Positions 1 to 64,000 of a DNA stretch of 64,000 nucleotides are shown here, one piece after another. Every line of letters begins with the position of its first letter. Position 1 is the stretch's first letter. The position numbers and the translations under genes were made by a program. The notes beneath the pieces were generated by a model. It had not been told where the DNA came from, did not search any database, and saw nothing but the letters and a program-made list of their open reading frames with translations. Source of the DNA: Zopfochytrium polystomum (lineage: Eukaryota; Chytridiomycota; Chytridiomycetes; Chytridiales; Chytridiaceae); the NCBI GenBank assembly GCA_025765615.1, contig JAIVFJ010000099.1, forward strand, positions 173,482-237,481, given 5' to 3'.

Positions 1-83
1 TCCTCCTGCTCCTCCTTCGCTCTCTCGTCCCTTTCCCTTTTCCTTGCATCCTTTAAACCCTTACCCACCTTCAGGCTTTTAAG

Positions 84-101
84 TTGGCGGGAAAAACGCG
101 T
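84..101 (+). promoter_or_regulatory. E2F-like site next to an ACGCGT box
   Basis: TTGGCGGGAAAA is followed directly by ACGCGT, about 280 bp upstream of the PTPA start codon. The first block matches the classical E2F consensus (TTTSGCGCSAAA family) and the second is the MCB-type cell-cycle element of fungi. Function is inferred from sequence only. It is worth noting because the cassette array at 41-47 kb carries a similar TTGGCGG-A-rich block before its genes. Confidence 0.35.
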
Positions 102-381
102 GTATTATCGCGCGCTGTATCGAAGATGACCCTCGGGGCCGTTATGGTTTCGAAGCAATCGAACGTTTCTTTTAGTTTCTTTTTTCTTCTCGCTTTGTTT
201 GTAGTTGGGTTTCGACCAAACGGTCGCGGACCCTCTCCAAAGGGGAGAGTGTTTGGTTGTAATAGCTGAAAGTACCTCCTGGCATCTGCAGTTCCCTTCA
301 AACAAGCCATGTAAAATGGAAGACAAGCCCCCCAATTGTTATCCAGTAAAAGAAGGGAAAAAAAAAGGAAAACAAGGAGAA

Positions 382-2158
382 ATGACGACAACAACAGCAG
401 CGCCGATCGTGAGCGCCGTTCGCGTAAAAGACGACGACGCCAACAAGCCACGTCCATCCTCCGCCACCGCCCCTTCCACCACCACCGCCACAGACAACAT
501 GGCCAACACCACCACAGCGGGCGTCTTGGCTGACGCCAGCACCACCAGCGACACCAGCAGCGCTCACACGCATGACCACGACAACGGCGCCGCCTGCACC
601 GTCGACCACGACCACGACCACGACCACCACCACCACCACCACCACCACAACCACGACCACAACCACGACAACCACGACCACGACCACAACAGCACCGAGT
701 CTCACCATGACGACGACATCGGCCCTTACAAGGTCCCGCAGCGCGCCATCCTGACAAAGGAGGACCTCGAGCGCTGGCTGGCATCGCCGACCATGGCTGA
801 GTTTGTGGCATTTGTCGATCAGCTGAACTTGAGCGTCAGGAATAGGAAGCTGACGGACGTATTGGTTGTGCCGGAGGTAAGGGGAGTAGGGGGAAGGGAT
901 GCGCAGTGTGTGTGAGCGTTTTCAAGGGGGGTGGGTGGTGTTGATCTGCATCCTCGATCCTAACCATATTTCAAATCCATTCCAATACCTTTCCCCCAAT
1001 CCCGCCAAAGGTCGCCGTCACCCTACTCGGCGTCCTAGACGAAATCGAAAGCTGGGTCTCCGAAATACCGCCCGTCTCCAATAGCGCGTCCCGGTTCGGC
1101 AACCCGTCCTACCGCGACTGGTTCGACCGGCTCGAGCAAAACGCGCGCTCCCTCACCGCCCGCCTCGTCCCCGACCCGTCCGCCGGGCGCGAGCTCGCCC
1201 CGTACCTGCTCCACAGCTTTGGCAACCGCAGGCGCATCGACTACGGCACCGGCCACGAGGCCCACTTTGTCGCGTTCCTGCTGTGTCTGAGGAAGCTGGA
1301 CGTCCTCAAGGACGAGGATTACCCCGCCGTCGTGCTCAGGGTGTTTTGGAGGTACATTGCCGTCATGCGCACGTTGCAGTTTACGTACTGGTTGGAGCCT
1401 GCCGGATCGCATGGCGTCTGGGGGCTGGATGATTACCACTTTTTGCCGTTTATGTTTGGCTCCTCGCAGCTGCACGGTAAGTACCAATAATTGGGAGGGT
1501 TTTGCTAACTTTTTTTTTTTTTTTTGGTTGTTATTGTTTGCCATACTAGACCACAAGTACCTTCGGCCAAAAGCCATTCACGATAAGGATGTGATTGACG
1601 AGTTTTCGAAAGATTACATGTACTTGGCGTGCATCAAGTTCATCAACTCGGTAGGTAACTTATCATTTTTTCCCCCGGCGGAGCGTGGCTGCTAAACATG
1701 AAAAACCTGCCCTGCCATTGAATCAAACACGACACAACAACAAGGTCAAGACGGCGTCGCTCCGCTGGCACTCGCCGATGCTCGACGACATCAGCGGCGT
1801 CAAGCAGTGGTCCAAAGTGAACTCTGGCATGATCAAAATGTACCGCGCCGAGGTGCTCGGCAAGCTCCCCATCATGCAGCACTTTCTGTTCGGCTCCTTG
1901 CTCCCGTTCGAAGCCTCCGGCCCCGTGCCTGGCGACAACGACGAGATCGCACACGTCCACGCGTTTGGACAGGCCGCGCCAGAGTGCTGCGGGATTCGCG
2001 TGCCGAGCGCTATCGCCTCGGCCGCGGCGGACAGCGCGGCGGCGGCGGCCGCCGCCGCGGCGGGTGGCGCCTCTGGTGGCTTGGCGAGGGCTTTTGGTGT
2101 GCCGCTTGCGGCGGCCGGCGGCGCGTTGGGCGGCCGCCGGCCACTGCCGTTTGATTGA
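382..2158 (+). CDS. PTPA-type activator of protein phosphatase 2A (PPP2R4/Rrd family)
   Basis: Four exons read by eye: 382-876, 1011-1476, 1550-1650 and 1745-2158. All have GT-AG borders and matching phases, giving about 491 aa. The family is a peptidyl-prolyl isomerase-like chaperone that activates the PP2A catalytic subunit in cytosol and nucleus. The PTPA core is recognisable from [11 protein letters not shown] through [59 protein letters not shown] and [12 protein letters not shown] to [15 protein letters not shown]. Oddities are an N-terminal extension of about 115 residues, Ser/Thr-rich and then a His/Asp/Asn run (roughly residues 73-110), and an Ala-rich C-terminus. The start at 382 is the first ATG after an in-frame stretch that looks untranslated. 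An upstream in-frame ATG at 205 is possible but less likely. Confidence 0.92.
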
Positions 2159-2580
2159 GCGGAGCGGGTGTGCTGGAGGCCCAGGTACACCTGCTTGGGT
2201 TCCTGTGCTTGGCCGTACTCGCGCTGGGTTGGTACAATAAAGCTTTTTTTTTTTTTTTCTGAAACGTGGTCAAATACGGGCGGAGGAGGGGGGGGGGAGG
2301 TCCCAAGAGAAAAACAAGAGATTTGTGTCCTCGCGCGCGCGTCCACTCGACCTCATCATCGCTCCGGCTTTCGGTCGTTAGGTGGGTTTTTGGGGAGAGA
2401 AGAGGGAGGGGGTGCCACCGATCATCTCTCTCTCTCACTCTCTCTGTCTCGGCCCTTGTCCGCCTTGAAACAAACAACAACAACAACAACAACAACTCTT
2501 TTGATTCCTTTCGCTGCCCCCCTGTCTCTCTCCCCGTCTCCCTCTACTCTCCCTCTCTCTCTTCCACACACAACCGCCCC
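2159..2580. other. intergenic / 5' UTR of the cytolinker gene
   Basis: No gene is supported. The stretch holds a T-run (2245-2258), a G-run (2289-2298), CT-rich tracts and an (AAC)n run at 2471-2493 leading to the ATG at 2581. A pyrimidine-rich leader is consistent with promoter and 5' UTR of the gene downstream. Confidence 0.5.
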
Positions 2581-4962
2581 ATGTCATGGCTGATGAAGAT
2601 GGGCCGCTTGGGCTCTGAGCACAACCACGCCAACGGCGGCAGCAGCGCCAACCCCGCATCCAGCAGTAGCAGCAGTTCCACCTCGACTTCATCTTCCCAG
2701 TCTCATTCCACCAACGGCGCTGCCGGTGGCGGTGGTGGCGGGGGCAGCCCCTTTGCCCACATCAGCAGCAGCTTCTCGAGCAACGGCAGCAGCGGCAGCG
2801 GGAGCCGACACCACCGGCGGGAGAAGCCATCACACTCAGCCCCTCACCCAGACACCGATTCCGCGCTCCTACATTCCTCCGCGCGATCCGCCACCCAACC
2901 GTCCTCCAACCCATCCCCTTACTCGTCCTCCTCCCTCTCCTCAAAGTCGTCCCTAACCTCGTCCTCGTCCGCAGTGTCCGCATCTTCCTCATCTCTCTCG
3001 GAATCGCCCTTCTTCTTCCGCACCCCGCGGCTGCGGCGCCGCTTTGGCAACAACGCATCGACCTTCTCGTCCGCCACCACAACCGCATCCACTTCCTCCA
3101 CCACCGTCGAGCTCTCGGACCCGTCGCTCGACTCTATCCGCCAGATGCACACGACCACCCAGGCCAAAGTGTTTACCAAATGGTGCAACATGCAGCTGGC
3201 CAAGCTCGGCCCGGACGTGGCCGTTGCGTCCGTGTTGGACGACCTGAAGGACGGCATCAAGCTGCTGCGCCTGCTCGAGGCTTTGACAGGAATCAAGCCC
3301 CCGCCGCCAGAGGGCCGCGGTGTGGCCTTGCGCATTTACCATATTGCGAACGTGAACAAGGCTCTCAAGTTTATCGCGGACCACGCCGCGGAGCCGCCGA
3401 GACAGATCAGCGCGGAGGACATTGTCGACGGGAACCCAAAGCTGACGCTCGGGTAAGTCTTCGGGTGGTTTTTTTTTTGGGGGGTGCAGCCCGTCGTCTA
3501 ACTTGGTGCATGCATGCTTGGCGGGGCTTGTTTTCGACGTCTTTGATCAGCCTGGTGTGGGTGCTTATCAAAGAGTGGTCTCTCTCTTCCGGGGCGGAGA
3601 CCCGCTCGGACGATTTGCCCTCCTCGGATGCAGACTTTGCCACCACCGCTCCTGCAGCTGAAGGCGACCTGCGTCTTGGCGAATCGGCGTACTCGTTCGA
3701 CATTGCGCGCAATGCTGAGCAGCTCTCGCTGGCCCCGTCGTCAGTGCCGGCTCGGTCCGTAAAGGAGCAGCTGCTGCTGTGGGTTCGCCAAATCCTGGAG
3801 CCATACGTCGGGATCGGGATCATGCCGATGATCACCGATTTCACCAGAGCTTGGCAGAACGGACTGCCCTTTTTGGTGAGGTCAACAAGTGGGACTTCCG
3901 ACGGGAGCGTGTTTTCCCCCGTTTTTTTTTTTTTTTTTTTTTTTGAAACATACTAAAGCATCCTTGCATCCGCGACAGGCTCTTGTTCACACCTTCGACC
4001 CTCTGCTTGTTCCAGAAATCACGGAGCAGTTTGCGCGAGCCGACGGCAAGAAAAGGACGCTTGCGATTCCCTCCTCGAAATACCTCTATACCACGTCCCG
4101 AAAAGAATGGGCGAAGACTCTCGATCGCGCTTTCAACTTAATTCAAACCCATCTCAGTGTCTACCGGCTGTTGGATCCTGAGGATCTGGCGGATGTGGAG
4201 GAACCGGACGAAAAGGCTGTCATGACCTACGTGTACGGGAGTCATTTTTTCGTTCCGCTTGCAACCCCTCCCATCTAACGTGCTTCCATTACTTTTAGGT
4301 CTGAGATACGGATAGCGTTGAAAGGTATCCAGCCCTTCCAACCGGGAAGCAAAGTCACGGCCCAGCTGGACGGCTCCAACCGCGAAAACGCAAAACGCGT
4401 GATCGCCCAGTGTTTGACGGAGTGCAAGCGCCTGTCACAGTGGCTTAATCGACAACAAGAAGCTCTCCACCGACTTACCTCGCTCATTTATACCAACGAA
4501 TCGCCGGCCAGTTTGCTTGCAAGTTTGGGCAACTCGGGCGGTTGGGTGCGGCGTCTCATAGCTCTAGTGCAGGATCCAAAGGGCAGCCCCGAATCCATCA
4601 GTCAGGGCGTCGAGGAGGAGCTTTCCAAAATCGAACGGAGCCTTCGTCAGTTGTCTCCGAACGACTCGGCTTCCTCGCCCGATGGAGGATTCGACTCGAA
4701 CGAGCTCACGTTCTCGCAAAACTCGCTTGCGGCCGCTCGCCTCAAAGTGGAAGGGTACGTTCTGAAGCTCAAATCGTTTCAGAGCAAATCTCGCAAGAAC
4801 GACGCTGGGATCACGGAGGCTCTGGAGACGTACGATGCCTTGGTCATTCAGATTGACTCTTTCTCGGCGCAGATTCTGCCCTTTTCGTCCCAACAGCTTC
4901 GCGCGTACTGCCAATTTTGTCAGGACTGGGGAAAAGGTGATTGGCCGAACGCACTGATGCAG

Positions 4963-5000
<38 letters not shown>

Positions 5001-8000
5001 GCGGTGCTAATACGTAAACTTTTTTTTTTTACTTGAAAATCAAGCACTCGAAAGTCTGGCACGCGAGTTCGGAGAGGATAGCGCTGACAGTGTGCAAGTG
5101 AGACTCGACCACGCGCATGCCGCTCAACTGGATCTTTCACGGGTACTCGCGTCTGTCTCAGACACAGACTCTGCCACCGATGCCCTCAAGAAAATTAGAC
5201 AAGTGGAAACGATTCTGACGTCCGTGCTTGGTCGAGACATCAGCGTCACCAAAGGAAATACCGTTGGCGAACTCGTGCATTCCATCGAGCACGTTTCTTT
5301 TCAGGCCGAGAACTTGGAACTGCCCAAGCTCCGTGCGGTTGAGAATCTCCTTGCTGAACGCATACAATTCCTGGAATGGGCTTGCCTGCTGGCAAAGAGG
5401 CCGCGTCCTTCAACCTCCGATTTCCGACAGTCCCGCATTGGAACCCTCTCGAGCGAGCTCAATTCGTCGCAAAATGTCCTCATGCGCTCTCGCTTCACTC
5501 TGATTCCCGGTTGGGTGACACCCCAGGCAAGAGTTTTCCTGGACAAAGCACGCGACGTCGTCAAAACCGTCGAAGAGAAGTTGATCCCAGCTTTCGAGAA
5601 CATTGTTGACAAGTGCCGCTCGTTCCACTCCTCCGTTGACACCGTTAGCGTCGACGAAACGGTGGTTCGCCAGTACGCGACCAGCTTTGCGAAAGCGGAT
5701 TCCCTTCTTCACGATTGGGAGGGCGGGTTTCGCGGGGTGGACGCCGGGAACGAAAGCAGCTCCTGGGTGGCCGAACTAGTCGCGTTCTCCCGCCGGATTC
5801 AGCCTGAAGTCGAAGACTTTCTGTCCAACGGCGCCGCCGTCCTGGACTCCAATTGGAGTGTCATTGAAACGAGGGTGCTGTCGGATGCGAGCCACATCGA
5901 ACTGCTTCCACCACACAATGCTTGCATCCAACGGATCGGCAGGCTCCTCGACAAGCTGAAAGGCGTCGTCTCGTCGTTTGAGTTGGAGCGCGCTCACAAG
6001 GAGCAGGAGGCGAAATCCGACCAGCAACGCTATTTCATCTGGAAGGAACGCGTTGTTGCGTTCGAGGCGACCGTCATGGCACACGCTGACGCGTTCTTGG
6101 ATGCCGCCGAACGGAAAATTGAGTCGAACGGCCAGAGCATAGCCGGCGTTTCAGATTTTTGGTGGAACTGCCACGATCAATGGCAGAGTGACCTCGAAAA
6201 CCCGGACGCTATCGGGTCTCTCGAGACGTCGCTGATTCAAATGGTGCGCACGTTTGAAGAAGGCAGTCGCGACGACAGCTGGGACCTCAAGCTGTCTTGG
6301 TACAAGATTGACGACGAGAGCAAAGTCTTGATTGAGCAGGGTGGCATCCTACTCTCGGAACTCAACGAGTCTCTCAAAGGGTCGGTGCAAGACCAGCTGC
6401 GGGTGCTTGATGCTTCACTCTCGGACGTGAGATTGAAGCGTGCAGACAAGTCCAAAAGCGTGAATGCGTCCTCCGTCGAGACACTGGCGTGCCTCTCCCG
6501 CGTGGAAAAGCTGGTTCTGGCAGCTACCCGCTGGCTTCGCGTCCGGGCGTCTGTGCACAGCGACGTCCGTCGCATTCTCTCAGACATCACGTCCGCCTTG
6601 ACGCAAGTCGAAGCCTTCACCCGTGATCCGACCGGGAAAAGCACCGTGCAGATCGAGGAAGTGCTCGCAAAGTCTGAAAAGACCCTCACCGCAGTCGTCG
6701 CCCCGCAGATTGCGCAGTGGCAGGCAACGTATCTTGAGCTGGTGAAGCTTGCCCCGCCAGAAATCGGGCAGGACCGGCCGCTCTTTGAGGACATTGAAGG
6801 GAGTCTCAGTCGAGAGCTCGACGGGGCCGTTAGCATGCTTTCTGACTTGAAGACGCGTGTCGAGATTGCCGTCGCGCTTGCTTCTGTTTGGTCCGAGCTC
6901 AACCAAGCGGAAGACCTCATCGCGCACAGAACCAGCGCAGAGCAGGAGGCTGTTTCTATTCCGCACCCGCTCGATGAGGCCTGCTCGGAGCAGACTCTTG
7001 TAGAGCTCGAGAAAAAGGTGGCGAACATCGAGGGAACGGTGACGGACTGGCAGCGGGTGATGAGAAGAGCCAAGGCGGAGCATGCCGTGGCCCAACTCCA
7101 GTCGCTGCAACCCGAAGTGGCGATTGAAACGCTTGTCATGAACCGAGTTGCCGATATACTGGAGCGAACCGAGAAACTCGTTGCCGCGTCCCGCACGAGA
7201 TGGGAAACGCTGAACCTGACGCGGCAGTTGTTTTACGAAGTCGTCGAACCAACGCGAGCTGTGCAGGTCGAGCTGGCTGCAATTTCCGCTGACGTTTCGG
7301 CGCTGTCGTCCAGCTTGGACGACGCACCCAGCGGCGGCGCCGACGTTTACGCCGACCTTATTTCCCAGGCAAAGTGGCTGCTTGGTCGCGCGACCGAAGT
7401 CGGTGCCCGGTTGAGCAAATGCGACGCCATCATTACCAAGCGGGGCGATTCGCGCCTCCGTCAATTCTTTGACGATGTTTCCGAGGGCGTGGCAAAAGTC
7501 CGTGCGTCGATCATTGCTGGCGGATCAAAAGCGCTGCGTCAGGCCATGTATGACTGGGACGTTCAAAAGGCCGCAGTTGCAGAGGCGCTCTGCACAAAGC
7601 TGGAAGCGGACCTATCTGGCGACGTGTCGTCGTTACCTGGCGAAGACGGCCTCCGGTTGCTTGCCGCCAAGGTGGACGATCTGGCCTCAAGCCTGTACAA
7701 CCTTCTGGCCTCTCTGGAGCCGTTCCGCGACGCCACGGACGTTCTCGTTCAGATTATGGGCGACTGGCGAGGGCATCTGGACTCGCTTCCGTTCGCGGCC
7801 TCGGATTATTGGTCCGATTTGTGGGAGGCCAGCGCTCAGGTGGGCGGAAACGGCCGAACCGACTATATCTGCGACATGGTGCGTGGCCGGTTCTCGCAGG
7901 TCGTTAAACGCGCCGACCTTATTGATGCCGCCATTCATCACACCGAGTCGCTCCTGCTCCACGGCGAAGAGATCCTCGGCGCTGCCAAGGCGGTAAAAGA

Positions 8001-11000
8001 AGACATTACGATTGTGAAGGACGCCATCTACACTCTGACCCAATCGACCAGCTGGACGCTCGACGAGTTTCAAAGGAAAATGACGGACACGGAGCAGCAG
8101 CTCCTCGACGTCGCCTCGATGCTGGATCAGATCAAGGACGTTGTGTCGCAGCTCGCCCAACCAGCCGACGCGGTGGATCCGAACCCTCATCAGCACATTG
8201 TCTTTACCGTGTGCCTTGACGCCTTTGAGGATCACTACAACGAGTGGAACTCGGAGTCTGAGAACTTTACGAAGCTGAAGTCTATGCGACTCGCGTTTGA
8301 TCGGTGAGGGGAATTTCAAGCCTTTTTGCTGCTTTGTGTTTGCTCGGTTCATTTTGTAACGTAGGTTCTTCCTGTCAATCCTTAGCTATTCGAAACGGGC
8401 TGAAGAGTTGAAGGAACGGCTCGCGCTGCAAGTGGCTGGGTTCAACCTCGTTTCAAACGAAGTCAGACACGAAGTTCGGTTGCTGCAGTCTGCCTGCGCC
8501 GACGGCTTGGAGAAAATGGAGCCCGTTGTCGCGCTGTGCCTTCATCACTGCAGCGAGAGGTCGGCCGGCGTCGCTGAGGCGCAGGAAATGCTCGTGGAAG
8601 TGAGCCAGTCGTACTCGGAGCTGACAACGGAGATTTCTCAAGTGTCGGTGGGCTGGGTGGCCGGAGTGCGCGCGCTGGCCACCTCAATGCTCGAAGGGAT
8701 TTCGTCTCTACACTCTGAAGTGCACGAGCGCTTTGACTCGATGAAATCCGACACGGAGGCGCTGAGCCTTCTTGCCCAGTTTGCCAAGAAGGTGTTGGCG
8801 GTTGTCCTCCCAAAGGTCGTTGGCCAGATACACAAGATTGAAGCCGGAGACGGCTGGACTCAAGTGCTCGCCAGCGTTCCGTCGGACGACACTGTCCTTC
8901 CGCTCGAGTCTTTCAGCCGAAGCGCCGACACGGTCGTCCGGCTGTGGGAGGACGAAGTCATTTCAATCGAGGACAGCGTCGAAGCGCTCATCGCCGAAGC
9001 GCACGGCCTCCAGTCGGATTGCTCCCACATTGAAAGCGCGGGAAAGATTTTCGAGCTGCTGACGAAAATGTCCAAGGAATCGACCGTTCGCCTGCAGCAG
9101 CTCTTTGAGAAGCGGAAGTCTGCCCTGTTTGAGATTGGCAGCGTCGTTGACAAGATTGTGCTCGAGCTCGCCGCCGCCGAGCCGCCCCTGCTGACGATCC
9201 TCTCCCGCATCGGCCGACACCGCTCCCTCGACAACATGCGCGACCACGGGCAAGGGCTTCGCATCGACACCTCTCGGCGGCCGAGCCAGTTCCTCCTCAC
9301 GGGCACTGAAGAGCAGCGCAAGCAACTGTCCAAGATGCAAAGCTCGCTGGACGACCTCCGAAAGCAGTACTCGGCGACCCTGGAGCCTGCCAGCAAGAGG
9401 ATTGAAGAGCTGGCAGACTCGATCACCGAGCTCGCGTCCGCCCACGTCGGCGGGTCCGGAAAGGTTCTCATTTTGGAGGCCCTGGAGCAGCAGCTTTCGT
9501 CTTTCCGCAGCGCGATGCGGGAATTGGCGAGGAAGCTGGCTGACCATTCGGCGTCGGTCGATGGCTTTGAAACGATGAGACTGGTTTGGCGTCGCCTTAT
9601 TGATTTATTTTAGTGCTGCAGTTCATGTTCTTATCACATTTAATTTTATTTCTTTTTTTGTTTTTTCTCTCGGCTCTCTTTTTAGCTGCAAACCGAGCTT
9701 AATGCGATCGAGGAAGATGTGGAATCAGTTCGGCAGCAACTGCAGTCGTCACCCGAGTTCTCTTTGGAGTCGCTATCCGAGCTTGGGAAGAAAGTCGAGA
9801 CCCTTCAGGCCACCGTTACCCTGAAGCGTTACGTCCTTTCGTCGGAGATGAAAAAGAGAAAGTCTATAACTGCGGTCAGCCCGTCAACGCCGAAAGAGTT
9901 TCGGAAGATCTTTCCGTTGGACCCGTCCACCGAATCGTCACCCCCTGCCCCCGATGATAGGAGACCGTCGCAGTCGACCGCAGCCGTCATTGACGCAGCG
10001 CAGCTTTCCAACGAGTCTGCGCTGAGAGCAAAGTGCGACAGCCTCGACATTCAGCTGGCCGAACTCCTCTCCATGATTGACGAGCGGACCGCGGCGCTCG
10101 ACCGCGCTTTGCGCGGCGACGCCGCGACCGAAGACCTCTCGTCGTGGGCCAGAAAGCGAATCCGCGAGGCGAACGACGCCATCTCGCGCCTCCCACCGCA
10201 GGCCCTGCTCGCGCCGGAAATCGTGCTAGTGGACGACAGCTCTAGCCTCTACGGCGAAATCACGAGCGCCGTGCAGGAGTCGGTCCGCTTTTACCGCACC
10301 GCTTCGGTCGAACTGGCAAAGTACAAGGAAGTGCTCGTCGGCTCGTTGGAGGTCGACAGTGACGATTTCAACTCTCGGTCCGTGCAAATGTCTGTCCTTG
10401 AGCATTTGCTTGCGAAGCTGGGAGATTTGCTGGATGGGACCAAGAGGTGAGCGCCGGGGGTGTTAATTGAGAGGCAACGTTTGCAAGATTGACTGATATC
10501 GCCTATTGCCGTTTCGAAACAGATTACGGGCTTTCGATGAGCAATGTGCCGACCTGCTCACCTGGGTTTTGTCTGCAAAGGTTGCAGCGGAAGACATTCT
10601 CCAGCGACAGAACAGCGAGGACAGCAGCGAGGACCGGTCCGAAGAGGTCGACCTATTGGAGGGCAAAATTCGTGATTTCGACGAGACGATGGAGACCTTT
10701 TTGGCGTCCTCGTCCTCGCTGTCTGCCTCGTTCCCCGAAGACGAGAAGCGCTTTGCAACAGCCGTGTCAGCAAAGCGTTCTGTAGTAAACGAGCAGTGGA
10801 TTGGCCTTCAAACGACACTTTCTACGCTCCGCGGATCCTCTTCCGAGCGCTTGCGTCGCGTCGAATTTGAAAAAGCAGCCGCCAGCGTCGACAGCCTTTT
10901 GAACGGCATTTCCAGCCGCCTGGCTACGCACGTCACGTCCGACATCTCCTCCCTGTCGGTATTTTCGGAGCTGGAGATTGAGTTGGACACTATTGTGGCT

Positions 11001-12568
11001 CCTCGCCTCGGCGAGCTGCGCGAAATGGCCGCCGTTGGGGCGCACACAGACTTTGAACGCGAGCGTTACATGAGTCGCTACCGCCTCCTGTCGGAGGAGT
11101 TCCGCAAACTGGGCGGCTGGTTAGGACGAGAAAGGTCCGAAAAGGATCGCAGCCTCGTCGTCCGCAGCGTCCAGCGCGAGCTGGACGACATTCTGAGGAT
11201 GCAGGCGGAGTTTGCAAAGATCTCGCAGGAAGCAGCCGTCTCCATAACCTCGCCTCGGCCAAACACGGACCCGCCCCGCCTCCCGAACCTCTCGGAACTC
11301 GAGCAAGTCCTCAACATGCTTGAATCGCGCTACTCGTGGTACAATGGCGAGATCACGTCGCTCTTGACCAACCTTGAGCCAAAGTGCCAGGAGCTGGGCA
11401 TGCAAGACAAGCACGCCGGGCTGGTCAAGAAATGGTCGAGCATGAAGCTCATGAAGGAGCGGATCGCAGCCGAAGGCAAGCGCCGCGTCGCTTCCAAGAA
11501 GCTGGCGGCGAAATCGACAAAGACCTTCATTCCGCGGATCGCCTCTGGCTCGACTCGGCTCGGCTCCACCCCAGAGCTCAAGCCGCCCACTTCGTACCAC
11601 CAAAAGCGTGCTGCGTCCCCTAGCAGCACGCGCAGCTTGTCTCCGTTACCCTCCAGCTTTTCCTCGACAGGAAGGCTGTCCCCGCTGAACGGCTCCCCCG
11701 CCGCTGCCCGCTTCACTCCAAAGTCTGTCAAGGTTTTCCTTCCGTCTCCTAATCACTACGGTGAGGCCTGGGTTCAAAATTGCCTTGCACCTGGCGAACG
11801 ACCCGGTTGTGTTTGCTTGAATTTGATCTGGTTTTTAACTTTTGCCCCCCCTTTTTTTTTGTTTTCTGCAATTGTATAGTTCCTAATCCGAACGACCCTC
11901 TCGACGTGGAGGTCGCCAGCGTCGTTAATTCTTGCCCTATGAGTATCAAAGGTAAGAAATCAGCTTGGAGTTGCACCTTTTCTTTGCAACGATGCGACAT
12001 TTCACCACATTAACGCGAAACCTCCCGCAACAATAGTCGTCCCTGCGGGCGAAGGCAAAGGATACTGGTTTGGGGACCTCATGCCCAAGTAAGCCCCTTG
12101 GTGCGCAGCGTTCTCTGATTTCTTTTCTGACGCGTCGTTTCTCCCACCCGCTTGCTCTTCGTTTCCTGAAATCTGCGCAGGCTTTGCTTTTGCCGCGTCG
12201 TCCGCGAGGGCATTGTAATGGTCCGCGTCGGTGGCGGCTGGCAGGATCTACGCTCGTACCTGCAAGAGCACTCGATGCTCGAAGCCCGTCTCCCGACTGT
12301 TCGCAGCTTTGCTCCCTCTGTCGACGAACCGGGCGCCGACGACGGAAGCTTGGACGCGGCCAGAGAGCTAAACGCGTCTTCGTTGGCGCTGCCGTCGTCG
12401 TCCTCGTCGTCCTCCTCCTCCTCGTCTACCTCCCCTTCCGGATCCTCTTCTTCTGCTTCGACGCCAGAGAAGTCGCCGGCTTACATTGTTGTCGACACGG
12501 ACGAGGTGTCGAATCCATACAATCTCGCGTTCCACCGCGCCATGGGTACATGGGCAGCCAAGAGATAG
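2581..12568 (+). CDS. giant CH-CH / coiled-coil / GAS2 cytolinker (spectraplakin-like)
   Basis: About eleven exons: 2581-3452, 3551-3875, 3979-4232, 4299-4936, 5045-8303, about 8365-9580, about 9686-10446, about 10523-11756, about 11880-11950, about 12036-12089 and 12181-12568. The product is near 3,000 aa. Domains in order are a Ser-rich N-terminus (1-180), a first calponin-homology domain (about 185-305; VFTKWCNMQLAKLG, LDDLKDGIKLLRLLEALTG, LVWVLIKEW) and a second CH-like domain (about 360-485; LLLWVRQILEPYVGIGI). A long, mostly helical rod of roughly 2,200 residues with spectrin-like heptads follows, and then a C-terminal GAS2 domain (DPLDVEVASVVNSCPM, KGYWFGDLMPK, VMVRVGGGWQDLRSYL). Tandem CH domains bind actin and GAS2 domains bind microtubules, so a cortical actin-microtubule cross-linker is expected. 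Introns carry long T-runs (3931-3946, 4964-4999). The reading frame is intact throughout; a few exon borders (about 9580, 9686) are uncertain. Confidence 0.85.
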
Positions 12569-13649
12569 AACAATGTGCCTGTGTTTTTTCTGTGTGTGTG
12601 TCTGTGCAAAGTGTTGTGAGCCCACGTTTGGAATTGTTCACCTCTTGCCGGCCGCCTCCTATTGACTTGTCTTGTCACTGTCTTTTTTTTCCCCCTTGTT
12701 TCTCGCGTTCCTGTTGTTGCTTTGTATTCCCTCCGCATTTGTATGAGGGGCTGTGGCGGTTGGATGAGCTTCGGGTCGTGTCGTGTTTCGTTTCCTCTTT
12801 TTGTTTTCTTTTTCTTTCTTTCGTTTTTTCCCCGTCCCCCTTTTTACCCTCCGTGCTCTCCCACATGCCGTTGTTCTTTTTGCCGTCTTTGAAGGATGTT
12901 TTTCTAGTTCCAAATACGCTGAGGCCTGCATCGCATCTCTTAGACAAGTCTGAAAACCGACCATTTACCCCTCCACACCAGTCCCCCATTTCATTTGGGC
13001 TGGTGACCGACTGAAAAACGGATATTCCCCTCCCCTTCCCCTCTTTGCGCCATGTACCTTTTTGTTTCCATTTCTGTTTTTCCCCTTACTCGCTCGTCTG
13101 TCATATTCTCCGAAGGCCCTCTTGGTGCTCGCAACTCTCTACCTCTCTCTCATTTTTTTTTTCCCTCGTGGCCACGCCGGCTCGTCTATTCTCATTTCCC
13201 CCAAACCCGACCCCTCCGCCGCCGGCTCCAACTCGTGCACGCTTTTAACGCATTCGTGGGGGTTGGCGTCGTTTCCTGACCCCCTGTTTTTTTCTTTTTG
13301 ACCCCCCGCGGGCACTCGCTTCAGGCTAGCTTCCGGTTGGTTCACTCAGGGGAGTTAATTCATTGGAAGGCAACGCCAAAAAAAAAAGGGGATTGTCAGG
13401 GAGGTTCTTTACTGACAGTGCTTGTCAAATTAAACGTTTTCAAGGACAACTGCTCTTTGCAATGCCCACACTCGCACGAGTTCAGTTTTTTAATGCGCCA
13501 CAGCGCCCGTTTCGCTAAGAGAGTAAACAAGGTTCTGTTTTAATTGGTGAGGGATAATAAATGCCTCGAAGGAACACAACGAACGTCAGAAACTCGAACA
13601 GAGTGCCTGTAATCGCCTTATCGGTTTGGGCTTATGCCGCATCCAGGCC

Positions 13650-13681
<32 letters not shown>

Positions 13682-14957
13682 AGCTGTCCCTCGCTTTTAT
13701 CCCGGAACTTTGGTCGGCTTCGTCCGCTCGTAGAGCCCCCCTCCCCGAACTTCCAGAACAGCTGTGCTATGCCTCGACTCACCGCGAGCAACGGAAGTGA
13801 CCAAAAACTAAATTTGACGCTTGACGGCGTGCTAGATGCATTCAAAAAAAAAAAAAAAGAAAAAAAAAGACTCATCTGTGCACGCAGCAGTTGTGGCTAG
13901 AGCCCCTTTCGATGGGCAGCTCACCGTCCACCAAAATATGACTCGCCATTCGAATAATAAGCGTTAATACAAAATCTTATACAATGTACTCAAAGCAAAA
14001 ACTTGCTCGTGAATCCACCCGATTGCCCTGACACGCCCTCACAAACTTATCTGTCGTACCTTCGGCGCTTACTGAATAACGGGCTGCAGACACGCAACTC
14101 CAAAGTCTGCCCCCGTTTTTCCTTCAAGAGATTCACTCGTCAGACTGAAGGATGTTAACATCTGCAAGGGGCCACAGCAAAGCAATTCCGTGTTTGACAA
14201 TTGCCGCCCAAAGGAAGAAGTTTTTGCGGATTGAGCGACGGTGCGTTTGCAGGAGACTGGATAAGGGTCCAACGAGATAGGCAAACTCATTCAGCTACAT
14301 GTGGCTGTTTTGAAACGCATATCGCGTTGGGCGCACAGCAGACTCGCTGCTTTTCCTCCCGCTCACGGCCAGCCAGGACAAACACATAGGCAGACAGACA
14401 GACAGACAGACAGACATCCTTCATTTTCTTCTGTCAAAAGTCATGCTCCCGACAATGGAGAATCCTCTTGCTGGGCACTGCGGGGGAGGGCTTGAGTAGC
14501 AATAAGCTGACAGATACTAGAGGACTGAGCCAGGAAAAACAAGGCGCTCCTCAGCTGAACTACTTGGTGGGATTTTTTTTTTTTAAGTTACGTTCATCAT
14601 GAAAAAACGACCCCCGCCCTGGCCATGTGAAAAGGAGGAGTAGGACGGGGGGAAATGACATCGCCCGAGACAAAGAGGAAACATAAAACACACTAAAAAA
14701 GTATTGAGGGGGCCAGTCAAACACAACCTCAGTTGCCTAAATCTTTGAACGCATAGGGTGGAAGTCTTGAAGAGCAAAAAAAAAGGAAGAAGCGGGGGGC
14801 TGGCCATCACCAGAAACAAGAAAAGGATAAGCAGGAGGGGGGGAAAAAAAAGAGCGAGAAAAATTAACCGCCCCCGCAGTTGGATAGAGACTTGAACGAA
14901 GTGACTGTGAAAGAAGCAAAAAACCAAAAAAAAAGAAAAAAGAAAACGAAAAAAGTT
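12569..14957. other. 2.4-kb stretch without a supported gene
   Basis: Between two convergent genes. It is T/C-rich up to about 13.4 kb, with A-runs at 13650-13678 and 13844-13870 and a (CAGA)n microsatellite at 14391-14416. Open frames here are short, low-complexity and without recognisable domains. It probably holds 3' UTRs and spacer. Confidence 0.5.
14391..14416. repeat. (CAGA)n microsatellite
   Basis: About six uninterrupted copies of CAGA/GACA. A related, imperfect tract lies at 17781-17828. Confidence 0.9.
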
Positions 14958-17663
14958 TCACGGCGAATAGCTCGGGAGCACGCCCGGCCTCGCTGCCGCT
15001 CCCTCACCGGAACCGGCCGGCGCAAAAGAGACAGCGCCAGCGGCGCCCGCGAGAGGGGAAGCCCGGCCGCCCCCGCTGCCACCGCTTCTTCTCCGGCGGT
15101 CGCGGTCCAGCCCGCTCCGCTCGCGCAGCTGGCGCACGAGGTCCAGCACCTGCGCGCGCACCGCGTCGTCGTCGACTGCGAGCTCGGCGCGGAACGCCTG
15201 CAGCGTCGTCGGCGTCAGTTGCAGGAACGCGGCGCCGCGGATGTCGCGGCCTGTGTGTTTTGGGAGGAAAAGAAAACATTAGTAATGACTTAAGTGCAAC
15301 AGCAAGGAAAGAAGGTGGGGAGAGGGGGGAAGGGAAACGCACCCAGAAAGGCGAGCACCGTGTCTCGCGGCACCCCACCGACAGTCAGGAACGTTGCAAC
15401 CTCCGCCGACGACCACGCCCGCACGTTCTCCGCTTCGTCATCACTGCCTACCGACGTCGACGACAGAAACGCCGATTCCGGCTGTGGCGACGGGGACGCC
15501 GTCGCCGCTGCTGCCGCTGCTGCCGCTGATGCCCCTGTCATCCCCGCGCGGCCCACGCTTGCCTCCCGCATTGCCGCCAGCGGAGGTGGCGGCAGCGACG
15601 GGGTTTGCGGCGGCGGCAGTGGCGGAGGGGTTTCAGCGTTGCGGCGCTTCCGCGCGACGACTGCGACGACGAACGCGACGGCGAGCGACAGCGCCACGAC
15701 AGATGCGACGACCGCCGAGATCTGGATCGCGGAAAGGGATTTGGACGAGGGGGTATCTGCTGCGGGTGAGGGCGAGCTGGAGGAGGAGGGCGAGGGGCCA
15801 GACGTGGGGTTTCTTTCTTTAGGGACGCTGGATGGCTGCGATGTGAACGGGAGAGATGAAGACGATGACGGCGACGAGGACGGCGCTTGACTGGATGTCG
15901 GAATGTCCGAGGATGACTCTGTCGGGAATACTGGGGAATTGGTTGGCTGGGGTGAAGTGGTTGATGAACTGTTGGCCGGCGGGCTGCTCGTAAAGGGGCA
16001 GATCTTGTACTGGTTGTTCAGCCTGTCGAGCAACGACTTTAACATGCAGTACGGGGCTGCCTCAAATGGAAACTTACGCGCCAGGAAAAGTCACGTTCCA
16101 GGCTTCCGGTAGAGAATCATCAATGCAGTTGTTCGTAAGATCCCTGTTGCGTCCCAATATGAGTGGTAAGTTCTAAATGGTATTTCGATTATCGTTGCAA
16201 TCGTCTCACGACTTACACATGGTCTAATTGTGTCGATTTTAGTGAGGGAGGGATGGGACCCGTCAAGTAGTTAGAACTGAAATCGCTGCGGGCGCAAACT
16301 TCATTAGTGTTTCTTCAGTGGGAGACAAATTCAAACATACAGGTAAAAGCCGCCGAATGCGGACGCTGGAACCTCCTGGAACATGTCAGGTATGGGGCCA
16401 GTTAGCTGGTTGCCTCGTACGACCCTGCAGCATGAAAGATTGGGACTATTTAAGCAACCACTGCTCTGTCATACAACCCCGCTTCGTGCACTCACAAGGT
16501 CGAGAGGTTTTTCATGGTTGTCATGAGGGGTGGGATGGACCCGGTCAGCTGGTTGTCGCCCTTTTATGAATGCAACCACTCATGAATTAAATCCTAGAGT
16601 TGCTTCCTTCAAGAATCAAGTCTTTGTCTTACCAAATACCTGCGTTGGAGAAAGGTTGCATTCAGAAAAACGGACAAATCATCCGAGTGAACTTACAGGT
16701 ACATCAGCGAAGACGCGTTCGCCAGTTCAATTGGAATTTCGCCAGTTATCAGATTGTGATCCAAGTATCTGAAATCGTGATTCGCAATGGTTATTGAACA
16801 TACCAAAAAAAATGCAGAGTTTTCAGTCCACTTACAAAATGGTCAGCTTTGACAGCAGCCCAAGGCTTGGGGGAATGGAGCCCGTGATGCCGCTGTACTG
16901 TATGTAGCTGCAAAAGGTAATCAAGCAGTTGTAAGGCGAACAGCTTCTCCAATGCGGCGGCGACTGGATGATCCTTACAAGTTGTTGATACTTCGCAGTT
17001 GTCCGAAAGAGTCGGGTATGGGGCCTGATACAGTGCAATTTGCAAACACGCTAGGACCCATTTTGTCAGACGTGACGGCCATACGGCCAACGGAGGACTC
17101 ACAGCTGCTCCAAGGCATCCAGTTTACCCAGTGTGGAAGGGAATGGGCGACCCAAATTCGCGTTCATGCAGAACCTGGAGGAGTAGAAGAATGAGCGGGA
17201 CAGACAAGATGGGGGTTGAATAGACGAGAGATCGAGGGGTTCGTACAGTTCGACGATCCGGCCGTCTTCGCAGGAGGGGCTGACGGGAGCCATGGCATCG
17301 CAGCAATCCTAAGCAATGGGAGGAAAAACGGGGACGAGAGAGGCAGAATAAAGTTTTAGATTCATCAAGCTTTTCTGGGGCGATCCGTGGTTGGGTTGGG
17401 GGGAGGAGGGTGCGCCAGTTTGAGCTCCGCATTCAGGCACAGATCTATCGCCCTGCCCCCTCCTTCCTTCCCTCCCTCCCTCCCTCCCTCCCTCCCGTCC
17501 GGTCTGGGCCGTGGGGGTTAAAAAGGGCGCCGGCCCAACTCGCCCGCGGATTAATTACCATTGACGGGTCGAATGCGTCGGGGAATGCGTCGATGAGCAC
17601 GCTGCAGTCGTCGATCTGCCGAAATGGCGCGGACGGCGTCGGGGGCGTCGGCGTTGTTGACAT
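14958..17663 (-). CDS. receptor-like LRR - transmembrane - SAM protein
   Basis: Multi-exon gene; start ATG at 17663, stop at 14958. An N-terminal exon (MSTTPTPPTPSAPFRQIDDC) is followed by an LRR cap-like segment (DCCDAMAPVSPSCEDGRIVEL, 17230-17310). Then come plant-type leucine-rich repeats, each on its own short exon, for example PFPSTLGKLDALEQL (about 17100-17160), ITGSIPPSLGLLSKLTIL (about 16838-16905), LITGEIPIELANASSLMYL (about 16690-16765) and LTGSIPPLMTTMKNLSTL (about 16500-16560). The large 3' exon (from about 16045) has a Ser/Thr/Pro stalk, one hydrophobic span (ISAVVASVVALSLAVAFVVAVVA) with an RKRR stop-transfer, and a Pro-rich linker. A SAM-like helical domain follows (WSSAEVATFLTVGGVPRDTV, then IRGAAFLQLTPTTLQAF). 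Type I topology with extracellular LRRs and a cytoplasmic SAM adaptor is inferred. No kinase domain is seen. Confidence 0.75.
17467..17496. repeat. (CCTC)n tract in an intron
   Basis: Tandem CCCT/CCTC units lying within an intron of the LRR-TM-SAM gene. No function is proposed. Confidence 0.85.
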
Positions 17664-18275
17664 GATTTGATTATTCTACTATGCGCTTCGTTGGAAGGCC
17701 AGAAAGACAGAGAGGCGAAACAAACAACATAAATATAAATCAAAGATGATGAAGGCCCGCAGCAAGATTTTCATGAGACAGAGAGACAGACAGATTGGTA
17801 GCCAGACAGACAGGCAGACAGGCAGACATAGCGCAGCCTTTGCTTGGCACCTGATTGGTTCCACACCTCCAGCAATGAATGAAAGATCTTCGAGCAAAGA
17901 AAGACAGAGTATCTCCAGAAAAGGAAACTGAGTGTAAAAGGAAAAAAATCTGCATTTTGCGCGAAAAGGAGAACTCAAGTGGAAGAATTAAAAATTCTTT
18001 GACAAGGATTTCGGTATGCACGAACACAACACACACGACGAGGGTGGCGGCCCATTCTTTTTAGACGGTCAGAAGGCTAAGAGCGGCCAACGTGCCGCGA
18101 AAGAAAGGCAAGCCTTGCGTGTTTGTTATCCACTTCTCCTTGGTGCGTCGGCTTCTTCTTTCTTTCGTGTGCAACCGCTGCAACTTCTTGGGCTATTTTT
18201 ATTCTTGATGTTGTTGTTCTTTTCTTCTTCTCCTTTTGACGTCTCTCTCTCCCTCACCACACTCCGCCCCCCCAA
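17664..18275. other. divergent-promoter/3' spacer, no gene seen
   Basis: Upstream of the LRR-TM-SAM start and downstream of the small minus-strand gene. It contains an imperfect CAGA/GGCAGA tract (17781-17828). Only short ORFs without domain character are present. Confidence 0.5.
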
Positions 18276-19214
18276 TCAAGGCTCCGGCGCGAACGCGCTG
18301 CTCCGTCCCCACGCCCTCAGCGAAAAAAAGGACACATTCTCCTTGCGAAAGTCCACATCATAGATCGCGGGCCCGCCGACGAGCGGCCTCTTGACGGGCT
18401 TGTTGTCCTTGTCGAGCTTGACCGACACCGCCAGCTCGCCCTCCGCGGACCCGAGGAGCAGGTGGCCCGGCCGCGCGTTGAGCCTGAGCTCGCCCCAGCT
18501 GGAGTAGAACAGCGGGCTGGCGTCAAACACCTGGTCTGCGGACCCGTCGAACGCGGCCGTCGTGGTGCGGAGGACCTCCGCCGCCTTGTCGTGCACGAGG
18601 AACCGCTTCGCGCCGACGTTGTACAGCGGCCCGATGCCGTCGCCCCGCGTGTGGTCAGGCATCATGAAGAGCTGTCGCGCGAGCGCGGGCGGCAGCGCCG
18701 CATCTGGGTCCGCGGAGTTGAGACCTTTGGTCGGGTACTTTGGCGCGAGGCGGACTTCGTTGGTCCCCTGTTTTTTTTTTGTTTTTTTTTTTTGTGTTTT
18801 TTTGGAAGGACTTGTCAGCACTTAAAAGAATCGAATCCAAGCCACCCCCCGCGACGCCACCCGCAGCGGGCCAAACCCGCAGCACACGCACCTCGGCGAC
18901 CTCCAGCGCCAGGCCGAGCTCGGCAAAGCCAGAGTCGGGCTCGATGAAGAATCGGAAGCGGCTATTGAGGGGTTTGCGAAGAGGGTCCCGGTGAGGTTTG
19001 AGTGGGTGGTGGATTGGGTGGGAATGTTCCGGTTGTCAGTTGTCAGAGGGGGAGCGAGAAGAGTGAAGTTTTGCGAGAGAGCGTGCGGGTGGGGACCAGT
19101 GCGACCCCACTCGACCTTGCCCGCCCGCCCGCCCGCCCGCGAGCCCCGCTCCCTCCGCCCTCGCCGGCCCGGCACTTACGAAACGGCTGCGGTGTTGGAG
19201 CGTTCGTAGGCCAT
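18276..19214 (-). CDS. hypothetical 198-aa protein
   Basis: Three exons read by splice consensus and frame: 19180-19214, 18892-18961 and 18276-18767. They join in frame (MAYERSNTAAVS, RFRFFIEPDSGFAELGLALEV, GTNEVRLAPKYPTKGLNSAD). The protein is not recognised. The last exon looks beta-rich (LFYSSWGELRLNARPGHLLL, ELAVSVKLDKDNKPVKRPL). There is no signal peptide or membrane span. The intron before exon 3 contains long T-runs. Confidence 0.6.
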
Positions 19215-19829
19215 GATGGTGTGCGTGTTTGTGTGTGGTTGTTGCGAGCGAGAAATATTAGAGCGAATCAATTTAGAGAGAGTGTGGTTCATTCATTGTA
19301 GACAAGAAATAAATGTTTCTACTTCGTCCTCTGCGTTTGCGGATTGCCAATGAAACAAAGAGTGAGACGGTTTGCAGCCGATCGCCGCTGATTGGTTGTG
19401 CTGCTTTTTCGAATGTTGTTGTTGTTGGTTGATATGGGTCACCGCTGAGTTGCTGGCTGAGTCCAAAAAGAACGGAGAGAGCGAGAGAGAGAGAGAGAGC
19501 GAGAGAGACACAGAGAAAGAGATAGACAGACACACACACACATTAAGGACAAATGAAAGTTGTTCGAACTTCCCCACCTCGAAAAACTCGCACCCGCTCT
19601 TCACCCACACTTTTGCTCTCACAGACTCCAAATGCCACTTTAAAAATGGCACCCAGAAGGGCCCGCGGCCTCGCACCCGCAGCATCTGCCTGAGCAGCGA
19701 CGGCCGCCGCCCTGCTCCTCGCATTCGTCGCTCTCCATCCACGAGCTCCCGCCTCCCAATGCTACCTGGCGCCGGCGGCGGCCACCACCTCGGCGCATCC
19801 TGGCTGTCCGCCGCCGAGGAACTCTACGA

Positions 19830-21295
19830 CTCCCGCGCCATCCCCGCCGCCGAGGCACTTCGCGACCTTCGTGCACAACGGCGTCGACTACTTCTACGAC
19901 CCGGACGCCGACTTTGTCGACGACGTGCCGCAGTACATCTACCGCGCCGTCGCGCCCGACGACAACGCCCGCTTCAGCAAGGGCGATAACATCCGCTCGT
20001 CCGCGAACTACGCCGCCGCGGCCGACGGCGTCGAGAGGTACAAGAAGGCGGAGAAGGACGGCGTCGCCGACTGCCTCGAGCGCCACGTCGGGAACTGGAA
20101 AGTTGTTTTAGGTGCGTGTTTCCTCGAGTTCGAGCCCTCCCCCCCGCGCACTCCAGCCCCCCTTTCGGTTTCACCCATTCCCGCCTGCCGGCAAAAACAA
20201 AATACACAAACAGATCGACACCTCAAAGCTAACCCAGGCCCAGCGCGACCACCTGGTCGACTTGAGGTCCGACGGCGAGCGCAACAAAAAGTTTGGCCAG
20301 AAAAAGGCAGACTACCAAATGGTGAGCTTCAACAGAACCACTAACAAACAAAAAAAAATAAAAATAATAAAAAAATAAAAATAAAACCAAAAAACTGTAC
20401 CGTTTGGTTTCCTGCGCTTCCTCGGAATAATTTCCCCCGTAACTTTGGTGCAGAGGACGCCGCGACAAGAGCAAAAACCGACTTTCTCAAGGCCAAGGAC
20501 CTCGAGTCGTTCAAGAAGGACCCGGAATAGGAATACCAGACAATGTTGGACAATCCCCACGCGCGTAAGCGAGGCTGGGAGAGGTCCCCTCCCTTGTTTG
20601 GACCCCGGTGTACTAAATGTCTCAAAAACTCAACCCTGTCGGGAACAACCCCCTCCCGTCAGTGAGCAACCGCGACAAGGAAATTCTGTTCAAGGGCGAG
20701 ATCGGCAAGCACGCGTGCCAGATGATGAGCGCGGCTGACTTCAAGCGCGACGCCGGCGTGCGGCGCCGTGCGGCGCCCAGCAACTGCAAGAAGCGCGTGG
20801 CGGCTATGAATGAGCAGTTTGAACAAGGACGGGACGATGGACATTAAGGTGCGCGTGTGTGTGTGTGTGTGTGCGAGTTGTCTGCCGTGGTTGTGAGTGT
20901 CTCCCACACTGCGACTCAAAAAACCTCCTTGTCAAAACGCGAAAAAAAAAAAAACAAAAAAAAAAAACAACAACATCAGGCGACGCTCGCCAAAAACAAG
21001 CCGTCCAAGGCGTCGCTGGACGCAGATCAACAAGGACCGCGCGGCCGGCGGCAAGAAGGCGCTCTACTTTTCGGACCCCAAGAAGAAGGCCAAGAAGTGG
21101 GCGCCCGTCGTCGTCGTCGACGCGAGCGGCGGCGGCGGCGGCGGCGGCAAGGCGAAGAATTCAAGGGCAAAGGGGAAAACGATGGCCGCAAACAAGGCGA
21201 GTCGCGCTGCCGCAAAGGCCAAAAACGTAAAGAAGGCGCCCGCGTCGGGGACCAAGGGAAAGAAGGCGAGGTCGGCGGGATTGACGGTAGGTTCA
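19830..21295 (+). CDS. unresolved Lys/Ala-rich multi-exon locus, possibly decaying
   Basis: Coding-like pieces follow one another on the + strand but in shifting frames. They are HFATFVHNGVDYFYDPDADF (about 19858 onward), SKLTQAQRDHLVDLRSDGER (about 20220-20330), KTDFLKAKDLESFKKDPE then TAG and EYQTMLDNPHAR (about 20454-20564), EILFKGEIGKHACQMMSAAD (about 20680-20745), and a Lys/Ala/Gly-rich tail (INKDRAAGGKKALYFSDPKK onward, 21026-21290). Canonical splice sites do not place all pieces in one frame, and one TAG lies in the middle of otherwise good coding sequence. Either additional introns, sequence errors or a pseudogene would explain this. No known domain is recognised. Confidence 0.3.
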
Positions 21296-22548
21296 TTTAG
21301 TGCCTCTGTTTTTATTTTATTTTTTTTTTATTTCGTATCCGTTCTTATTTTTTTTTTTTTTAGAATGCAAAAGGCGACCCAATCCAAACCCACCGCTAGC
21401 TCTGCCACGGCGGCCGTCCCCCGCTGCCGCCGCCGCCGCGAAAACCAAGAAGGCCGCGCCGCGGCCAGCAAAGAAGACGGGTGGCGGCGGCGGCGCAGGC
21501 AAGAAGGCGGCAGCCAAGACGAACAAGGGACGACGGCCAAACCTGCAACAAAGAAGAAGGCCCCCGCTGTATCGGACCAAACAAAAAAAAAAAAAAAAAA
21601 AAAAAAAAAGCACACACTCCTCACTCCCCTCCAGGTTAACAAAAAAACCATCTCATCCCACCGCCTCCGCGCCAAGCAGGTAAGTTCTAGCGCCCCCCGT
21701 GAGGGGGCCGCGCGCAACAACGACAAAACAAAAAACAGAAGCTCTCTGTCTGGCACCACCGGCTTACGCAAGTCGATACGTGTTCTCGCATTTTTTCCGG
21801 CATCATTTCCTTTTTTTTTATTCTGTTACCGTTTCTTGCGGGAGGGAAGGGGAGACGAAGCAAGGGGTGGGGGGTGGGGGGTTAGGGTGGTCAATTTTTT
21901 TTTTTTTTCAACAATGGAAAAGTAACGGCACACAACTACAGCAACAAAGACTCGCCAACAATTCGAGTAACAGCGGGATAAAAAAAGAGACCAAGAGCTA
22001 AAGGCAAATATAAGATGGGGGGGGTGTCGGGAGGGTGGTGAGAAAACAAAACAAAACCAAAGTGATAAGAGAATAACGTAATATCGATGGGATACTGGAC
22101 AGCAGACGGAGAGATTGACTGAGAGAGAGTGAGTGAGTGAGAGTGAGACAGGGGAGAGGGTGGCGGTGAAGGAGGGGGGCAGAGCAGTTAAGAACGGAGG
22201 AGGCATTCGGAAACGTAAATGTCGAAAGAGCGTGGAAGAGAAAGTTGGACTAGAAACATGAGCGGAGTGGGGTGGGGACGTCACACGCACAGAAGGGTGT
22301 CGGGCGGTGAAGAGGTTGAGTGGTGTTGAGCATGCAATCCACGCATAGTGCACAGGTCAGCTACAAGAAACGGCAGAGTGTTGAAAGGGGGAAGAGGGCT
22401 GTTGGGAGTATCCCAATTATCATATCAGCGAGCCACGAGTGCTGGAGACGGACCTAGAAGACCGACCTTTGAGGGATACCAAGATGAGTCAGAATGCAAG
22501 CTCGTGAGTTAATGCAGGCAAGCTCCCCCAGTTTCATTCACTCTGCCG
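21296..22548. other. 1.25-kb spacer, low complexity
   Basis: Contains T-runs (21349-21361, 21897-21908), an A-run (21582-21609), further Lys/Ala-rich reading of the preceding locus up to about 21680, and GA-rich DNA up to 22300. No independent gene is supported. Confidence 0.4.
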
Positions 22549-24558
22549 TTATTCTTTGCCACAACCCCAACCCCCACTTGAACCACTCCCAAGAGGAAAT
22601 CGACCCTCACCGCCGCGAGGCCAGTTTCCGAGCTCAATTGTCGATCCGACACTCGACCTCGCGCTTCGGTCTCTGCTTCGATCCAAACCCGCCCACGACG
22701 CCGACGAGGATGGTGACGGCGACGTGCCCGTCTGGACGGTTCCGCTGCCACCGCTTCCTCCGCTTGCGCCAGCCGTCCCTGCGATCATGGCGGCCGAAGT
22801 CGCGTACCCGGAGATACTTGAGCCGGCCATGCCCCCTGCAGCGGAAATGGAGGACGCCGACGCCGACCCGGGCAAGGCAAAGAATGTCGACGGTGCTGTC
22901 GCGGAGGTTGGTGTCGAGGCGGTGGTTGACGGCTTGGAGACCGAGGCTCTCCGTTCGCGCAGAGAAACAGGGGGAGGCGGGAAGACCGTGTCGAGATCGT
23001 CGACAGAGACTCCTGCGGCGCGACGGAGGTCGGCAATCTCTGTTCGCGCTCGCCGATAAATGTCGCGGGCTTCGTCCACCTCGCGCTCCAGTTCCTTCAG
23101 TTCGAATGGTCCAAGGCAAGAAGACAAAAAGTCAGAATGAAGGGTGGTCGGGGAAACTGGAGATCACGTACCTGCACGCGTCCACGAAGTGCTCCAACTT
23201 CCACTTTAAGGACCTCAACAACACCAGGTGAGACTGTTGGGGAGATGGGATACTCGACGCTCGGAATCGTGTGAACAAAAGAGGTCTTTTTGCTGAGAGC
23301 GATGAAATAGCTCGTCAGCGCGAGATCGGGAACTAGCGTGCCTTACTTTAGTGAGGGAGTGCTGCCGCTGGTTTGCTGATGCCGCATCGATTCGAGCTGC
23401 CGTTGGAGGCGGTTCACGATGAATTCCTTTTCCGCAGTAAAAGCGAGTGAGCCGGGCTAGCAATGTAAAAATGGAGGTGACGCGGACTTCACCTGTTCCT
23501 GCTCCAAAACCAACTCAATATCGACCTTTTCTTTCTGGAGCTGGACCAGCTTTCGCTGCAACGTATTTGTAATCTGTTCCTCCTCCTGCTCGACCTTGCG
23601 AAGAAGCTCTTCTTTCTCGCGTTTCCTGCAACCAACACGATCGTAAACAAACGAGGCCCCCAAGCGATTCCGCAAGCACTCTTACGAACAGTGTGTTTAT
23701 CCGCTGCATAAGCTTGTTGGCGATAAACTCTTCTTCGCGCTCGCTATCCGACACGATCTTCACTGCTTGCTGCTTGAGAGTCTGTGTTTCGGCACTTTTT
23801 TTTTTTTGGAGGGGGTGCGTAATTTACATTTTCGAGCAAGACAGAATGAGCGACTGGCTGAGAGCAAAACCGAGTGCCGTCGTGGGTGTCGGAACGGTGC
23901 TCGAACCCTTGCTATTTGAACCCCTTCACTCCTCACCGCAGTATGTTCACGTGGCCGACCTCCATTTCAAGCTCGAACGCCATCTTCCGCAGCTTGACGT
24001 CCTGAACCGTCATGCGTTCGACCATGTCTTGGATGAGGGATCGCAGGTCCACGGCGGCTGGCAGGGGCTGGCCCGCGTCCAGCGCAGCTTGTAATGCGGT
24101 CGCGCGCAGCATCAACGGGTCCGTCGAAAGCCTTATCCGTTTTCGCGGGGAGGACAATCAAGCCCAAGCAAACATTGACAAAAACGATAAAAAAAAAAAA
24201 AAAGTTAAGGGTGCGGCCGCGAAATCGGTTCCGTTATAAATCCATCGACCGGGGGAAAGCAAGGCAAGAGTCAGCAGCTGTAGCAGCACAGCGAGGTCCA
24301 CGTAGTCGGCGCATCGCCTCCCAAAAGCACACCTCAAGCCACCGACCGACCGACCCCACCCACCCTAACCCACCCGAGATCCTTGCGCTTGAGATCGAGC
24401 TCCTTTTCCCGCTCGATCTGCTGCTCCTCGAGCGTCTTGAGCGACGATGCGACCAGCTCCTTCTCGGCCTCGGCCGCGCCCAGGGCCCGTTCGAGGTGGA
24501 CAATCTCGGACGAGATCTTTTTTGCTGCGGCCTTTGCGGCCGCCTCCGCGGCGTCCAT
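22549..24558 (-). CDS. CCDC6-like coiled-coil protein (DUF2046 family)
   Basis: Six or more exons; start ATG at 24558 (MDAAEAAAKAAAKKISSEIV), stop at 22549. After an Ala-rich helix the protein is continuous coiled coil. Its pattern resembles metazoan CCDC6: EEEFIANKLMQRINTLF, then EELLRKVEQEEEQITNTLQR, KLVQLQKEKVDIELVLEQEQ and EFIVNRLQRQLESMRHQQ, i.e. repeated E-E-x-I/L-x-N-x-L-x-R/K blocks. A second helical stretch (FELKELEREVDEARDIYRRA) and a Ser/Ala/Gly-rich tail follow. CCDC6 relatives are cytoplasmic/nuclear scaffold proteins; no catalytic motif is expected. Intron borders were not all fixed. Short exons at 23121-23225, 23355-23450, 23490-23630, 23690-23765 and 23935-24160 keep the heptads in register. 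Confidence 0.7.
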
Positions 24559-25074
24559 GCGAGGACGTTGATTGGAGTGGTGGGGGAAGAGGGGGGGGGG
24601 AAGGGGGGCGGGTGGGTGGGTGTGTGTTGATTGGACGGCGGCGGCGGCGGTGGCGGAGGGGGCGGTAGGCTGCTGGTGCTGGGGCGCTGCTGATGGAGTG
24701 CGCGCAACTCGCGACGGAGGTGTGTGTGTGTGTGTGTGTGTTTGTGCCGGCTGGCGGATTGATTGATTGATTGCAATTTCTTTTGTTCAACTTTCTTGTT
24801 CCCCTGACAAGGCGGCCTTGACGAGCGCATCACGTGTCTGCCTATTAATACCTGTTGTCTCTCCAGCTGCGCAAACCACAAAATAAAAAATAAAAACAAG
24901 AAACTACAACCGAGGATATTACAAAAAACCCACTCAAAATGTGCGTGTGTTTGAGAAACACTGGCTTGAGAAAATAACACGAGATGCATATTACATAAAG
25001 GGATATGAGAGGAGCCAAACGTATTCGCTACCTGAATCACACCACAGCCACCCTGGCTCGCCATTCTTACATGT
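24559..25074. other. spacer with GT and TGAT microsatellites
   Basis: G-rich tract 24588-24606, (GT)n 24721-24741, (TGAT)n about 24758-24772. No gene is supported; it contains the likely promoter of the CCDC6-like gene and the 3' end of the membrane-protein gene. Confidence 0.5.
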
Positions 25075-28000
25075 TCATCCCCCGCGCTCGCCGATGCGGA
25101 TTTGTGCGTCGACATCCATCGGCTCCGCCCCGCCCCGCACCTGCACCTGCACCTGCGCAAGCTCAACGTCCTCCGCCGCCCGCCCCCGCCGCCTCTGCCA
25201 CGACCACCCTCCCGCCCGCCGCCGCCGACGCCGCCTGCTTCGAAAGCTCCACCGGCCGCCGCCGCCGCCAGCCGCCACCATCCACCCCCCTCCGCCGCCG
25301 CCGCCGCCGTCCCCGTCCATCCCCGCATCAACCAGTACCACCCCCGGCCCAACCTCCCTCGCCCGTCGCCGCCGCCGCACCGCGCCCGCGCACAGCGCCC
25401 ACGCCGCCCACGCGCACCCAAGCGCCGGACACACCACCAGCGTCGTCAGCTGCCACGCCAGCGACACCGCCCGCGGCTCCGACCCGCTGCCCGTCAGCTG
25501 CGGCCCGACCCCGAGCGACAGCAGCGGCACCGTCACCCCGAGGATCGTCACCGCGAGCGCTTCCGTCCGCAGCGCGCTCGGCGCCACCGCCGCTCCCCCC
25601 GCCGCTCCCGCCGCAAAGTGCTCGTCGTGGTCGTCGCCGTCCGCCGCAGCCGCAGCCGCCGGCACTGGTGCACGCCGCCGTCCCCCGTGCTCCCGTCCCG
25701 CGCCATCTCGGCCACCGCCGCCGCCATCCTCCCCACCCGCAACGCCTTCGCCGTCATCGTCGTCGTCGCTACTGTCCCAGCCATCCGCCCCGGACTCCTC
25801 CGCGGGAACCTCACGGTGCCGAAGCCGACGGCCGCTGGCGCCCACTCCGTCGCCGTCGCCGCCGTCGCCCGCCCAGCCGATCCCCACCCTCTCCCTCCCG
25901 CCGCCGCCGCCGCGGTCCCACGCGCTCTCAGCCGCCCCCATCGCCCAGCTCACGCACCACGCCACCGCCGGGCTCCACCCGACCGCCGCCGCCAGCCCCC
26001 ACAGGATCCGCACCTCGCGCCGGAACCCGCTGGGTAGGTTCCCGCGCGCCAGCAGCGACACGTACAGCCCGCCCGTCGCCACCGCGCCGCCCAGCGTCGC
26101 CGCCAGCCCCAGCCGCAGACTCAGGTCCTTGGTGTTGAGCGACTGCTGCGCCGTCGGCGTCGCCGCGAAGACGGGGAGGACCGTCGGCAACGGAAGCAGC
26201 CGGACGCGCGAGAGCAGGAGGAGCGCGGGCTCGATCAGGAATGTTGCAGTGGCGAGCGTCGCGACGACTGTCACGAACGCGCCAAAGAGGAGGAAAGAGA
26301 GGGCGGCGGTCCAGGGCACGTTCCAGTCGTACTGCGAGCAAATACCAAACAAAAAAAAAATCGCATTAAGTATGAGTATATGTACCCGATAGATTGCCGC
26401 GCAAAGTCAACCAGAGGAGAGCAAACAAGAGCAGGTCATTTACCATGAGCTCAAACGTCAAACTCTGGCTGGTTCCGCTGCCGGGTTTGTAAAAGCACCG
26501 CTGGTTGACAAGTGTCCCACCCTTCAGGCCTTCCGCGAGCTCCGATGCGCTGGCCCGCTCGGTGTCTATTTGAAAGACTTTGGCAAACACGTACGGCAGC
26601 TCCGCGACTTCCGGAACTCCTTGCCACCAGAACAAGAACGGCGAGAGAAGAGCGGGAAACACCGACAGGGAAACCGATGTGACAGAAAGGACCGGCGCTG
26701 GCGCCGAAGGCGCAATGAGGACGGTCGCTGTGGTGTTGAAACACGGCACGCAAGCGACTGTGCAGTACAGCGCCCCACCCTCCTGCACGTTCGATGAAGA
26801 TGGCGAGGACGTAGAAAGCGTGGTTGGTGATGGCTCTGAGCCGCAGCTGGGACCCCTGCATGCTGCCGGCACCCTGCCGAATGGGAAGGGGCAAGTGAAA
26901 TTGCCGTCGACCGTCACCACGCTCGTCCCGCCGCCGCTGCTGCTGTTGCCGCTGGTCCCGCCGCCGCCGTCGCCGGCGCTGCTGTTGCCCAAACAGTAGT
27001 AAGGAGACAGTGCCTGCGCCGCGTCGAGGTCCGCCGCGATATCCCCGCACGCTGGAAGCGGCGTTGGCAGGGCCGCCACGGGGAGGCACGAGGCGGCAGC
27101 CAATAATCCGCGAGCGACGGGATCGAATGCGCTGCGGTCGCCCCGGCCGGTATCCGCGTTCGCGTCCTGCTGCGGGCATGAGGTTCCGCAGCAGTATTGG
27201 GCTGTCGTTGTCGAAGAGCGGATCTGGCACAGCCCAGACTGAGAGGGGAGAAGTGAGTACTGGAGGTGCTGTGGCGGAATGAATGGTTTGTCGGGGCCTG
27301 CTTCAAACACACACCACACGCGCTCTCTCACCCTCCAGGTCTATACCTCTCTTGCTGTTCGCTTAGGCGCGGGATACTCAACTCACCTCCATTTCCCTGG
27401 CGACATCCAAGAACGGATCAACGTACTTGATATACATGAGAGCAACCCCGAGAGCACCGACGACCAGCCACATCCCGGCAAACACCACCACGCTCCGCCG
27501 CATGCGTTGCGGGTCCTGCTCCAGCCGAATCAACGCTTGGCGCGCACGGTGCTCGGTGCGACCCACCATCGCGGCAAACTGCAGCGGGCGGGACGGTCGT
27601 CGCTGCGCGCCATCGGGCGGAGCCACCTCGTCCACGCCGTCTTCCCCTTCCCCCACTTCGGCACCGTTGCGGCGATCGCGCCGATCGCTACCCACTTCGG
27701 CACCGGGTGCGGGATCGTCGCCTTGGGCTGCGGCAGTTGCTACTGTTGTGGAGGCTACCGCTCCTGCACCACTTCGCCGTCGATCTCGCCATGCATTTTG
27801 GCTGTCCACCCCGTCACCGCCGTTGGCATCGTCGCCAGCTCCCGCTCCCGCCCCTGCCAGCCCTTCCGCCTCGCTGTCATCGCTGTCGTCGCTGCCGACG
27901 CTGTTACCGTTGCCGTCATCCGACGATGGGGTGTGGCGGTGCGTGCGGGACAACCATTCCCGCGATCTGAAGCATTCGTGCGGCGGTGCGGACCCCTGGC

Positions 28001-28142
28001 TACTCCGCCGCCTCCCTCGCCGCCGTCGCGGCACTTCCCGCCGTGCCTCGGCCTGCTCCTGCTCGTGCTCCTGCTGCGGCTGCTGCAGCGGTGACGACGA
28101 CGACGACGGTGATGACGGCAGCCACCCAAAGAGAAAGGCCAT
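25075..28142 (-). CDS. multi-pass membrane protein with Cys-rich ectodomain (unknown family)
   Basis: Three phase-0 exons: 27387-28142, 26444-27238 and 25075-26331; about 935 aa. Exon 1 encodes a long acidic/Ser/Ala low-complexity cytoplasmic N-terminus ending in a first membrane span (SVVVFAGMWLVVGALGVALMY). Exon 2 encodes an ectodomain with many cysteines (YCCGTSCPQQD, ACVPCFN), Gly/Ser linkers and a hydrophobic segment near its end (LSVTSVSLSVFPALLSPFLF). Exon 3 starts YDWNVPWTAALSFLLFGAFV and has several more spans, then a long Asp/Gly-rich, low-complexity region and further spans near the C-terminus. No family is recognised; a transporter, channel or receptor cannot be distinguished. The coding DNA is extremely GC-rich. 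Confidence 0.6.
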
Positions 28143-28977
28143 CGAGGGGGCGTCTTAAAAGAACGAGTGATCCAGAAGTCGATCCGTCTTGCCGATGCTG
28201 TTGCTGCCTGGTGCTCTTGCTGCTGCTGCTGGTGCTGCTGTTGCCAGTGCAGACTAGTGCTGGATGCCTGTCGGGTGTGTCCGATCGATCTGGGCACGCG
28301 CCCCTATAACGTATGTGGCGGGGCTCTGATGAAGCTGGCCGGCCGTTCGAGTGTGGCGAGGTCTCCTGCTTTTCTTTTTTTTCGTCTCACCCGTTCAATC
28401 ACTGCCGGCCTCTGCATCCTTGCATGCATGCCAAGTACATGTAAAGGGCTATTTTTGGGAATCCCACGGTGTAAAAGAACATTTGGCAGGCCACCGCGCC
28501 AGCCCCGCCGCCTGGGAGATGTACCCGTCTCACCCGGGAAGGGCGCCCTGCCCGCAGTAGCTGGTTCTCATTCGTTGATTCATTCATTCATTCATTCATT
28601 CATTCAATAGATACCGTGTGCGAGTTGAGCGCAAACGATTCTGTGCCGCACCCCCCCTGGCCTTTTAAAACCTACTTCGCGAACCGACAGCAACGTCTTG
28701 CCCAGTTCGGGTTCTCAGCTCGCGCTGCCTAGCCCTGTGTGCTCGGATCGAAGGATGAAGTGGAAGTACGAAAGAGAACGGAAAGAGATTAAGGAGAGCG
28801 AGTGAGTGAGTCGGTGAATAAGTGCGTGTACCGTGTGTGGGTCCTAGTGCGGAGTGCGGGCAGTTTGTTTCGAAAAAATACTAGTTCGTCGAAATCAATG
28901 GGAAGTCTATTGTCCACAGAATTTTCGATCGTTGGAATACCACTGGAGGCAGCAGTGGCAGCGCGGCCGGAGCAGCA
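28143..28977. other. divergent intergenic region
   Basis: Lies between the starts of the membrane-protein gene (-) and the CHASE gene (+). It has a (TTCA)n tract at about 28575-28607. No gene is supported; it is presumably a shared promoter region. Confidence 0.5.
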
Positions 28978-30783
28978 ATGGAAAGCGAACGCGTCAATCC
29001 AACGGCGGCAAAGCGAGAGACTCCCGCGAAGGACGAGACGGGCACCGACGCACCGCCACACCACACCGCGACTGCTTCGACTCGCAAGTCCCGTCACAGC
29101 ATATCCGAGGGCATGAGGCGCGTCGCCGAAAATCCGCGCTTCCGGTGGCTGATGCGGCACCACGCGACGATTGGCGTCGTTCTCTCGCTCGTGATCTCGA
29201 TCCCGCTGGCGATCTACAAGTACAATATAGCTCAGGGAAACGAAAGAGATCTGTCCGCGCAAAGTTTCACGTCGTCCGCGGCTTCAATTGTCATAGCTTG
29301 TAAAGTGTGCAACTTACCTTTTGCTCGTGATCTCCACTCCTCCTTTACCCGCCCCGGTTGCTGCACCTTGTGGATTTTCCTCCCTGTCGAACTTATTTCT
29401 TCAATAACCACTCCACCGCCACGTGTCCTCTCACTAGTAGAGAAAGACTTCAAGTTTGCTGCTGTTGCACCTCTACTTCTCGCGGACTTTTCGATTGTTG
29501 CTCCGGGGCCTCTGAGCAGTCAGCAATTCCGTACCTTCACTGATTCATCGGGTTACTTTTCCACCATCGCGAGCGGCTTCAGTGTCGGAATGTACCAACA
29601 CGCAACGAGCGCTACAGTAGGATTCTGGAGGGAGTACATGTTTTCGCAGCTCGGCGGGAATTTCGGATCGAACTCGTCATTCAGTTTTTTGTTCGTACAA
29701 AAACTCCTCCCTGCAACTTCTTTTCTAACGCAAAGTCATTTTCCAGCGATAAGAATGGCACCGCGTCGTACCCGAACAACAACCGAGACGACTTCTTCTT
29801 CCTCCACCACATGGAAAAGGAGGACACGCCCACCGTCAAAACCAGCCTGGGCTACATCGCCGACTCTGATCCGGTGGTTCGGCGTCCACTCATCCAGCAA
29901 CTCCGCCTTACCGGCCAACCAACAATGACCGGGCGGATGACCCTCGTCACTTCCACCCTTCCAACAAGCGTCCTCATCGCCGCACCGATCTTCCGGGTTT
30001 CCAACGGATCGGCGTTCACAAACGTCCGCTCCGACGACATGGACGCGTTCGCCTGGGTCGGCGCCGACGTCGCGACAATGATGGGCTTGAGCCTACCTAG
30101 CCTCGAGTTGGATGAACTCATTCACGTCTTTGTGTTCGATGCCAGCGGTGAGTTTGCCGTGAGAGTCTTTTCGTCCACGTTCTCGTTGCGCCTTTGCTTC
30201 GAGTTCATATTGACGGAAATAAAGCCGAAAATCCGGAAGAGTCAATACTCGGGCACTTTTCCAACGGGGTCTGGCCTCAAGTCGATTGGCAGCTGTAATG
30301 TTACGTTTTTTTAAACTCTTTCCCTGACCATTGCTTTTCCCGTTCGTCTCACAAAGCCTTTAAATTTCTTGCGTGAAAAGTCCCTACTTCAATCTTACGG
30401 AAGTCGTGGTATCGGCCATGCCGCATGACTTTATCACCAAGTATGACGTAACGCTGTTAGATCGGTAAGAGAAGGGAAATTGATACTGCATCACACACAC
30501 ACACACACACACACATTCTCTATCTCTCTCTTTCTCTCTAGTGTTTCTCGCAAATACCGTAGCATACTTACTTATTTCACACTCGACCTCCTGCCCTTTT
30601 CTCCGCGCGTCCAGCACCTGGAGAATCGTAGCAATAGCAAAGGACGGCTACGTCCTTGGCGCTCAGACAAAGTTCCCGATCACAGTCCTTATCGTCGCAC
30701 TCATCGAGCCTGCGTTCTCTGTGATTTTCCACGTCTCCATTTTCATCGTCCACCGACTGTGGCCGCACGCGAAGGGCCACTGA
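28978..30783 (+). CDS. CHASE-domain membrane protein without an output domain
   Basis: Start ATG at 28978. The first exon gives a polar N-terminus and a membrane span (IGVVLSLVISIPLAIYKY). Later exons encode a CHASE-type extracellular sensor. SSQQFRTFTDSSGYFSTI and VGMYQHATSATVGFW are followed by the signature region TSLGYIADSDPVVRRPLIQQ, LTGQPTMTGRMTLVT and VLIAAPIFRVSNG, and later SPYFNLTEVVVSAMPHDFIT. A C-terminal span (TVLIVALIEPAFSVIFHVSI) precedes the stop at 30783. CHASE domains sense small extracellular ligands and normally sit on histidine kinases or nucleotide cyclases; none follows here before the stop or in the next 2 kb. At least three introns are present (about 29240-29440, 29690-29750, 30150-30215). 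Confidence 0.7.
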
Positions 30784-31291
30784 TTTAACCGATATTGGGG
30801 GGTGGGGGTATTATTTTATTTTGTGCCTTAATTTTCTTTGCTTTGTCAAATGAGAGTTCGGAATATGGGATCATAACGCCTGTTCATAGTGCCCTAATAA
30901 ATGCAGCTTGAGCGGGTTAGTCTGCTATGCGCTGTCGTATGGGCGCTCGCTGGGTCAAAGAACGCAGGTCCTTCAGACGGTGCAATGACCAGGACGACGC
31001 TGGCAGGCAGTCGTTTTTTCCCGGCACTGATGGTGGTCACGCTTTCACCTGTCGCAGCGTTCCACACGCGCCGCATCCCCGGACGCTTGCCAATCGGCGA
31101 CAACTCTGTTCGTCATTCCTTGTTCCCCACCGTATGCGCATTGGAAAGCCTGACTACCCCGCAAGAGTTTCCACCTCTCCGCTTCCAACAGCAGCAACGA
31201 CACCGGGACGCCGGTGGGAGAACTGCGACGACAAAGGAGTCGGTTCTGTGGAATGAGGCGATACCAAGCGGTTGGTCTCCTGTCCTCCACC

Positions 31292-31373
31292 GACAACGTG
31301 GCCGAGCGGTTAAGGCGACAGACTCGAAATCTGTTAGGGTTTCCCTGCGCAGGTTCAAGTCCTGCCGTTGTCG
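31292..31373 (+). tRNA. tRNA-Ser(CGA)
   Basis: 82 nt. Acceptor GACAACG pairs with CGTTGTC. The D arm has GGCCGAGCGGTTAAGGC. The anticodon stem CAGA/TCTG closes a CTCGAAA loop (anticodon CGA). A long variable arm follows, and the T arm is GCAGGTTCAAGTCCTGC. No intron. Confidence 0.95.
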
Positions 31374-32666
31374 AAGTTTCTGGTCAAACACGCTCTCGCC
31401 TTTGGAGTGAAGCTCCACCATTAGCGAACGAATGGTTCCTCTCACCGTACACACCTTTATAGCTGAAGGCCTTTACGTCGACATCATCTTTCCTGCAGCT
31501 CCAAAATCGATAGTCCGGACGCCTTGACATCGGTGCTCGGTCAACGAGCAAGGCGCGTTATTTTCTGCGATGTCGAGGTAAAAAAATGTGGGCAGTCGAT
31601 TAGCGGGACGCAGTTACTGGACGTCATCTAACGCCTTATTACCATCTTCTTTGTGTTCATCAAGGTATTCGGCCGTACGGTTCACACTTGCGAATAACAA
31701 GTGGAGCTCCCATCCTCTGCGGCTGCGTTGACCTCGGCGCCGTGCTGGACCCGAGCCACCACGTTGTTATGGTGTCACATTTGGGAAACTGCATCTTGCT
31801 GCTGTTTCGATGAAACACACCCCTCGCACATTCTCCACGTTTCTTTTTCTTACATGCAGGGTAATCGCCCCTCTCCGTCGTTGGGTGGCCTTTCCAAAAT
31901 TCGATAAGCTGGGCGACCCATAGTGTCGTCGATGATCCCTGACCAGCGTCATTGGACGGACGAGCGAGGAAAACGATTCAGCAGCGCTTCCGCCATATGA
32001 AGCCTCCGGGTGAATTTGGCCTGTACCACCAAACTACTTCCGTTTAGCGGCAAGAGACTGCCTTCACACCAAGAACGAGACACCGCCTCTTGTGCTCAGC
32101 ATGTTTTGAAGCGCGTTAAATCGCTGAGGAAGAGCTGCTGTGCGGATGCATGAGGTCAATAGCGGAGGTGTATCAAGTCGATTTGGTCTCGTGGTGGAGT
32201 GCGCGTATCGTTAAGAGTCCTGAGACAGAAAAGGATCCAAGAGGAGAACCATGGTCGTGCACGCAAGACGCTGCATTGCTTTGATTTATCCTGCTTTCCT
32301 TATGCACAGACCCTTAGAAGAATTTGCATAGGGAATAGCAGCTCCAAAATCGAGGAGAGCACCGACTCGCGCGTGAGTATTCTTTTATCACAGAAGGTGA
32401 AAACGGACAGAGACTAAGTCAGAACGTACTACAGAAGTGGGAGGTCAAAAGCAACAGATCTTCCTTCCATCCCAGACCAGATTGCAGATAGCTTTTGGCC
32501 CCAACGTTTGATTGATTCCGTGCAAGAAAATCTGGTCAACTTTGTTCAAATTGGACCCCAAGTTGCTGTGGCCTCAGGTGAGCCAAACCACTAACAGTGC
32601 ACCAGTCTCTGGCGAAAGGTAATCTGCCATCTTCATATACAAGCCCATTGTGCTAGTTGTTATCTG
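31374..32666. other. 1.3-kb spacer, no gene seen
   Basis: Mixed-composition DNA with only short ORFs. CpG density drops toward the right, marking the approach to the accessory region. Confidence 0.45.
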
Positions 32667-32738
32667 GCTGCATAGTGTAGGGGTTATCACATCAGATTCT
32701 GATTCTGGGGACCCCAGTTCGTTTCCGGGTGTGGCCTT
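32667..32738 (+). tRNA. tRNA-Gln(CTG), possibly decaying
   Basis: 72 nt. Acceptor GGCTGCA pairs with TGTGGCC (two wobbles). D-arm region TAGTGTAGGGGTTATCAC. Anticodon stem TCAGA/TCTGG closes loop TTCTGAT (anticodon CTG). T stem CCCAG/CCGGG has one A-C mismatch, which looks like a CpG-to-CpA change. It may be a functional gene or a young pseudogene. Confidence 0.65.
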
Positions 32739-33169
32739 GGTTGAATATTTGAAGCAATCTGCCAATGGTTTGTTGTACACCATTCCACCACCATGTATGG
32801 CTGTTGGCAGAAAATTGCACCATGATCTAAGAGATCTGTCCTTTATCCCATCTTTGCAGAAAATCTAACCCTTTCTGGTTGTCTCCCACCATCTCACTTC
32901 ACCTGTAGCAACTAGTTCTTCTTGCGAGAGGAAGGACTTTTTGGCTGTCGCATTCAAACGTTTGCTGAGACGCCTTGTTTGCCTGATGAGTGCCTCTGTG
33001 TGAGACATGTTTGAGTGAAAAGCGCATTGTGGTTAAGAAGCTTTCCTCCTCATGAACCGCCATGTTCCTAGCAGGTGGCTTATGATCATGCCACATTTCT
33101 GACGCAGTCTTGTCCTAAAATGAACCTGCAGAGCCACAGTTGTGTGCTGGTTACACAAACAGTGCTTGC

Positions 33170-33500
33170 AATCGTGGAGTGGTGGAGTTGCAGAGTTGTA
33201 ACAGAGTAGCTGACAAGCGGAGTGGAGCTGCAGAGTTGCAGGGTTGCAGAGTTGCGGCAGAGTAGCAGAGCTGCCAAGTTGTGGCCAAGTGGTGTAGCAG
33301 CAGAGAGGCAGAGTCCCAGAGTCAGGGGGTTGCACAGTTGCTGCAGAGCAGTGGAGTTGCAGAGTAGCAGAGAAAATCAGAGTTGCAGATTAGCAGTGCA
33401 GAGTGAATTTGCAGAGTTGGAGAGTCACAGAGTTGTGGAGACAGGGAGTTGCAGAGCTGCAGAGTAACAGAAGTGTAGAGTAACAGGGCTACAGAGTCAC
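33170..33500. repeat. degenerate GCAGAGTTG tandem repeat
   Basis: Roughly 330 bp made of short imperfect units around GCAGAGTTGCAGAGT with CAGAG spacing of 7-12 bp. No gene. It directly precedes the AT-rich element. Confidence 0.8.
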
Positions 33501-33605
33501 AGTGTGGAAGCCTGGTGAGACTGCCTACTCCTGGTGGACAAAGGGTGGGGTACTCCAGGACAATCGGTAAAGCCGAACACTACAAAATGCGCGGAAGCTT
33601 TATTT

Positions 33606-33666
33606 TAATAAGTGTCAAGAAAAAAAAATTTTAGAAATAATGTCCAAAAAGTAATGAAAATATAAT
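33606..33666 (+). repeat. left terminal inverted repeat
   Basis: Reads TAATAAGTGTCAAG, an A/T run, TTTTAGAAATAATGTCC and AAAAAGTAATGAAAATATAA. It is the inverse of 52434-52495. Confidence 0.85.
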
Positions 33667-33867
33667 ATATATAAAGATTTTTTTAAATAAATTTTGATAT
33701 TAAAGTTTTTATGGATTGTTTCACGAGAATTTAGAGTATTTTAATCATATTTCTGGTTATATTTTCTAATTTTTCTAATTATTTGACATTTTTTCAGCCC
33801 TAATCCTAATTTTTTGACTTCTTTTCTAATAATGTGACATAAATATGGTATATGATTTGAATAAAAA

Positions 33868-34015
33868 TGTGTAATATATATTTATCGACTGAAATGTATA
33901 TTACATTGGCAGCTAAAGTCTTTTTTTAACATTCCTAACCTAATTTATGGTCACAAAACATTTGATAAAGTGTGTAATATATATTTATCGACCGAAATGT
34001 ATATTGCATCGCCAC
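33868..34015. repeat. two direct copies of a GTGTAATATATATTTATCGAC unit
   Basis: Copies at about 33868-33912 and 33971-34013 share GTGTAATATATATTTATCGA, then C/T-GAAATGTATATT. Each contains TTTATCGAC, the same 9-mer that recurs near the right end of the element (51868-52385). Confidence 0.7.
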
Positions 34016-34180
34016 TAAAAACCTAATCTCAATATTATATCCTAATTTGTGTCACTTTTTCACTAGCTCTTTACATGAAACAAATTATATGTTTTTTTTC
34101 TAAAAAATTTTCATATATATTTTCTTCATAATTTATGATACATTTCATCAGCTTTTCTCTAATATTACCCTTGTTTCGCC

Positions 34181-34366
34181 GTCGAACAGACTTTTCGGAC
34201 AATTTCCTTTTTTGGAAATTACCCTAATCCTTATATGAACCTGTTGAACAGACTTCGCAACTTCTCATTTTGCGATTCAATGAATAAATTGTAATATATC
34301 AAAAATAATTTCAAAACATTTTAATATGTTATTTTTATTGTCCTCATTATTTATTCTTGAATGTGG
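34181..34366. repeat. element-end module, copy 1
   Basis: Shares with 35572-35730 a GTCGAACAGAC-TTTCGGAC start, a GTTGAACAGACTTC block and a long identical AT-rich end running to TTATTTATTCTTGAATG. Copy 1 has two small insertions relative to copy 2. It sits just inside the right arm of the 0.86-kb element. Confidence 0.75.
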
Positions 34367-34458
34367 TGTTTTCTTGACACTTATTAAAATAAAGCTTCCA
34401 CGCATTTTGTAGTGTTCAGCTTTAGCTCCACTACAAAAAGCGGAACCTTTCTGAAGCT

Positions 34459-35127
34459 TTATTTTAATTCCTCTATCGCATATCGCTGTACCATTTCAGG
34501 CACATTAAATCTCTTTTTGCAATATCCATAATATTCCTTTCCACAACAGATATATATTATTTTAATCTCATTTTCATTTACACTTTCATTTTCATAACTT
34601 TCTTTTAGTATTTCCATTAATGTCTTTTCTGCATTTGCTCTCTTTTTTCCAGCCATATCTGGATTGTATCTTATAAATATTACTGCTTTTTCTAATTTCT
34701 CTGCTATTTTTCTCATTCTTGTTGCTTCATCTATCACTTTACGTCCTTCATGTTGAAATTCATCCACTTCTACTATCACATAATGTCCACCATTTTTTGA
34801 TTTTATCAGGAAATCTGGTCTATATCTTATGTCATTTTTATATCCATTACATGTACAGTCTGTTTCATATGTTTTTGTTTCTGCATTGTAAGTATCTCTA
34901 TGTAGAACATAACCTGTAAAGTCTCCATTTCTGTCATATTCATAACACTCTTTTTTTCTCACTGTTTTGTCATGTATGTATTTATATTCTGCTGTTTGCA
35001 AAAGCTTCATTACTCTTAACTCCCTTAGTGATATATACCTTCGACAATCCTCACATGCTCCTAAGACTTTTTTCTCTTTATCCTTCCATCCACAATTTAT
35101 ACATATTGTTAACTCTATTTTCTCCAT
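34459..35127 (-). CDS. PD-(D/E)XK-like nuclease of virus type, 222 aa
   Basis: Intact ORF, start at 35127. The N-terminus has a Cys pattern (CINCGW, GACEDCRRYI; probable zinc ribbon). The core reads RYRPDFLI, HYVIVEVDEFQHEGR and AVIFIRYNPD. That P-D ... (E/V)-x-E-V-D-E-x-Q-H pattern is seen in nuclease-like proteins of large DNA viruses and related elements (Asp, Glu and the basic position of a PD-(D/E)XK fold). A second CC/C pair is near the C-terminus (YICCGKEYYGYCKKRF). It lies between the two copies of the element-end module, so it may be cargo of its own small element. Function as a DNA endonuclease is inferred. Confidence 0.65.
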   Translation of the reverse strand: MEKIELTICINCGWKDKEKKVLGACEDCRRYISLRELRVMKLLQTAEYKYIHDKTVRKKECYEYDRNGDFTGYVLHRDTYNAETKTYETDCTCNGYKNDIRYRPDFLIKSKNGGHYVIVEVDEFQHEGRKVIDEATRMRKIAEKLEKAVIFIRYNPDMAGKKRANAEKTLMEILKESYENESVNENEIKIIYICCGKEYYGYCKKRFNVPEMVQRYAIEELK

Positions 35128-35211
35128 TTATACTTCTGACTAACACTATATATTTTCTTCCTCTCCGCGCTCCCTATTTAAAGCTTATTTCATTGCAATT
35201 TTTGACCACAA

Positions 35212-35469
35212 ATGTTATCTGATGAACTTCTTCAAGTCATTGAGAATATGTCTCAGCGTGACCTCGTTCGACTTCATCTTCATGTTTCTTCTAAAATAGA
35301 TGATCTTAAGAAAAACAATTTAAGTGCTCTTCATTCCACTATTTATGCTGTTAAAAACTTGGAAAAGCTTAATGAACGTCAAAAGAAGTTCTATCAGCTT
35401 CATCCTCGCTCTTCTAAGAAACCATCTGAAACACCCTCTCATACTTTGTTAGATACATTTGTCAATTGA
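35212..35469 (+). CDS. small protein, family A, 85 aa
   Basis: Starts MLSDELLQVIENMSQRDLVR. It is similar along its length to the minus-strand protein at 49089-49337. Shared positions are D-[LF]-[VI]-R-L-[HY]-L, L-K-x(3)-N and H-x(3)-YA-[VI]-K, then a basic, Gln/Ser-rich tail and a hydrophobic D-end. Mostly helical. It is divergently oriented from the nuclease gene, 84 bp apart. Two diverged copies kept open in one element suggest a real gene. Function is unknown. Confidence 0.6.
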   Translation: MLSDELLQVIENMSQRDLVRLHLHVSSKIDDLKKNNLSALHSTIYAVKNLEKLNERQKKFYQLHPRSSKKPSETPSHTLLDTFVN

Positions 35470-35571
35470 TTTATACCTATCCCGCGCAAAGATAATATAT
35501 GAAAACTTTTTTGAAAAATTTTGATATATTATTTCACACAATCATTTTTATTAGTGTTTCTTGGGAAACTG

Positions 35572-35730
35572 GTCGAACAGACGTTTCGGACTATTTCCTT
35601 TTTTTACCCTGAATCTAAATCTAACATTTTGCTGACAGTTGAACAGACTTCTCAACTGTAATATATCAAAAATAATTTCAAAACATTTTAATTTGTTATT
35701 TTTATTGTCCTCATTATTTATTCTTGAATG
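35572..35730. repeat. element-end module, copy 2
   Basis: Counterpart of 34181-34366; the two are nearly identical over the last 90 bp. It follows the 85-aa gene and suggests that the nuclease plus small-protein unit (about 34.44-35.73 kb) was captured as a block. Confidence 0.75.
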
Positions 35731-36132
35731 CCTTGTGGTTAAATGTTTACAAAAAAAACTCTTCTTTGTGATATATTTATGACCATGTATTAGATTGTAT
35801 AAGACTTGTATAAGTTCTTATCGACTCATTGTATAAGTTCTTTTTTCTCTCACTTTCTAAGTTGAAGAAATCTAACTCTTTTGCAACCTTATTTATGGTC
35901 TTCTTTATTTATTTTATTATAATGCATAACTTCATCGTCTCTATGTATAGAAAAAAATCAAAAGTTCAATTTATCATTTTTATTTACTTTTGATTTTTAA
36001 AAAAAAAAAAGTAATAATTACAATACTGACAAGCATCAGTTTACAACAAAACATCGTACAAAGTCGAAACAATTGTACATTAGAATTTCTTAAACCATGT
36101 TGTCGACAGGTTTTCAATAAAACATCTCTATG

Positions 36133-36175
36133 AAAAACTTATACAAACTTATACAAACTTATACAAACTTATACA
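36133..36175. repeat. four tandem ACTTATACAA units
   Basis: A 10-bp unit repeated about four times. The complementary motif TGTATAAG(TT) occurs three times at 35795-35850, so transcripts across 35.8-36.2 kb could form stems. A single TTATCGACTCA lies at 35819. Confidence 0.8.
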
Positions 36176-36178
36176 TCA

Positions 36179-37485
36179 TCACAAATCATCAACAACAGGA
36201 TCAATAACGTTATCGTTAGAAATAAAAGACCAACCAATCCAATAAGACTGTGCAGGATTTTGATCATGAGGAGTTCCCAAATGTTTTATAAAATCTTCTC
36301 TAAGGTTCGTTTTTTTCTTCATCTTCATTTTATTTATTGCTAAATAGTTATTTATAACCAGACTCACTTTTAAAACACCATTATCGTTTCGTTCTAAATA
36401 GCTATCTATATAATCTTTGATACTATCATTTTCACGTTTCTCTTTTTGTATCATGTTTATTATATCAGGAGTATAGTCAACCCCTTCTTCTATGTACTTC
36501 TTATAATATTCAATAAGAATGCACATAAATTCTTCCTTCCATAATGTTATCTTTTCTTTTAAAGTCGGATCCTTTAATTTTTCAATAGAAGGGTCTTTTA
36601 TTTCACGTTCTGAGTCCACAAACGTTATTGGGAATATTAACAGATAAATCTTTGACCATAAATCATTTTTCCCAGCATCTATAGGAGGTCTTTCATTGCA
36701 ATTATAATCATTTTGAATTGTGCTTTAAATGTTATAATTCTTGAAGAATACAATGTTCTACATCGAATAGAGTCATTTCCTACCAAGTTTTTTACAAAAA
36801 GAATTCAAAGGTTTATTGTCCTTTATTTCATTCATTAGAATCAATCTTTTCTTTCTCAAGTCTAACAAATCAGGATCAGGAGACCCTGTATCAGGTCTAT
36901 TTTCTTGTATGAAACAGCCAGAAGGAGTAGCCATATAATCACCCAAAGTATAGGCCATCAAATCTGTTAAAACTCCTTTTCCATTTCTTGTCTTACCTGT
37001 AAAGATAGCTAAGCGTTCTTCTCTATTCTTCCCGAGTAATGTTGATGATAGTGTTTTCAACAAGAAATGCCTATTTTCAGGGTTTGGTATTATGTCAGAG
37101 AAGAATTTCATTATTTCATCTCTATACACGTTGGAACTTTCTTTGAAGTCATAACCAACAGTCATTGATATATAGTCATCTTTCTTTCTTGGTCTGAAAA
37201 CCATTTCCTTCAAATCATACAGTCCATTGTTGAACCCCCAAGTACGGATTACTATCAATAAGCTCTTCACAAGTTTCATTTTTGAATACTTTCATCCACA
37301 TGTTCATGACTTGATTTCGAAATGAATTGTCACCACAGTCTTTTGTTATTTTTTCCAAATGAGAGTACGATTTACTTTTTTCTGACACTCCATGACGCAG
37401 TATTTTTTTATAATCTTCTTCTATAGATTCAAATATAAAATCAACTTCAGGAGATTCGGTTTGACACCATATTCTATTACTCCAT
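36179..37485 (-). pseudogene. broken D5-type primase-helicase (SF3), copy 1
   Basis: Pieces in three frames, read on the minus strand. From 37480: PEVDFIFESIEEDYKKILRH to ELIDSNPYLGV. Then NGLYDLKEMVFRPRKKDDYI with Walker A FTGKTRNGKGVLTDLM (about 36980). After a damaged stretch (36620-36772), the sensor-like CNERPPIDAG and the C-terminal motif LWKEEFMCILIEYYKKYIEEG end at 36179. D5 proteins are primase-helicases of large DNA viruses and relatives. The N-terminal primase part is missing: the gene stops abruptly next to the tRNA-Cys. Part of the Walker B region is also lost. Confidence 0.8.
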
Positions 37486-37498
37486 TGGTACCGAGAGG

Positions 37499-37570
37499 AG
37501 GACCCAGCCGGGGTTGATCCGGCGACCTGTCGATCTGCAGTCGACCGCTCTACCACTGAGCTATAAGTCC
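37499..37570 (-). tRNA. tRNA-Cys(GCA)
   Basis: 72 nt with discriminator T. Acceptor GGACTTA pairs with TGGGTCC. D arm GCTC-AGTGGTA-GAGC. Anticodon stem GTCGA/TCGAC with loop CTGCAGA (anticodon GCA). T stem GCCGG/CCGGC. No intron. Its 3' end faces the truncated helicase pseudogene, with only about 15 bp between them. Confidence 0.92.
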
Positions 37571-40535
37571 CTGTGCTGTGCCACACAATTCAAGAATTCT
37601 TGTCACCCCTTACTGTTGTTTTTTTTTTTTTAATTTTTTTTTTTTTTTTTTAGGGAAGTGGAGCTTTGCTTGCTGGTGATGTTTGAGTTACCCCTCTTTG
37701 CAAGCTCCTCCTCAAGCCTCATGTGCTGTGTGTCAAATTCTCCCTTGCTAGTGTGTTCCCACCAACTGGGCAGGATTAGGATGAGACAGCAGCATTACAC
37801 AGGACCAGTTCATTCAGTCCCACACACAGCAGTTGTGCTTTGCCATTTGCATCTCCTTCCCCACCACCACAAATCAGAAATTACAGAGAGAGAAAGAGAG
37901 AGACAAAGGGAAGAAGGGAGAGAGAAAGGATGAAGGTGGGTGGCTCACCCATCCCTCATCTCTCCCACTTTAGAGAGTGATAAGGCTTAACACTGCTCAA
38001 ATCAAATCCAAACAAGGTCCGATTTGGGTCTGATTCAAAAAATTGAATCAAATCAAATCAGATGGTTTTTTGCTGAATAAGCTGTTTCTCTTTGATTCAA
38101 AATTCTTCTCTGGTAATTTCTGTTCCATTTGGCGCAATTTGGCCAATCAAATGTCAGGTGTATTGCAAATATTCGTGATTTGTGGTTAAAAACTTACAGC
38201 GCTGTACTGAAAACCTCTTGTTTTCTCACCACCACAAATGCACTTTGTTTTCAATACAAAAGAAGAAAACATAAAAAATTATATTTTTTCTTTATTGATT
38301 TGCAAATGACATTGAGAAAAGGTGTGAAATGAGTGAGAAAAAAAAAGTTTTTCTGCAGCTAGCTGGAAAATAAATTGAGTCAAATTGCGGATCTAGCCAG
38401 AGTTAAACCCTACAGAGCAACTGCTCACCTATTCCTAAACCAAAACATTTGGGAACAGGAGAATGAATGAAAAAAGCCATAATCAGGGTCATGTGAGCTT
38501 GCCCCTCCAGGAGCAAAGCCTCGCGCTTGGAGGGAGAATTCTCACCTCTGACTCCAAAGTACCTGAAACGGCAACCACTGTATTCTGCCCACAGTGCACC
38601 CCTGCATGCGTTGTCCTCTAATTTGATGCCAAGCATGCCAGCAACTTGTGGTGCAAGGCGACAAATTGCTAATGTTGTTGGACACTTGGCTTTCTGCTTG
38701 TGATGCAGCAATTCCCCTCTGGCAGAGCAGCAGAGGTTACCACTAACCCCTTCCCACGTTTGATGATAATGTTGCTGAGCAGGAAAGGAAAGGCTAGGGT
38801 GGTGGCAAAAGAGGAATGTTCTGTCATTGAGCATTGCAAGAAGTGAAGGTGACACATGAATTAATCAGTGAAACCCTCGAACCAATTGTTGAACCACACC
38901 ACTCCCAATTAAAGGAGGACGAAGGCTGTGCCCCCCAGACTCGGAGCAGACTTCCATGAAAAACTGCCCAGCAACTGCAAATGCTTTGGCCCAAAAATGC
39001 CCTTTGTGATGTGGAGAATGCGGAGAAGTGCATTATCTGCATAATTTTGGGGCAGATTCTTCAAAAATAAAAATTAGGTCTCTGCGACCCACAAATACAG
39101 ATGTGTGCGGCCCTCTGCCACAGCAGACTTGCCATCCTGCAGAGTGGAGAGTGCAGATGTTGGCCAACAGCATTGGCGGTATGCAGCCTTACTGAGGACA
39201 CAATCTTGTTTTTGCACCCATTGTTCCTTGTCAACACCTGGGTTAAGGTGACAGACTCAAAATCTGTTACTCTCTGGGTGCACAGGTTTGAGTCCTGCCT
39301 TTTTCGACAAAGCAGGAGCAGGACTGAAGGGTACGTTAAGCTTGTTTGGCTGTTTGCACTTTTGGTTTAAATTGTTCCACCCTGAGTGTTTCTGCTGTGT
39401 TAACAGTCTACCCTGTGTGAGGGAGTAGAAGGAGTGAATGAAGTGGAGATGTGTATTTGTGGGTGGTCCTTCTCCCCAACTTGGAGAGAAAGAGAAAAAC
39501 TCTATTATGAACAATTGATACATGTTGATGATATGCAAGCTCTAATAGTTGCTAGGCGAGCATGACAGGCGCATGGTAAAAACTTCTCCTATATTGTCTG
39601 CTTGGGCAGAGGAGGAGGAAAACTGTTTACACTGGATTTCCCGTTGCACCATGTATTCGGAGTATTTGTAAACAGCACAAGCCAGCGCCCAGGTCTGCAT
39701 TGGCGGTGACTCACACTCCCCAGCCATCATGTAGAACAATAAAAGACAGTCACAATAGGTTCTGGTCTGTCTTGTGCCTCTTTTTGCTAAGCAGTCAGTT
39801 CCATCTTATATGCTGAAAATGCAGCAGAGCCTGAGAGCGCAACATTTTCCTTCAAGGTGTATGCAATTCACTTAACTTCTGTGAAAGCAGTGTGGAAGTC
39901 TCACAGGACAACCTACACCTGCGGACAATAGGTGTGCAACCCCACCGCAAGACTGTGTGCAACAATAGGGCCTAGCTGGTGGCAAAGGGATGAGAAAGAT
40001 CAGGTGGATGGATTGTGCAGCTTTGACCAAATGTGGTGGACAGCAGCTGCTGTATGGCTGCTTGCAAACAACCAACTGACAAGGATGCTCTCTGTGCTCA
40101 AAATACAATAAAGCAAAACCCCACCAAAAAGAAACACAAAAGTGAAGACATGCAAAACACGTGGGGAAACACCCAATTTCTCAAAAGGGTGCAACAAAGA
40201 AAGCGCCTGGAATGCATTGTTGGGGCTCGGGAGGGACACAGTGTGATAAGTCCTGCACAAACAAATCGAGCCAGGCCACGCAAATTGAGAGTTTGGATGT
40301 GATTCAGAATTGGGATCAAATCTAATCAAGCCATTTTGATATGAGATGTGTTTGTTGTTTGTATTCAGTCACACCACAGCGCCAAGTCAATCACATTGGA
40401 TGATATTCAAATCTTAACTAATTGATACACTGCAGAAGCCATGCAAAATCAGCCATTGGGGTATGGCTTGTGCTGCAGTCACTTTTGTCCTGCCTGAGCG
40501 CAGTTTCAAGTCTGCAACTCCAAGCAGTCCAATCT
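37571..40535. other. host-like, CpG-poor segment inside the element region
   Basis: Near 45-50% GC and strongly poor in CpG, unlike both the AT-rich element and the CpG-rich left host region. It has a T-run at 37618-37650, a GA tract near 37885-37930 and a tRNA relic at 39231-39308. Only short ORFs without domains are present. It resembles 32-33.5 kb and 52.5-53.2 kb. Confidence 0.55.
39231..39308 (+). pseudogene. decayed tRNA-Ser/Leu relic
   Basis: GGGTTAAGGTGACAGACTCA, AAATCTGTTA and ACAGGTTTGAGTCCTGCC align with tRNA-Ser(CGA) at 31292-31373. It has a short deletion in the D arm and G-to-A / C-to-T changes (CGA to CAA in the anticodon loop). The acceptor stem no longer pairs. Confidence 0.7.
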
Positions 40536-40536
40536 G

Positions 40537-40945
40537 ATCTGAGTGCGGAGCAAAGTCACGAGACGGAGGAGAAAGATGTGCGAAACACAGAGAGAAGAGG
40601 TTGCTGAGATTGCCAAACGAGATAATAAACATGATATTCGAGTACGTAGGAGAAGTGAAGATGAAAGGAAGTATAGATGAGAAGTTGAGAGTGGAGAGAG
40701 AGATGGGGATAAGAGTGGAGAGAGGAAGAGTGAAAGTGTCGAGAGCAGTGGAAAAGATGAAGAGAGAGGAGAATGAGTGGGAGAGAGAAGGGATACTGAC
40801 AAGACAGATAGTGATAAAGAAGAGGATATATTTGGTTGAAGAAAGAAGGAGAGTAGGAGAGAAGAGTGAATGGAGATACGGGATGTGGAGGGAGAGAAGG
40901 GGGAAGGATAGTGGAGAATGGAAGATAGAGTGGAGAGAAGAGTGA
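40537..40945 (+). pseudogene. cassette 1: 5'-truncated zinc-module + F-box-like gene
   Basis: In-frame reading from about 40537 gives the second half of the family's Cys/His module (GAKSRDGGERCAKHREKR) and then an F-box-like segment LPNEIINMIFEYVGEVK. A charged helical tail ends at 40945. The first Cys of the module and the promoter block are absent, because sequence left of about 40536 is the host-like segment. An ATG at 40601 could still give a 114-aa F-box-only protein. A well-formed hairpin follows at 40965-41009. Confidence 0.65.
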
Positions 40946-40964
40946 AGAGTGAAGAGGAGAGAAA

Positions 40965-41009
40965 AAAAGCTCTTAGCATTGCAGCCAGCAGTGCTAAGAG
41001 CTTTTTTTT
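40965..41009 (+). terminator. cassette hairpin 1
   Basis: AAAGCTCTTAGCATTGC pairs with GCAGTGCTAAGAGCTTT (one wobble), loop AGCCA, then T8. The outer arm (CTCTTAGCA) differs from most other cassettes but pairs fully. Confidence 0.85.
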
Positions 41010-41025
41010 ATGAAAGTGGAGAGAA

Positions 41026-41328
41026 GAGGTCACGTGAAGGAGAAGGTCTTGGCGTAGAAAAATTGAAAATTGAGATCGAGAAAGAGGAGGTCACGTGCCA
41101 AAGCAAGGAAGAAAAGAAGAGGTCTTGGCGAAGGGCACGTGACAGTGAAGAGAAGAGAAAGGTCACGTGACAGTGAGGGTCTTGGCGGAGAAGAAACTGA
41201 ATTTTTGTGAGATGTAGTCGAGGAGTGTGAAGAGAAACAAAGAAGGTCACGTGACAGTGTGAAGAGAAAGAGAAAAGTCTTGGCGTAGAAAAAATTGAAT
41301 TGCGAGAGGATTTCTGAGGAAGCAAAAG
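41026..41328 (+). promoter_or_regulatory. cluster of four promoter-like modules before cassette 2
   Basis: GTCTTGGCG occurs at about 41046, 41122, 41179 and 41277. CACGTG cores (GGTCACGTGA or variants) lie at about 41028, 41089, 41135, 41161 and 41245. The last two modules also have the TTGAATT/TGAATTTTTGTGAG block. This looks like stacked promoter remnants, as if cassettes were lost between cassettes 1 and 2. The CACGTG palindrome is the fungal Cbf1/bHLH consensus; TTGGCGG-A-rich is E2F-like. Both assignments are by similarity only. Confidence 0.6.
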
Positions 41329-41796
41329 ATGAAGTGCGAGTACGAGTACAAAAGAGGAAAGAAGAAGGGAACCGAGTGTGGAAGGAAGTGCTGGGAGAAG
41401 AGGTGTGGGATGCATGGAGGGAAAGAAGAGTGTTATGTGTGTTACGGGACGATAAAGATGAGAGAGGAAAACGTAAAGACGCATTGTTGTGGACACAGGA
41501 GTCACAAGAAGTGTTACAAAGAGTGGATGAAACATGGAGAGAGGTGTGGATATTGTGGGAGTGAGTGGAAGAAAGCAGAAGGAGTGGAAGAGAAAGTGTT
41601 GTATGAACTAGTGGAGATGCTAGGAGAGAAAGCAGTAGAGATAGCCGAATATGTGGAGGACATAGCGAAAAGGACGAATCCAGCGATAAACGAAGGGGAA
41701 CTGCAATTGATAAAAGGAGAGTTGAGAGAGTATTTTAAGAACAGACCATACAGAAAAAGAAAAGTATACGAGATAGTAGTAAGTGTGGTGGATTGA
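41329..41796 (+). CDS. cassette 2: zinc-module + RING-finger protein, 155 aa
   Basis: Starts MKCEYEYKRGKKKGTECGRK with the Cys/His module (C-x10ish-ECG-x(6)-KRCGMH). A RING-like finger follows: ECYVCYGTIK, then HCCGHRSHKKCYKEW and ERCGYCGS (C-x2-C ... H-C-C-x-H-x2-H-x2-C ... C-x2-C). A helical C-terminus follows (NEGELQLIKGELREYFKNRP). RING fingers commonly recruit E2 enzymes, so an E3 ubiquitin ligase role is plausible. Paralogue of cassette 5. A conserved hairpin follows the stop. Confidence 0.75.
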   Translation: MKCEYEYKRGKKKGTECGRKCWEKRCGMHGGKEECYVCYGTIKMREENVKTHCCGHRSHKKCYKEWMKHGERCGYCGSEWKKAEGVEEKVLYELVEMLGEKAVEIAEYVEDIAKRTNPAINEGELQLIKGELREYFKNRPYRKRKVYEIVVSVVD

Positions 41797-41813
41797 GAAG
41801 AGAAAAGTAAGAG

Positions 41814-41857
41814 AAAGCCCTTAGCGCTGCAGCCAGCAGTGTTGAGGGCTTTTTTTT
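41814..41857 (+). terminator. cassette hairpin 2
   Basis: AAAGCCCTTAGCGCTGC, loop AGCCA, GCAGTGTTGAGGGCTTT, then T-run. Relative to hairpin 6, the ATAG/GTGG pairing is replaced by TTAG/GAGG: a paired change (A-T to T-A) in the outer stem. Confidence 0.85.
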
Positions 41858-41863
41858 ATGAAA

Positions 41864-41962
41864 GGTCACGTGACATAGCAGTAGAAGAGAAAGTGAATGT
41901 GAGAGTAGAGGAGAAGTAGAGAAAGGTCTTGGCGGAGGAAAAAAATGAATTTTGTGAGGACA
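41864..41962 (+). promoter_or_regulatory. cassette 3 promoter block
   Basis: GGTCACGTGAC at 41864, then GGTCTTGGCGGAGG at 41925 and AATGAATTTTGTGAGGAC ending near 41961, 18 bp before the ATG. Confidence 0.6.
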
Positions 41963-41978
41963 GAGAGCGGAAGAAAGG

Positions 41979-42336
41979 ATGTGTGACTACGAGTTAAAGA
42001 AAGGAGTGCGAAAAGGACAAGTGTGTGGAGTAAAGTCGCGTGATGGGAAGGAAAGGTGTGGGAGACACAGGGAGAAGAAAAAGGAGGAAAAGGTGGAGAT
42101 GGGGAGAGTTGCCAATGGAGATAAAGATGATGGTGATGAGTTTTGTGAGGTGGAAAGAAGTGAGAGGGAGTGTAGATGAGAAACTGAGATTTGAGAAAGA
42201 GACAGGAATGAGAATGAAAAGAGGAAAGGTGGAGGAGACAGAGAACGTAAAGAGATGTGTGAAGGAAAAAGGAATGGTATACAGATTGTTTGAAAAAGAA
42301 GAAGAGACAGTGTTGGATATATTTGGATGGGGTTGA
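41979..42336 (+). pseudogene. cassette 3: zinc-module + F-box-like gene with a frameshift
   Basis: MCDYELKKGVRKGQVCGVKS ... ERCGRH opens the frame at 41979. After about 42100 the family's continuation (LPMEIKMMVMSFVRWKEVRG, VDEKLRFEKETGMRMKRGK) is in another frame and runs to 42336. A single-base indel near 42095-42105 separates them. Both halves match cassettes 4 and 10. It could be a recent pseudogene or a sequence error. Confidence 0.7.
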
Positions 42337-42352
42337 ACAGGAGGAGAGAAAG

Positions 42353-42396
42353 AAAGCTCTTAGCGCTGCAGCCAGCAGTGTTAGGAGCTTTTTTTT
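42353..42396 (+). terminator. cassette hairpin 3
   Basis: AAAGCTCTTAGCGCTGC, loop AGCCA, GCAGTGTTAGGAGCTTT, T-run. Outer arm CTCTT pairs with AGGAG (one wobble). Confidence 0.8.
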
Positions 42397-42415
42397 ATGA
42401 CAGTAAGTGGAAAGA

Positions 42416-42450
42416 GGTCTTGGCGGAGGAAAAAGTGAATTTGTGAGGAC
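42416..42450 (+). promoter_or_regulatory. cassette 4 promoter block
   Basis: GGTCTTGGCGGAGGAAAAAG followed by TGAATTTGTGAGGAC, 16 bp before the ATG. No CACGTG palindrome is present here. Confidence 0.55.
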
Positions 42451-42466
42451 TTTGTAGAGAGCAAAG

Positions 42467-42895
42467 ATGTGTGACTACGAGTTCAAACGAGGAGCCAAGA
42501 AAGGAACAGTGTGTGGAGTGAAGTCGCGTGACGGGAAGAAAAAGTGTAGTAAACACAGAAAGGGAGAGGAGAAGGAGAAGATAGTGATGAAGTTTCCGAT
42601 GGAGATAGTGGGGATGATAATGAGATATATGGGAGAAGTGAAGTGGAGTATAGAAGAGAAGTTGAAGTGGGAAAGGGAGACGGGAATAAAATTGGAAAGG
42701 GGAAGAGTGGAGGTGAAAGAAGAAGTGAAGGAAAGTATAAGGTGGAAGAGTTGGTCGATGAGGAGAGAAGGGATGGCAGAAATATGGGAAGAAAGGGATG
42801 GAAAAAGGATGAATATGACAGTGAGGGGAATGAAGTGTATGAAACTGATAGAAGAGGTAGGAAGGAATTTGAGAGGAACATACATGGTAATTTGA
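42467..42895 (+). CDS. cassette 4: zinc-module + F-box-like protein, 142 aa
   Basis: N-terminal Cys/His module MCDYEFKRGAKKGTVCGVKS ... KKKCSKH (residues 1-30). The F-box-like segment is MKFPMEIVGMIMRYMGEVK (about 40-60). A helical heptad stretch IEEKLKWERETGIKLERGRV and a Lys/Glu/Met-rich tail follow. F-box motifs bind Skp1 in SCF ubiquitin ligases; the module here keeps the P-x-E-I and hydrophobic spacing but is divergent. The N-terminal half is nearly the same as in cassette 10 while the C-terminal parts differ. Confidence 0.7.
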   Translation: MCDYEFKRGAKKGTVCGVKSRDGKKKCSKHRKGEEKEKIVMKFPMEIVGMIMRYMGEVKWSIEEKLKWERETGIKLERGRVEVKEEVKESIRWKSWSMRREGMAEIWEERDGKRMNMTVRGMKCMKLIEEVGRNLRGTYMVI

Positions 42896-42900
42896 GAGAG

Positions 42901-42932
42901 AAAGCCCATAGCATTGCAGTGTTGTGAGCTTT
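42901..42932 (+). terminator. cassette hairpin 4, degenerate
   Basis: AAAGCCCATAGCATTGC joined directly to AGTGTTGTGAGCTTT: the apical AGCCAGC is deleted and the T-run is gone. The only cassette hairpin that has lost its core. Confidence 0.7.
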
Positions 42933-42940
42933 GCCGAACG

Positions 42941-42990
42941 AGGTCAAGTGAAAAGTCTTGGCGGAGAAGAAATTGAATATTGTGAGGACA
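42941..42990 (+). promoter_or_regulatory. cassette 5 promoter block
   Basis: AGGTCAAGTGA (one base from the palindrome) then GTCTTGGCGGAGAAGAAATT and GAATATTGTGAGGAC, 17 bp before the ATG. Confidence 0.6.
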
Positions 42991-43006
42991 AGTGAGAGAG
43001 CAAAGG

Positions 43007-43480
43007 ATGTGCGACTACGAGTTCAAACGAGGAAAGAAGAAGGGAAAGGTGTGTGGAGTGAAGTCGAGAGATGGAGGAGAAAGGTGTGCGAGACACAGAG
43101 AGGAGGAGAGAGAAGAATGTTATGTATGTTACGGGACGATAAAGAAGAGAGAGGAGAGTGTAAAGACGCATTGTTGTGGACACAGAGGACACAAGAAGTG
43201 TTACAAAGAATGGATGAGACATGGAGCGAGGTGTGGATATTGTGGGAGTGGATGGAAGGAAGCAGAAGGAGTGGAAGAAAAAGTGATGGAAGAGATAGCG
43301 GAACTGGGAGAGAAAGGGAGGAAAATAGCGGGATATGTGGAGTGGAGTTCAAAAAGAATGGACCCACCGCTAAACGAAGGAGAACTGCAATTGATAAAAA
43401 AAGAATTGGGGAAATATTTTAAGAACAGACCATTCAACAAACAGAAAGTGGTGGATATAATAGAGAGAGCGGTAAATTGA
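43007..43480 (+). CDS. cassette 5: zinc-module + RING-finger protein, 157 aa
   Basis: Starts MCDYEFKRGKKKGKVCGVKS ... ERCARH, then ECYVCYGTIK, HCCGHRGHKKCYKEW and ARCGYCGS form the RING. The C-terminus (NEGELQLIKKELGKYFKNRP) is shared with cassette 2. The ATG at 43007 is chosen over 42992 because it aligns with MCDYE starts of the other cassettes. Intact. Likely role: E3 ubiquitin ligase-type protein (inference from the RING). Confidence 0.78.
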   Translation: MCDYEFKRGKKKGKVCGVKSRDGGERCARHREEEREECYVCYGTIKKREESVKTHCCGHRGHKKCYKEWMRHGARCGYCGSGWKEAEGVEEKVMEEIAELGEKGRKIAGYVEWSSKRMDPPLNEGELQLIKKELGKYFKNRPFNKQKVVDIIERAVN

Positions 43481-43495
43481 AGAGATGGTGTGAGA

Positions 43496-43550
43496 AAAAG
43501 CCCTATCATGAGCATTGCAGCCAGCAGTGTCCATGATAGGGCATTTTTTT
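43496..43550 (+). terminator. cassette hairpin 5, longest stem
   Basis: GCCCTATCATG pairs perfectly with CATGATAGGGC around the standard core GCATTGC-AGCCA-GCAGTGT; one A-C mismatch interrupts the about 19-bp stem; T7 follows. The outer 11 bp are quite different from the other hairpins yet fully complementary, which is strong evidence that pairing itself is selected. Confidence 0.88.
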
Positions 43551-43561
43551 ATGAAAGTGCG

Positions 43562-43621
43562 AGGTCACGTGACTTGAAATAAAATTTTCTTGGCGGAAAA
43601 AAAACTGAATTTTGTGAGGAC
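43562..43621 (+). promoter_or_regulatory. cassette 6 promoter block
   Basis: AGGTCACGTGAC, then TTTTCTTGGCGGAAAAAAAA and CTGAATTTTGTGAGGACTTG, 15 bp before the ATG. The TTGGCGGAAAA here is the closest to an E2F site apart from cassette 11. Confidence 0.65.
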
Positions 43622-43637
43622 TTGTGAAGGGCAAAGG

Positions 43638-43988
43638 ATGTGCGACTACGAGATACAGAAAGGAGAGCGAAAAGGACAAGTGTGTGGAGTAAAGTCGAGG
43701 GAAGGGAAAAAGTGTGGGAAACACAGAGACAAGAAAGAGAAAGTGTATGGAAGAATGCCAATGGAGATAGTAAGAATGATAATGAAGTATATAGAGGTGA
43801 AAGATGATGCAGCGAAAGTGATAAAATTGGAGAAACAACTGGGAATGGAGTTAAAAAGAGGAAAGGTGGAAGGAAAGGTGAGAGTGAGAAAGTGTGTGGA
43901 GAATAAAGTGATATTGTACAAAGAGTATGAGTTTAGGAATACGGCGGTGGGAATGAGAAGTGTGATGGCAGGAAAGGTATGGTTTTAA
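43638..43988 (+). CDS. cassette 6: zinc-module + F-box-like protein, 116 aa
   Basis: MCDYEIQKGERKGQVCGVKS ... KKCGKH, then F-box-like MPMEIVRMIMKYIEVKDD, then a charged helix (VIKLEKQLGMELKRGKVEGK) and a short tail. Intact. Same plan as cassettes 3, 4 and 10. Confidence 0.7.
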   Translation: MCDYEIQKGERKGQVCGVKSREGKKCGKHRDKKEKVYGRMPMEIVRMIMKYIEVKDDAAKVIKLEKQLGMELKRGKVEGKVRVRKCVENKVILYKEYEFRNTAVGMRSVMAGKVWF

Positions 43989-44008
43989 GTGAAGAGAAAA
44001 TGTAAGAG

Positions 44009-44052
44009 AAAGCCCATAGCGCTGCAGCCAGCAGTGTTGTGGGCTTTTTTTT
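44009..44052 (+). terminator. cassette hairpin 6
   Basis: AAAGCCCATAGCGCTGC, loop AGCCA, GCAGTGTTGTGGGCTTT, T8. All stem positions pair, with three wobbles. This is the commonest version (also 7, 9 and 10). Confidence 0.88.
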
Positions 44053-44054
44053 AT

Positions 44055-44233
44055 GAGATCCGGGAAAGGAGACACTAGGATCGGAAAGTGAGACGTATCA
44101 AGTGACATATGACAAAAAGACGGGAAAACACAAGTGGGAATACAGAGGAATAAATATATATGAAAATTCAAGGATATATCCAGGAGCCATGACCAAAGAA
44201 GAAATATGGAGATGGCGAGCGCGATACGAGTAA
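44055..44233 (+). pseudogene. cassette 7: 5'-truncated duplicate of cassette 11
   Basis: Starts abruptly after hairpin 6 with no promoter and no ATG, and matches 47337-47516 almost base for base. The reading frame runs through ETYQVTYDKKTGKHKWEYRG and TKEEIWRWRARYE to a TAA at 44231. This copy has three Gs where cassette 11 has four (GATCCGGG-AAAGG), and it keeps one continuous frame. Confidence 0.75.
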
Positions 44234-44252
44234 GAAAGAGAGAATGTAAGAG

Positions 44253-44296
44253 AAAGCCCATAGCGCTGCAGCCAGCAGTGTTGTGGGCTTTTTTTT
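44253..44296 (+). terminator. cassette hairpin 7
   Basis: Identical to hairpin 6 in stem and loop, with T8; part of the duplicated segment. Confidence 0.85.
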
Positions 44297-44315
44297 ATGG
44301 TGGTTTTTAGAACGA

Positions 44316-44393
44316 GGTCACGTGACTTTGGGTATGTCGGGGATGGGCGGGGGGAAGATGTCTTGGCGGAGGAAAAAGTGAATTTTGAGAGGA
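44316..44393 (+). promoter_or_regulatory. cassette 8 promoter block
   Basis: GGTCACGTGAC at 44316, TATGTCGGGGATGGGCGG at about 44333, TGTCTTGGCGGAGG at about 44359, then AAAAAGTGAATTTTGAGAGG, about 20 bp before the ATG. This is the fullest version of the shared layout. Confidence 0.65.
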
Positions 44394-44414
44394 CTTTGAG
44401 AGAGGAAAAAGAGA

Positions 44415-45114
44415 ATGATACAGAGAATGCCAAATGAAATTGTGGACATGATATTTGAGTATATAAATCCAGGAGACATAAATGGAAGCATTGATGAAAT
44501 ATTAAAATTGGAAAAAGAACTAAACAGATACTTTGGAAGAAAGAAAGTAACGCCGGGACCGGGAATAAGCATGAAGAAAAGGAAGGGGAAGAATATAAAA
44601 GTGAATGGTGTCAGGAACAGGGCAGGACAGGACTAGGCAGACAAGGAACTGAGAGGAGTGATGATTGTATTGGAAACAATAATTCACTTGAGGGATGGGA
44701 CAGGTCCCCCATCCCCCTTTTATACATTTTGAGAGTGTTCCTTGTCAAGACTCCAAGAAAGTTCCAGAAAGAGCAATTAGTAATGCAATGATACCAATGA
44801 TACCAATGACAACAAGACAAGTCAGGAAAGCAAAGAAGGTTCCAGAAGGTTCCACAAGGTTCCATGAAGGAATGTTCTAGAAGGTTCCAGAAGGTTCCAG
44901 AAGGTTCCATGAAGGAATGTTCTGGAAGGTTCCAGAGGTTTCCAGAGGGTGATTCATAACAAATGGGAAGATGTGTCGAATAACATTTACGATAAGAGGG
45001 AAAGTATTGTCAAGGTGGGATGGAGCATTGGATCCGAGTTATACAGTGAAAAGAATGGAAATAGTGACAAGATATGATGGAGATGAATATGAACACAGTG
45101 CACATACATGGTAA
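44415..45114 (+). pseudogene. cassette 8: F-box-like gene split by a solo LTR
   Basis: Starts MIQRMPNEIVDMIFEYINPG (F-box-like, no Cys/His module) and runs to 44608, where a solo LTR (44609-44961) with its 5-bp duplication begins. Past the LTR and the second AATGG, the same frame resumes at 44967 and stays open to TAA at 45112-45114. The coding sequence was therefore intact when the LTR inserted. The resumed part ends EIVTRYDGDEYEHSAHTW, resembling the cassette 7/11 C-terminus in composition. Hairpin 8 follows. Confidence 0.8.
44609..44961. mobile_element. solo LTR (353 bp) with AATGG target duplication
   Basis: Begins TGTCAGGAACA and ends TTCATAACA (TG...CA). Flanked by AATGG at 44604-44608 and 44962-44966. 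Contains a TTTTATACATTTTGAG stretch and repeated AAGGTTCCAGAAGGTTCC units. A second copy of the family lies at 60694-61009. These are hallmarks of an LTR retrotransposon reduced by LTR-LTR recombination. Confidence 0.92.
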
Positions 45115-45131
45115 GGTGGTGTGTGTAAGAG

Positions 45132-45174
45132 AAAGCCCATAGCATTGCAGCCAGCAGTGTTGTGGGCTTTTTTT
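45132..45174 (+). terminator. cassette hairpin 8
   Basis: AAAGCCCATAGCATTGC, loop AGCCA, GCAGTGTTGTGGGCTTT, T7, then AATGG instead of ATG. Same stem as hairpin 6 with an A for G change converting one wobble to a pair. Confidence 0.85.
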
Positions 45175-45194
45175 AATGGCGGTTTTTAGGACAA

Positions 45195-45276
45195 GGTCAC
45201 GTGACAGTGGAGAGAGAAAGGTGGTGCGAAAAGTCAAGTCAAGCAATTGAATGTGGTGTGTCGGGAATGGGCGGGA
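45195..45276 (+). promoter_or_regulatory. cassette 9 upstream block
   Basis: GGTCACGTGAC at 45195 and GTGTCGGGAATGGGCGGG at about 45259, but no GTCTTGGCGG block before the ATG at 45347. The gene that follows is also the odd one in composition. Confidence 0.5.
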
Positions 45277-45346
45277 TAATGATGTTAAGGAAAAAATGAA
45301 TAATGGATGTTAAGATAAAAAATGAAAAAAGAGTGGGAAGAAAAAG

Positions 45347-46243
45347 ATGGAAAAGAAAAAGATGGATTTACCAAGAGAGATATGGTATATGATAGGGATA
45401 TATTATGGGAAACCACTAGGAGTAGCAGTGTCAAAAAACTCAATAATAAATACAAATACGTTCAAAATACAAGTATTAAAATATAATTTTGGAGATGAAG
45501 AAGAAATAATAAATAAAGGAGGAATGCAAATGAATGAAGAGATATTGGAATACTTTATGAAAAGATGGAAAGCGAAACCAGAAAAAAAATATACAATAGT
45601 AATAAGACATTTATTAAAGCATTCGAATAATAGTGAATTATTAAAAGAATATATAACGAAACGAGGGATAGGACCATTTGGTCAAAAATTTAGTTATTCA
45701 GGGTGGGATACAAATGAATATTTTGGAAGAGAACGATTTAGGGAAGAGGTGGAAGATGTGGTGAAAGCGAAATACGAGGAAATGTCAAAAACATATATAT
45801 CACATTTTAATATAGATTACATATATCTTTCGGACGTAATTGTGGAAAAATGTGTAGAACACAATAAAAAAGAACTGTTGGAATATGTATTAGAGGAAGG
45901 AGCATCACCATTTGGGGATCTTATTTACTTTTGGAATAAATATGGCATAGTATCAAGAACATTGAAATCAGACGAAATAGCAGAAGTATTAAAAAAGCAT
46001 GCAATGAGGCCAAATGCGATAGAAAGACACATTGAAAGATACGGGAAAAAACATAACAATATGACTGATATTGAATGGGAAGATTATTACAAAAGATTCT
46101 TAAGAGCAACACTAGAATGGGATTTTAAAGAAGAGAATACAATAGTATGGAGGAAAATGAAAGAAGAAACGCTGAATATGATAATAGCGAATGAGATAAT
46201 AGAAAGTGAAATAAGAAATGAATTAAGAGAAAATGAGATCTGA
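45347..46243 (+). CDS. cassette 9: F-box-like / ankyrin-like protein, 298 aa
   Basis: F-box-like N-terminus MEKKKMDLPREIWYMIGIYY. It is followed by helical repeat pairs of ankyrin-like spacing, e.g. IVIRHLLKHSNNSELLKEYI, YLSDVIVEKCVEHNKKELLE and YVLEEGASPFGD. F-box plus ankyrin repeats is a common effector layout in large DNA viruses, where the repeats choose the substrate for SCF. It is more AT-rich than its neighbours and lacks both the GTCTTGGCGG block and a hairpin after the stop, so it may have been captured separately. Confidence 0.6.
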   Translation: MEKKKMDLPREIWYMIGIYYGKPLGVAVSKNSIINTNTFKIQVLKYNFGDEEEIINKGGMQMNEEILEYFMKRWKAKPEKKYTIVIRHLLKHSNNSELLKEYITKRGIGPFGQKFSYSGWDTNEYFGRERFREEVEDVVKAKYEEMSKTYISHFNIDYIYLSDVIVEKCVEHNKKELLEYVLEEGASPFGDLIYFWNKYGIVSRTLKSDEIAEVLKKHAMRPNAIERHIERYGKKHNNMTDIEWEDYYKRFLRATLEWDFKEENTIVWRKMKEETLNMIIANEIIESEIRNELRENEI

Positions 46244-46255
46244 AAATGATGGTGT

Positions 46256-46312
46256 TGTCGGGAATGGGCGGGGGGTCTTGGCGGAGGAAAAACTGAATTT
46301 TGTGAGGGCTTA
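46256..46312 (+). promoter_or_regulatory. cassette 10 promoter block
   Basis: TGTCGGGAATGGGCGGGG fused to GTCTTGGCGGAGGAAAAA and CTGAATTTTGTGAGGGCTT, 18 bp before the ATG at 46330. No CACGTG here. Confidence 0.62.
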
Positions 46313-46329
46313 GTAGAAAAGCATCGGAA

Positions 46330-46938
46330 ATGTGTGACTACGAATACGTGAAAGGAGCCAAGAAAGGGACTGTGTGTGGAGTAAAGTCGAGGGATGGAAA
46401 GGAAAAGTGTAGTAAACACAGAAAAGGGGAGGAGAAGGGAGTGGAGAAGGGAGTGGAGAAGAAGGTGGTGAAGGAGGTGATAAAGAAAGAGGTGATGAAG
46501 TTTCCAATGGAGATAGTGGGGATGATAATGAGATATGTGGGAGAAGTGAAAGGGAGTATAGATGAGAAGTTGAAGTGGGAAAGGGAGACGGGAATAAAAC
46601 TGGAAAGGGGAAGAGTGGAGGTGAATGAAGAAGTGATGAAAAGGAGGGAAATGTGTGAAACATGGGAAAAAAAGGGAGGAATAATGATAAGTTTGACAGT
46701 GAAATGTGAGAAATGTAAGAGAAGTAAGAGATTGATGGTGGAGTGTCCAGAGTATAATAAAAGGATGGACGTGATAAGAATGGAAGGAGAGGAGGAGTAT
46801 GAGAGGGAGTACAAATTGATGGCGTGGACCGGTTTGGGGTGGGGTCCAAAACGAGAGGAAGGAGATGATGCGAATGAGTGGAAGAAGCGAGTGAGAGAGT
46901 GGAACGACTGGTTCAGCGAGACATTTCTTTTTATCTAG
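46330..46938 (+). CDS. cassette 10: zinc-module + F-box-like protein with extra Cys knuckle, 202 aa
   Basis: MCDYEYVKGAKKGTVCGVKS ... KEKCSKH module, then a Lys/Val/Glu insertion (KGVEKGVEKKVVKEVIKKEV), then F-box-like MKFPMEIVGMIMRYVGEVKG. A charged helix and a distinct C-terminus follow, with KCEKCKRSKRLMVECPEYNK (possible second zinc site) and a Trp-rich end. The first half is close to cassette 4 at the DNA level, so shuffling of 5' and 3' halves is likely. Intact. Confidence 0.7.
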   Translation: MCDYEYVKGAKKGTVCGVKSRDGKEKCSKHRKGEEKGVEKGVEKKVVKEVIKKEVMKFPMEIVGMIMRYVGEVKGSIDEKLKWERETGIKLERGRVEVNEEVMKRREMCETWEKKGGIMISLTVKCEKCKRSKRLMVECPEYNKRMDVIRMEGEEEYEREYKLMAWTGLGWGPKREEGDDANEWKKRVREWNDWFSETFLFI

Positions 46939-46963
46939 GAAAAAAATGAGAGAATGGAAAGAG

Positions 46964-47007
46964 AAAGCCCATAGCGCTGCAGCCAGCAGTGTTGTGGGCT
47001 TTTTTTT
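46964..47007 (+). terminator. cassette hairpin 9
   Basis: Same stem-loop as hairpin 6 (AAAGCCCATAGCGCTGC / GCAGTGTTGTGGGCTTT) followed by T8. Confidence 0.88.
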
Positions 47008-47026
47008 ATGACAGTTATTAGAACGA

Positions 47027-47078
47027 GGTCACGTGACAAAGTCTTGGCGGGGAAAAAATTGAATTTTTATCGGACTTT
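47027..47078 (+). promoter_or_regulatory. cassette 11 promoter block
   Basis: GGTCACGTGAC at 47027, GTCTTGGCGGGGAAAAAATT at 47041, then GAATTTTTATCGGACTT. TTGGCGGGGAAAA is E2F-like. Confidence 0.62.
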
Positions 47079-47116
47079 GGTGGAGAGCACAGAGACCAGC
47101 GAAAGAGAAAAGAAAG

Positions 47117-47516
47117 ATGAACAGCATTAAGAAGGGAAAGAACAAGGGCAAGGGACAGAGTGAAATTGAAATTGAAATTGATGAAAGGTTCTCGAGTCCA
47201 ATAGGATGGGTAGATCCGACGGAAGTGCCACTAGGAAAAATAATAAACCATTACCAGACGGTACTTGATGATGATGATGATCCAGTGTGGAGATTGATGA
47301 AGGGGTTATCAGAGGAAGTATTAAAGAAGAAACTAGGAGATCCGGGGAAAGGAGACACTAGGATCAGAAAATGAGACGTATCAAGTGACATATGACAAAA
47401 AGACGGGAAAACACAAGTGGGAATACAGAGGAATAAATATATATGAAAATTCAAGGATATATCCAGGAGCCATGACCAAAGAAGAAATATGGAGATGGCG
47501 AGCGCGATACGAGTAA
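47117..47516 (+). pseudogene. cassette 11: frameshifted gene, unknown product
   Basis: MNSIKKGKNKGKGQSEIEIE is followed by an acidic helical region (VLDDDDDPVWRLMKGLSEEV) up to about 47342. One extra G in the run at about 47343 (four Gs against three in cassette 7) ends the frame at 47374; the other frame continues to TAA at 47514-47516. No Cys/His module or F-box is present. Without the indel the product would be about 133 aa, basic at both ends. Function is unknown. Confidence 0.65.
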
Positions 47517-47609
47517 GAAAGAGAGAATGTAAGAGAAAGCCCATAGCGCTGCAGCCAGCAGTGTTGTGGGCTTTTTTTTATGGCGGTTTTTAGAACGAGG
47601 TCACGTGAC
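47337..47609 (+). repeat. segmental duplication, copy B (with 44055-44326)
   Basis: See the match with 44055-44326. This copy is attached to the full-length 5' half of the gene, so it is probably the source. Confidence 0.85.
47536..47579 (+). terminator. cassette hairpin 10
   Basis: Same as hairpin 6, T8. The last hairpin of the array; the D5 pseudogene begins 104 bp later. Confidence 0.88.
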
Positions 47610-47640
47610 CTTCGGGTGGTATGTCCGGAATGGGCGAGGG
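47599..47640 (+). promoter_or_regulatory. cassette-type upstream block before D5 copy 2
   Basis: GGTCACGTGAC at 47599 and TATGTCCGGAATGGGCG at about 47620, without GTCTTGGCGG. It shows the helicase gene shares regulatory sequence with the cassette array. Confidence 0.5.
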
Positions 47641-47682
47641 GACACAGAAGAAAAAGAAAAAAAAAAGTATATCATAAAATAA

Positions 47683-48780
47683 ATGGAAGACATAAGTGAA
47701 GAACTTTTATTAAACAATATCGATAGTTATTATGACATGCATAAATGTTTCAAAGGGAAATTTGTATATACTTCCACCAAAAAAGAACATCTTACACACA
47801 TCAATGGTGGTACTACGACAATTCTGATGGTATGTGGAAAAAAGATGTCAATAAATTAAAAGTGACTATTTTCTTGAATAATATTTTTCCAACTGTTTAT
47901 CTCCATTTAAAAGACAAATACAATGATCGTCCTGAAATTGTTAAAAAAATAAATGACAGATTAAATGAACTAAAACCTCTTGTCAAACGAGATATTATAG
48001 GTAATGCACAAATAGCATGGTTCAAGGAGGATTTTGAAGAACGATTGGATTCAAACTCTGAGTTCATTCCTTTTAAAAATGGAACATATCATCTTAAAGA
48101 TAAATGTTTCAAACCTTTCAGTAAAGATGATTACTGTTCAAAAAGATTAAGTTACGATTATGATGAAAATATTAATACAACTAGATTTGAAAAATTTTTA
48201 AAGGAAATTGTTCCTGACAGAAACATTCGTGAATACTTGAAAAAATCTATGAGTCATGCTCTCTACCATACTGGTCAAAAGTATTGTTTATTTGAGTGGA
48301 CCTGGTGGTAAGAAACTTGTAGATCTAATGATTAAAGCATTTGAATTCAGTTCATATGAACTACTAGGTGATGAAATCATTAAAGCTGATAGAAACTACC
48401 CTCGTCCTAACGATCACTTGTTTTATCTCAAAAAGAAGAAATTTGCGTACATGACAATGTCTCCATATTATATGGCTAGTGGTACTATTCAGAGATATTT
48501 GAACTTGATAAGTGATAAAAGTATTCCTTTAACTCTTCCACGTAAAGGCGATGTAACTATTAAAGTGCATTCAAAAGTGTTTGTGTTGTGTGACACTTTA
48601 CCAGAATTATACTTTAATCGACGTGCAAAAGCTATACACACAAATGATTCTGAACTGGACTTAGATTCAGATTACTATATAAAAGCTTTAATGAAAATTA
48701 TGATTCAATACTATCATAAGAATGTTAAAGAGCCTGAATCAGTCAAACGAGAAGCTCCATTTAATAGACCACGAGTTTAA
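47683..48780 (+). pseudogene. broken D5-type primase-helicase, copy 2
   Basis: Start ATG at 47683 (MEDISEELLLNNIDSYYDMH) aligns with the intact gene start at 63530. The frame then shifts near 47770-47800 to WWYYDNSDGMWKKDVN and FIPFKNGTYHLKDKCFKPFS, typical of the D5 N-domain. It shifts again near 48290 to YLSGPGGKKLVDLMIKAF, where Walker A has lost the G-N/S-G-K spacing. Later parts (AYMTMSPYYMASGTIQRYLN, KVFVLCDTLPELYFNRRAKA) follow the helicase plan with weakened motifs. Non-functional as an ATPase by inspection. Confidence 0.78.
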
Positions 48781-48830
48781 GTTGGGTGAGTGCGGATTGT
48801 AAGGCGTGTGAGTGTGGAGTGTGGAGTGTA

Positions 48831-48889
48831 GAACAAAATGTACAATGGATGGCAAGTCAAACGACGAAATGTGATTGATTATGTTAGTT
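48831..48889. repeat. intergenic motif shared with second element
   Basis: GAACAAAATGTACAAT-R-GAT-R-G, then AGTCAAACGAC-R-AAA and ATGTTAGTT. It matches 63402-63460 with few differences and links the two elements. Confidence 0.8.
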
Positions 48890-48932
48890 AAAGTTCTTAC
48901 CGTCTTTTATGGTCAGAAATATATATGAGAAT

Positions 48933-49132
48933 TCTATAAACAATTACGACCATAATGGTATCTAAGAATAAAAACTGCAGTCGAGAAGATGTGGTAGTTG
49001 TTGATGAGGAAATCTCATGTACATTTATGGTTGAAAAAAGCACATGATTTTTATAAACAATTACGAAGGTGTATAAAAATCGAATGCTTTAAATACAGTC
49101 GAGAAGTTTTGGTAGTTGTTGATCAGGATATT
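48933..49132. repeat. imperfect direct duplication
   Basis: TATAAACAATTACGA occurs at about 48936 and 49052. CAGTCGAGAAG ... TGGTAGTTGTTGAT occurs at about 48977 and 49097. The right copy overlaps the 3' end of the 82-aa minus-strand gene, so the left copy is a relic of that gene's end. Confidence 0.75.
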
Positions 49133-49337
49133 GTTGTTGTTGCTTTTTGCGATTATGATAGCGAGAGGACATCTCCCTAATTTTATCAGGGCGTTTAATG
49201 GCATAGAGGAGATGATGGACAGTATTTGGATTTTCAGATTTTAAATGGGCGAATTCTTCATTGATAGCAAGATAAAGTCGTATAAAATCTGTTTTGAAAG
49301 TGTTTTTAACGTGTTTCTTAAGAGGATATGAGTCCAT
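49089..49337 (-). CDS. small protein, family A, 82 aa (second copy)
   Basis: Starts MDSYPLKKHVKNTFKTDFIR at 49337. Similar to 35212-35469: DFIRLYLAINEEFAHLKSEN against DLVRLHLHVSSKIDDLKKNN, then HHLLYAIKRPDKIREMSSRY against HSTIYAVKNLEKLNERQKKF, and a Gln/Lys-rich tail. Length and order are conserved despite strong divergence, which argues for selection on the protein. Unknown function. Confidence 0.62.
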   Translation of the reverse strand: MDSYPLKKHVKNTFKTDFIRLYLAINEEFAHLKSENPNTVHHLLYAIKRPDKIREMSSRYHNRKKQQQQYPDQQLPKLLDCI

Positions 49338-49404
49338 ATTTATTACATAATAGCGAGAAGAAAGTGTTTTTAAATAGAAAAGCGCGCTGTAAAAAGTCGA
49401 ATTT

Positions 49405-49869
49405 TTATTTCTCATACATAAAGTAAAGGAGAAAACAATATGAGAAACATAGTAGAAACAAAACGAAATCATAGGACCATAGCAGAATAAAAAATAATTG
49501 GGTATCTTTTGGAGTGAACATTGAGAAAAACAAATAATAATACCAAAACGGCCACTGGATTCCCAATAATTGGACAAAATTACAACACCAATTTATGATA
49601 ATCACCAAATATAGCAATTTTAACCGGAAAAAAAAACCAATATACTTGTTGTTGACCTTGATAACAAAGATGATGAATATAGTGCAAAAAAGTGGTATGA
49701 ACAAAACATAAAAACCGCTGTCAGAAGAAGATACATTTATAACACAAACATTTTCAGGTGAGACACCATATATACTTTCAACATCCAGTATGTGACTTTC
49801 CAAGTTAATGTAAACGTAAAATATCATATAGATATTCTGGCAAATGAGAAATGTTGTTTTGAAGGACAA
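49405..49869 (-). CDS. possible small multi-pass membrane protein
   Basis: Open frame rich in Phe/Ile/Leu/Tyr with about four hydrophobic spans (e.g. VLFIPLFCTIFIIFVIKV, LLYLVIIINWCCNFVQLL). No homologue is recognised. Part of it overlaps the primase-helicase frame on the other strand (49792 onward), so the true start would lie further in. Hydrophobic ORFs arise easily in AT-rich DNA, hence low confidence. Confidence 0.3.
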   Translation of the reverse strand: MSFKTTFLICQNIYMIFYVYINLESHILDVESIYGVSPENVCVINVSSSDSGFYVLFIPLFCTIFIIFVIKVNNKYIGFFFRLKLLYLVIIINWCCNFVQLLGIQWPFWYYYLFFSMFTPKDTQLFFILLWSYDFVLFLLCFSYCFLLYFMYEK

Positions 49870-51839
49870 GGTTACAAAATTATAAATAATAAACCATTAC
49901 GAAAATTAACAATTGAAGAAATTAATAAATTAAAGAGTCTTTCACCAAATAATAATATTAGAAAAGACACAGATACTATCTCTGAGGCTGGAACATTTGT
50001 AAATGAAAGTGACAGTGATAAAATCAAAATCACATGTGAAGAGGAAAATCAAATCAAAGATTTTCTTGGTGAAAAATTTGATATAGCTGAAAATGATATA
50101 GAGACAATATTTTTGGATAAAAAATAAGAACATTATTATTATATCAACATCATTGAAGAGATGCTTTTATTACAATAAATTAAATAATGGAATATTAAAA
50201 CCATATGATCATAACAGTCAACATCAATATTTTACATTAACAGAAACACATTTGAGAAGAAAATGTCACGATCCATCATGTAATACTGAAGAAATGGATT
50301 ACAGAGAGATAAAATACGAGAATTTCACAAATGAGATTAAGGCTATTGTAGAAAGACGACTTAAATGCACAGTAAGCATTGATCCAGAATTAAGAGAAAA
50401 AATTAAAAGCGGTGGTTTTACAGAAGATGATACAGCACATCTTGTAATGGAGCTGGTGAAGAACAAGTATTTTTTTTTTAGATAAATGGTATTATTTTAA
50501 TAATATAAGTTGGAGAACAGATAAAGGTGCTTCTATATGGCAAGAAATTGTTAAAACAAAAACAATCTATGAAAATTTAAGAGATAAATGTAATGATCAT
50601 GATAAGGATAGAATAAAAAAGTATAACAGAATAATTGAGCTACTTGGATCATATGGTTATAAATCGAATATTAGGAAAATTTTGGAAAATGAATTATATG
50701 ATAAAGAGGAAGCATTTTACAATAAGTTAAATAAAAACAAAGATTTAATACCATTTACAAATGGAACATATGATATGAAATTGAAACTATTCAGAGAATC
50801 ACGACATGATGATTTTTTCACAATGTCAACTGGGTATGAATATAATCCTGATGTAGATACAAGAAAAGTTATGAAAGTTATCGAGCAAATAATTCCAAAT
50901 GAAAAAATTAGAGAGTACATGCTAAAACGTATGAGTGATTGTTTAAATCCTAGAATAGGAAATAGAAGGATTATATTTATGATTGGTCCAGGGGGATCAA
51001 ATGGAAAATCACAACTTTTAAATTTAATGAAATTTACGATAGGAGAATTTGGTTACGCATTGGATCCAAGTGCTATCACAAAAATTAAGGGGAATGCTGC
51101 AGCTGCAACACCACACTTGGTTGCACTTAAGGATATGAGATTTGCATGTATGAGTGAACCTGAAGAAAACGATAGAATAAATGGGGGTGTAATCAAACAA
51201 ATTTCGGGAGGTGATGTATTGGCAGTTAGACAACTATTTAAACCACAAGAAAACATGGAACTTCATGCAAAGTTATTCTTGGCCTGTAATAAATTACCTG
51301 ATATATGTGGAGAAGATTCTGCAATTTTCAGAAGAGTAAGAGTTGTTGAATTTACGAGCAAGTTTGTTGATAATCCAGATCCTAACAATCCTAATGAATT
51401 CAAAATTGATTCGGATCTCAATGATAAAATTAAAGATGATGTAACTTGGAGACAAGCCCTTTTGAACATATTAATAGAATACTTGGACAAAAAAGTTCCT
51501 GTTCCAGAAGAAGTAATGTCAAGAACATTAAGATACAAGAATGAAAACGATTTATACGCAAATTGGGTTAATGACAATTTAGAAAGAGTAGACCCGAACG
51601 ACAAAAAAATCAATGATGTGAAACTATTTGTTAAAGATGTACATTTCCATATGAATGACACAAGTGTGAAGATGAGTGTGGTTCAAAAAGCATTAGAAAG
51701 AGTGTTTACTGATAAGTGGGGGAGTAGTGTGGATTGGAAAGCCAAAAAAATTAGAAAATCAGAAAAAGTTGGCATGGGATGGATAGGTGTTAGATTTAAA
51801 ATTTGTGAAGAAGACATTATGACTCCTGAAGACTTTTAA
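49792..51839 (+). pseudogene. primase-helicase (Prim-Pol end + D5 helicase), copy 3, frameshifted
   Basis: Most complete copy. 49792-50127 has the C-terminal end of an AEP/Prim-Pol-like domain (YHIDILANEKCCFEGQGYKI, PLRKLTIEEINKL). 50153-50485 has a zinc-type segment (ETHLRRKCHDPSCNTEEMDY). From 50481 a single frame runs to 51839. It holds FIPFTNGTYDM-type D5_N sequence (here IPFTNGTYDMKLKLFRES), Walker A IGPGGSNGKSQLLNLMKF, Walker B region LKDMRFACMSEPEENDRING and sensor LFLACNKLPDICGED. An arginine-finger-like IFRRVRVVEF and a C-terminal winged-helix-like tail follow. The helicase part has every key residue. The frame changes lie at about 50130 and in a T9 run at 50471-50479. The primase active-site half is missing upstream. 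Confidence 0.82.
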
Positions 51840-51867
51840 AATTAAAATGTTCCAAAATGTTTTTTGA

Positions 51868-52385
51868 GTGTTTTTATCGACTCAACGTTAAAAAAAAAAT
51901 CAATAGAGGTATCACAAAACGTGTCATAAATTAAAATGTTCCAAAATGTTGTTTTTTATCGACTCAAGAGAGTTTTTTGGAAAGAGATTTTTGTATAGAA
52001 AAATCAAAAGTTTTTATAAATAAGGCTTATCAAAAATTTTGACACAAGTGGATAAAAACTACATTTTTGGAACAACCATTTTTATGACGATGAATGTGTC
52101 AGTGAAGTTTGAAAAACATAAATGAAACGAGTCGATAAAAAAAGTCAAAAATAAAAATGGAACAATTAAAAACAAGTCGATAAAATATGGTGATGTAATA
52201 CGAAAAATTCTACTAATTAAGTCGATAAGAAATACTCAAAACAGAAATGGAACAAAGTGAAACGAGTCGATAAAACATGGGTGTGAAATACATAAATTAT
52301 GATTTAACGGGTCGATAAAAATGTTCATAAAAAAAATGGAACAATTAAAAATGAGTGGCAATAAAATAAATTTGAGTCGATTAAA
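51868..52385. repeat. cluster of GAGTCGATAAAA motifs (iteron-like)
   Basis: TTTATCGACTCAA occurs at about 51875 and 51957 in one orientation. Then (G)AGTCGATAAAA variants in the other orientation occur at about 52129, 52173, 52217, 52265, 52308 and 52375, spaced 40-65 bp in the last 300 bp. The interval is otherwise non-coding. The layout resembles binding-site iterons of an origin or of a transposase/initiator at an element end. Confidence 0.65.
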
Positions 52386-52433
52386 AAATCTGCTGAATAA
52401 AAAAATTATATGAAAAATATTCAAAAATTTGAC

Positions 52434-52495
52434 ATTATATTTTTCATTACTTTTTGGACATTATTTCTAAAATTTTATTTTCTTGACACTTATTA
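52434..52495 (-). repeat. right terminal inverted repeat
   Basis: Inverse of 33606-33666. Past it the sequence turns at once into GC-richer host DNA (CCGGTCCCTTTCGG). Confidence 0.85.
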
Positions 52496-53269
52496 AAAAA
52501 AATTTATCCGGTCCCTTTCGGCATCCATAGATTGCTGACAAAGTCCAGACATCCGCCCTCCACCAGATATCTGGGTCTTTAAACAGATATGAGAAAACCA
52601 TGTCTGTGTGTATTCTTGGATACGGAGCTCTTTGTATCTGGTCTGAATCCAGCCAGCCTTAGCCTCCTTCCTGGCTGGTTTCAGATTGATTGGAAAATAA
52701 CCCAGAAATGCAGATATTGAGGAGGAAGGACGATGGATCAGGTTGCTTACTCAAACTCTGAAACATCCATCTGTCGGTTCTCATGCATTCGTTCTCTGTG
52801 GCCCTGGCGTATCTCATCCAGCCACATTATCCAGAAAGTGACAACGTCTGAACTGAGGTTTTGACCATCCTATTGCATAAAGGAAGGGCAAGCAATGACG
52901 ATGGCCAGCATCTTGATGAGAGTGTTGATGGTGTTCTGTCTGTGAAATCAATTGCGGTGGGATCTCAGAACTTTGGCCATGTAATGTGATACACCAACGA
53001 ACATGGGCCAACGCTGCCTCTTCAGCCAGATTGTCGAGGCCATGGATCGCAACGACGTCGTTGAGCTTGATGATCTCATTCATTCCAATGGGGTGTGTTC
53101 CTTGTGTTTGCCGATATTTGTTTCCAAAAACAGGTCCCAACTTGATTTTGTATTGCAATGTTTTTCACAAATTCTGTGTGAGCGATGCATGTTGCAAGGT
53201 AACCCCAACATCAAATACACCAACAGTTTGCCCAAAGTAACATATACAGAACCACAGAATATCAACGGA
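52496..53269. other. CpG-poor host spacer with a weak RING-like relic
   Basis: No firm gene. A + strand frame at 53003-53305 contains CSLCLPIFVSKN and LQCFSQILCERCM, which recalls a RING finger of the Zip3/RNF212 type but has lost the Cys-Gly-His step. Treated as a relic at most. Confidence 0.3.
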
Positions 53270-56200
53270 TCAAAACTCTATAAAAGAAGTAATTCCATCA
53301 CCTAGGGTGAAAACATTTTGCCTTGAAAGGAGTTGGAATTGACCACGAAAATCAGGTGGAAGCCAGAGACAGACTAGTGTGACATTGAAGGTGAACCAAA
53401 CACCACCTGTTATCACAGATTCAAGGACAGCATCGCTAGTGTCCAGTCGCTGCCCTGAAAAATTTCGTGCACTAAAATTGTGTGCCAGGATTGGACCTCT
53501 TAGTGTGACGTCCCTTCTTTCAACTGGCAATCCTGTCCTAAGTTTGACGAAAATTCTCTTATCATTTTTGTCCTTCAAAACTATGGATTGCCCATCAGGA
53601 CTGAATTCTACAGAAGAGACACCAAGAGAGTGCCCCTCCAGCTTGCGCAGCTCCCTGCCAGTGGAAGCATTCCAAATTCTGACTGTCATATCCCAACTTC
53701 CCGACACAACAAACTGCCCATCAGGACTGAATGCTGCAGACATGACCACATGAGAGTGTCCCTTCAGAGTATGCAGCTCCTGGCCAGTGGAAGCATTCCA
53801 AATCTTGACTGTCTCATCATTACTTCCAGACACAACAAACTGCCCATCAGGACTGAATGCTGCAGAGTTGACACTTTTAGAGTGTCCCTCCAGCTTATGC
53901 AGCTCCTGGCCAGTAGAAGCATTCCAAATCCTTACTGTCTTGTCAACACTTCCAGACACAACAAACTGCCCATGAGGACTGAATGATGCAGAGTTGACAC
54001 TTTCAGAGTGTCCCACCAGCTTATGCAGCTCTTGGCCTGTGGAAGCATTCCAAATCCTGACTGTAAAGTCATCACTTCCAGACACAACAAACTGCCCATC
54101 TGTACTGAATGATGCAGAGTTCACACTTTTGGAGTGTCCGTCCAGCTTATGCAGCTCTTGGCCAGTGGAAGCATTCCAAATCCTGACTTTCTGGTCCCGA
54201 CTTCCAGAAACAACAAACTGCCCATCAGGGCTGAAAGCTGCGGACCAGACATCATCAGAGCGTCCCTCCAGCTTATGCAGCTCCTGGCCAGTGGAAGCAT
54301 TCCAAATCCTGACTGTCTTGTCAACACTTCCAGACACAACAAACTGCCCATCAGGACTGAATGCTGCAGATGTGACAACAGAAGTGTGTCCCTCCATCTT
54401 ACGCAGCTCCTGGCCAGTGGAAGCTTTCCAAACCCTGACTGTCTTGTCCTGACTTCCAGACAAAACAAATTGCCCATCAGGACTGAATGCTGCAGACCAG
54501 ACACTTTCAGAGTGTCCCACCAGCTTATCCAGCTCCTGGCCAGTGGAAGCATTCCAAATCCTGACTGTCTCATCATTACTTCCAGACACAACAAACTGCC
54601 CATCAGGACTGAATGCTGTAGAGTTGACACTTTTAGAGTGTCCCTCCAGCTTATGCAGCTCTTGGCCAGTGAAAGCATTCCAAATCCTGACTGTCTGGTC
54701 CCGACTTCCAGACAGAACAAACTGCCCATCAGGACTGAATGCTACAGACTGGACAATTTCAGAGTGTCCCTCCAGAATATTTAAACAAGAAGGCCAAGAT
54801 TTCGGTTGCCCCTTGGCAACTATGGGGCATGACACACTTTCAGGCACATTCTGAACAAATGTTTTAAAAAACTCAGAGTCACTTGGGGAGAAGGGTACAG
54901 CTGTGAAGTAAACTTGCAAGGCAGATGCCTTGAGTGGAATGAGAAACTTTTGCACAACCCTTTTTACGTCTTCCATTAGGGTGTGCAATCGTTTCTTTTC
55001 AGGGATAGTGACCAGACTCTGGAGCTTGGTCATGGCTGGAATCACCAAATTAAGTGAATCAATCAAAGTGCATGCTTCAAGGTAATGATGTCCGTGTTGC
55101 ACAAGAAGAGCTTCTAATTCAGCCAACAGTGTCTCGTCAATCTGAAGTAATTTGCTGATGGAAGTCACAGACAAAGGGGCAGCACGCTCGACTGAACCTT
55201 CCTTCAACTCAGCATTCAGTTGGGCTTCATGTTTTGCCCAGTTCTTCCTCTTGAAGGAGCTGAACATGGACTTGGTATCTTTGGCCTTTGTGCCTTGTAT
55301 AGGAGAGGTTGCCTCTGTATGTTTCTTCAAGTTCTCCTCGTCATTAGTCTGGCTTGTAGTTTCCACTGAGGAATCAAAGCAATGCTCCCAAAAGTGCTTC
55401 ACTGCATATCTGACATGCTCAGAGACTCCCTTCTGCACTTTCTCATCAAAATCAGGGATCTCAGAGTGGAAATCAGAGAATGGCAGGTCACTCATATTAA
55501 ATTTCAGATTTTTGTTCATTGCACTGATGCACACCCTGGCAAGTTCAGAGTGGTTACTTTTCGGGTCAATCTGAATAGACAGCTTGCATCTTTCTGGAGT
55601 TGTCAGGTAGTCCTTGACAGACTTGTGGAACGTCCTAATCTTCTTGGTGGAACCATCAAGCACAAGGATGGGATCAAGCATCCAGATGCACCTCATCACA
55701 TTTTCAGGTTCCTCCTTGTCCAGCAGAGATACGATTGTGGCAGCAGTCAGAGGTTCATAGGCAAGAACAATGGTGGACAGTACAGCAGGAAGAGTTTCCA
55801 AATGACTCCCTCTGATGGATTGGAGGATGCCATTGAATATTCTGTCATACATCGAGTCAATGCTTCCATCCATCTTGTGACCGTCGGGAAGGTCTTTAAT
55901 TTGCTCAAGAGTGATTTCTTCAGTCTCTAATTTCTGCAAATAAGTGCAAGCAGTCACAAGCCAGACAAATATTCCAGCAGACTTCGACACCAGAATCTCA
56001 GGCCCCTCATCAACAACAGATTTCTCAGCATTTGAAGACCTGAGGAAATCTCTTGTGAACTCAATCTGGTCCTGAGTGTTCTCCTCTGTCGTTGGCTCAA
56101 TCTCCTCAAATGAAATCTTCTCAAAGGCTTTCACAATATCTACTTCAGGACGCCCAGTCACCAGGATCTTCACATTATCAGGAAGCAGCCTGTCCAGTTC

Positions 56201-58112
56201 CTGAAATACTGACAGAATCTCATTCCTCTTCCCAATGACACTGCATTCATCAAGCGCATCAACAACCAGCACTACAGACACATTCAGCTTTTTGGCAGCA
56301 ACGACCTTCTCCAATGGCTGGACAAGCAAAACTTTCATCATCTCAAATACAGATTTGGACAGAATATCTGGATTGGTTTGCTTGACTTGAAGCAGAATTT
56401 CTCCATACGGGAGACTGAACTTTGCAAGACCAAACACAAGAGTCAAGACCAGGTTTCGAGCACTGCTGCGATGGTCGTCATCATGCTTGCAGAAGAACAA
56501 GCCACCAAGCATCCCCTGCGCCTGCAGCTCCCTGGAGACCATGGCAGCCATCACAGACTTGCCCACTCCAGCCACACCTTTCAACCACATTACCCTGTTG
56601 GTGCAAGCTACTGAAGGACCATCTGGGAACAGAAACTTGAACACCTTTTTCAGAAGCCACTCCCTGGATCCAGAAAGTACATTCTTCAGGAGAGCATCCC
56701 TCTCAAGATCCATCATTTCAGACAAGGGAGACAACCATTCCTCCAATTCAGCCAAACTGGATCTGGGAAGAGAAATATCTTGGCTTGGACTTGGAGTCTT
56801 CAATTCTGCCTTACGGCGACTATATACTTCTCTGGCTTCAGTTACAATCCTGTGAAGGATGACCAGAATCAGGAGAGTACAACGAAAGATCAAACTCAAA
56901 GAGTGTGCCTACTTGATAACATCACTATTAGGATGAGCCTTTGGCCCATTCAGCTCCAAAATCATTTTCACAGTTTCACACACAGTTTGGAGGCCAGGAC
57001 TTAGTGGGTGGGCATGTGGACGGTCAGGAAACTTTGTGTCATCAAAGGTACTAAAGTCTACTGAGGCTATTGTCTTTTTGCCGTTCTTCAGAGTTGCCTC
57101 CTCCCTGCTTGAAAGAAGGACAGGCAGAATGTCGTGGCCTTTCTCTCTCTTCATCTGAAGTGCAAGCTCCCACTGAAAATTTGTGTTAAAGTGCAATATT
57201 GAACGAAAACATTTCACCTCCAGCAAGCAGTTGTCAGGCTTTTTGTCAGCTTCAAGCATCCTCTTCATACTTGCATCAGAACACAGCAGAATGATGACTG
57301 ACGAGTGAAACAGTCCAGACATGAAGTTCACTCCCCACTTCTGGCCAAAGGCAAGGCACTTTTCATCCAAAAACGGATGCAGACCAAACAATCTGGACTC
57401 TTCAATGCATCTGAAATCTTTCAACAAAGCTGCCTGAATCTCATGGAACAGATCCTTGGCAACAATATTCTCAGAAGCCTGGCGGTAGCTGCGACAAGAA
57501 TCAGTTTGCTATGTCCAAGTTGAGGAACAATCAAATTGACCTAATGAAGAAAGGATGTTTCTGAACATAGTTCTTGCACTCCCATTCATCTGACATCAAC
57601 TCAATCCAATTTTCTGCAGGAAATAAGTAAGGCACGAGTAAGCAACAAACATGGCAAAACCTTCACTAGGCCACAACTCTCACCTTTCTTGCATTCAAGT
57701 TTGTCAATCAAAGATATCATCTTCAGTGCTGGCATGGGGCCCAAAAAACTGGCGGGAAAGGATTCCCATTGAGTCCAGGGCTGATCTGACCATAGTAGCA
57801 ATGCTGGTAGTGAAACTGGGGGTCTGTGCAGGATAAACCTTGGCGAAATAAGAAAGAGAATAATTAATTATATTCGGAGCAACTTACTTTCCATTTGAAA
57901 TTCTGAGAAAGCAGGCTATGCAGATCATCATCCACATCAAGGATCATCTCATCACCAGTTGCAGAGTCCACATAGACCAACTGAATGGGAACAGCAATCT
58001 TCCAACGGGCTGCCACAAGCTGAAGCAAATCATCCATCTGAACGGTGGTAGAAACAGAAATCCGCATGCCCTTGCCACCGTACTCAAAGATTGCAGTAAC
58101 TTGGGTGGCCAT
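53270..58112 (-). CDS. PB1 - TIR - NACHT - WD40 receptor (fungal NLR-type)
   Basis: Exon 1 (57888-58112, start MATQVTAIFEYGGKGMRISV) is a PB1 domain with an OPCA-like end (VYVDSATGDEMILDVDDDLH). Middle exons near 57.54-57.73 kb give KLECKK and NWIELMSDEWECKNYVQKHP; one border here is unresolved. The exon ending at 56913 is a TIR domain (IFHEIQ-type start as DLFHEIQAALL, HPFLDEKCLAFGQKWGVNF, SSVIILLCSDAS, NFQWELALQ, HDILPVLLSS). The last exon (53270-56849) has NACHT (Walker A WLKGVAGVGKSVMAAMV, Walker B VSVVLVVDALDEC) and an all-helical middle. Ten WD40 repeats follow (about 53.63-54.77 kb), then a tail. By analogy with fungal NLRs, WD40 repeats would sense ligand, NACHT oligomerise and TIR act as effector (NADase or adaptor). 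PB1 suggests a signalling partner. The long frame is intact. Confidence 0.85.
53630..54775 (-). repeat. array of ten near-identical WD40 units (about 126 bp each)
   Basis: Each unit reads (x)GHS-x(3)-S-A-FSPDGQFVVSGSxD, then TVRIWNASTGQELHKL, with most variation at the three residues after GHS and the residue before TVRIW. High DNA identity between units implies recent amplification or gene conversion, as in HNWD-type incompatibility genes. Confidence 0.88.
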
Positions 58113-59529
58113 TATTCGATCAGAGATAGATTCTGGTTGGAAGATGGTGTGACAGAGAATTAAATCAAATTATTTTCAATACATTGCCTTGCCATGAACG
58201 TGATTGCTATTGCTCACCACAGTTCTTCCCTTCGGTGAGACCTATCAAGACGGAGACAACGGGGTTCGATTAGTGGTGAAGGTGGTTGTTCTTACAGTGG
58301 CCGAAGGTAATCAATCAATCAAATCTAAATACCATGGTTAGAGCGAGCGAGTGCCATGGGGAAAGGACGGATGTTTGCGAAGAACATTGAGTGACAGAAA
58401 TCGATCTTTTTAAGCCATCACTCCGAATGAGATCATGCTTACGTTGGAAGGATCGAGAAATCTAACAAATAATGAATCTGGAAAGACCGAGAGACGACAA
58501 AAGAAAAGGTCGCTGGATTCGTTTTGGGAGGGTCGAAGGGATAGATCGAGAGATCCACCGTTAATGTGATAGATGGGATTCGAGGGGAGATTAAACAATT
58601 AACCAATCCAGAAAGCGAGGCATGAGAGATCAAAAGAGATGGAGAGCCGACGCCCGAAAACGGTCACAGGGAGATTTGTTTGGAAGGATCGAAGGTATCG
58701 AGCGATCCATCGCCTCGATGTGAGAGAGCAGGCGAGTGGGCCGTGTCATCACCTTGTCAACAAGACTCTCGACTTATTTGTTTTCTGTTGCCGCCACACA
58801 TTCAAACTCACACACAACCCGAGGCCAACTCTGCTGCCGAAGCCCTGCTCTTTTCAATTGGCTAAATCGCGCGCTGCGTGACCCGAATTCAAGATATACT
58901 TTATGGGAGGAAAGTCGGTGTTGGCGTTCGCAGCGGCGTACGGCGCGACGGCGCTCGGCGCTACAGCCCCAATCTCGCCTGAACTCGGCAATGGGCCACT
59001 GTCCCCCTTGTGAGAGTTTGTCAGAGATTGCTGGGGGCGGCTCACGGGGGAAGTGTCGGCCCCACACAGGCGACCCGTTTCTGCTCCAGCCGCGGCACCG
59101 CGCACTCTCGCTGCGATCCTCTCGAGAATACCCTGCGGACGATCTCACCGCCCACCAAGGCGGGACGTCGCCCTCGCTCTGCGTAGCTGAGGATCCCGGC
59201 ACTGAATCACATCCACGACGCCATAACTTTTCCCAGGCATCGCTTGCGACCTTTCAAAAGGATCTTATTACGACGGTGCCTCGAGTTGGCCCTGAGGTCC
59301 AATCGCTCCGCCTACCATGGCGAGCCTCAGGTGCTCCGCCGGCATGCAGATACGCAGGCGCGACACAGCAAAACATAGCCAAACTTATCGGGTGATGTTT
59401 GTTTATTCCAACTGCTGCCCCAACCGATCCAAATCTAAAGAGAGACCGTTGAGCAAGGTTTTCATTACTACGCCCCTAGTTGGACAGTGCAAGTCACAGA
59501 AATGAACCAAAGGACACCAACTAATGCAG
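58113..59529. other. 1.4-kb region without a supported gene
   Basis: CpG content rises again from about 58.2 kb. Both strands have medium ORFs (for instance 58736-59395 + and 58774-59202 -) but they are Arg/Ser/Pro-rich, mutually antisense and without domains. It includes the promoter of the NLR gene. Confidence 0.4.
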
Positions 59530-60309
59530 CCAAATGCCCAGAACCTGAATAACCGCGATGGTAATTGTCAGGTGGGAAGAAGAAGATATTCCGAATGCTG
59601 GAAAATACCTGTGTCTCACAAGAGATTTCTTTATTATTTGAGCGCGCACGTTGTTGCTGAGGTCCAGGCACCACCCTGTCGCGCGGTTGACCAGCTGTCT
59701 TGCGCGGTACGTAAACAGCTGCACGCCGATGCCGCTGCAGTCCCAGATTTCCATCGCGATCCCCGTGGCAGCGTTGAGCGGGAAGTCGAGGCACTTTGTC
59801 GGGTCCGACGGGGAGGCCAGGCGGAACCAGCCGTCGCGGTTGAGCGCGGGGGAGGGCGTCTGCGGCAGGTACACGAAGCTGGTGGACCTCGTCGCCGCTC
59901 TGCCCAAAGAAACCGACGACTTGGTACCGGGCGGGAGCGCTGTGCGTCACGCAGTCGCTGGTGGTGGACCCGGCTTGGAGCGTGCGGCCCGCGCTGGTGG
60001 TCGCCTTGATGTAAAAGTTGCGCGCGCGGCCGTTGTGCTCGCCCTGGTATAGCACCGAGCTCACCCAGTATTCCGTCGCGCCGAGCACAAGGGTTACTTC
60101 GTCCCCGCTGCTTCCGCCGTGGACTAGCGAGTGGTCGTTGGACAAGACAAGGCCGACCGAGCCCACGCGGTCGACGCCGCGGAAAACGAGCTTGGCGGCC
60201 TTTGCGGGACGGGGATCTGGGGCACGTCTTCGAACCAGTCCCCGTGGGGTCCGCCCCACAGCGCGGACTGGCGGAAACCGTTCGTGAGCGACCACGTCAT
60301 GTTGACCAA
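59530..60309 (-). pseudogene. jacalin-type + ricin-B-type lectin gene with two frameshifts
   Basis: Start at 60309 (MVNMTWSLTNGFRQSALWGG). A jacalin-like domain follows: GGPHGDWFEDV, then in another frame KLVFRGVDRVGSVGLVLSN, HGGSSGDEVTLVLGATEYWV and RYQVVGFFGQSGDEVHQL. In a third frame comes a ricin-B-like beta-trefoil part (NRDGWFRLASPSDPTKCLDF, TGIAMEIWDCSGIGVQLFTY, RATGWCLDLSNN). Shifts lie near 60200-60215 and 59885-59905. Both domains bind carbohydrate, so the intact gene would be a two-domain lectin. There is no obvious signal peptide. A sequence error cannot be excluded. Confidence 0.72.
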
Positions 60310-60693
60310 GATACGGACATGATGTTGCCGTCGTCACTTGTACAGGGTTAGCAGAACCTAACTAATTTTGGGCAGAATCTCATACCTTAATCCATTTACA
60401 ACATTGAAAAGACGTTTGGAAGAGGAGGACGACTAAGCAAGTTCCAACAAAGCAAAGGTCTGAACCTGAAGATGAAGCTTAGTGTGGGAAAGCACCAGGA
60501 AAAAAAATTGTGTTTGAAAGAACGTGAGGAATAGTTCAAAAGATTATCAATAATTGACATACTGCTCCCAAGCAACAAAAAAAAAAGAAACAGTTCTTGT
60601 CAGACACACAGAAAAAGAAGGAAGAAAGAAAATAGCAACATGCCCCTTGGCACTCACTGTGTGCTCTGCAAGGTTTGCAAGGTTCTTCATCAT
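60310..60693. other. spacer left of the second solo LTR
   Basis: AT/A-rich, CpG-poor, with an A-run at 60579-60588. No gene is supported. Confidence 0.45.
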
Positions 60694-61009
60694 TGTCAGG
60701 AACATGGCAGGACAAGGCAAGGCATGGCAGAGAAGGAACTGAGAGGAGTGATGATTGTATTGGAAACAATAATTCACTTGAGGGATGGGACAGGTCCCCC
60801 ATCCCCCTTTTATACCTTTTGAGAGTGTTCCTTGTCAAGACTCAAAGAAAGTTCCAGAAAGAGCAATTAGTAATACAATGATACCAATGATACCAATGAC
60901 AACAACAAGACAAGTCAGGAAAGCAAAGAAGGTTCCAGAAGGTTCCAGAAGGTTCCATGAAGGAATGCTCTAGAAGGTTCCAGAGGTTTCCAGAGGGTGA
61001 TTCATAACA
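60694..61009. mobile_element. solo LTR (316 bp) with ATCAT target duplication
   Basis: TGTCAGGAACA ... TTCATAACA, flanked by ATCAT at 60689-60693 and 61010-61014. Same family as 44609-44961, lacking one internal AAGGTTCC-rich repeat block. Confidence 0.92.
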
Positions 61010-61033
61010 ATCATCCAAAGACTGCACAAAACC

Positions 61034-61366
61034 ATGCTAGGGGCCATCGTTTACCTACTGGCATTCGAATCAGGCAGCACACTAGTGCTGCTCAAGGAGA
61101 AACAGGTAAAGATCAGAGCCGACCATCAATCATTAAAATTGGAACTAGCAGATGCAACAGTTGATCACCTTCTCAACCCTGTTGATCTGGATGAGGATCA
61201 TTCACTCATTTTGCTGGACTGTCTTGGAGATGAGATGGATGAAGACGCAGTTGACGAGGAAGAGGATGATACTGACGATTCAGACACAAGTTCCACTGGC
61301 AGTGACAATGGGGAGACTGAGTCTGACAGCAACTCCTCAGCTGGTGAAAAAAATTGTGAGCATAAT
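61034..61366 (+). CDS. acidic exon of an unidentified gene
   Basis: Open frame from ATG 61034 to a GTAAGT donor at 61367, 111 codons. It starts MLGAIVYLLAFESGSTLVLL, then turns highly acidic (DEMDEDAVDEEEDDTDDSDT) and Ser-rich. The solo LTR target duplication lies only 20 bp upstream, so the promoter or an earlier exon part may have been separated from it. No downstream exon was found before the second element starts. Confidence 0.35.
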
Positions 61367-61861
61367 GGTAAGTGTCACCGGCAGCTTAACGCGGGTGCCC
61401 GCGTGGAGCGCGACCGGAGACTGACCGGCGGCGGACGGTGGACGTAGCGTAGCCGCCGCGGCGCCGACGTGGTACTTTTAAGGGAGTGGATGGCCTCGAT
61501 CTTTGTTGGGGAGGGGGGAAGGGGCGGGGGTGGGGTTTGAGGGAGGACGGATTCCCGTTCCCTCATGCGCACTTGATTGAAGGCTCTTATCGGCTGTTTC
61601 AGTTCTGGAATTTTTTCAGACATGATCTTGGAGGCTACTGCCCTTCCTCCCACTTGCTTGCGTTTGTGTTTGCCGAGTGCGCTTGAAACATCGGACCTCC
61701 CGAAGTTGGGGCGTGTGGCAGTCCCAAACGCGACACAACTCGAGTTTCGCATTTTGGGCGATCATTACTTGTTCGAGTCTTGGGTTAGAAACTTGACAAA
61801 GACGGGACGCGTTCAGACATATTTTTTCGTTTCTCTGTTTTTTAAGCAGTAGTCGCCTTGA
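61367..61861. other. GC-rich host spacer abutting the second element
   Basis: CpG-rich again (CGCGGCGCCGACGTGG near 61455). No gene seen. The AT-rich element begins abruptly around 61862. Confidence 0.5.
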
Positions 61862-62392
61862 AAAGGAAAAGTAGAAGAAAAAGTGACATTAACGTGTGGT
61901 ATAGATTTTGATCCAAATGTAGAAACAGAAACTGCAAACAAATTTTTAGAAGGAATGTATGGAGAAAATAAAGAAAAAGCGATAAAATGTTTAGCAGAAA
62001 CATTGATTGGAACTAAACATAGTATAGTGATTCACCATGGAAGAGGAATGGATACAATGTGTGAACTATTGAAAAAAATGTTTGGAGATTATCAATCACA
62101 AATTGGATATTTGTTCTTTGTGGGAAATGCAGTGATTTCAGAAAAAAAAAAGAGAGCATTAGAGAATCAATATAGATTAGTATATTTCTTTGCAGAAAAT
62201 GGAGATACGATATATTCACAAAGAATGAAAGAATGGTCTGATGTCAAGTGTGCAGTACATGTCTTTGCAGAACAGAAACCATTATTTGATAAGAATCCAC
62301 CAGAATATGTGCATACTTTAGAAGTGAATAGGAGTGAAAAAGTAGATGACAAATTGGTGAAAGGTTTGATGAAAATCCTGTTGAGTGCGTGA
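61862..62392 (+). pseudogene. degenerate D5 helicase fragment, 5'-truncated (copy 4)
   Basis: Open from just after a TGA at 61859. TLTCGIDFDPNVETETANKF and KEKAIKCLAETLIGTKHSIV match the D5 region before Walker A. The Walker A position reads HHGRGMDTMCELLKKMF, lacking the Gly-Lys-Ser/Thr. Downstream AVHVFAEQKPLFDKNPPEYV sits where the sensor N-x-L/K-P normally is. It ends in a normal stop at 62392. Either a relic that kept its frame or a non-catalytic derivative. Confidence 0.65.
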
Positions 62393-62492
62393 GTGACAGT
62401 CATGAAAATAATATATGAAAAAATTTTGATTGGCTGTGTTTATAGAATTTGTTTAATAAGTAGAAAAGAGGGAGGTTCCATTTTATACTGCG

Positions 62493-62508
62493 TGTAGGGA
62501 ATGGGCGG
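62493..62508 (+). promoter_or_regulatory. GNGTAGGGAATGGGCGG motif, shared with the cassette array
   Basis: TGTAGGGAATGGGCGG, one base from the TGTCGGGAATGGGCGG found at 45259 and 46256, and followed 25 bp later by GAGAAGAAATTGAAAATT, as in the cassette 5 promoter. Confidence 0.5.
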
Positions 62509-62556
62509 CACATTTGAGTCCAATTAAACGAGAAGAAATTGAAAATTAACATATAA

Positions 62557-63396
62557 ATGAAACTAGAAATGACTGGAACAACGAAATATGAATGCAAGCA
62601 ACTAAATTGTGAAGATGGATATGAAAAGTTATGTGAAAACTGTGAAATAAAATATCCAAATGCCCTGGAACAACAATTGAAGAAAAAAGAAGCTGAACTA
62701 AAAGCAAAAGAACGTGATATAGAAGAAGAGCGACAGAAACGACTTGCAATAGAAGCTGAAGTAAAAAGACTTCAACGCAATATTTTCCAAAAACCAAATA
62801 ATGTAGGTTGGATTTACGTTTTGAATTCAGGTGATGATGAGAATTTCAAAGTTGGCAGAACAGAATTTCCACCAGAATCCAGATTAAAACAACTCAGCAC
62901 TGGGAACAAACAGCTCAAACTAGAATATCAATTCGAAACATGCGATGACAAGTTTTTAGAACTGATAATTCACAAACTGTTGAAAAAATATCGTAACGGA
63001 GGAGAGTTTTATAAATGCAAGTTAGAATATATAAAATCGATGATAATGTATGTTGGAAACATGTTCAACACAGCAAGTGGTTTTTCAGAACACATAACTG
63101 AAGGAGAAATGAGAGAATATTTTGTAAAAGAATGTGGCTTTGTATCATATTGTTCAATAGATAATGGTGGTGAAAGTGAAAATTTGATAGAACTTGTAAA
63201 GGACAGGTATATACTTGGATCTGCTAAAGATGTGGTAAAACTAACAGATGTAAAAAAGTTGCTTCAAACAAAAAAAGAAAGTGCAATCAATATAATACAA
63301 AAAGCATTTAGTGAAATAAAGCTTCTAGAAAGGAAAAAAGTAGGTAATAAAGAATACAGAAATGTTTTTGTAGGACTGAGATTGAGAGAGTGTTAA
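62557..63396 (+). CDS. T5orf172 / GIY-YIG-type protein with D5-like C-terminal domain, 279 aa
   Basis: N-terminal Cys-rich part (YECKQLNCEDGYEKLCENCE), then a coiled coil (ALEQQLKKKEAELKAKERDI). A T5orf172-type GIY-YIG domain follows (about residues 85-165; VGWIYVLNSGDDENFKVGRT, then RLKQLSTGN and GGEFYKCKLEYIKSM). The first motif is IYV-x(10)-KVGRT and the Glu is in GGEFY. The C-terminal region (KDRYILGSAKDVVKLTDVKK ... NVFVGLRLRE) resembles the winged-helix tail after D5 helicases, including the one ending at 51839. T5orf172 proteins are frequent in large DNA viruses and phages and are thought to be nucleases. Intact. Confidence 0.8.
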   Translation: MKLEMTGTTKYECKQLNCEDGYEKLCENCEIKYPNALEQQLKKKEAELKAKERDIEEERQKRLAIEAEVKRLQRNIFQKPNNVGWIYVLNSGDDENFKVGRTEFPPESRLKQLSTGNKQLKLEYQFETCDDKFLELIIHKLLKKYRNGGEFYKCKLEYIKSMIMYVGNMFNTASGFSEHITEGEMREYFVKECGFVSYCSIDNGGESENLIELVKDRYILGSAKDVVKLTDVKKLLQTKKESAINIIQKAFSEIKLLERKKVGNKEYRNVFVGLRLREC

Positions 63397-63401
63397 TATT
63401 G

Positions 63402-63460
63402 GAACAAAATGTACAATAGATAGCTAGTCAAACGACAAAACGCTATTGAAAATGTTAGTT
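63402..63460. repeat. intergenic motif shared with first element
   Basis: Counterpart of 48831-48889. Here it lies between the T5orf172 gene and a D5 gene; in the first element it lies after a D5 pseudogene. Confidence 0.8.
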
Positions 63461-63529
63461 GTACCGAGTGGCATGGGGGTAGGTAATAGTAAGAAAATAT
63501 TGAAAAATAAATAAAAAGAAATAGATAAA

Positions 63530-64000
63530 ATGGACGAAGAGTTGTTAATAGAAAGTATGAATAATACAGCAGAAACAGTCAAACTGCTAAACAAAGAGAT
63601 TTTTGCATACGAAAATGAGAAGTTATGGTGGTACTATGACGACAGTGATGGATTGTGGAAAATAGACATAAATCAAGAATTTATTAGAGCTGAAATGGAA
63701 AATGCTACAAGACTTTATTCAGAATTGAAACACAAATACTTAAATGACAATGACATGTTAAAAGCAATTGACAAGAAAATACAGAAACTTGAAACCAAAA
63801 AAGAAATAGACAAAATGATTGAATATGCCAAAAGAATATGGTATAAAACTTCAAATGAATTTGAAAAAAATAAAGACTGTAAGAATTTAATTCCTTTCAA
63901 AAATGGAACATATGATATCGAAGAAAAGGAATTTAGAAATTTCAGTAAAAGTGATTATGTTACAAAGCGCTTATCATATGATTTTAACGAACATGCAATT
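63530..64000 (+). CDS. D5-type primase-helicase N-terminus, partial (copy 5)
   Basis: ATG at 63530, open for 157 codons to the window edge. MDEELLIESMNNTAETVKLL, then NEKLWWYYDDSDGLWKIDIN, KNLIPFKNGTYDIEEKEFRN and FSKSDYVTKRLSYDFNEHAI. It aligns with the broken copy at 47683 and shows what the undamaged start looks like. The Walker motifs would lie beyond the window. Confidence 0.8.
   Translation, partial: MDEELLIESMNNTAETVKLLNKEIFAYENEKLWWYYDDSDGLWKIDINQEFIRAEMENATRLYSELKHKYLNDNDMLKAIDKKIQKLETKKEIDKMIEYAKRIWYKTSNEFEKNKDCKNLIPFKNGTYDIEEKEFRNFSKSDYVTKRLSYDFNEHAI

Follow-up and report, generated by a model that had tools for sequence, protein, structure and literature searches.

Layout of the cassette array

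The host of the array is a chytrid, Zopfochytrium polystomum, and the window analysed here is one stretch of 64,000 nucleotides of its DNA. From 40.5 to 47.6 kb the window carries 11 units, all on the + strand, in agreement with the one-directional array of about eleven cassettes described by a sequence-only reading. Six of the 11 ORFs are intact and five are damaged, one being interrupted by a solo LTR and four being truncated or frame-broken. The units and adjoining features are as follows (F-box-like denotes a short candidate motif).

40631..40945, +, unit 1 (slot S1), remnant of an F-box-like ORF with disrupted start region
41029..41285, +, promoter-like blocks upstream of unit 2: several E-boxes CACGTG and TCTTGGCG repeats
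41329..41796, +, unit 2 (slot R1), intact RING protein, 155 aa, PF13639 match
41979..42336, +, unit 3 (slot F2), F-box-like, broken frame
42467..42895, +, unit 4 (slot F3), intact, 142 aa, Cys/His N-terminus and F-box-like
43007..43480, +, unit 5 (slot R2), intact RING protein, 157 aa, PF13639 match
43638..43988, +, unit 6 (slot F4), intact, F-box-like, 116 aa
44056..44233, +, unit 7, stub left from the 3′ part of slot N1, tblastn match to N1 residues 158-227
44415..45114, +, unit 8 (slot F5), F-box-like, interrupted by solo LTR
44609..44961, strand (.), solo LTR, 353 bp, 5-bp AATGG repeats on both sides
45347..46243, +, unit 9 (X), additional cassette of 298 aa that has no hairpin of its own
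46330..46938, +, unit 10 (slot F6), intact, F-box-like, 202 aa
47117..47516, +, unit 11 (slot N2), broken frame
47600..47637, +, E-box and TGTCCGGAATGGGCG block upstream of the D5 gene
47683..48780, +, D5_N primase-helicase-like gene, broken frame, D5_N E 4.8e-15
49562..51955, +, Prim-Pol/D5/DUF5906 replicase gene (Pfam), broken frame

The standard frame claimed for every ORF is found in the shared promoter blocks and hairpins, but it is not complete in all units. A TGTC..GGATGGGCG-type block occurs at four places, three of these upstream of array units, and the leader is present in five units by a loose pattern match. All eight exact matches of GTCACGTGAC fall inside 41162-47609, and TCTTGGCG has 12 sites on the + strand of the window, 11 of them inside the array. 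The same Cys/His-rich stretch of ~30 residues opens six of the 11 units, so that the shared frame extends into the proteins. The solo LTR of unit 8 has 99% copies elsewhere, and the same place is without the insert on contig C118. The X cassette is absent from the corresponding place on C147; its protein has no homologue at E 0.001 (509 candidates scored out of 5.8 billion proteins).

The 3′ hairpin and its spacing

On sequence evidence, a stem-loop is present 3′ of the stop codon. It has an AGCCA loop, and the stem is followed by a T7-8 tract. The array holds nine full copies and one degenerate copy.

40962..41018, +, hairpin 1 with T8, 78 bits, fold -25.7
41810..41866, +, hairpin 2, 82.4 bits
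42349..42405, +, hairpin 3, 81.1 bits
42897..42939, +, hairpin 4, degenerate, without loop core and T tract, 28.4 bits
43493..43559, +, hairpin 5, long-stem type, 41.8 bits, -30.4 kcal/mol
44005..44061, +, hairpin 6, 78.2 bits
44249..44305, +, hairpin 7, 81.8 bits
45128..45184, +, hairpin 8, 79.2 bits
46960..47016, +, hairpin 9, 83.2 bits
47532..47588, +, hairpin 10, 82.3 bits

Within the window, the hairpin core GCAGCCAGCAGT occurs nine times, always in the array and on the + strand. A covariance model gives 22 matches in the window; 10 are the array hairpins on the + strand (eight at 78 bits or more, the others at 41.8 and 28.4), and the remaining 12 are 10 weaker minus-strand echoes and two matches near 34.4 kb at E ~0.8. 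A structural scan (at least 13 pairs, 5-nt loop, T6+) finds eight hits in the window, all inside the array and none on the minus strand. In the cut-out region, at the edge of which one of the eight lies, it counts seven, versus none in each of 200 dinucleotide shuffles. Nine of the 10 hairpin stretches fold at -25.7 to -30.4 kcal/mol, with z between -5.9 and -8.4, and degenerate hairpin 4 folds at -10.7 kcal/mol (z -1.6). The stems covary: 38 hand-picked rows contain 36 both-side cells, a number reached in 0 of 500 shuffles (11.0 when shuffled), and all 61 distinct copies contain 84 versus 20.7 (shuffle maximum 38).

The spacing is rigid. The distance from stop codon to loop has a median of 37 nt, that from TTGGCGG to ATG a median of 49 nt, and the loop lies 48-49 nt from the next E-box in 39 of 69 cases. 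A hairpin follows within 400 nt behind 46 of 52 open cassette ORFs, and a TTGGCGG block precedes 40 of the 52 within 200 nt, so most cassettes own a candidate promoter. The proposal that ORFs vary and the frame stays is supported in the three arrays compared, with median ORF identity of 27-32% (aa) and hairpin identity of 79-85% (nt).

Palindromic, multi-copy and intergenic as they are, the hairpins could be miniature inverted-repeat transposons spread into intergenic spaces in pandoravirus or pithovirus style, the regular frame being a by-product. Pithovirus genomes are described as shaped by palindromic repeats in the part of the report available to us (PMC10664404). We find this reading highly unlikely. 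In the arrays read, the hairpins have the same orientation as the ORFs; their position is fixed (34-38 nt from stop to loop for the middle half of 46 ORFs), the loop is conserved and the stems covary, and no hairpin was found beyond the array within the window.

In Mimiviridae and Marseilleviridae, mRNA 3′ ends are marked by a palindrome close to the stop codon, according to the accessible parts of two reports (PMC4402537, PMC5413956). In the array, the sequence shows a stem-loop behind the stop codon, a candidate mRNA 3′ end. However, the mimivirus palindrome is not conserved in sequence in those excerpts, whereas here the loop and the inner stem hardly vary, and the array hairpins carry a T7-8 tract and are of a type seen only with cassette genes. 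In the same excerpts (PMC4402537/PMC5413956), poxvirus and asfarvirus 3′ ends have T-rich signals described without a hairpin; T stretches at 3′ ends are common to both, but in the array the T tract follows a hairpin. Instead of terminating transcription, the stem-loop could serve in mRNA processing or stability, like the histone stem-loop or as an RNase III cut site of the kind in the giant-virus hairpin rule, which would be compatible with the rest of our view. The invariant loop sequence is needless for a plain terminator, and in giant viruses, cutting and polyadenylation of transcripts take place within 3′ hairpins, as far as the available text of these reports goes (PMC4402537, PMC5413956). 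The pure T7-8 directly adjoining the base of the stem, a feature of U-tract terminators, and the lack of sequence conservation in the mimivirus hairpins there described (PMC4402537/PMC5413956) weigh against this option, which we regard as possible but rather unlikely.

Genomic copies, replication genes and rearrangements

In 80 Mb, the 15-mer hairpin core with up to one mismatch occurs 76 times forward and 70 times reverse (control 1 and 2), and the promoter block occurs 50 times forward and 43 times reverse (control 0 and 0). Among 100 of the 146 core places listed, array-type cores lie on at least 18 contigs, and 16 of those 18 listed also have a D5_N match. C60 is left out as an array-type contig, its core being no hairpin. 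One isolated opposite-strand hairpin copy is seen upstream of the C421 array. Blocks scattered genome-wide without ORFs are not found: there are 93 promoter blocks, of which 83 share a contig with a D5_N match and 10 do not (C4, C292, C350, C374). Slot order is largely the same in 12 segments, except that F2/F3 and N2/V1 swap places, and most of the array is therefore inherited. The notion of an expanding library finds no support, with order largely kept among the copies and much of the array decaying.

The earlier suggestion of a virus-like element holds up, as D5, Prim-Pol and polymerase-helicase genes adjoin the array. D5-type primase-helicase genes give 67 matches on 38 contigs, several in the window. 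The D5_N primase-helicase-like gene is 363-365 aa in intact copies, and the replicase gene at 49562..51955 is 92% identical to copies on C75 and C12. The polymerase-D5 replicase matches six metagenomic proteins at 37-39% identity over 89-97%; its N-terminal part, which we take to be TV-pol, is fused to the D5 helicase, the same layout as in metagenomic relatives P0001-P0006. VLTF3 has one match (C340:1080, E 3.8e-32), outside the array copies read, on a contig that also has two promoter blocks. Capsid_N gives no match, and the control of this capsid family likewise gave none anywhere; Capsid_NCLDV gives one 53-position match on C206 (control without match anywhere), and packaging ATPase A32 gives none. 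Since virion genes are nearly absent, the label virus rests on the replication genes and one VLTF3. The T-tract hairpin is absent at core replication genes. Among 13 ends of seven kinds of non-cassette genes, a clear stem is seen at just the three D5 ends and is of a different kind; the scan covered loops up to 29 nt, and a long palindrome behind the nuclease gene was therefore missed.

An ordinary host gene family grown by segmental duplication, of no viral origin, would suit arrays that sit in fungal contigs, and RING and F-box families do expand in eukaryotes. We judge this very improbable. The array region is an AT-rich island with uninterrupted ORFs, a D5-type primase-helicase gene stands behind the array in nine of the 12 segments, the TGTC..GGAATGGGCG block is common to cassettes and the upstream regions of D5 and polymerase-D5 genes, and no homologue of the cassette profile is found outside Z. 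polystomum at the sensitivity used (all 13 at E 0.001 are from this species). The hairpin is found in none of eight viral contigs and, by a 30-nt pattern, in no IMG/VR contig. No cassette array of such build is found beyond this genome in the viral contigs, proteins and literature searched.

Duplication and end-swapping, both postulated earlier, can be recognized in the copies. C75 has a 2.47-kb tandem copy, 99.4% identical, with its breakpoint in coding sequence common to N1 and N2. Three of 61 hairpins are badly mispaired, and all three look by eye like chimeras of two arm types, which suggests from sequence a loss or exchange of genes at the hairpin. One of the three lies on C421, where cassette R2 is lost and the sequence switches within the shared hairpin core at the junction, with a second switch in the promoter. 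The X cassette has its breakpoint in the E-box/TGTC block. Breakpoints thus fall in several shared blocks, so shared sequence suffices for rearrangement.

The same R2 loss and arm chimeras, together with the likeness to integron cassettes (ORF plus structured end, single orientation, cassette gain and loss), might suggest an element enzyme that recognises the structured hairpin core and shifts cassettes site-specifically. Such an enzyme seems most improbable, as slot order is largely conserved, recombination occurs at several shared blocks, including those of X and C75, a second switch, in the promoter, follows at the C421 junction, and a separate promoter block accompanies most cassettes. PF00589 tyrosine recombinase has five matches genome-wide (C34, C261, C360, C417, C308) and is on no array contig. 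The absence of an integrase from the array contigs and the merely formal likeness to integrons are as first proposed.

Cassette proteins and the proposed element

Two slots are RING proteins by sequence. Slot R2 scores 29.6 bits with PF13639, above the curated cut-off of 27.3, and its profile A6 matches RING E3 chains in the PDB; R1 scores 26.7 bits (E 6.9e-6), slightly below the cut-off. Most other slots bear a short candidate F-box-like motif, unproven. The best F-box match in the cassette proteins tested has E 0.04 and 14.3 bits, under the cut-off of 20.5, so none of the slots tested passes it, and a profile search of the PDB finds no F-box. PRANC reaches 14.3 bits versus a cut-off of 25.8. 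The predicted fold has a mean pLDDT of 45.6, too low to use. The ORFs are under purifying selection, with a pooled pN/pS of 0.36 (21 disjoint pairs), while the lowest of 300 neutral simulations is 0.58; no constraint is seen in slots F2 and F8, and it is not clear in F5, F6 and V1. Some cassette proteins are probably ubiquitin-ligase parts. They may be effectors, as the sequence-only reading held, with RING above the Pfam cut-off in one slot but F-box in none tested.

In what we consider the likely reading, the array forms the accessory genes of a virus-derived element that is multi-copy and in decay; each effector gene would stand by itself, with a 3′ hairpin specific to this class, and homologous recombination would have rearranged them. 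An element with Prim-Pol/D5 and polymerase-D5 replicases would have inserted many times into the chytrid genome and would now be decaying. Each cassette would be its own transcription unit, starting from a common 5′ block (E-box CACGTG, then TTGGCGG and an A-rich stretch, ~49 nt upstream of ATG), with the mRNA ending at the sequence-conserved stem-loop with its AGCCA loop and T7-8, ~37 nt past the stop codon. Between neighbours, the terminator of the upstream cassette and the E-box of the downstream one would then make up a single boundary module of ~50 nt. Most proteins have a common Cys/His N-terminus and then diverge, with RING in two slots and, in most of the remaining slots, a short F-box-like helix; they would steer host ubiquitin ligases to selected host targets like poxvirus F-box and RING proteins. 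Because boundary modules and N-termini are alike, cassettes could recombine at these shared blocks, whereby whole cassettes would be deleted, duplicated or inserted and hairpin arms swapped. A bolder reading, which we think improbable, makes the hairpin a dual device, both the class-specific, non-polyadenylated or hairpin-processed 3′ end of a single viral regulon of ubiquitin-ligase effectors and a preferred cassette junction; cassettes would be cut out and joined via the fixed apical core, by cruciform or by template switching of the element's replicase.

The proposed accessory block can be compared with several known systems. Asfarviruses have tandem multigene families, to which the array may be likened. 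Poxviruses have several short-F-box and RING proteins, as stated in the available portions of two reports (PMC9414399, PMC8695901), but the array cassette proteins scanned have no ankyrin repeats by Pfam. NCLDV core genes are reported in Gonapodya, Rhizophagus and Allomyces, in the excerpt at hand (PMC5294986). As in endogenous giant-virus elements, D5-type genes lie in an early-diverging fungus, invaded by transposable elements and decaying, but here there are many copies of one module and almost no virion genes are found. The replicases of virophages, polinton-like viruses and transpovirons share the fusion of N-terminal part and D5 helicase, but no capsid gene is found in the Z. polystomum proteins scanned. 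We know of no accessory arrays of this kind in those three groups.

The array offers a natural series of candidate promoter-ORF-terminator units in a rigid layout in a eukaryote, and its hairpin is a candidate new mRNA 3′-end signal that can be tested. If the dual-device reading were true, this would be a eukaryotic cassette system whose terminator doubles as exchange site. The cassettes are lineage-restricted candidate ubiquitin-ligase effectors directed at a chytrid, and array-type hairpin cores on no fewer than 18 contigs of this genome make cassette loss, gain and duplication readable base by base. Z. polystomum, a chytrid with much virus-derived DNA, joins the few known fungal cases.

Organization of the array in the window

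The sequence-only reading had described a one-directional array of about eleven cassettes, each with promoter-like blocks, a variable ORF and a 3′ hairpin. In a base-by-base check, all the parts it named are present on the + strand of window 40,537–47,610. The hairpin core occurs nine times in this array, GTCACGTGAC eight times and TCTTGGCG eleven times, with one more TCTTGGCG in the window outside the array. By resemblance, TTGGCGGGAAA may be E2F-like and GTCACGTGAC may be Cbf1/USF-like. The nine full hairpins have stems of 16–18 pairs, an AGCCA loop in every case and seven or eight T residues at the foot. Their folding energies are −25.7 to −30.4 kcal/mol, and that of a tenth, degenerate hairpin is −10.7 kcal/mol. 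A structural scan of the 64-kb window finds eight hairpins, all within the array and all on the + strand, whereas 200 shuffled versions of the array region contain none. With a covariance model, one long-stem hairpin and the degenerate one are detected as well. An Rfam search of window 40–48 kb gives no match near the gathering score.

Comparison with other copies divides the array of the window into eleven units, ordered S1, R1, F2, F3, R2, F4, N1 stub, F5, X, F6, N2, where R denotes RING slots, F denotes F-box-like slots and X is an extra cassette of 298 aa that lacks a hairpin of its own. Six ORFs are intact (R1, F3, R2, F4, X and F6). F5 is interrupted by a 353-bp solo LTR flanked on both sides by the 5-bp repeat AATGG, and the corresponding place on contig C118 is free of it. 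The other units are truncated or frame-broken. The LTR family has two copies in the window (44609–44961 and 60693–61010), and at C118:54515–59820 a pair of LTRs of the same family frames gag-pol-like ORFs. The coding strand at window 40500–47600 shows an extreme purine excess, with GC skew up to 0.66, accompanied by long antisense ORFs that are probably spurious.

Cassette geometry and hairpin structure

Twelve array segments were read, namely the window and eleven segments on eight other contigs, and they give 52 open cassette ORFs. An ORF was called intact when at least 85% of the slot reference is covered by a frame that is open from stop to stop; this criterion also admits the S1 remnant of the window and two rear parts of N1 labelled N2, and all 52 rows were kept for geometry. 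In 46 of the 52, a hairpin follows the stop codon within 400 nt; the median distance from stop to loop is 37 nt (middle half 34–38). It is further away in five and not in view in one, and this last ORF is the single one with AATAAA or ATTAAA behind its stop (1/52). Of the 52 ORFs, 40 are preceded by TTGGCGG within 200 nt, and its median distance to the beginning of the matched ORF is 49 nt. Across nine of the 12 segments, 39 of 69 hairpins have the next CACGTG 48 or 49 nt from the loop, and 15 have no CACGTG within 200 nt. In most cases, therefore, a cassette's end is joined with the beginning of the following cassette in a single module.

Covariation was counted on 61 distinct hairpin copies; the core on C60, of the TTG/CTG form, was rejected as a 62nd copy, as there is no hairpin there. 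In the full set 95.5% of the 15-pair cells pair, and 84 both-side changes compare with a mean of 20.7 and a maximum of 38 in shuffles, a comparison in which, as in the next one, kinship among copies is retained. A set of 38 copies chosen by hand from the 61, leaving aside long-stem forms and several weak ones, is 97.9% paired with 36 both-side changes versus 11.0 in shuffles, and every slid register is far worse. Two of five measures on this smaller set are not clearly above shuffles, namely pairs with a both-side change (47 of 500 shuffles as high) and further pair types (436 of 500). When 13 other gene ends were put to a general hairpin-rule test, only the three that belong to D5 (primase-helicase-type) genes scored above all 40 shuffles. 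One isolated hairpin of the array type (46.6 bits) is seen at 1341–1399 of L166, a stretch of C421, on the opposite strand and upstream of the C421 array.

Copies, rearrangements and selection across the genome

The assembly comprises 80.2 Mb in 761 contigs. Allowing at most one mismatch, the 15-nt hairpin core has 76 forward and 70 reverse matches, against 1 and 2 for the control. Among the 100 matches listed, 88 have the TTG or CTG form, and most of the 12 other variants are singles on contigs without arrays. For the 22-nt promoter block there are 93 matches, against none for the control, and 83 of them are on contigs with a match to D5_N, the Pfam domain of the D5 gene; G000:C292 and G000:C374, without a D5_N match, carry four blocks each. 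D5_N itself has 67 matches on 38 contigs. Among the core matches listed, array-type cores fall on 18 contigs; 16 of them, all but C104 and C119, carry D5_N. GTCACGTGAC alone is found 251 times in the genome versus 92 for its reversed control, and is not element-specific because it is also present on contigs without listed arrays.

Slot order is largely kept across the twelve segments. The exceptions concern two pairs of slots: F2 precedes F3 in the window and C118 but follows it in C12 and C25, and V1 precedes N2 in C75. The D5 gene is in view behind the array in nine of 12 segments; the C554 stretch ended first, and one C12 segment and one C118 segment show none. The block TGTC..GGAATGGGCG is located upstream of D5 genes in many copies, and the same block precedes a polymerase-D5 gene.

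Several rearrangements involve shared blocks. C75 contains a four-cassette tandem duplication, 99.4% identical, which starts in sequence common to N1 and N2. In the window, X is flanked by a shared promoter block on either side, and C147 lacks it at that place; a relative with 77% DNA identity is found in the second array on C118. Pairing is poor in three of the 61 hairpins, with fewer than 13 of the 15 pairs formed, and all three combine arm pieces of two types, as judged by eye on the alignment. The clearest is in C421, where slot R2 is missing: this hairpin matches the F3 hairpin in its left arm and the R2 hairpin in its right arm, changing from one to the other within an identical 20-nt core, and more switches are seen in the promoter. 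Homologous recombination between shared blocks would explain the duplication, the X cassette and the chimeric hairpins; judged from three cases, a preference for the hairpin core is possible.

ORFs vary while the frame around them is kept, as the sequence-only reading had it: in three arrays compared, ORFs have a median amino acid identity of 27–32%, versus 79–85% for hairpins over 33 nt. That reading had also named a lack of purifying selection in related strains as evidence against itself. Between same-slot copies within this genome, open ORFs only, 21 disjoint pairs give a pooled pN/pS of 0.36 (0.37 before two N1 rear parts labelled N2 were dropped), below all 300 neutral simulations (median 0.75, minimum 0.58). 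Taken singly, F4, N1, N2, S0, R1, R2 and F3 fall below at least 293 of 300 simulations. For F5, F6 and V1, where 36, 57 and 19 of the 300 simulations are as low, constraint is not clear. F2, which has no synonymous change, and F8, with a ratio of 1.06, give no sign of it. The constraint on the cassette ORFs may be older than the insertion.

Cassette proteins, viral character and related systems

The common N-terminus of the cassette proteins is Cys/His-rich. R1 and R2 contain a RING domain, over the Pfam cut-off for R2 and just under it for R1, and a PDB search with the profile of these two slots picks up chains of RING E3s. A short helix of the LPxEIxxxI type is present in most of the other slots. 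Three of ten cassette proteins match the front of the F-box in Pfam and two match PRANC (one matches both), all below the cut-off. A PDB profile search with F-box-like slots gives two matches that are not meaningful (E 0.24 and 0.44), and an AlphaFold model of one such slot was set aside (mean pLDDT 45.6). Because poxvirus proteins with shortened F-boxes are reported still to bind Skp1/Cul1 (PMC9414399), it is reasonable but unproven to regard the short helix as a candidate F-box-like element.

The cassette profile matches 13 proteins (E 0.001 or better), all from the chytrid Zopfochytrium polystomum (Chytridiales), a species whose strain WB228 appears in published work (PMC7482067). The public gene model P0121 (window 46330–47374) fuses F6 and N2 across a hairpin, and given this fusion the database proteins of the family may be annotation artefacts. 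No homologue of X was found. In viral contigs the 14-mer has one match per contig among the 80 matches listed, and a 30-nt hairpin pattern, which fixes the initial TTG and one right arm and so misses many forms, has none. A single polymerase-D5 protein as query finds no match there; the polymerase-D5 alignment finds eight loci, matching residues 304–781 or less (the rear, D5-bearing part), and the covariance model detects no hairpin on these eight.

Other genes of the stretches read contain Prim-Pol, PriCT-2, D5_N, DUF5906, NADAR and LRR domains (Pfam). Six metagenomic proteins share the layout of one 781-aa protein, to which they are related at 37–39% identity. The genome's single VLTF3 match is on C340, a contig that also carries two array-type promoter blocks and two D5 matches. 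Hardly any virion genes were found in genome searches. We regard the element as virus-derived. Neighboring features of the window are as follows.

33574–37492, minus strand: second piece of the element; its D5 fragment is 97% identical to C118:5849–6670
34459–35127, within this piece: nuclease-like ORF, no Pfam match over the cut-off
34377–34474: long palindrome, conserved behind the same nuclease-like gene on C118
53270–56716: 1148-aa ORF directly adjoining the element, with about ten WD40 repeats and a putatively NACHT-like front; similar repeats also adjoin the C147 copy
61955–64000: third stretch of virus-like genes, reaching the window end, with a D5_N match at the very end
62557–63396: putatively similar to T5orf172/GIY-YIG proteins; no such Pfam match

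The MITE reading is rejected by hairpin position and orientation. Likeness to integron cassettes is in form only, as had been proposed from the sequence, and a search found no integrase near the array. The array would work like a row of independent viral genes, each with a 3′ hairpin, and the nearest system is the giant-virus hairpin rule; in contrast, the array hairpin is fixed in sequence, is followed by a T tract and serves one gene class as far as seen. Among the papers listed by literature searches, none describes arrays of this kind, or large DNA-virus elements in Zopfochytrium. The array is real, virus-derived, ordered and multi-copy; it is lineage-restricted at the sensitivity used, and its class-specific 3′ hairpin is unusual.
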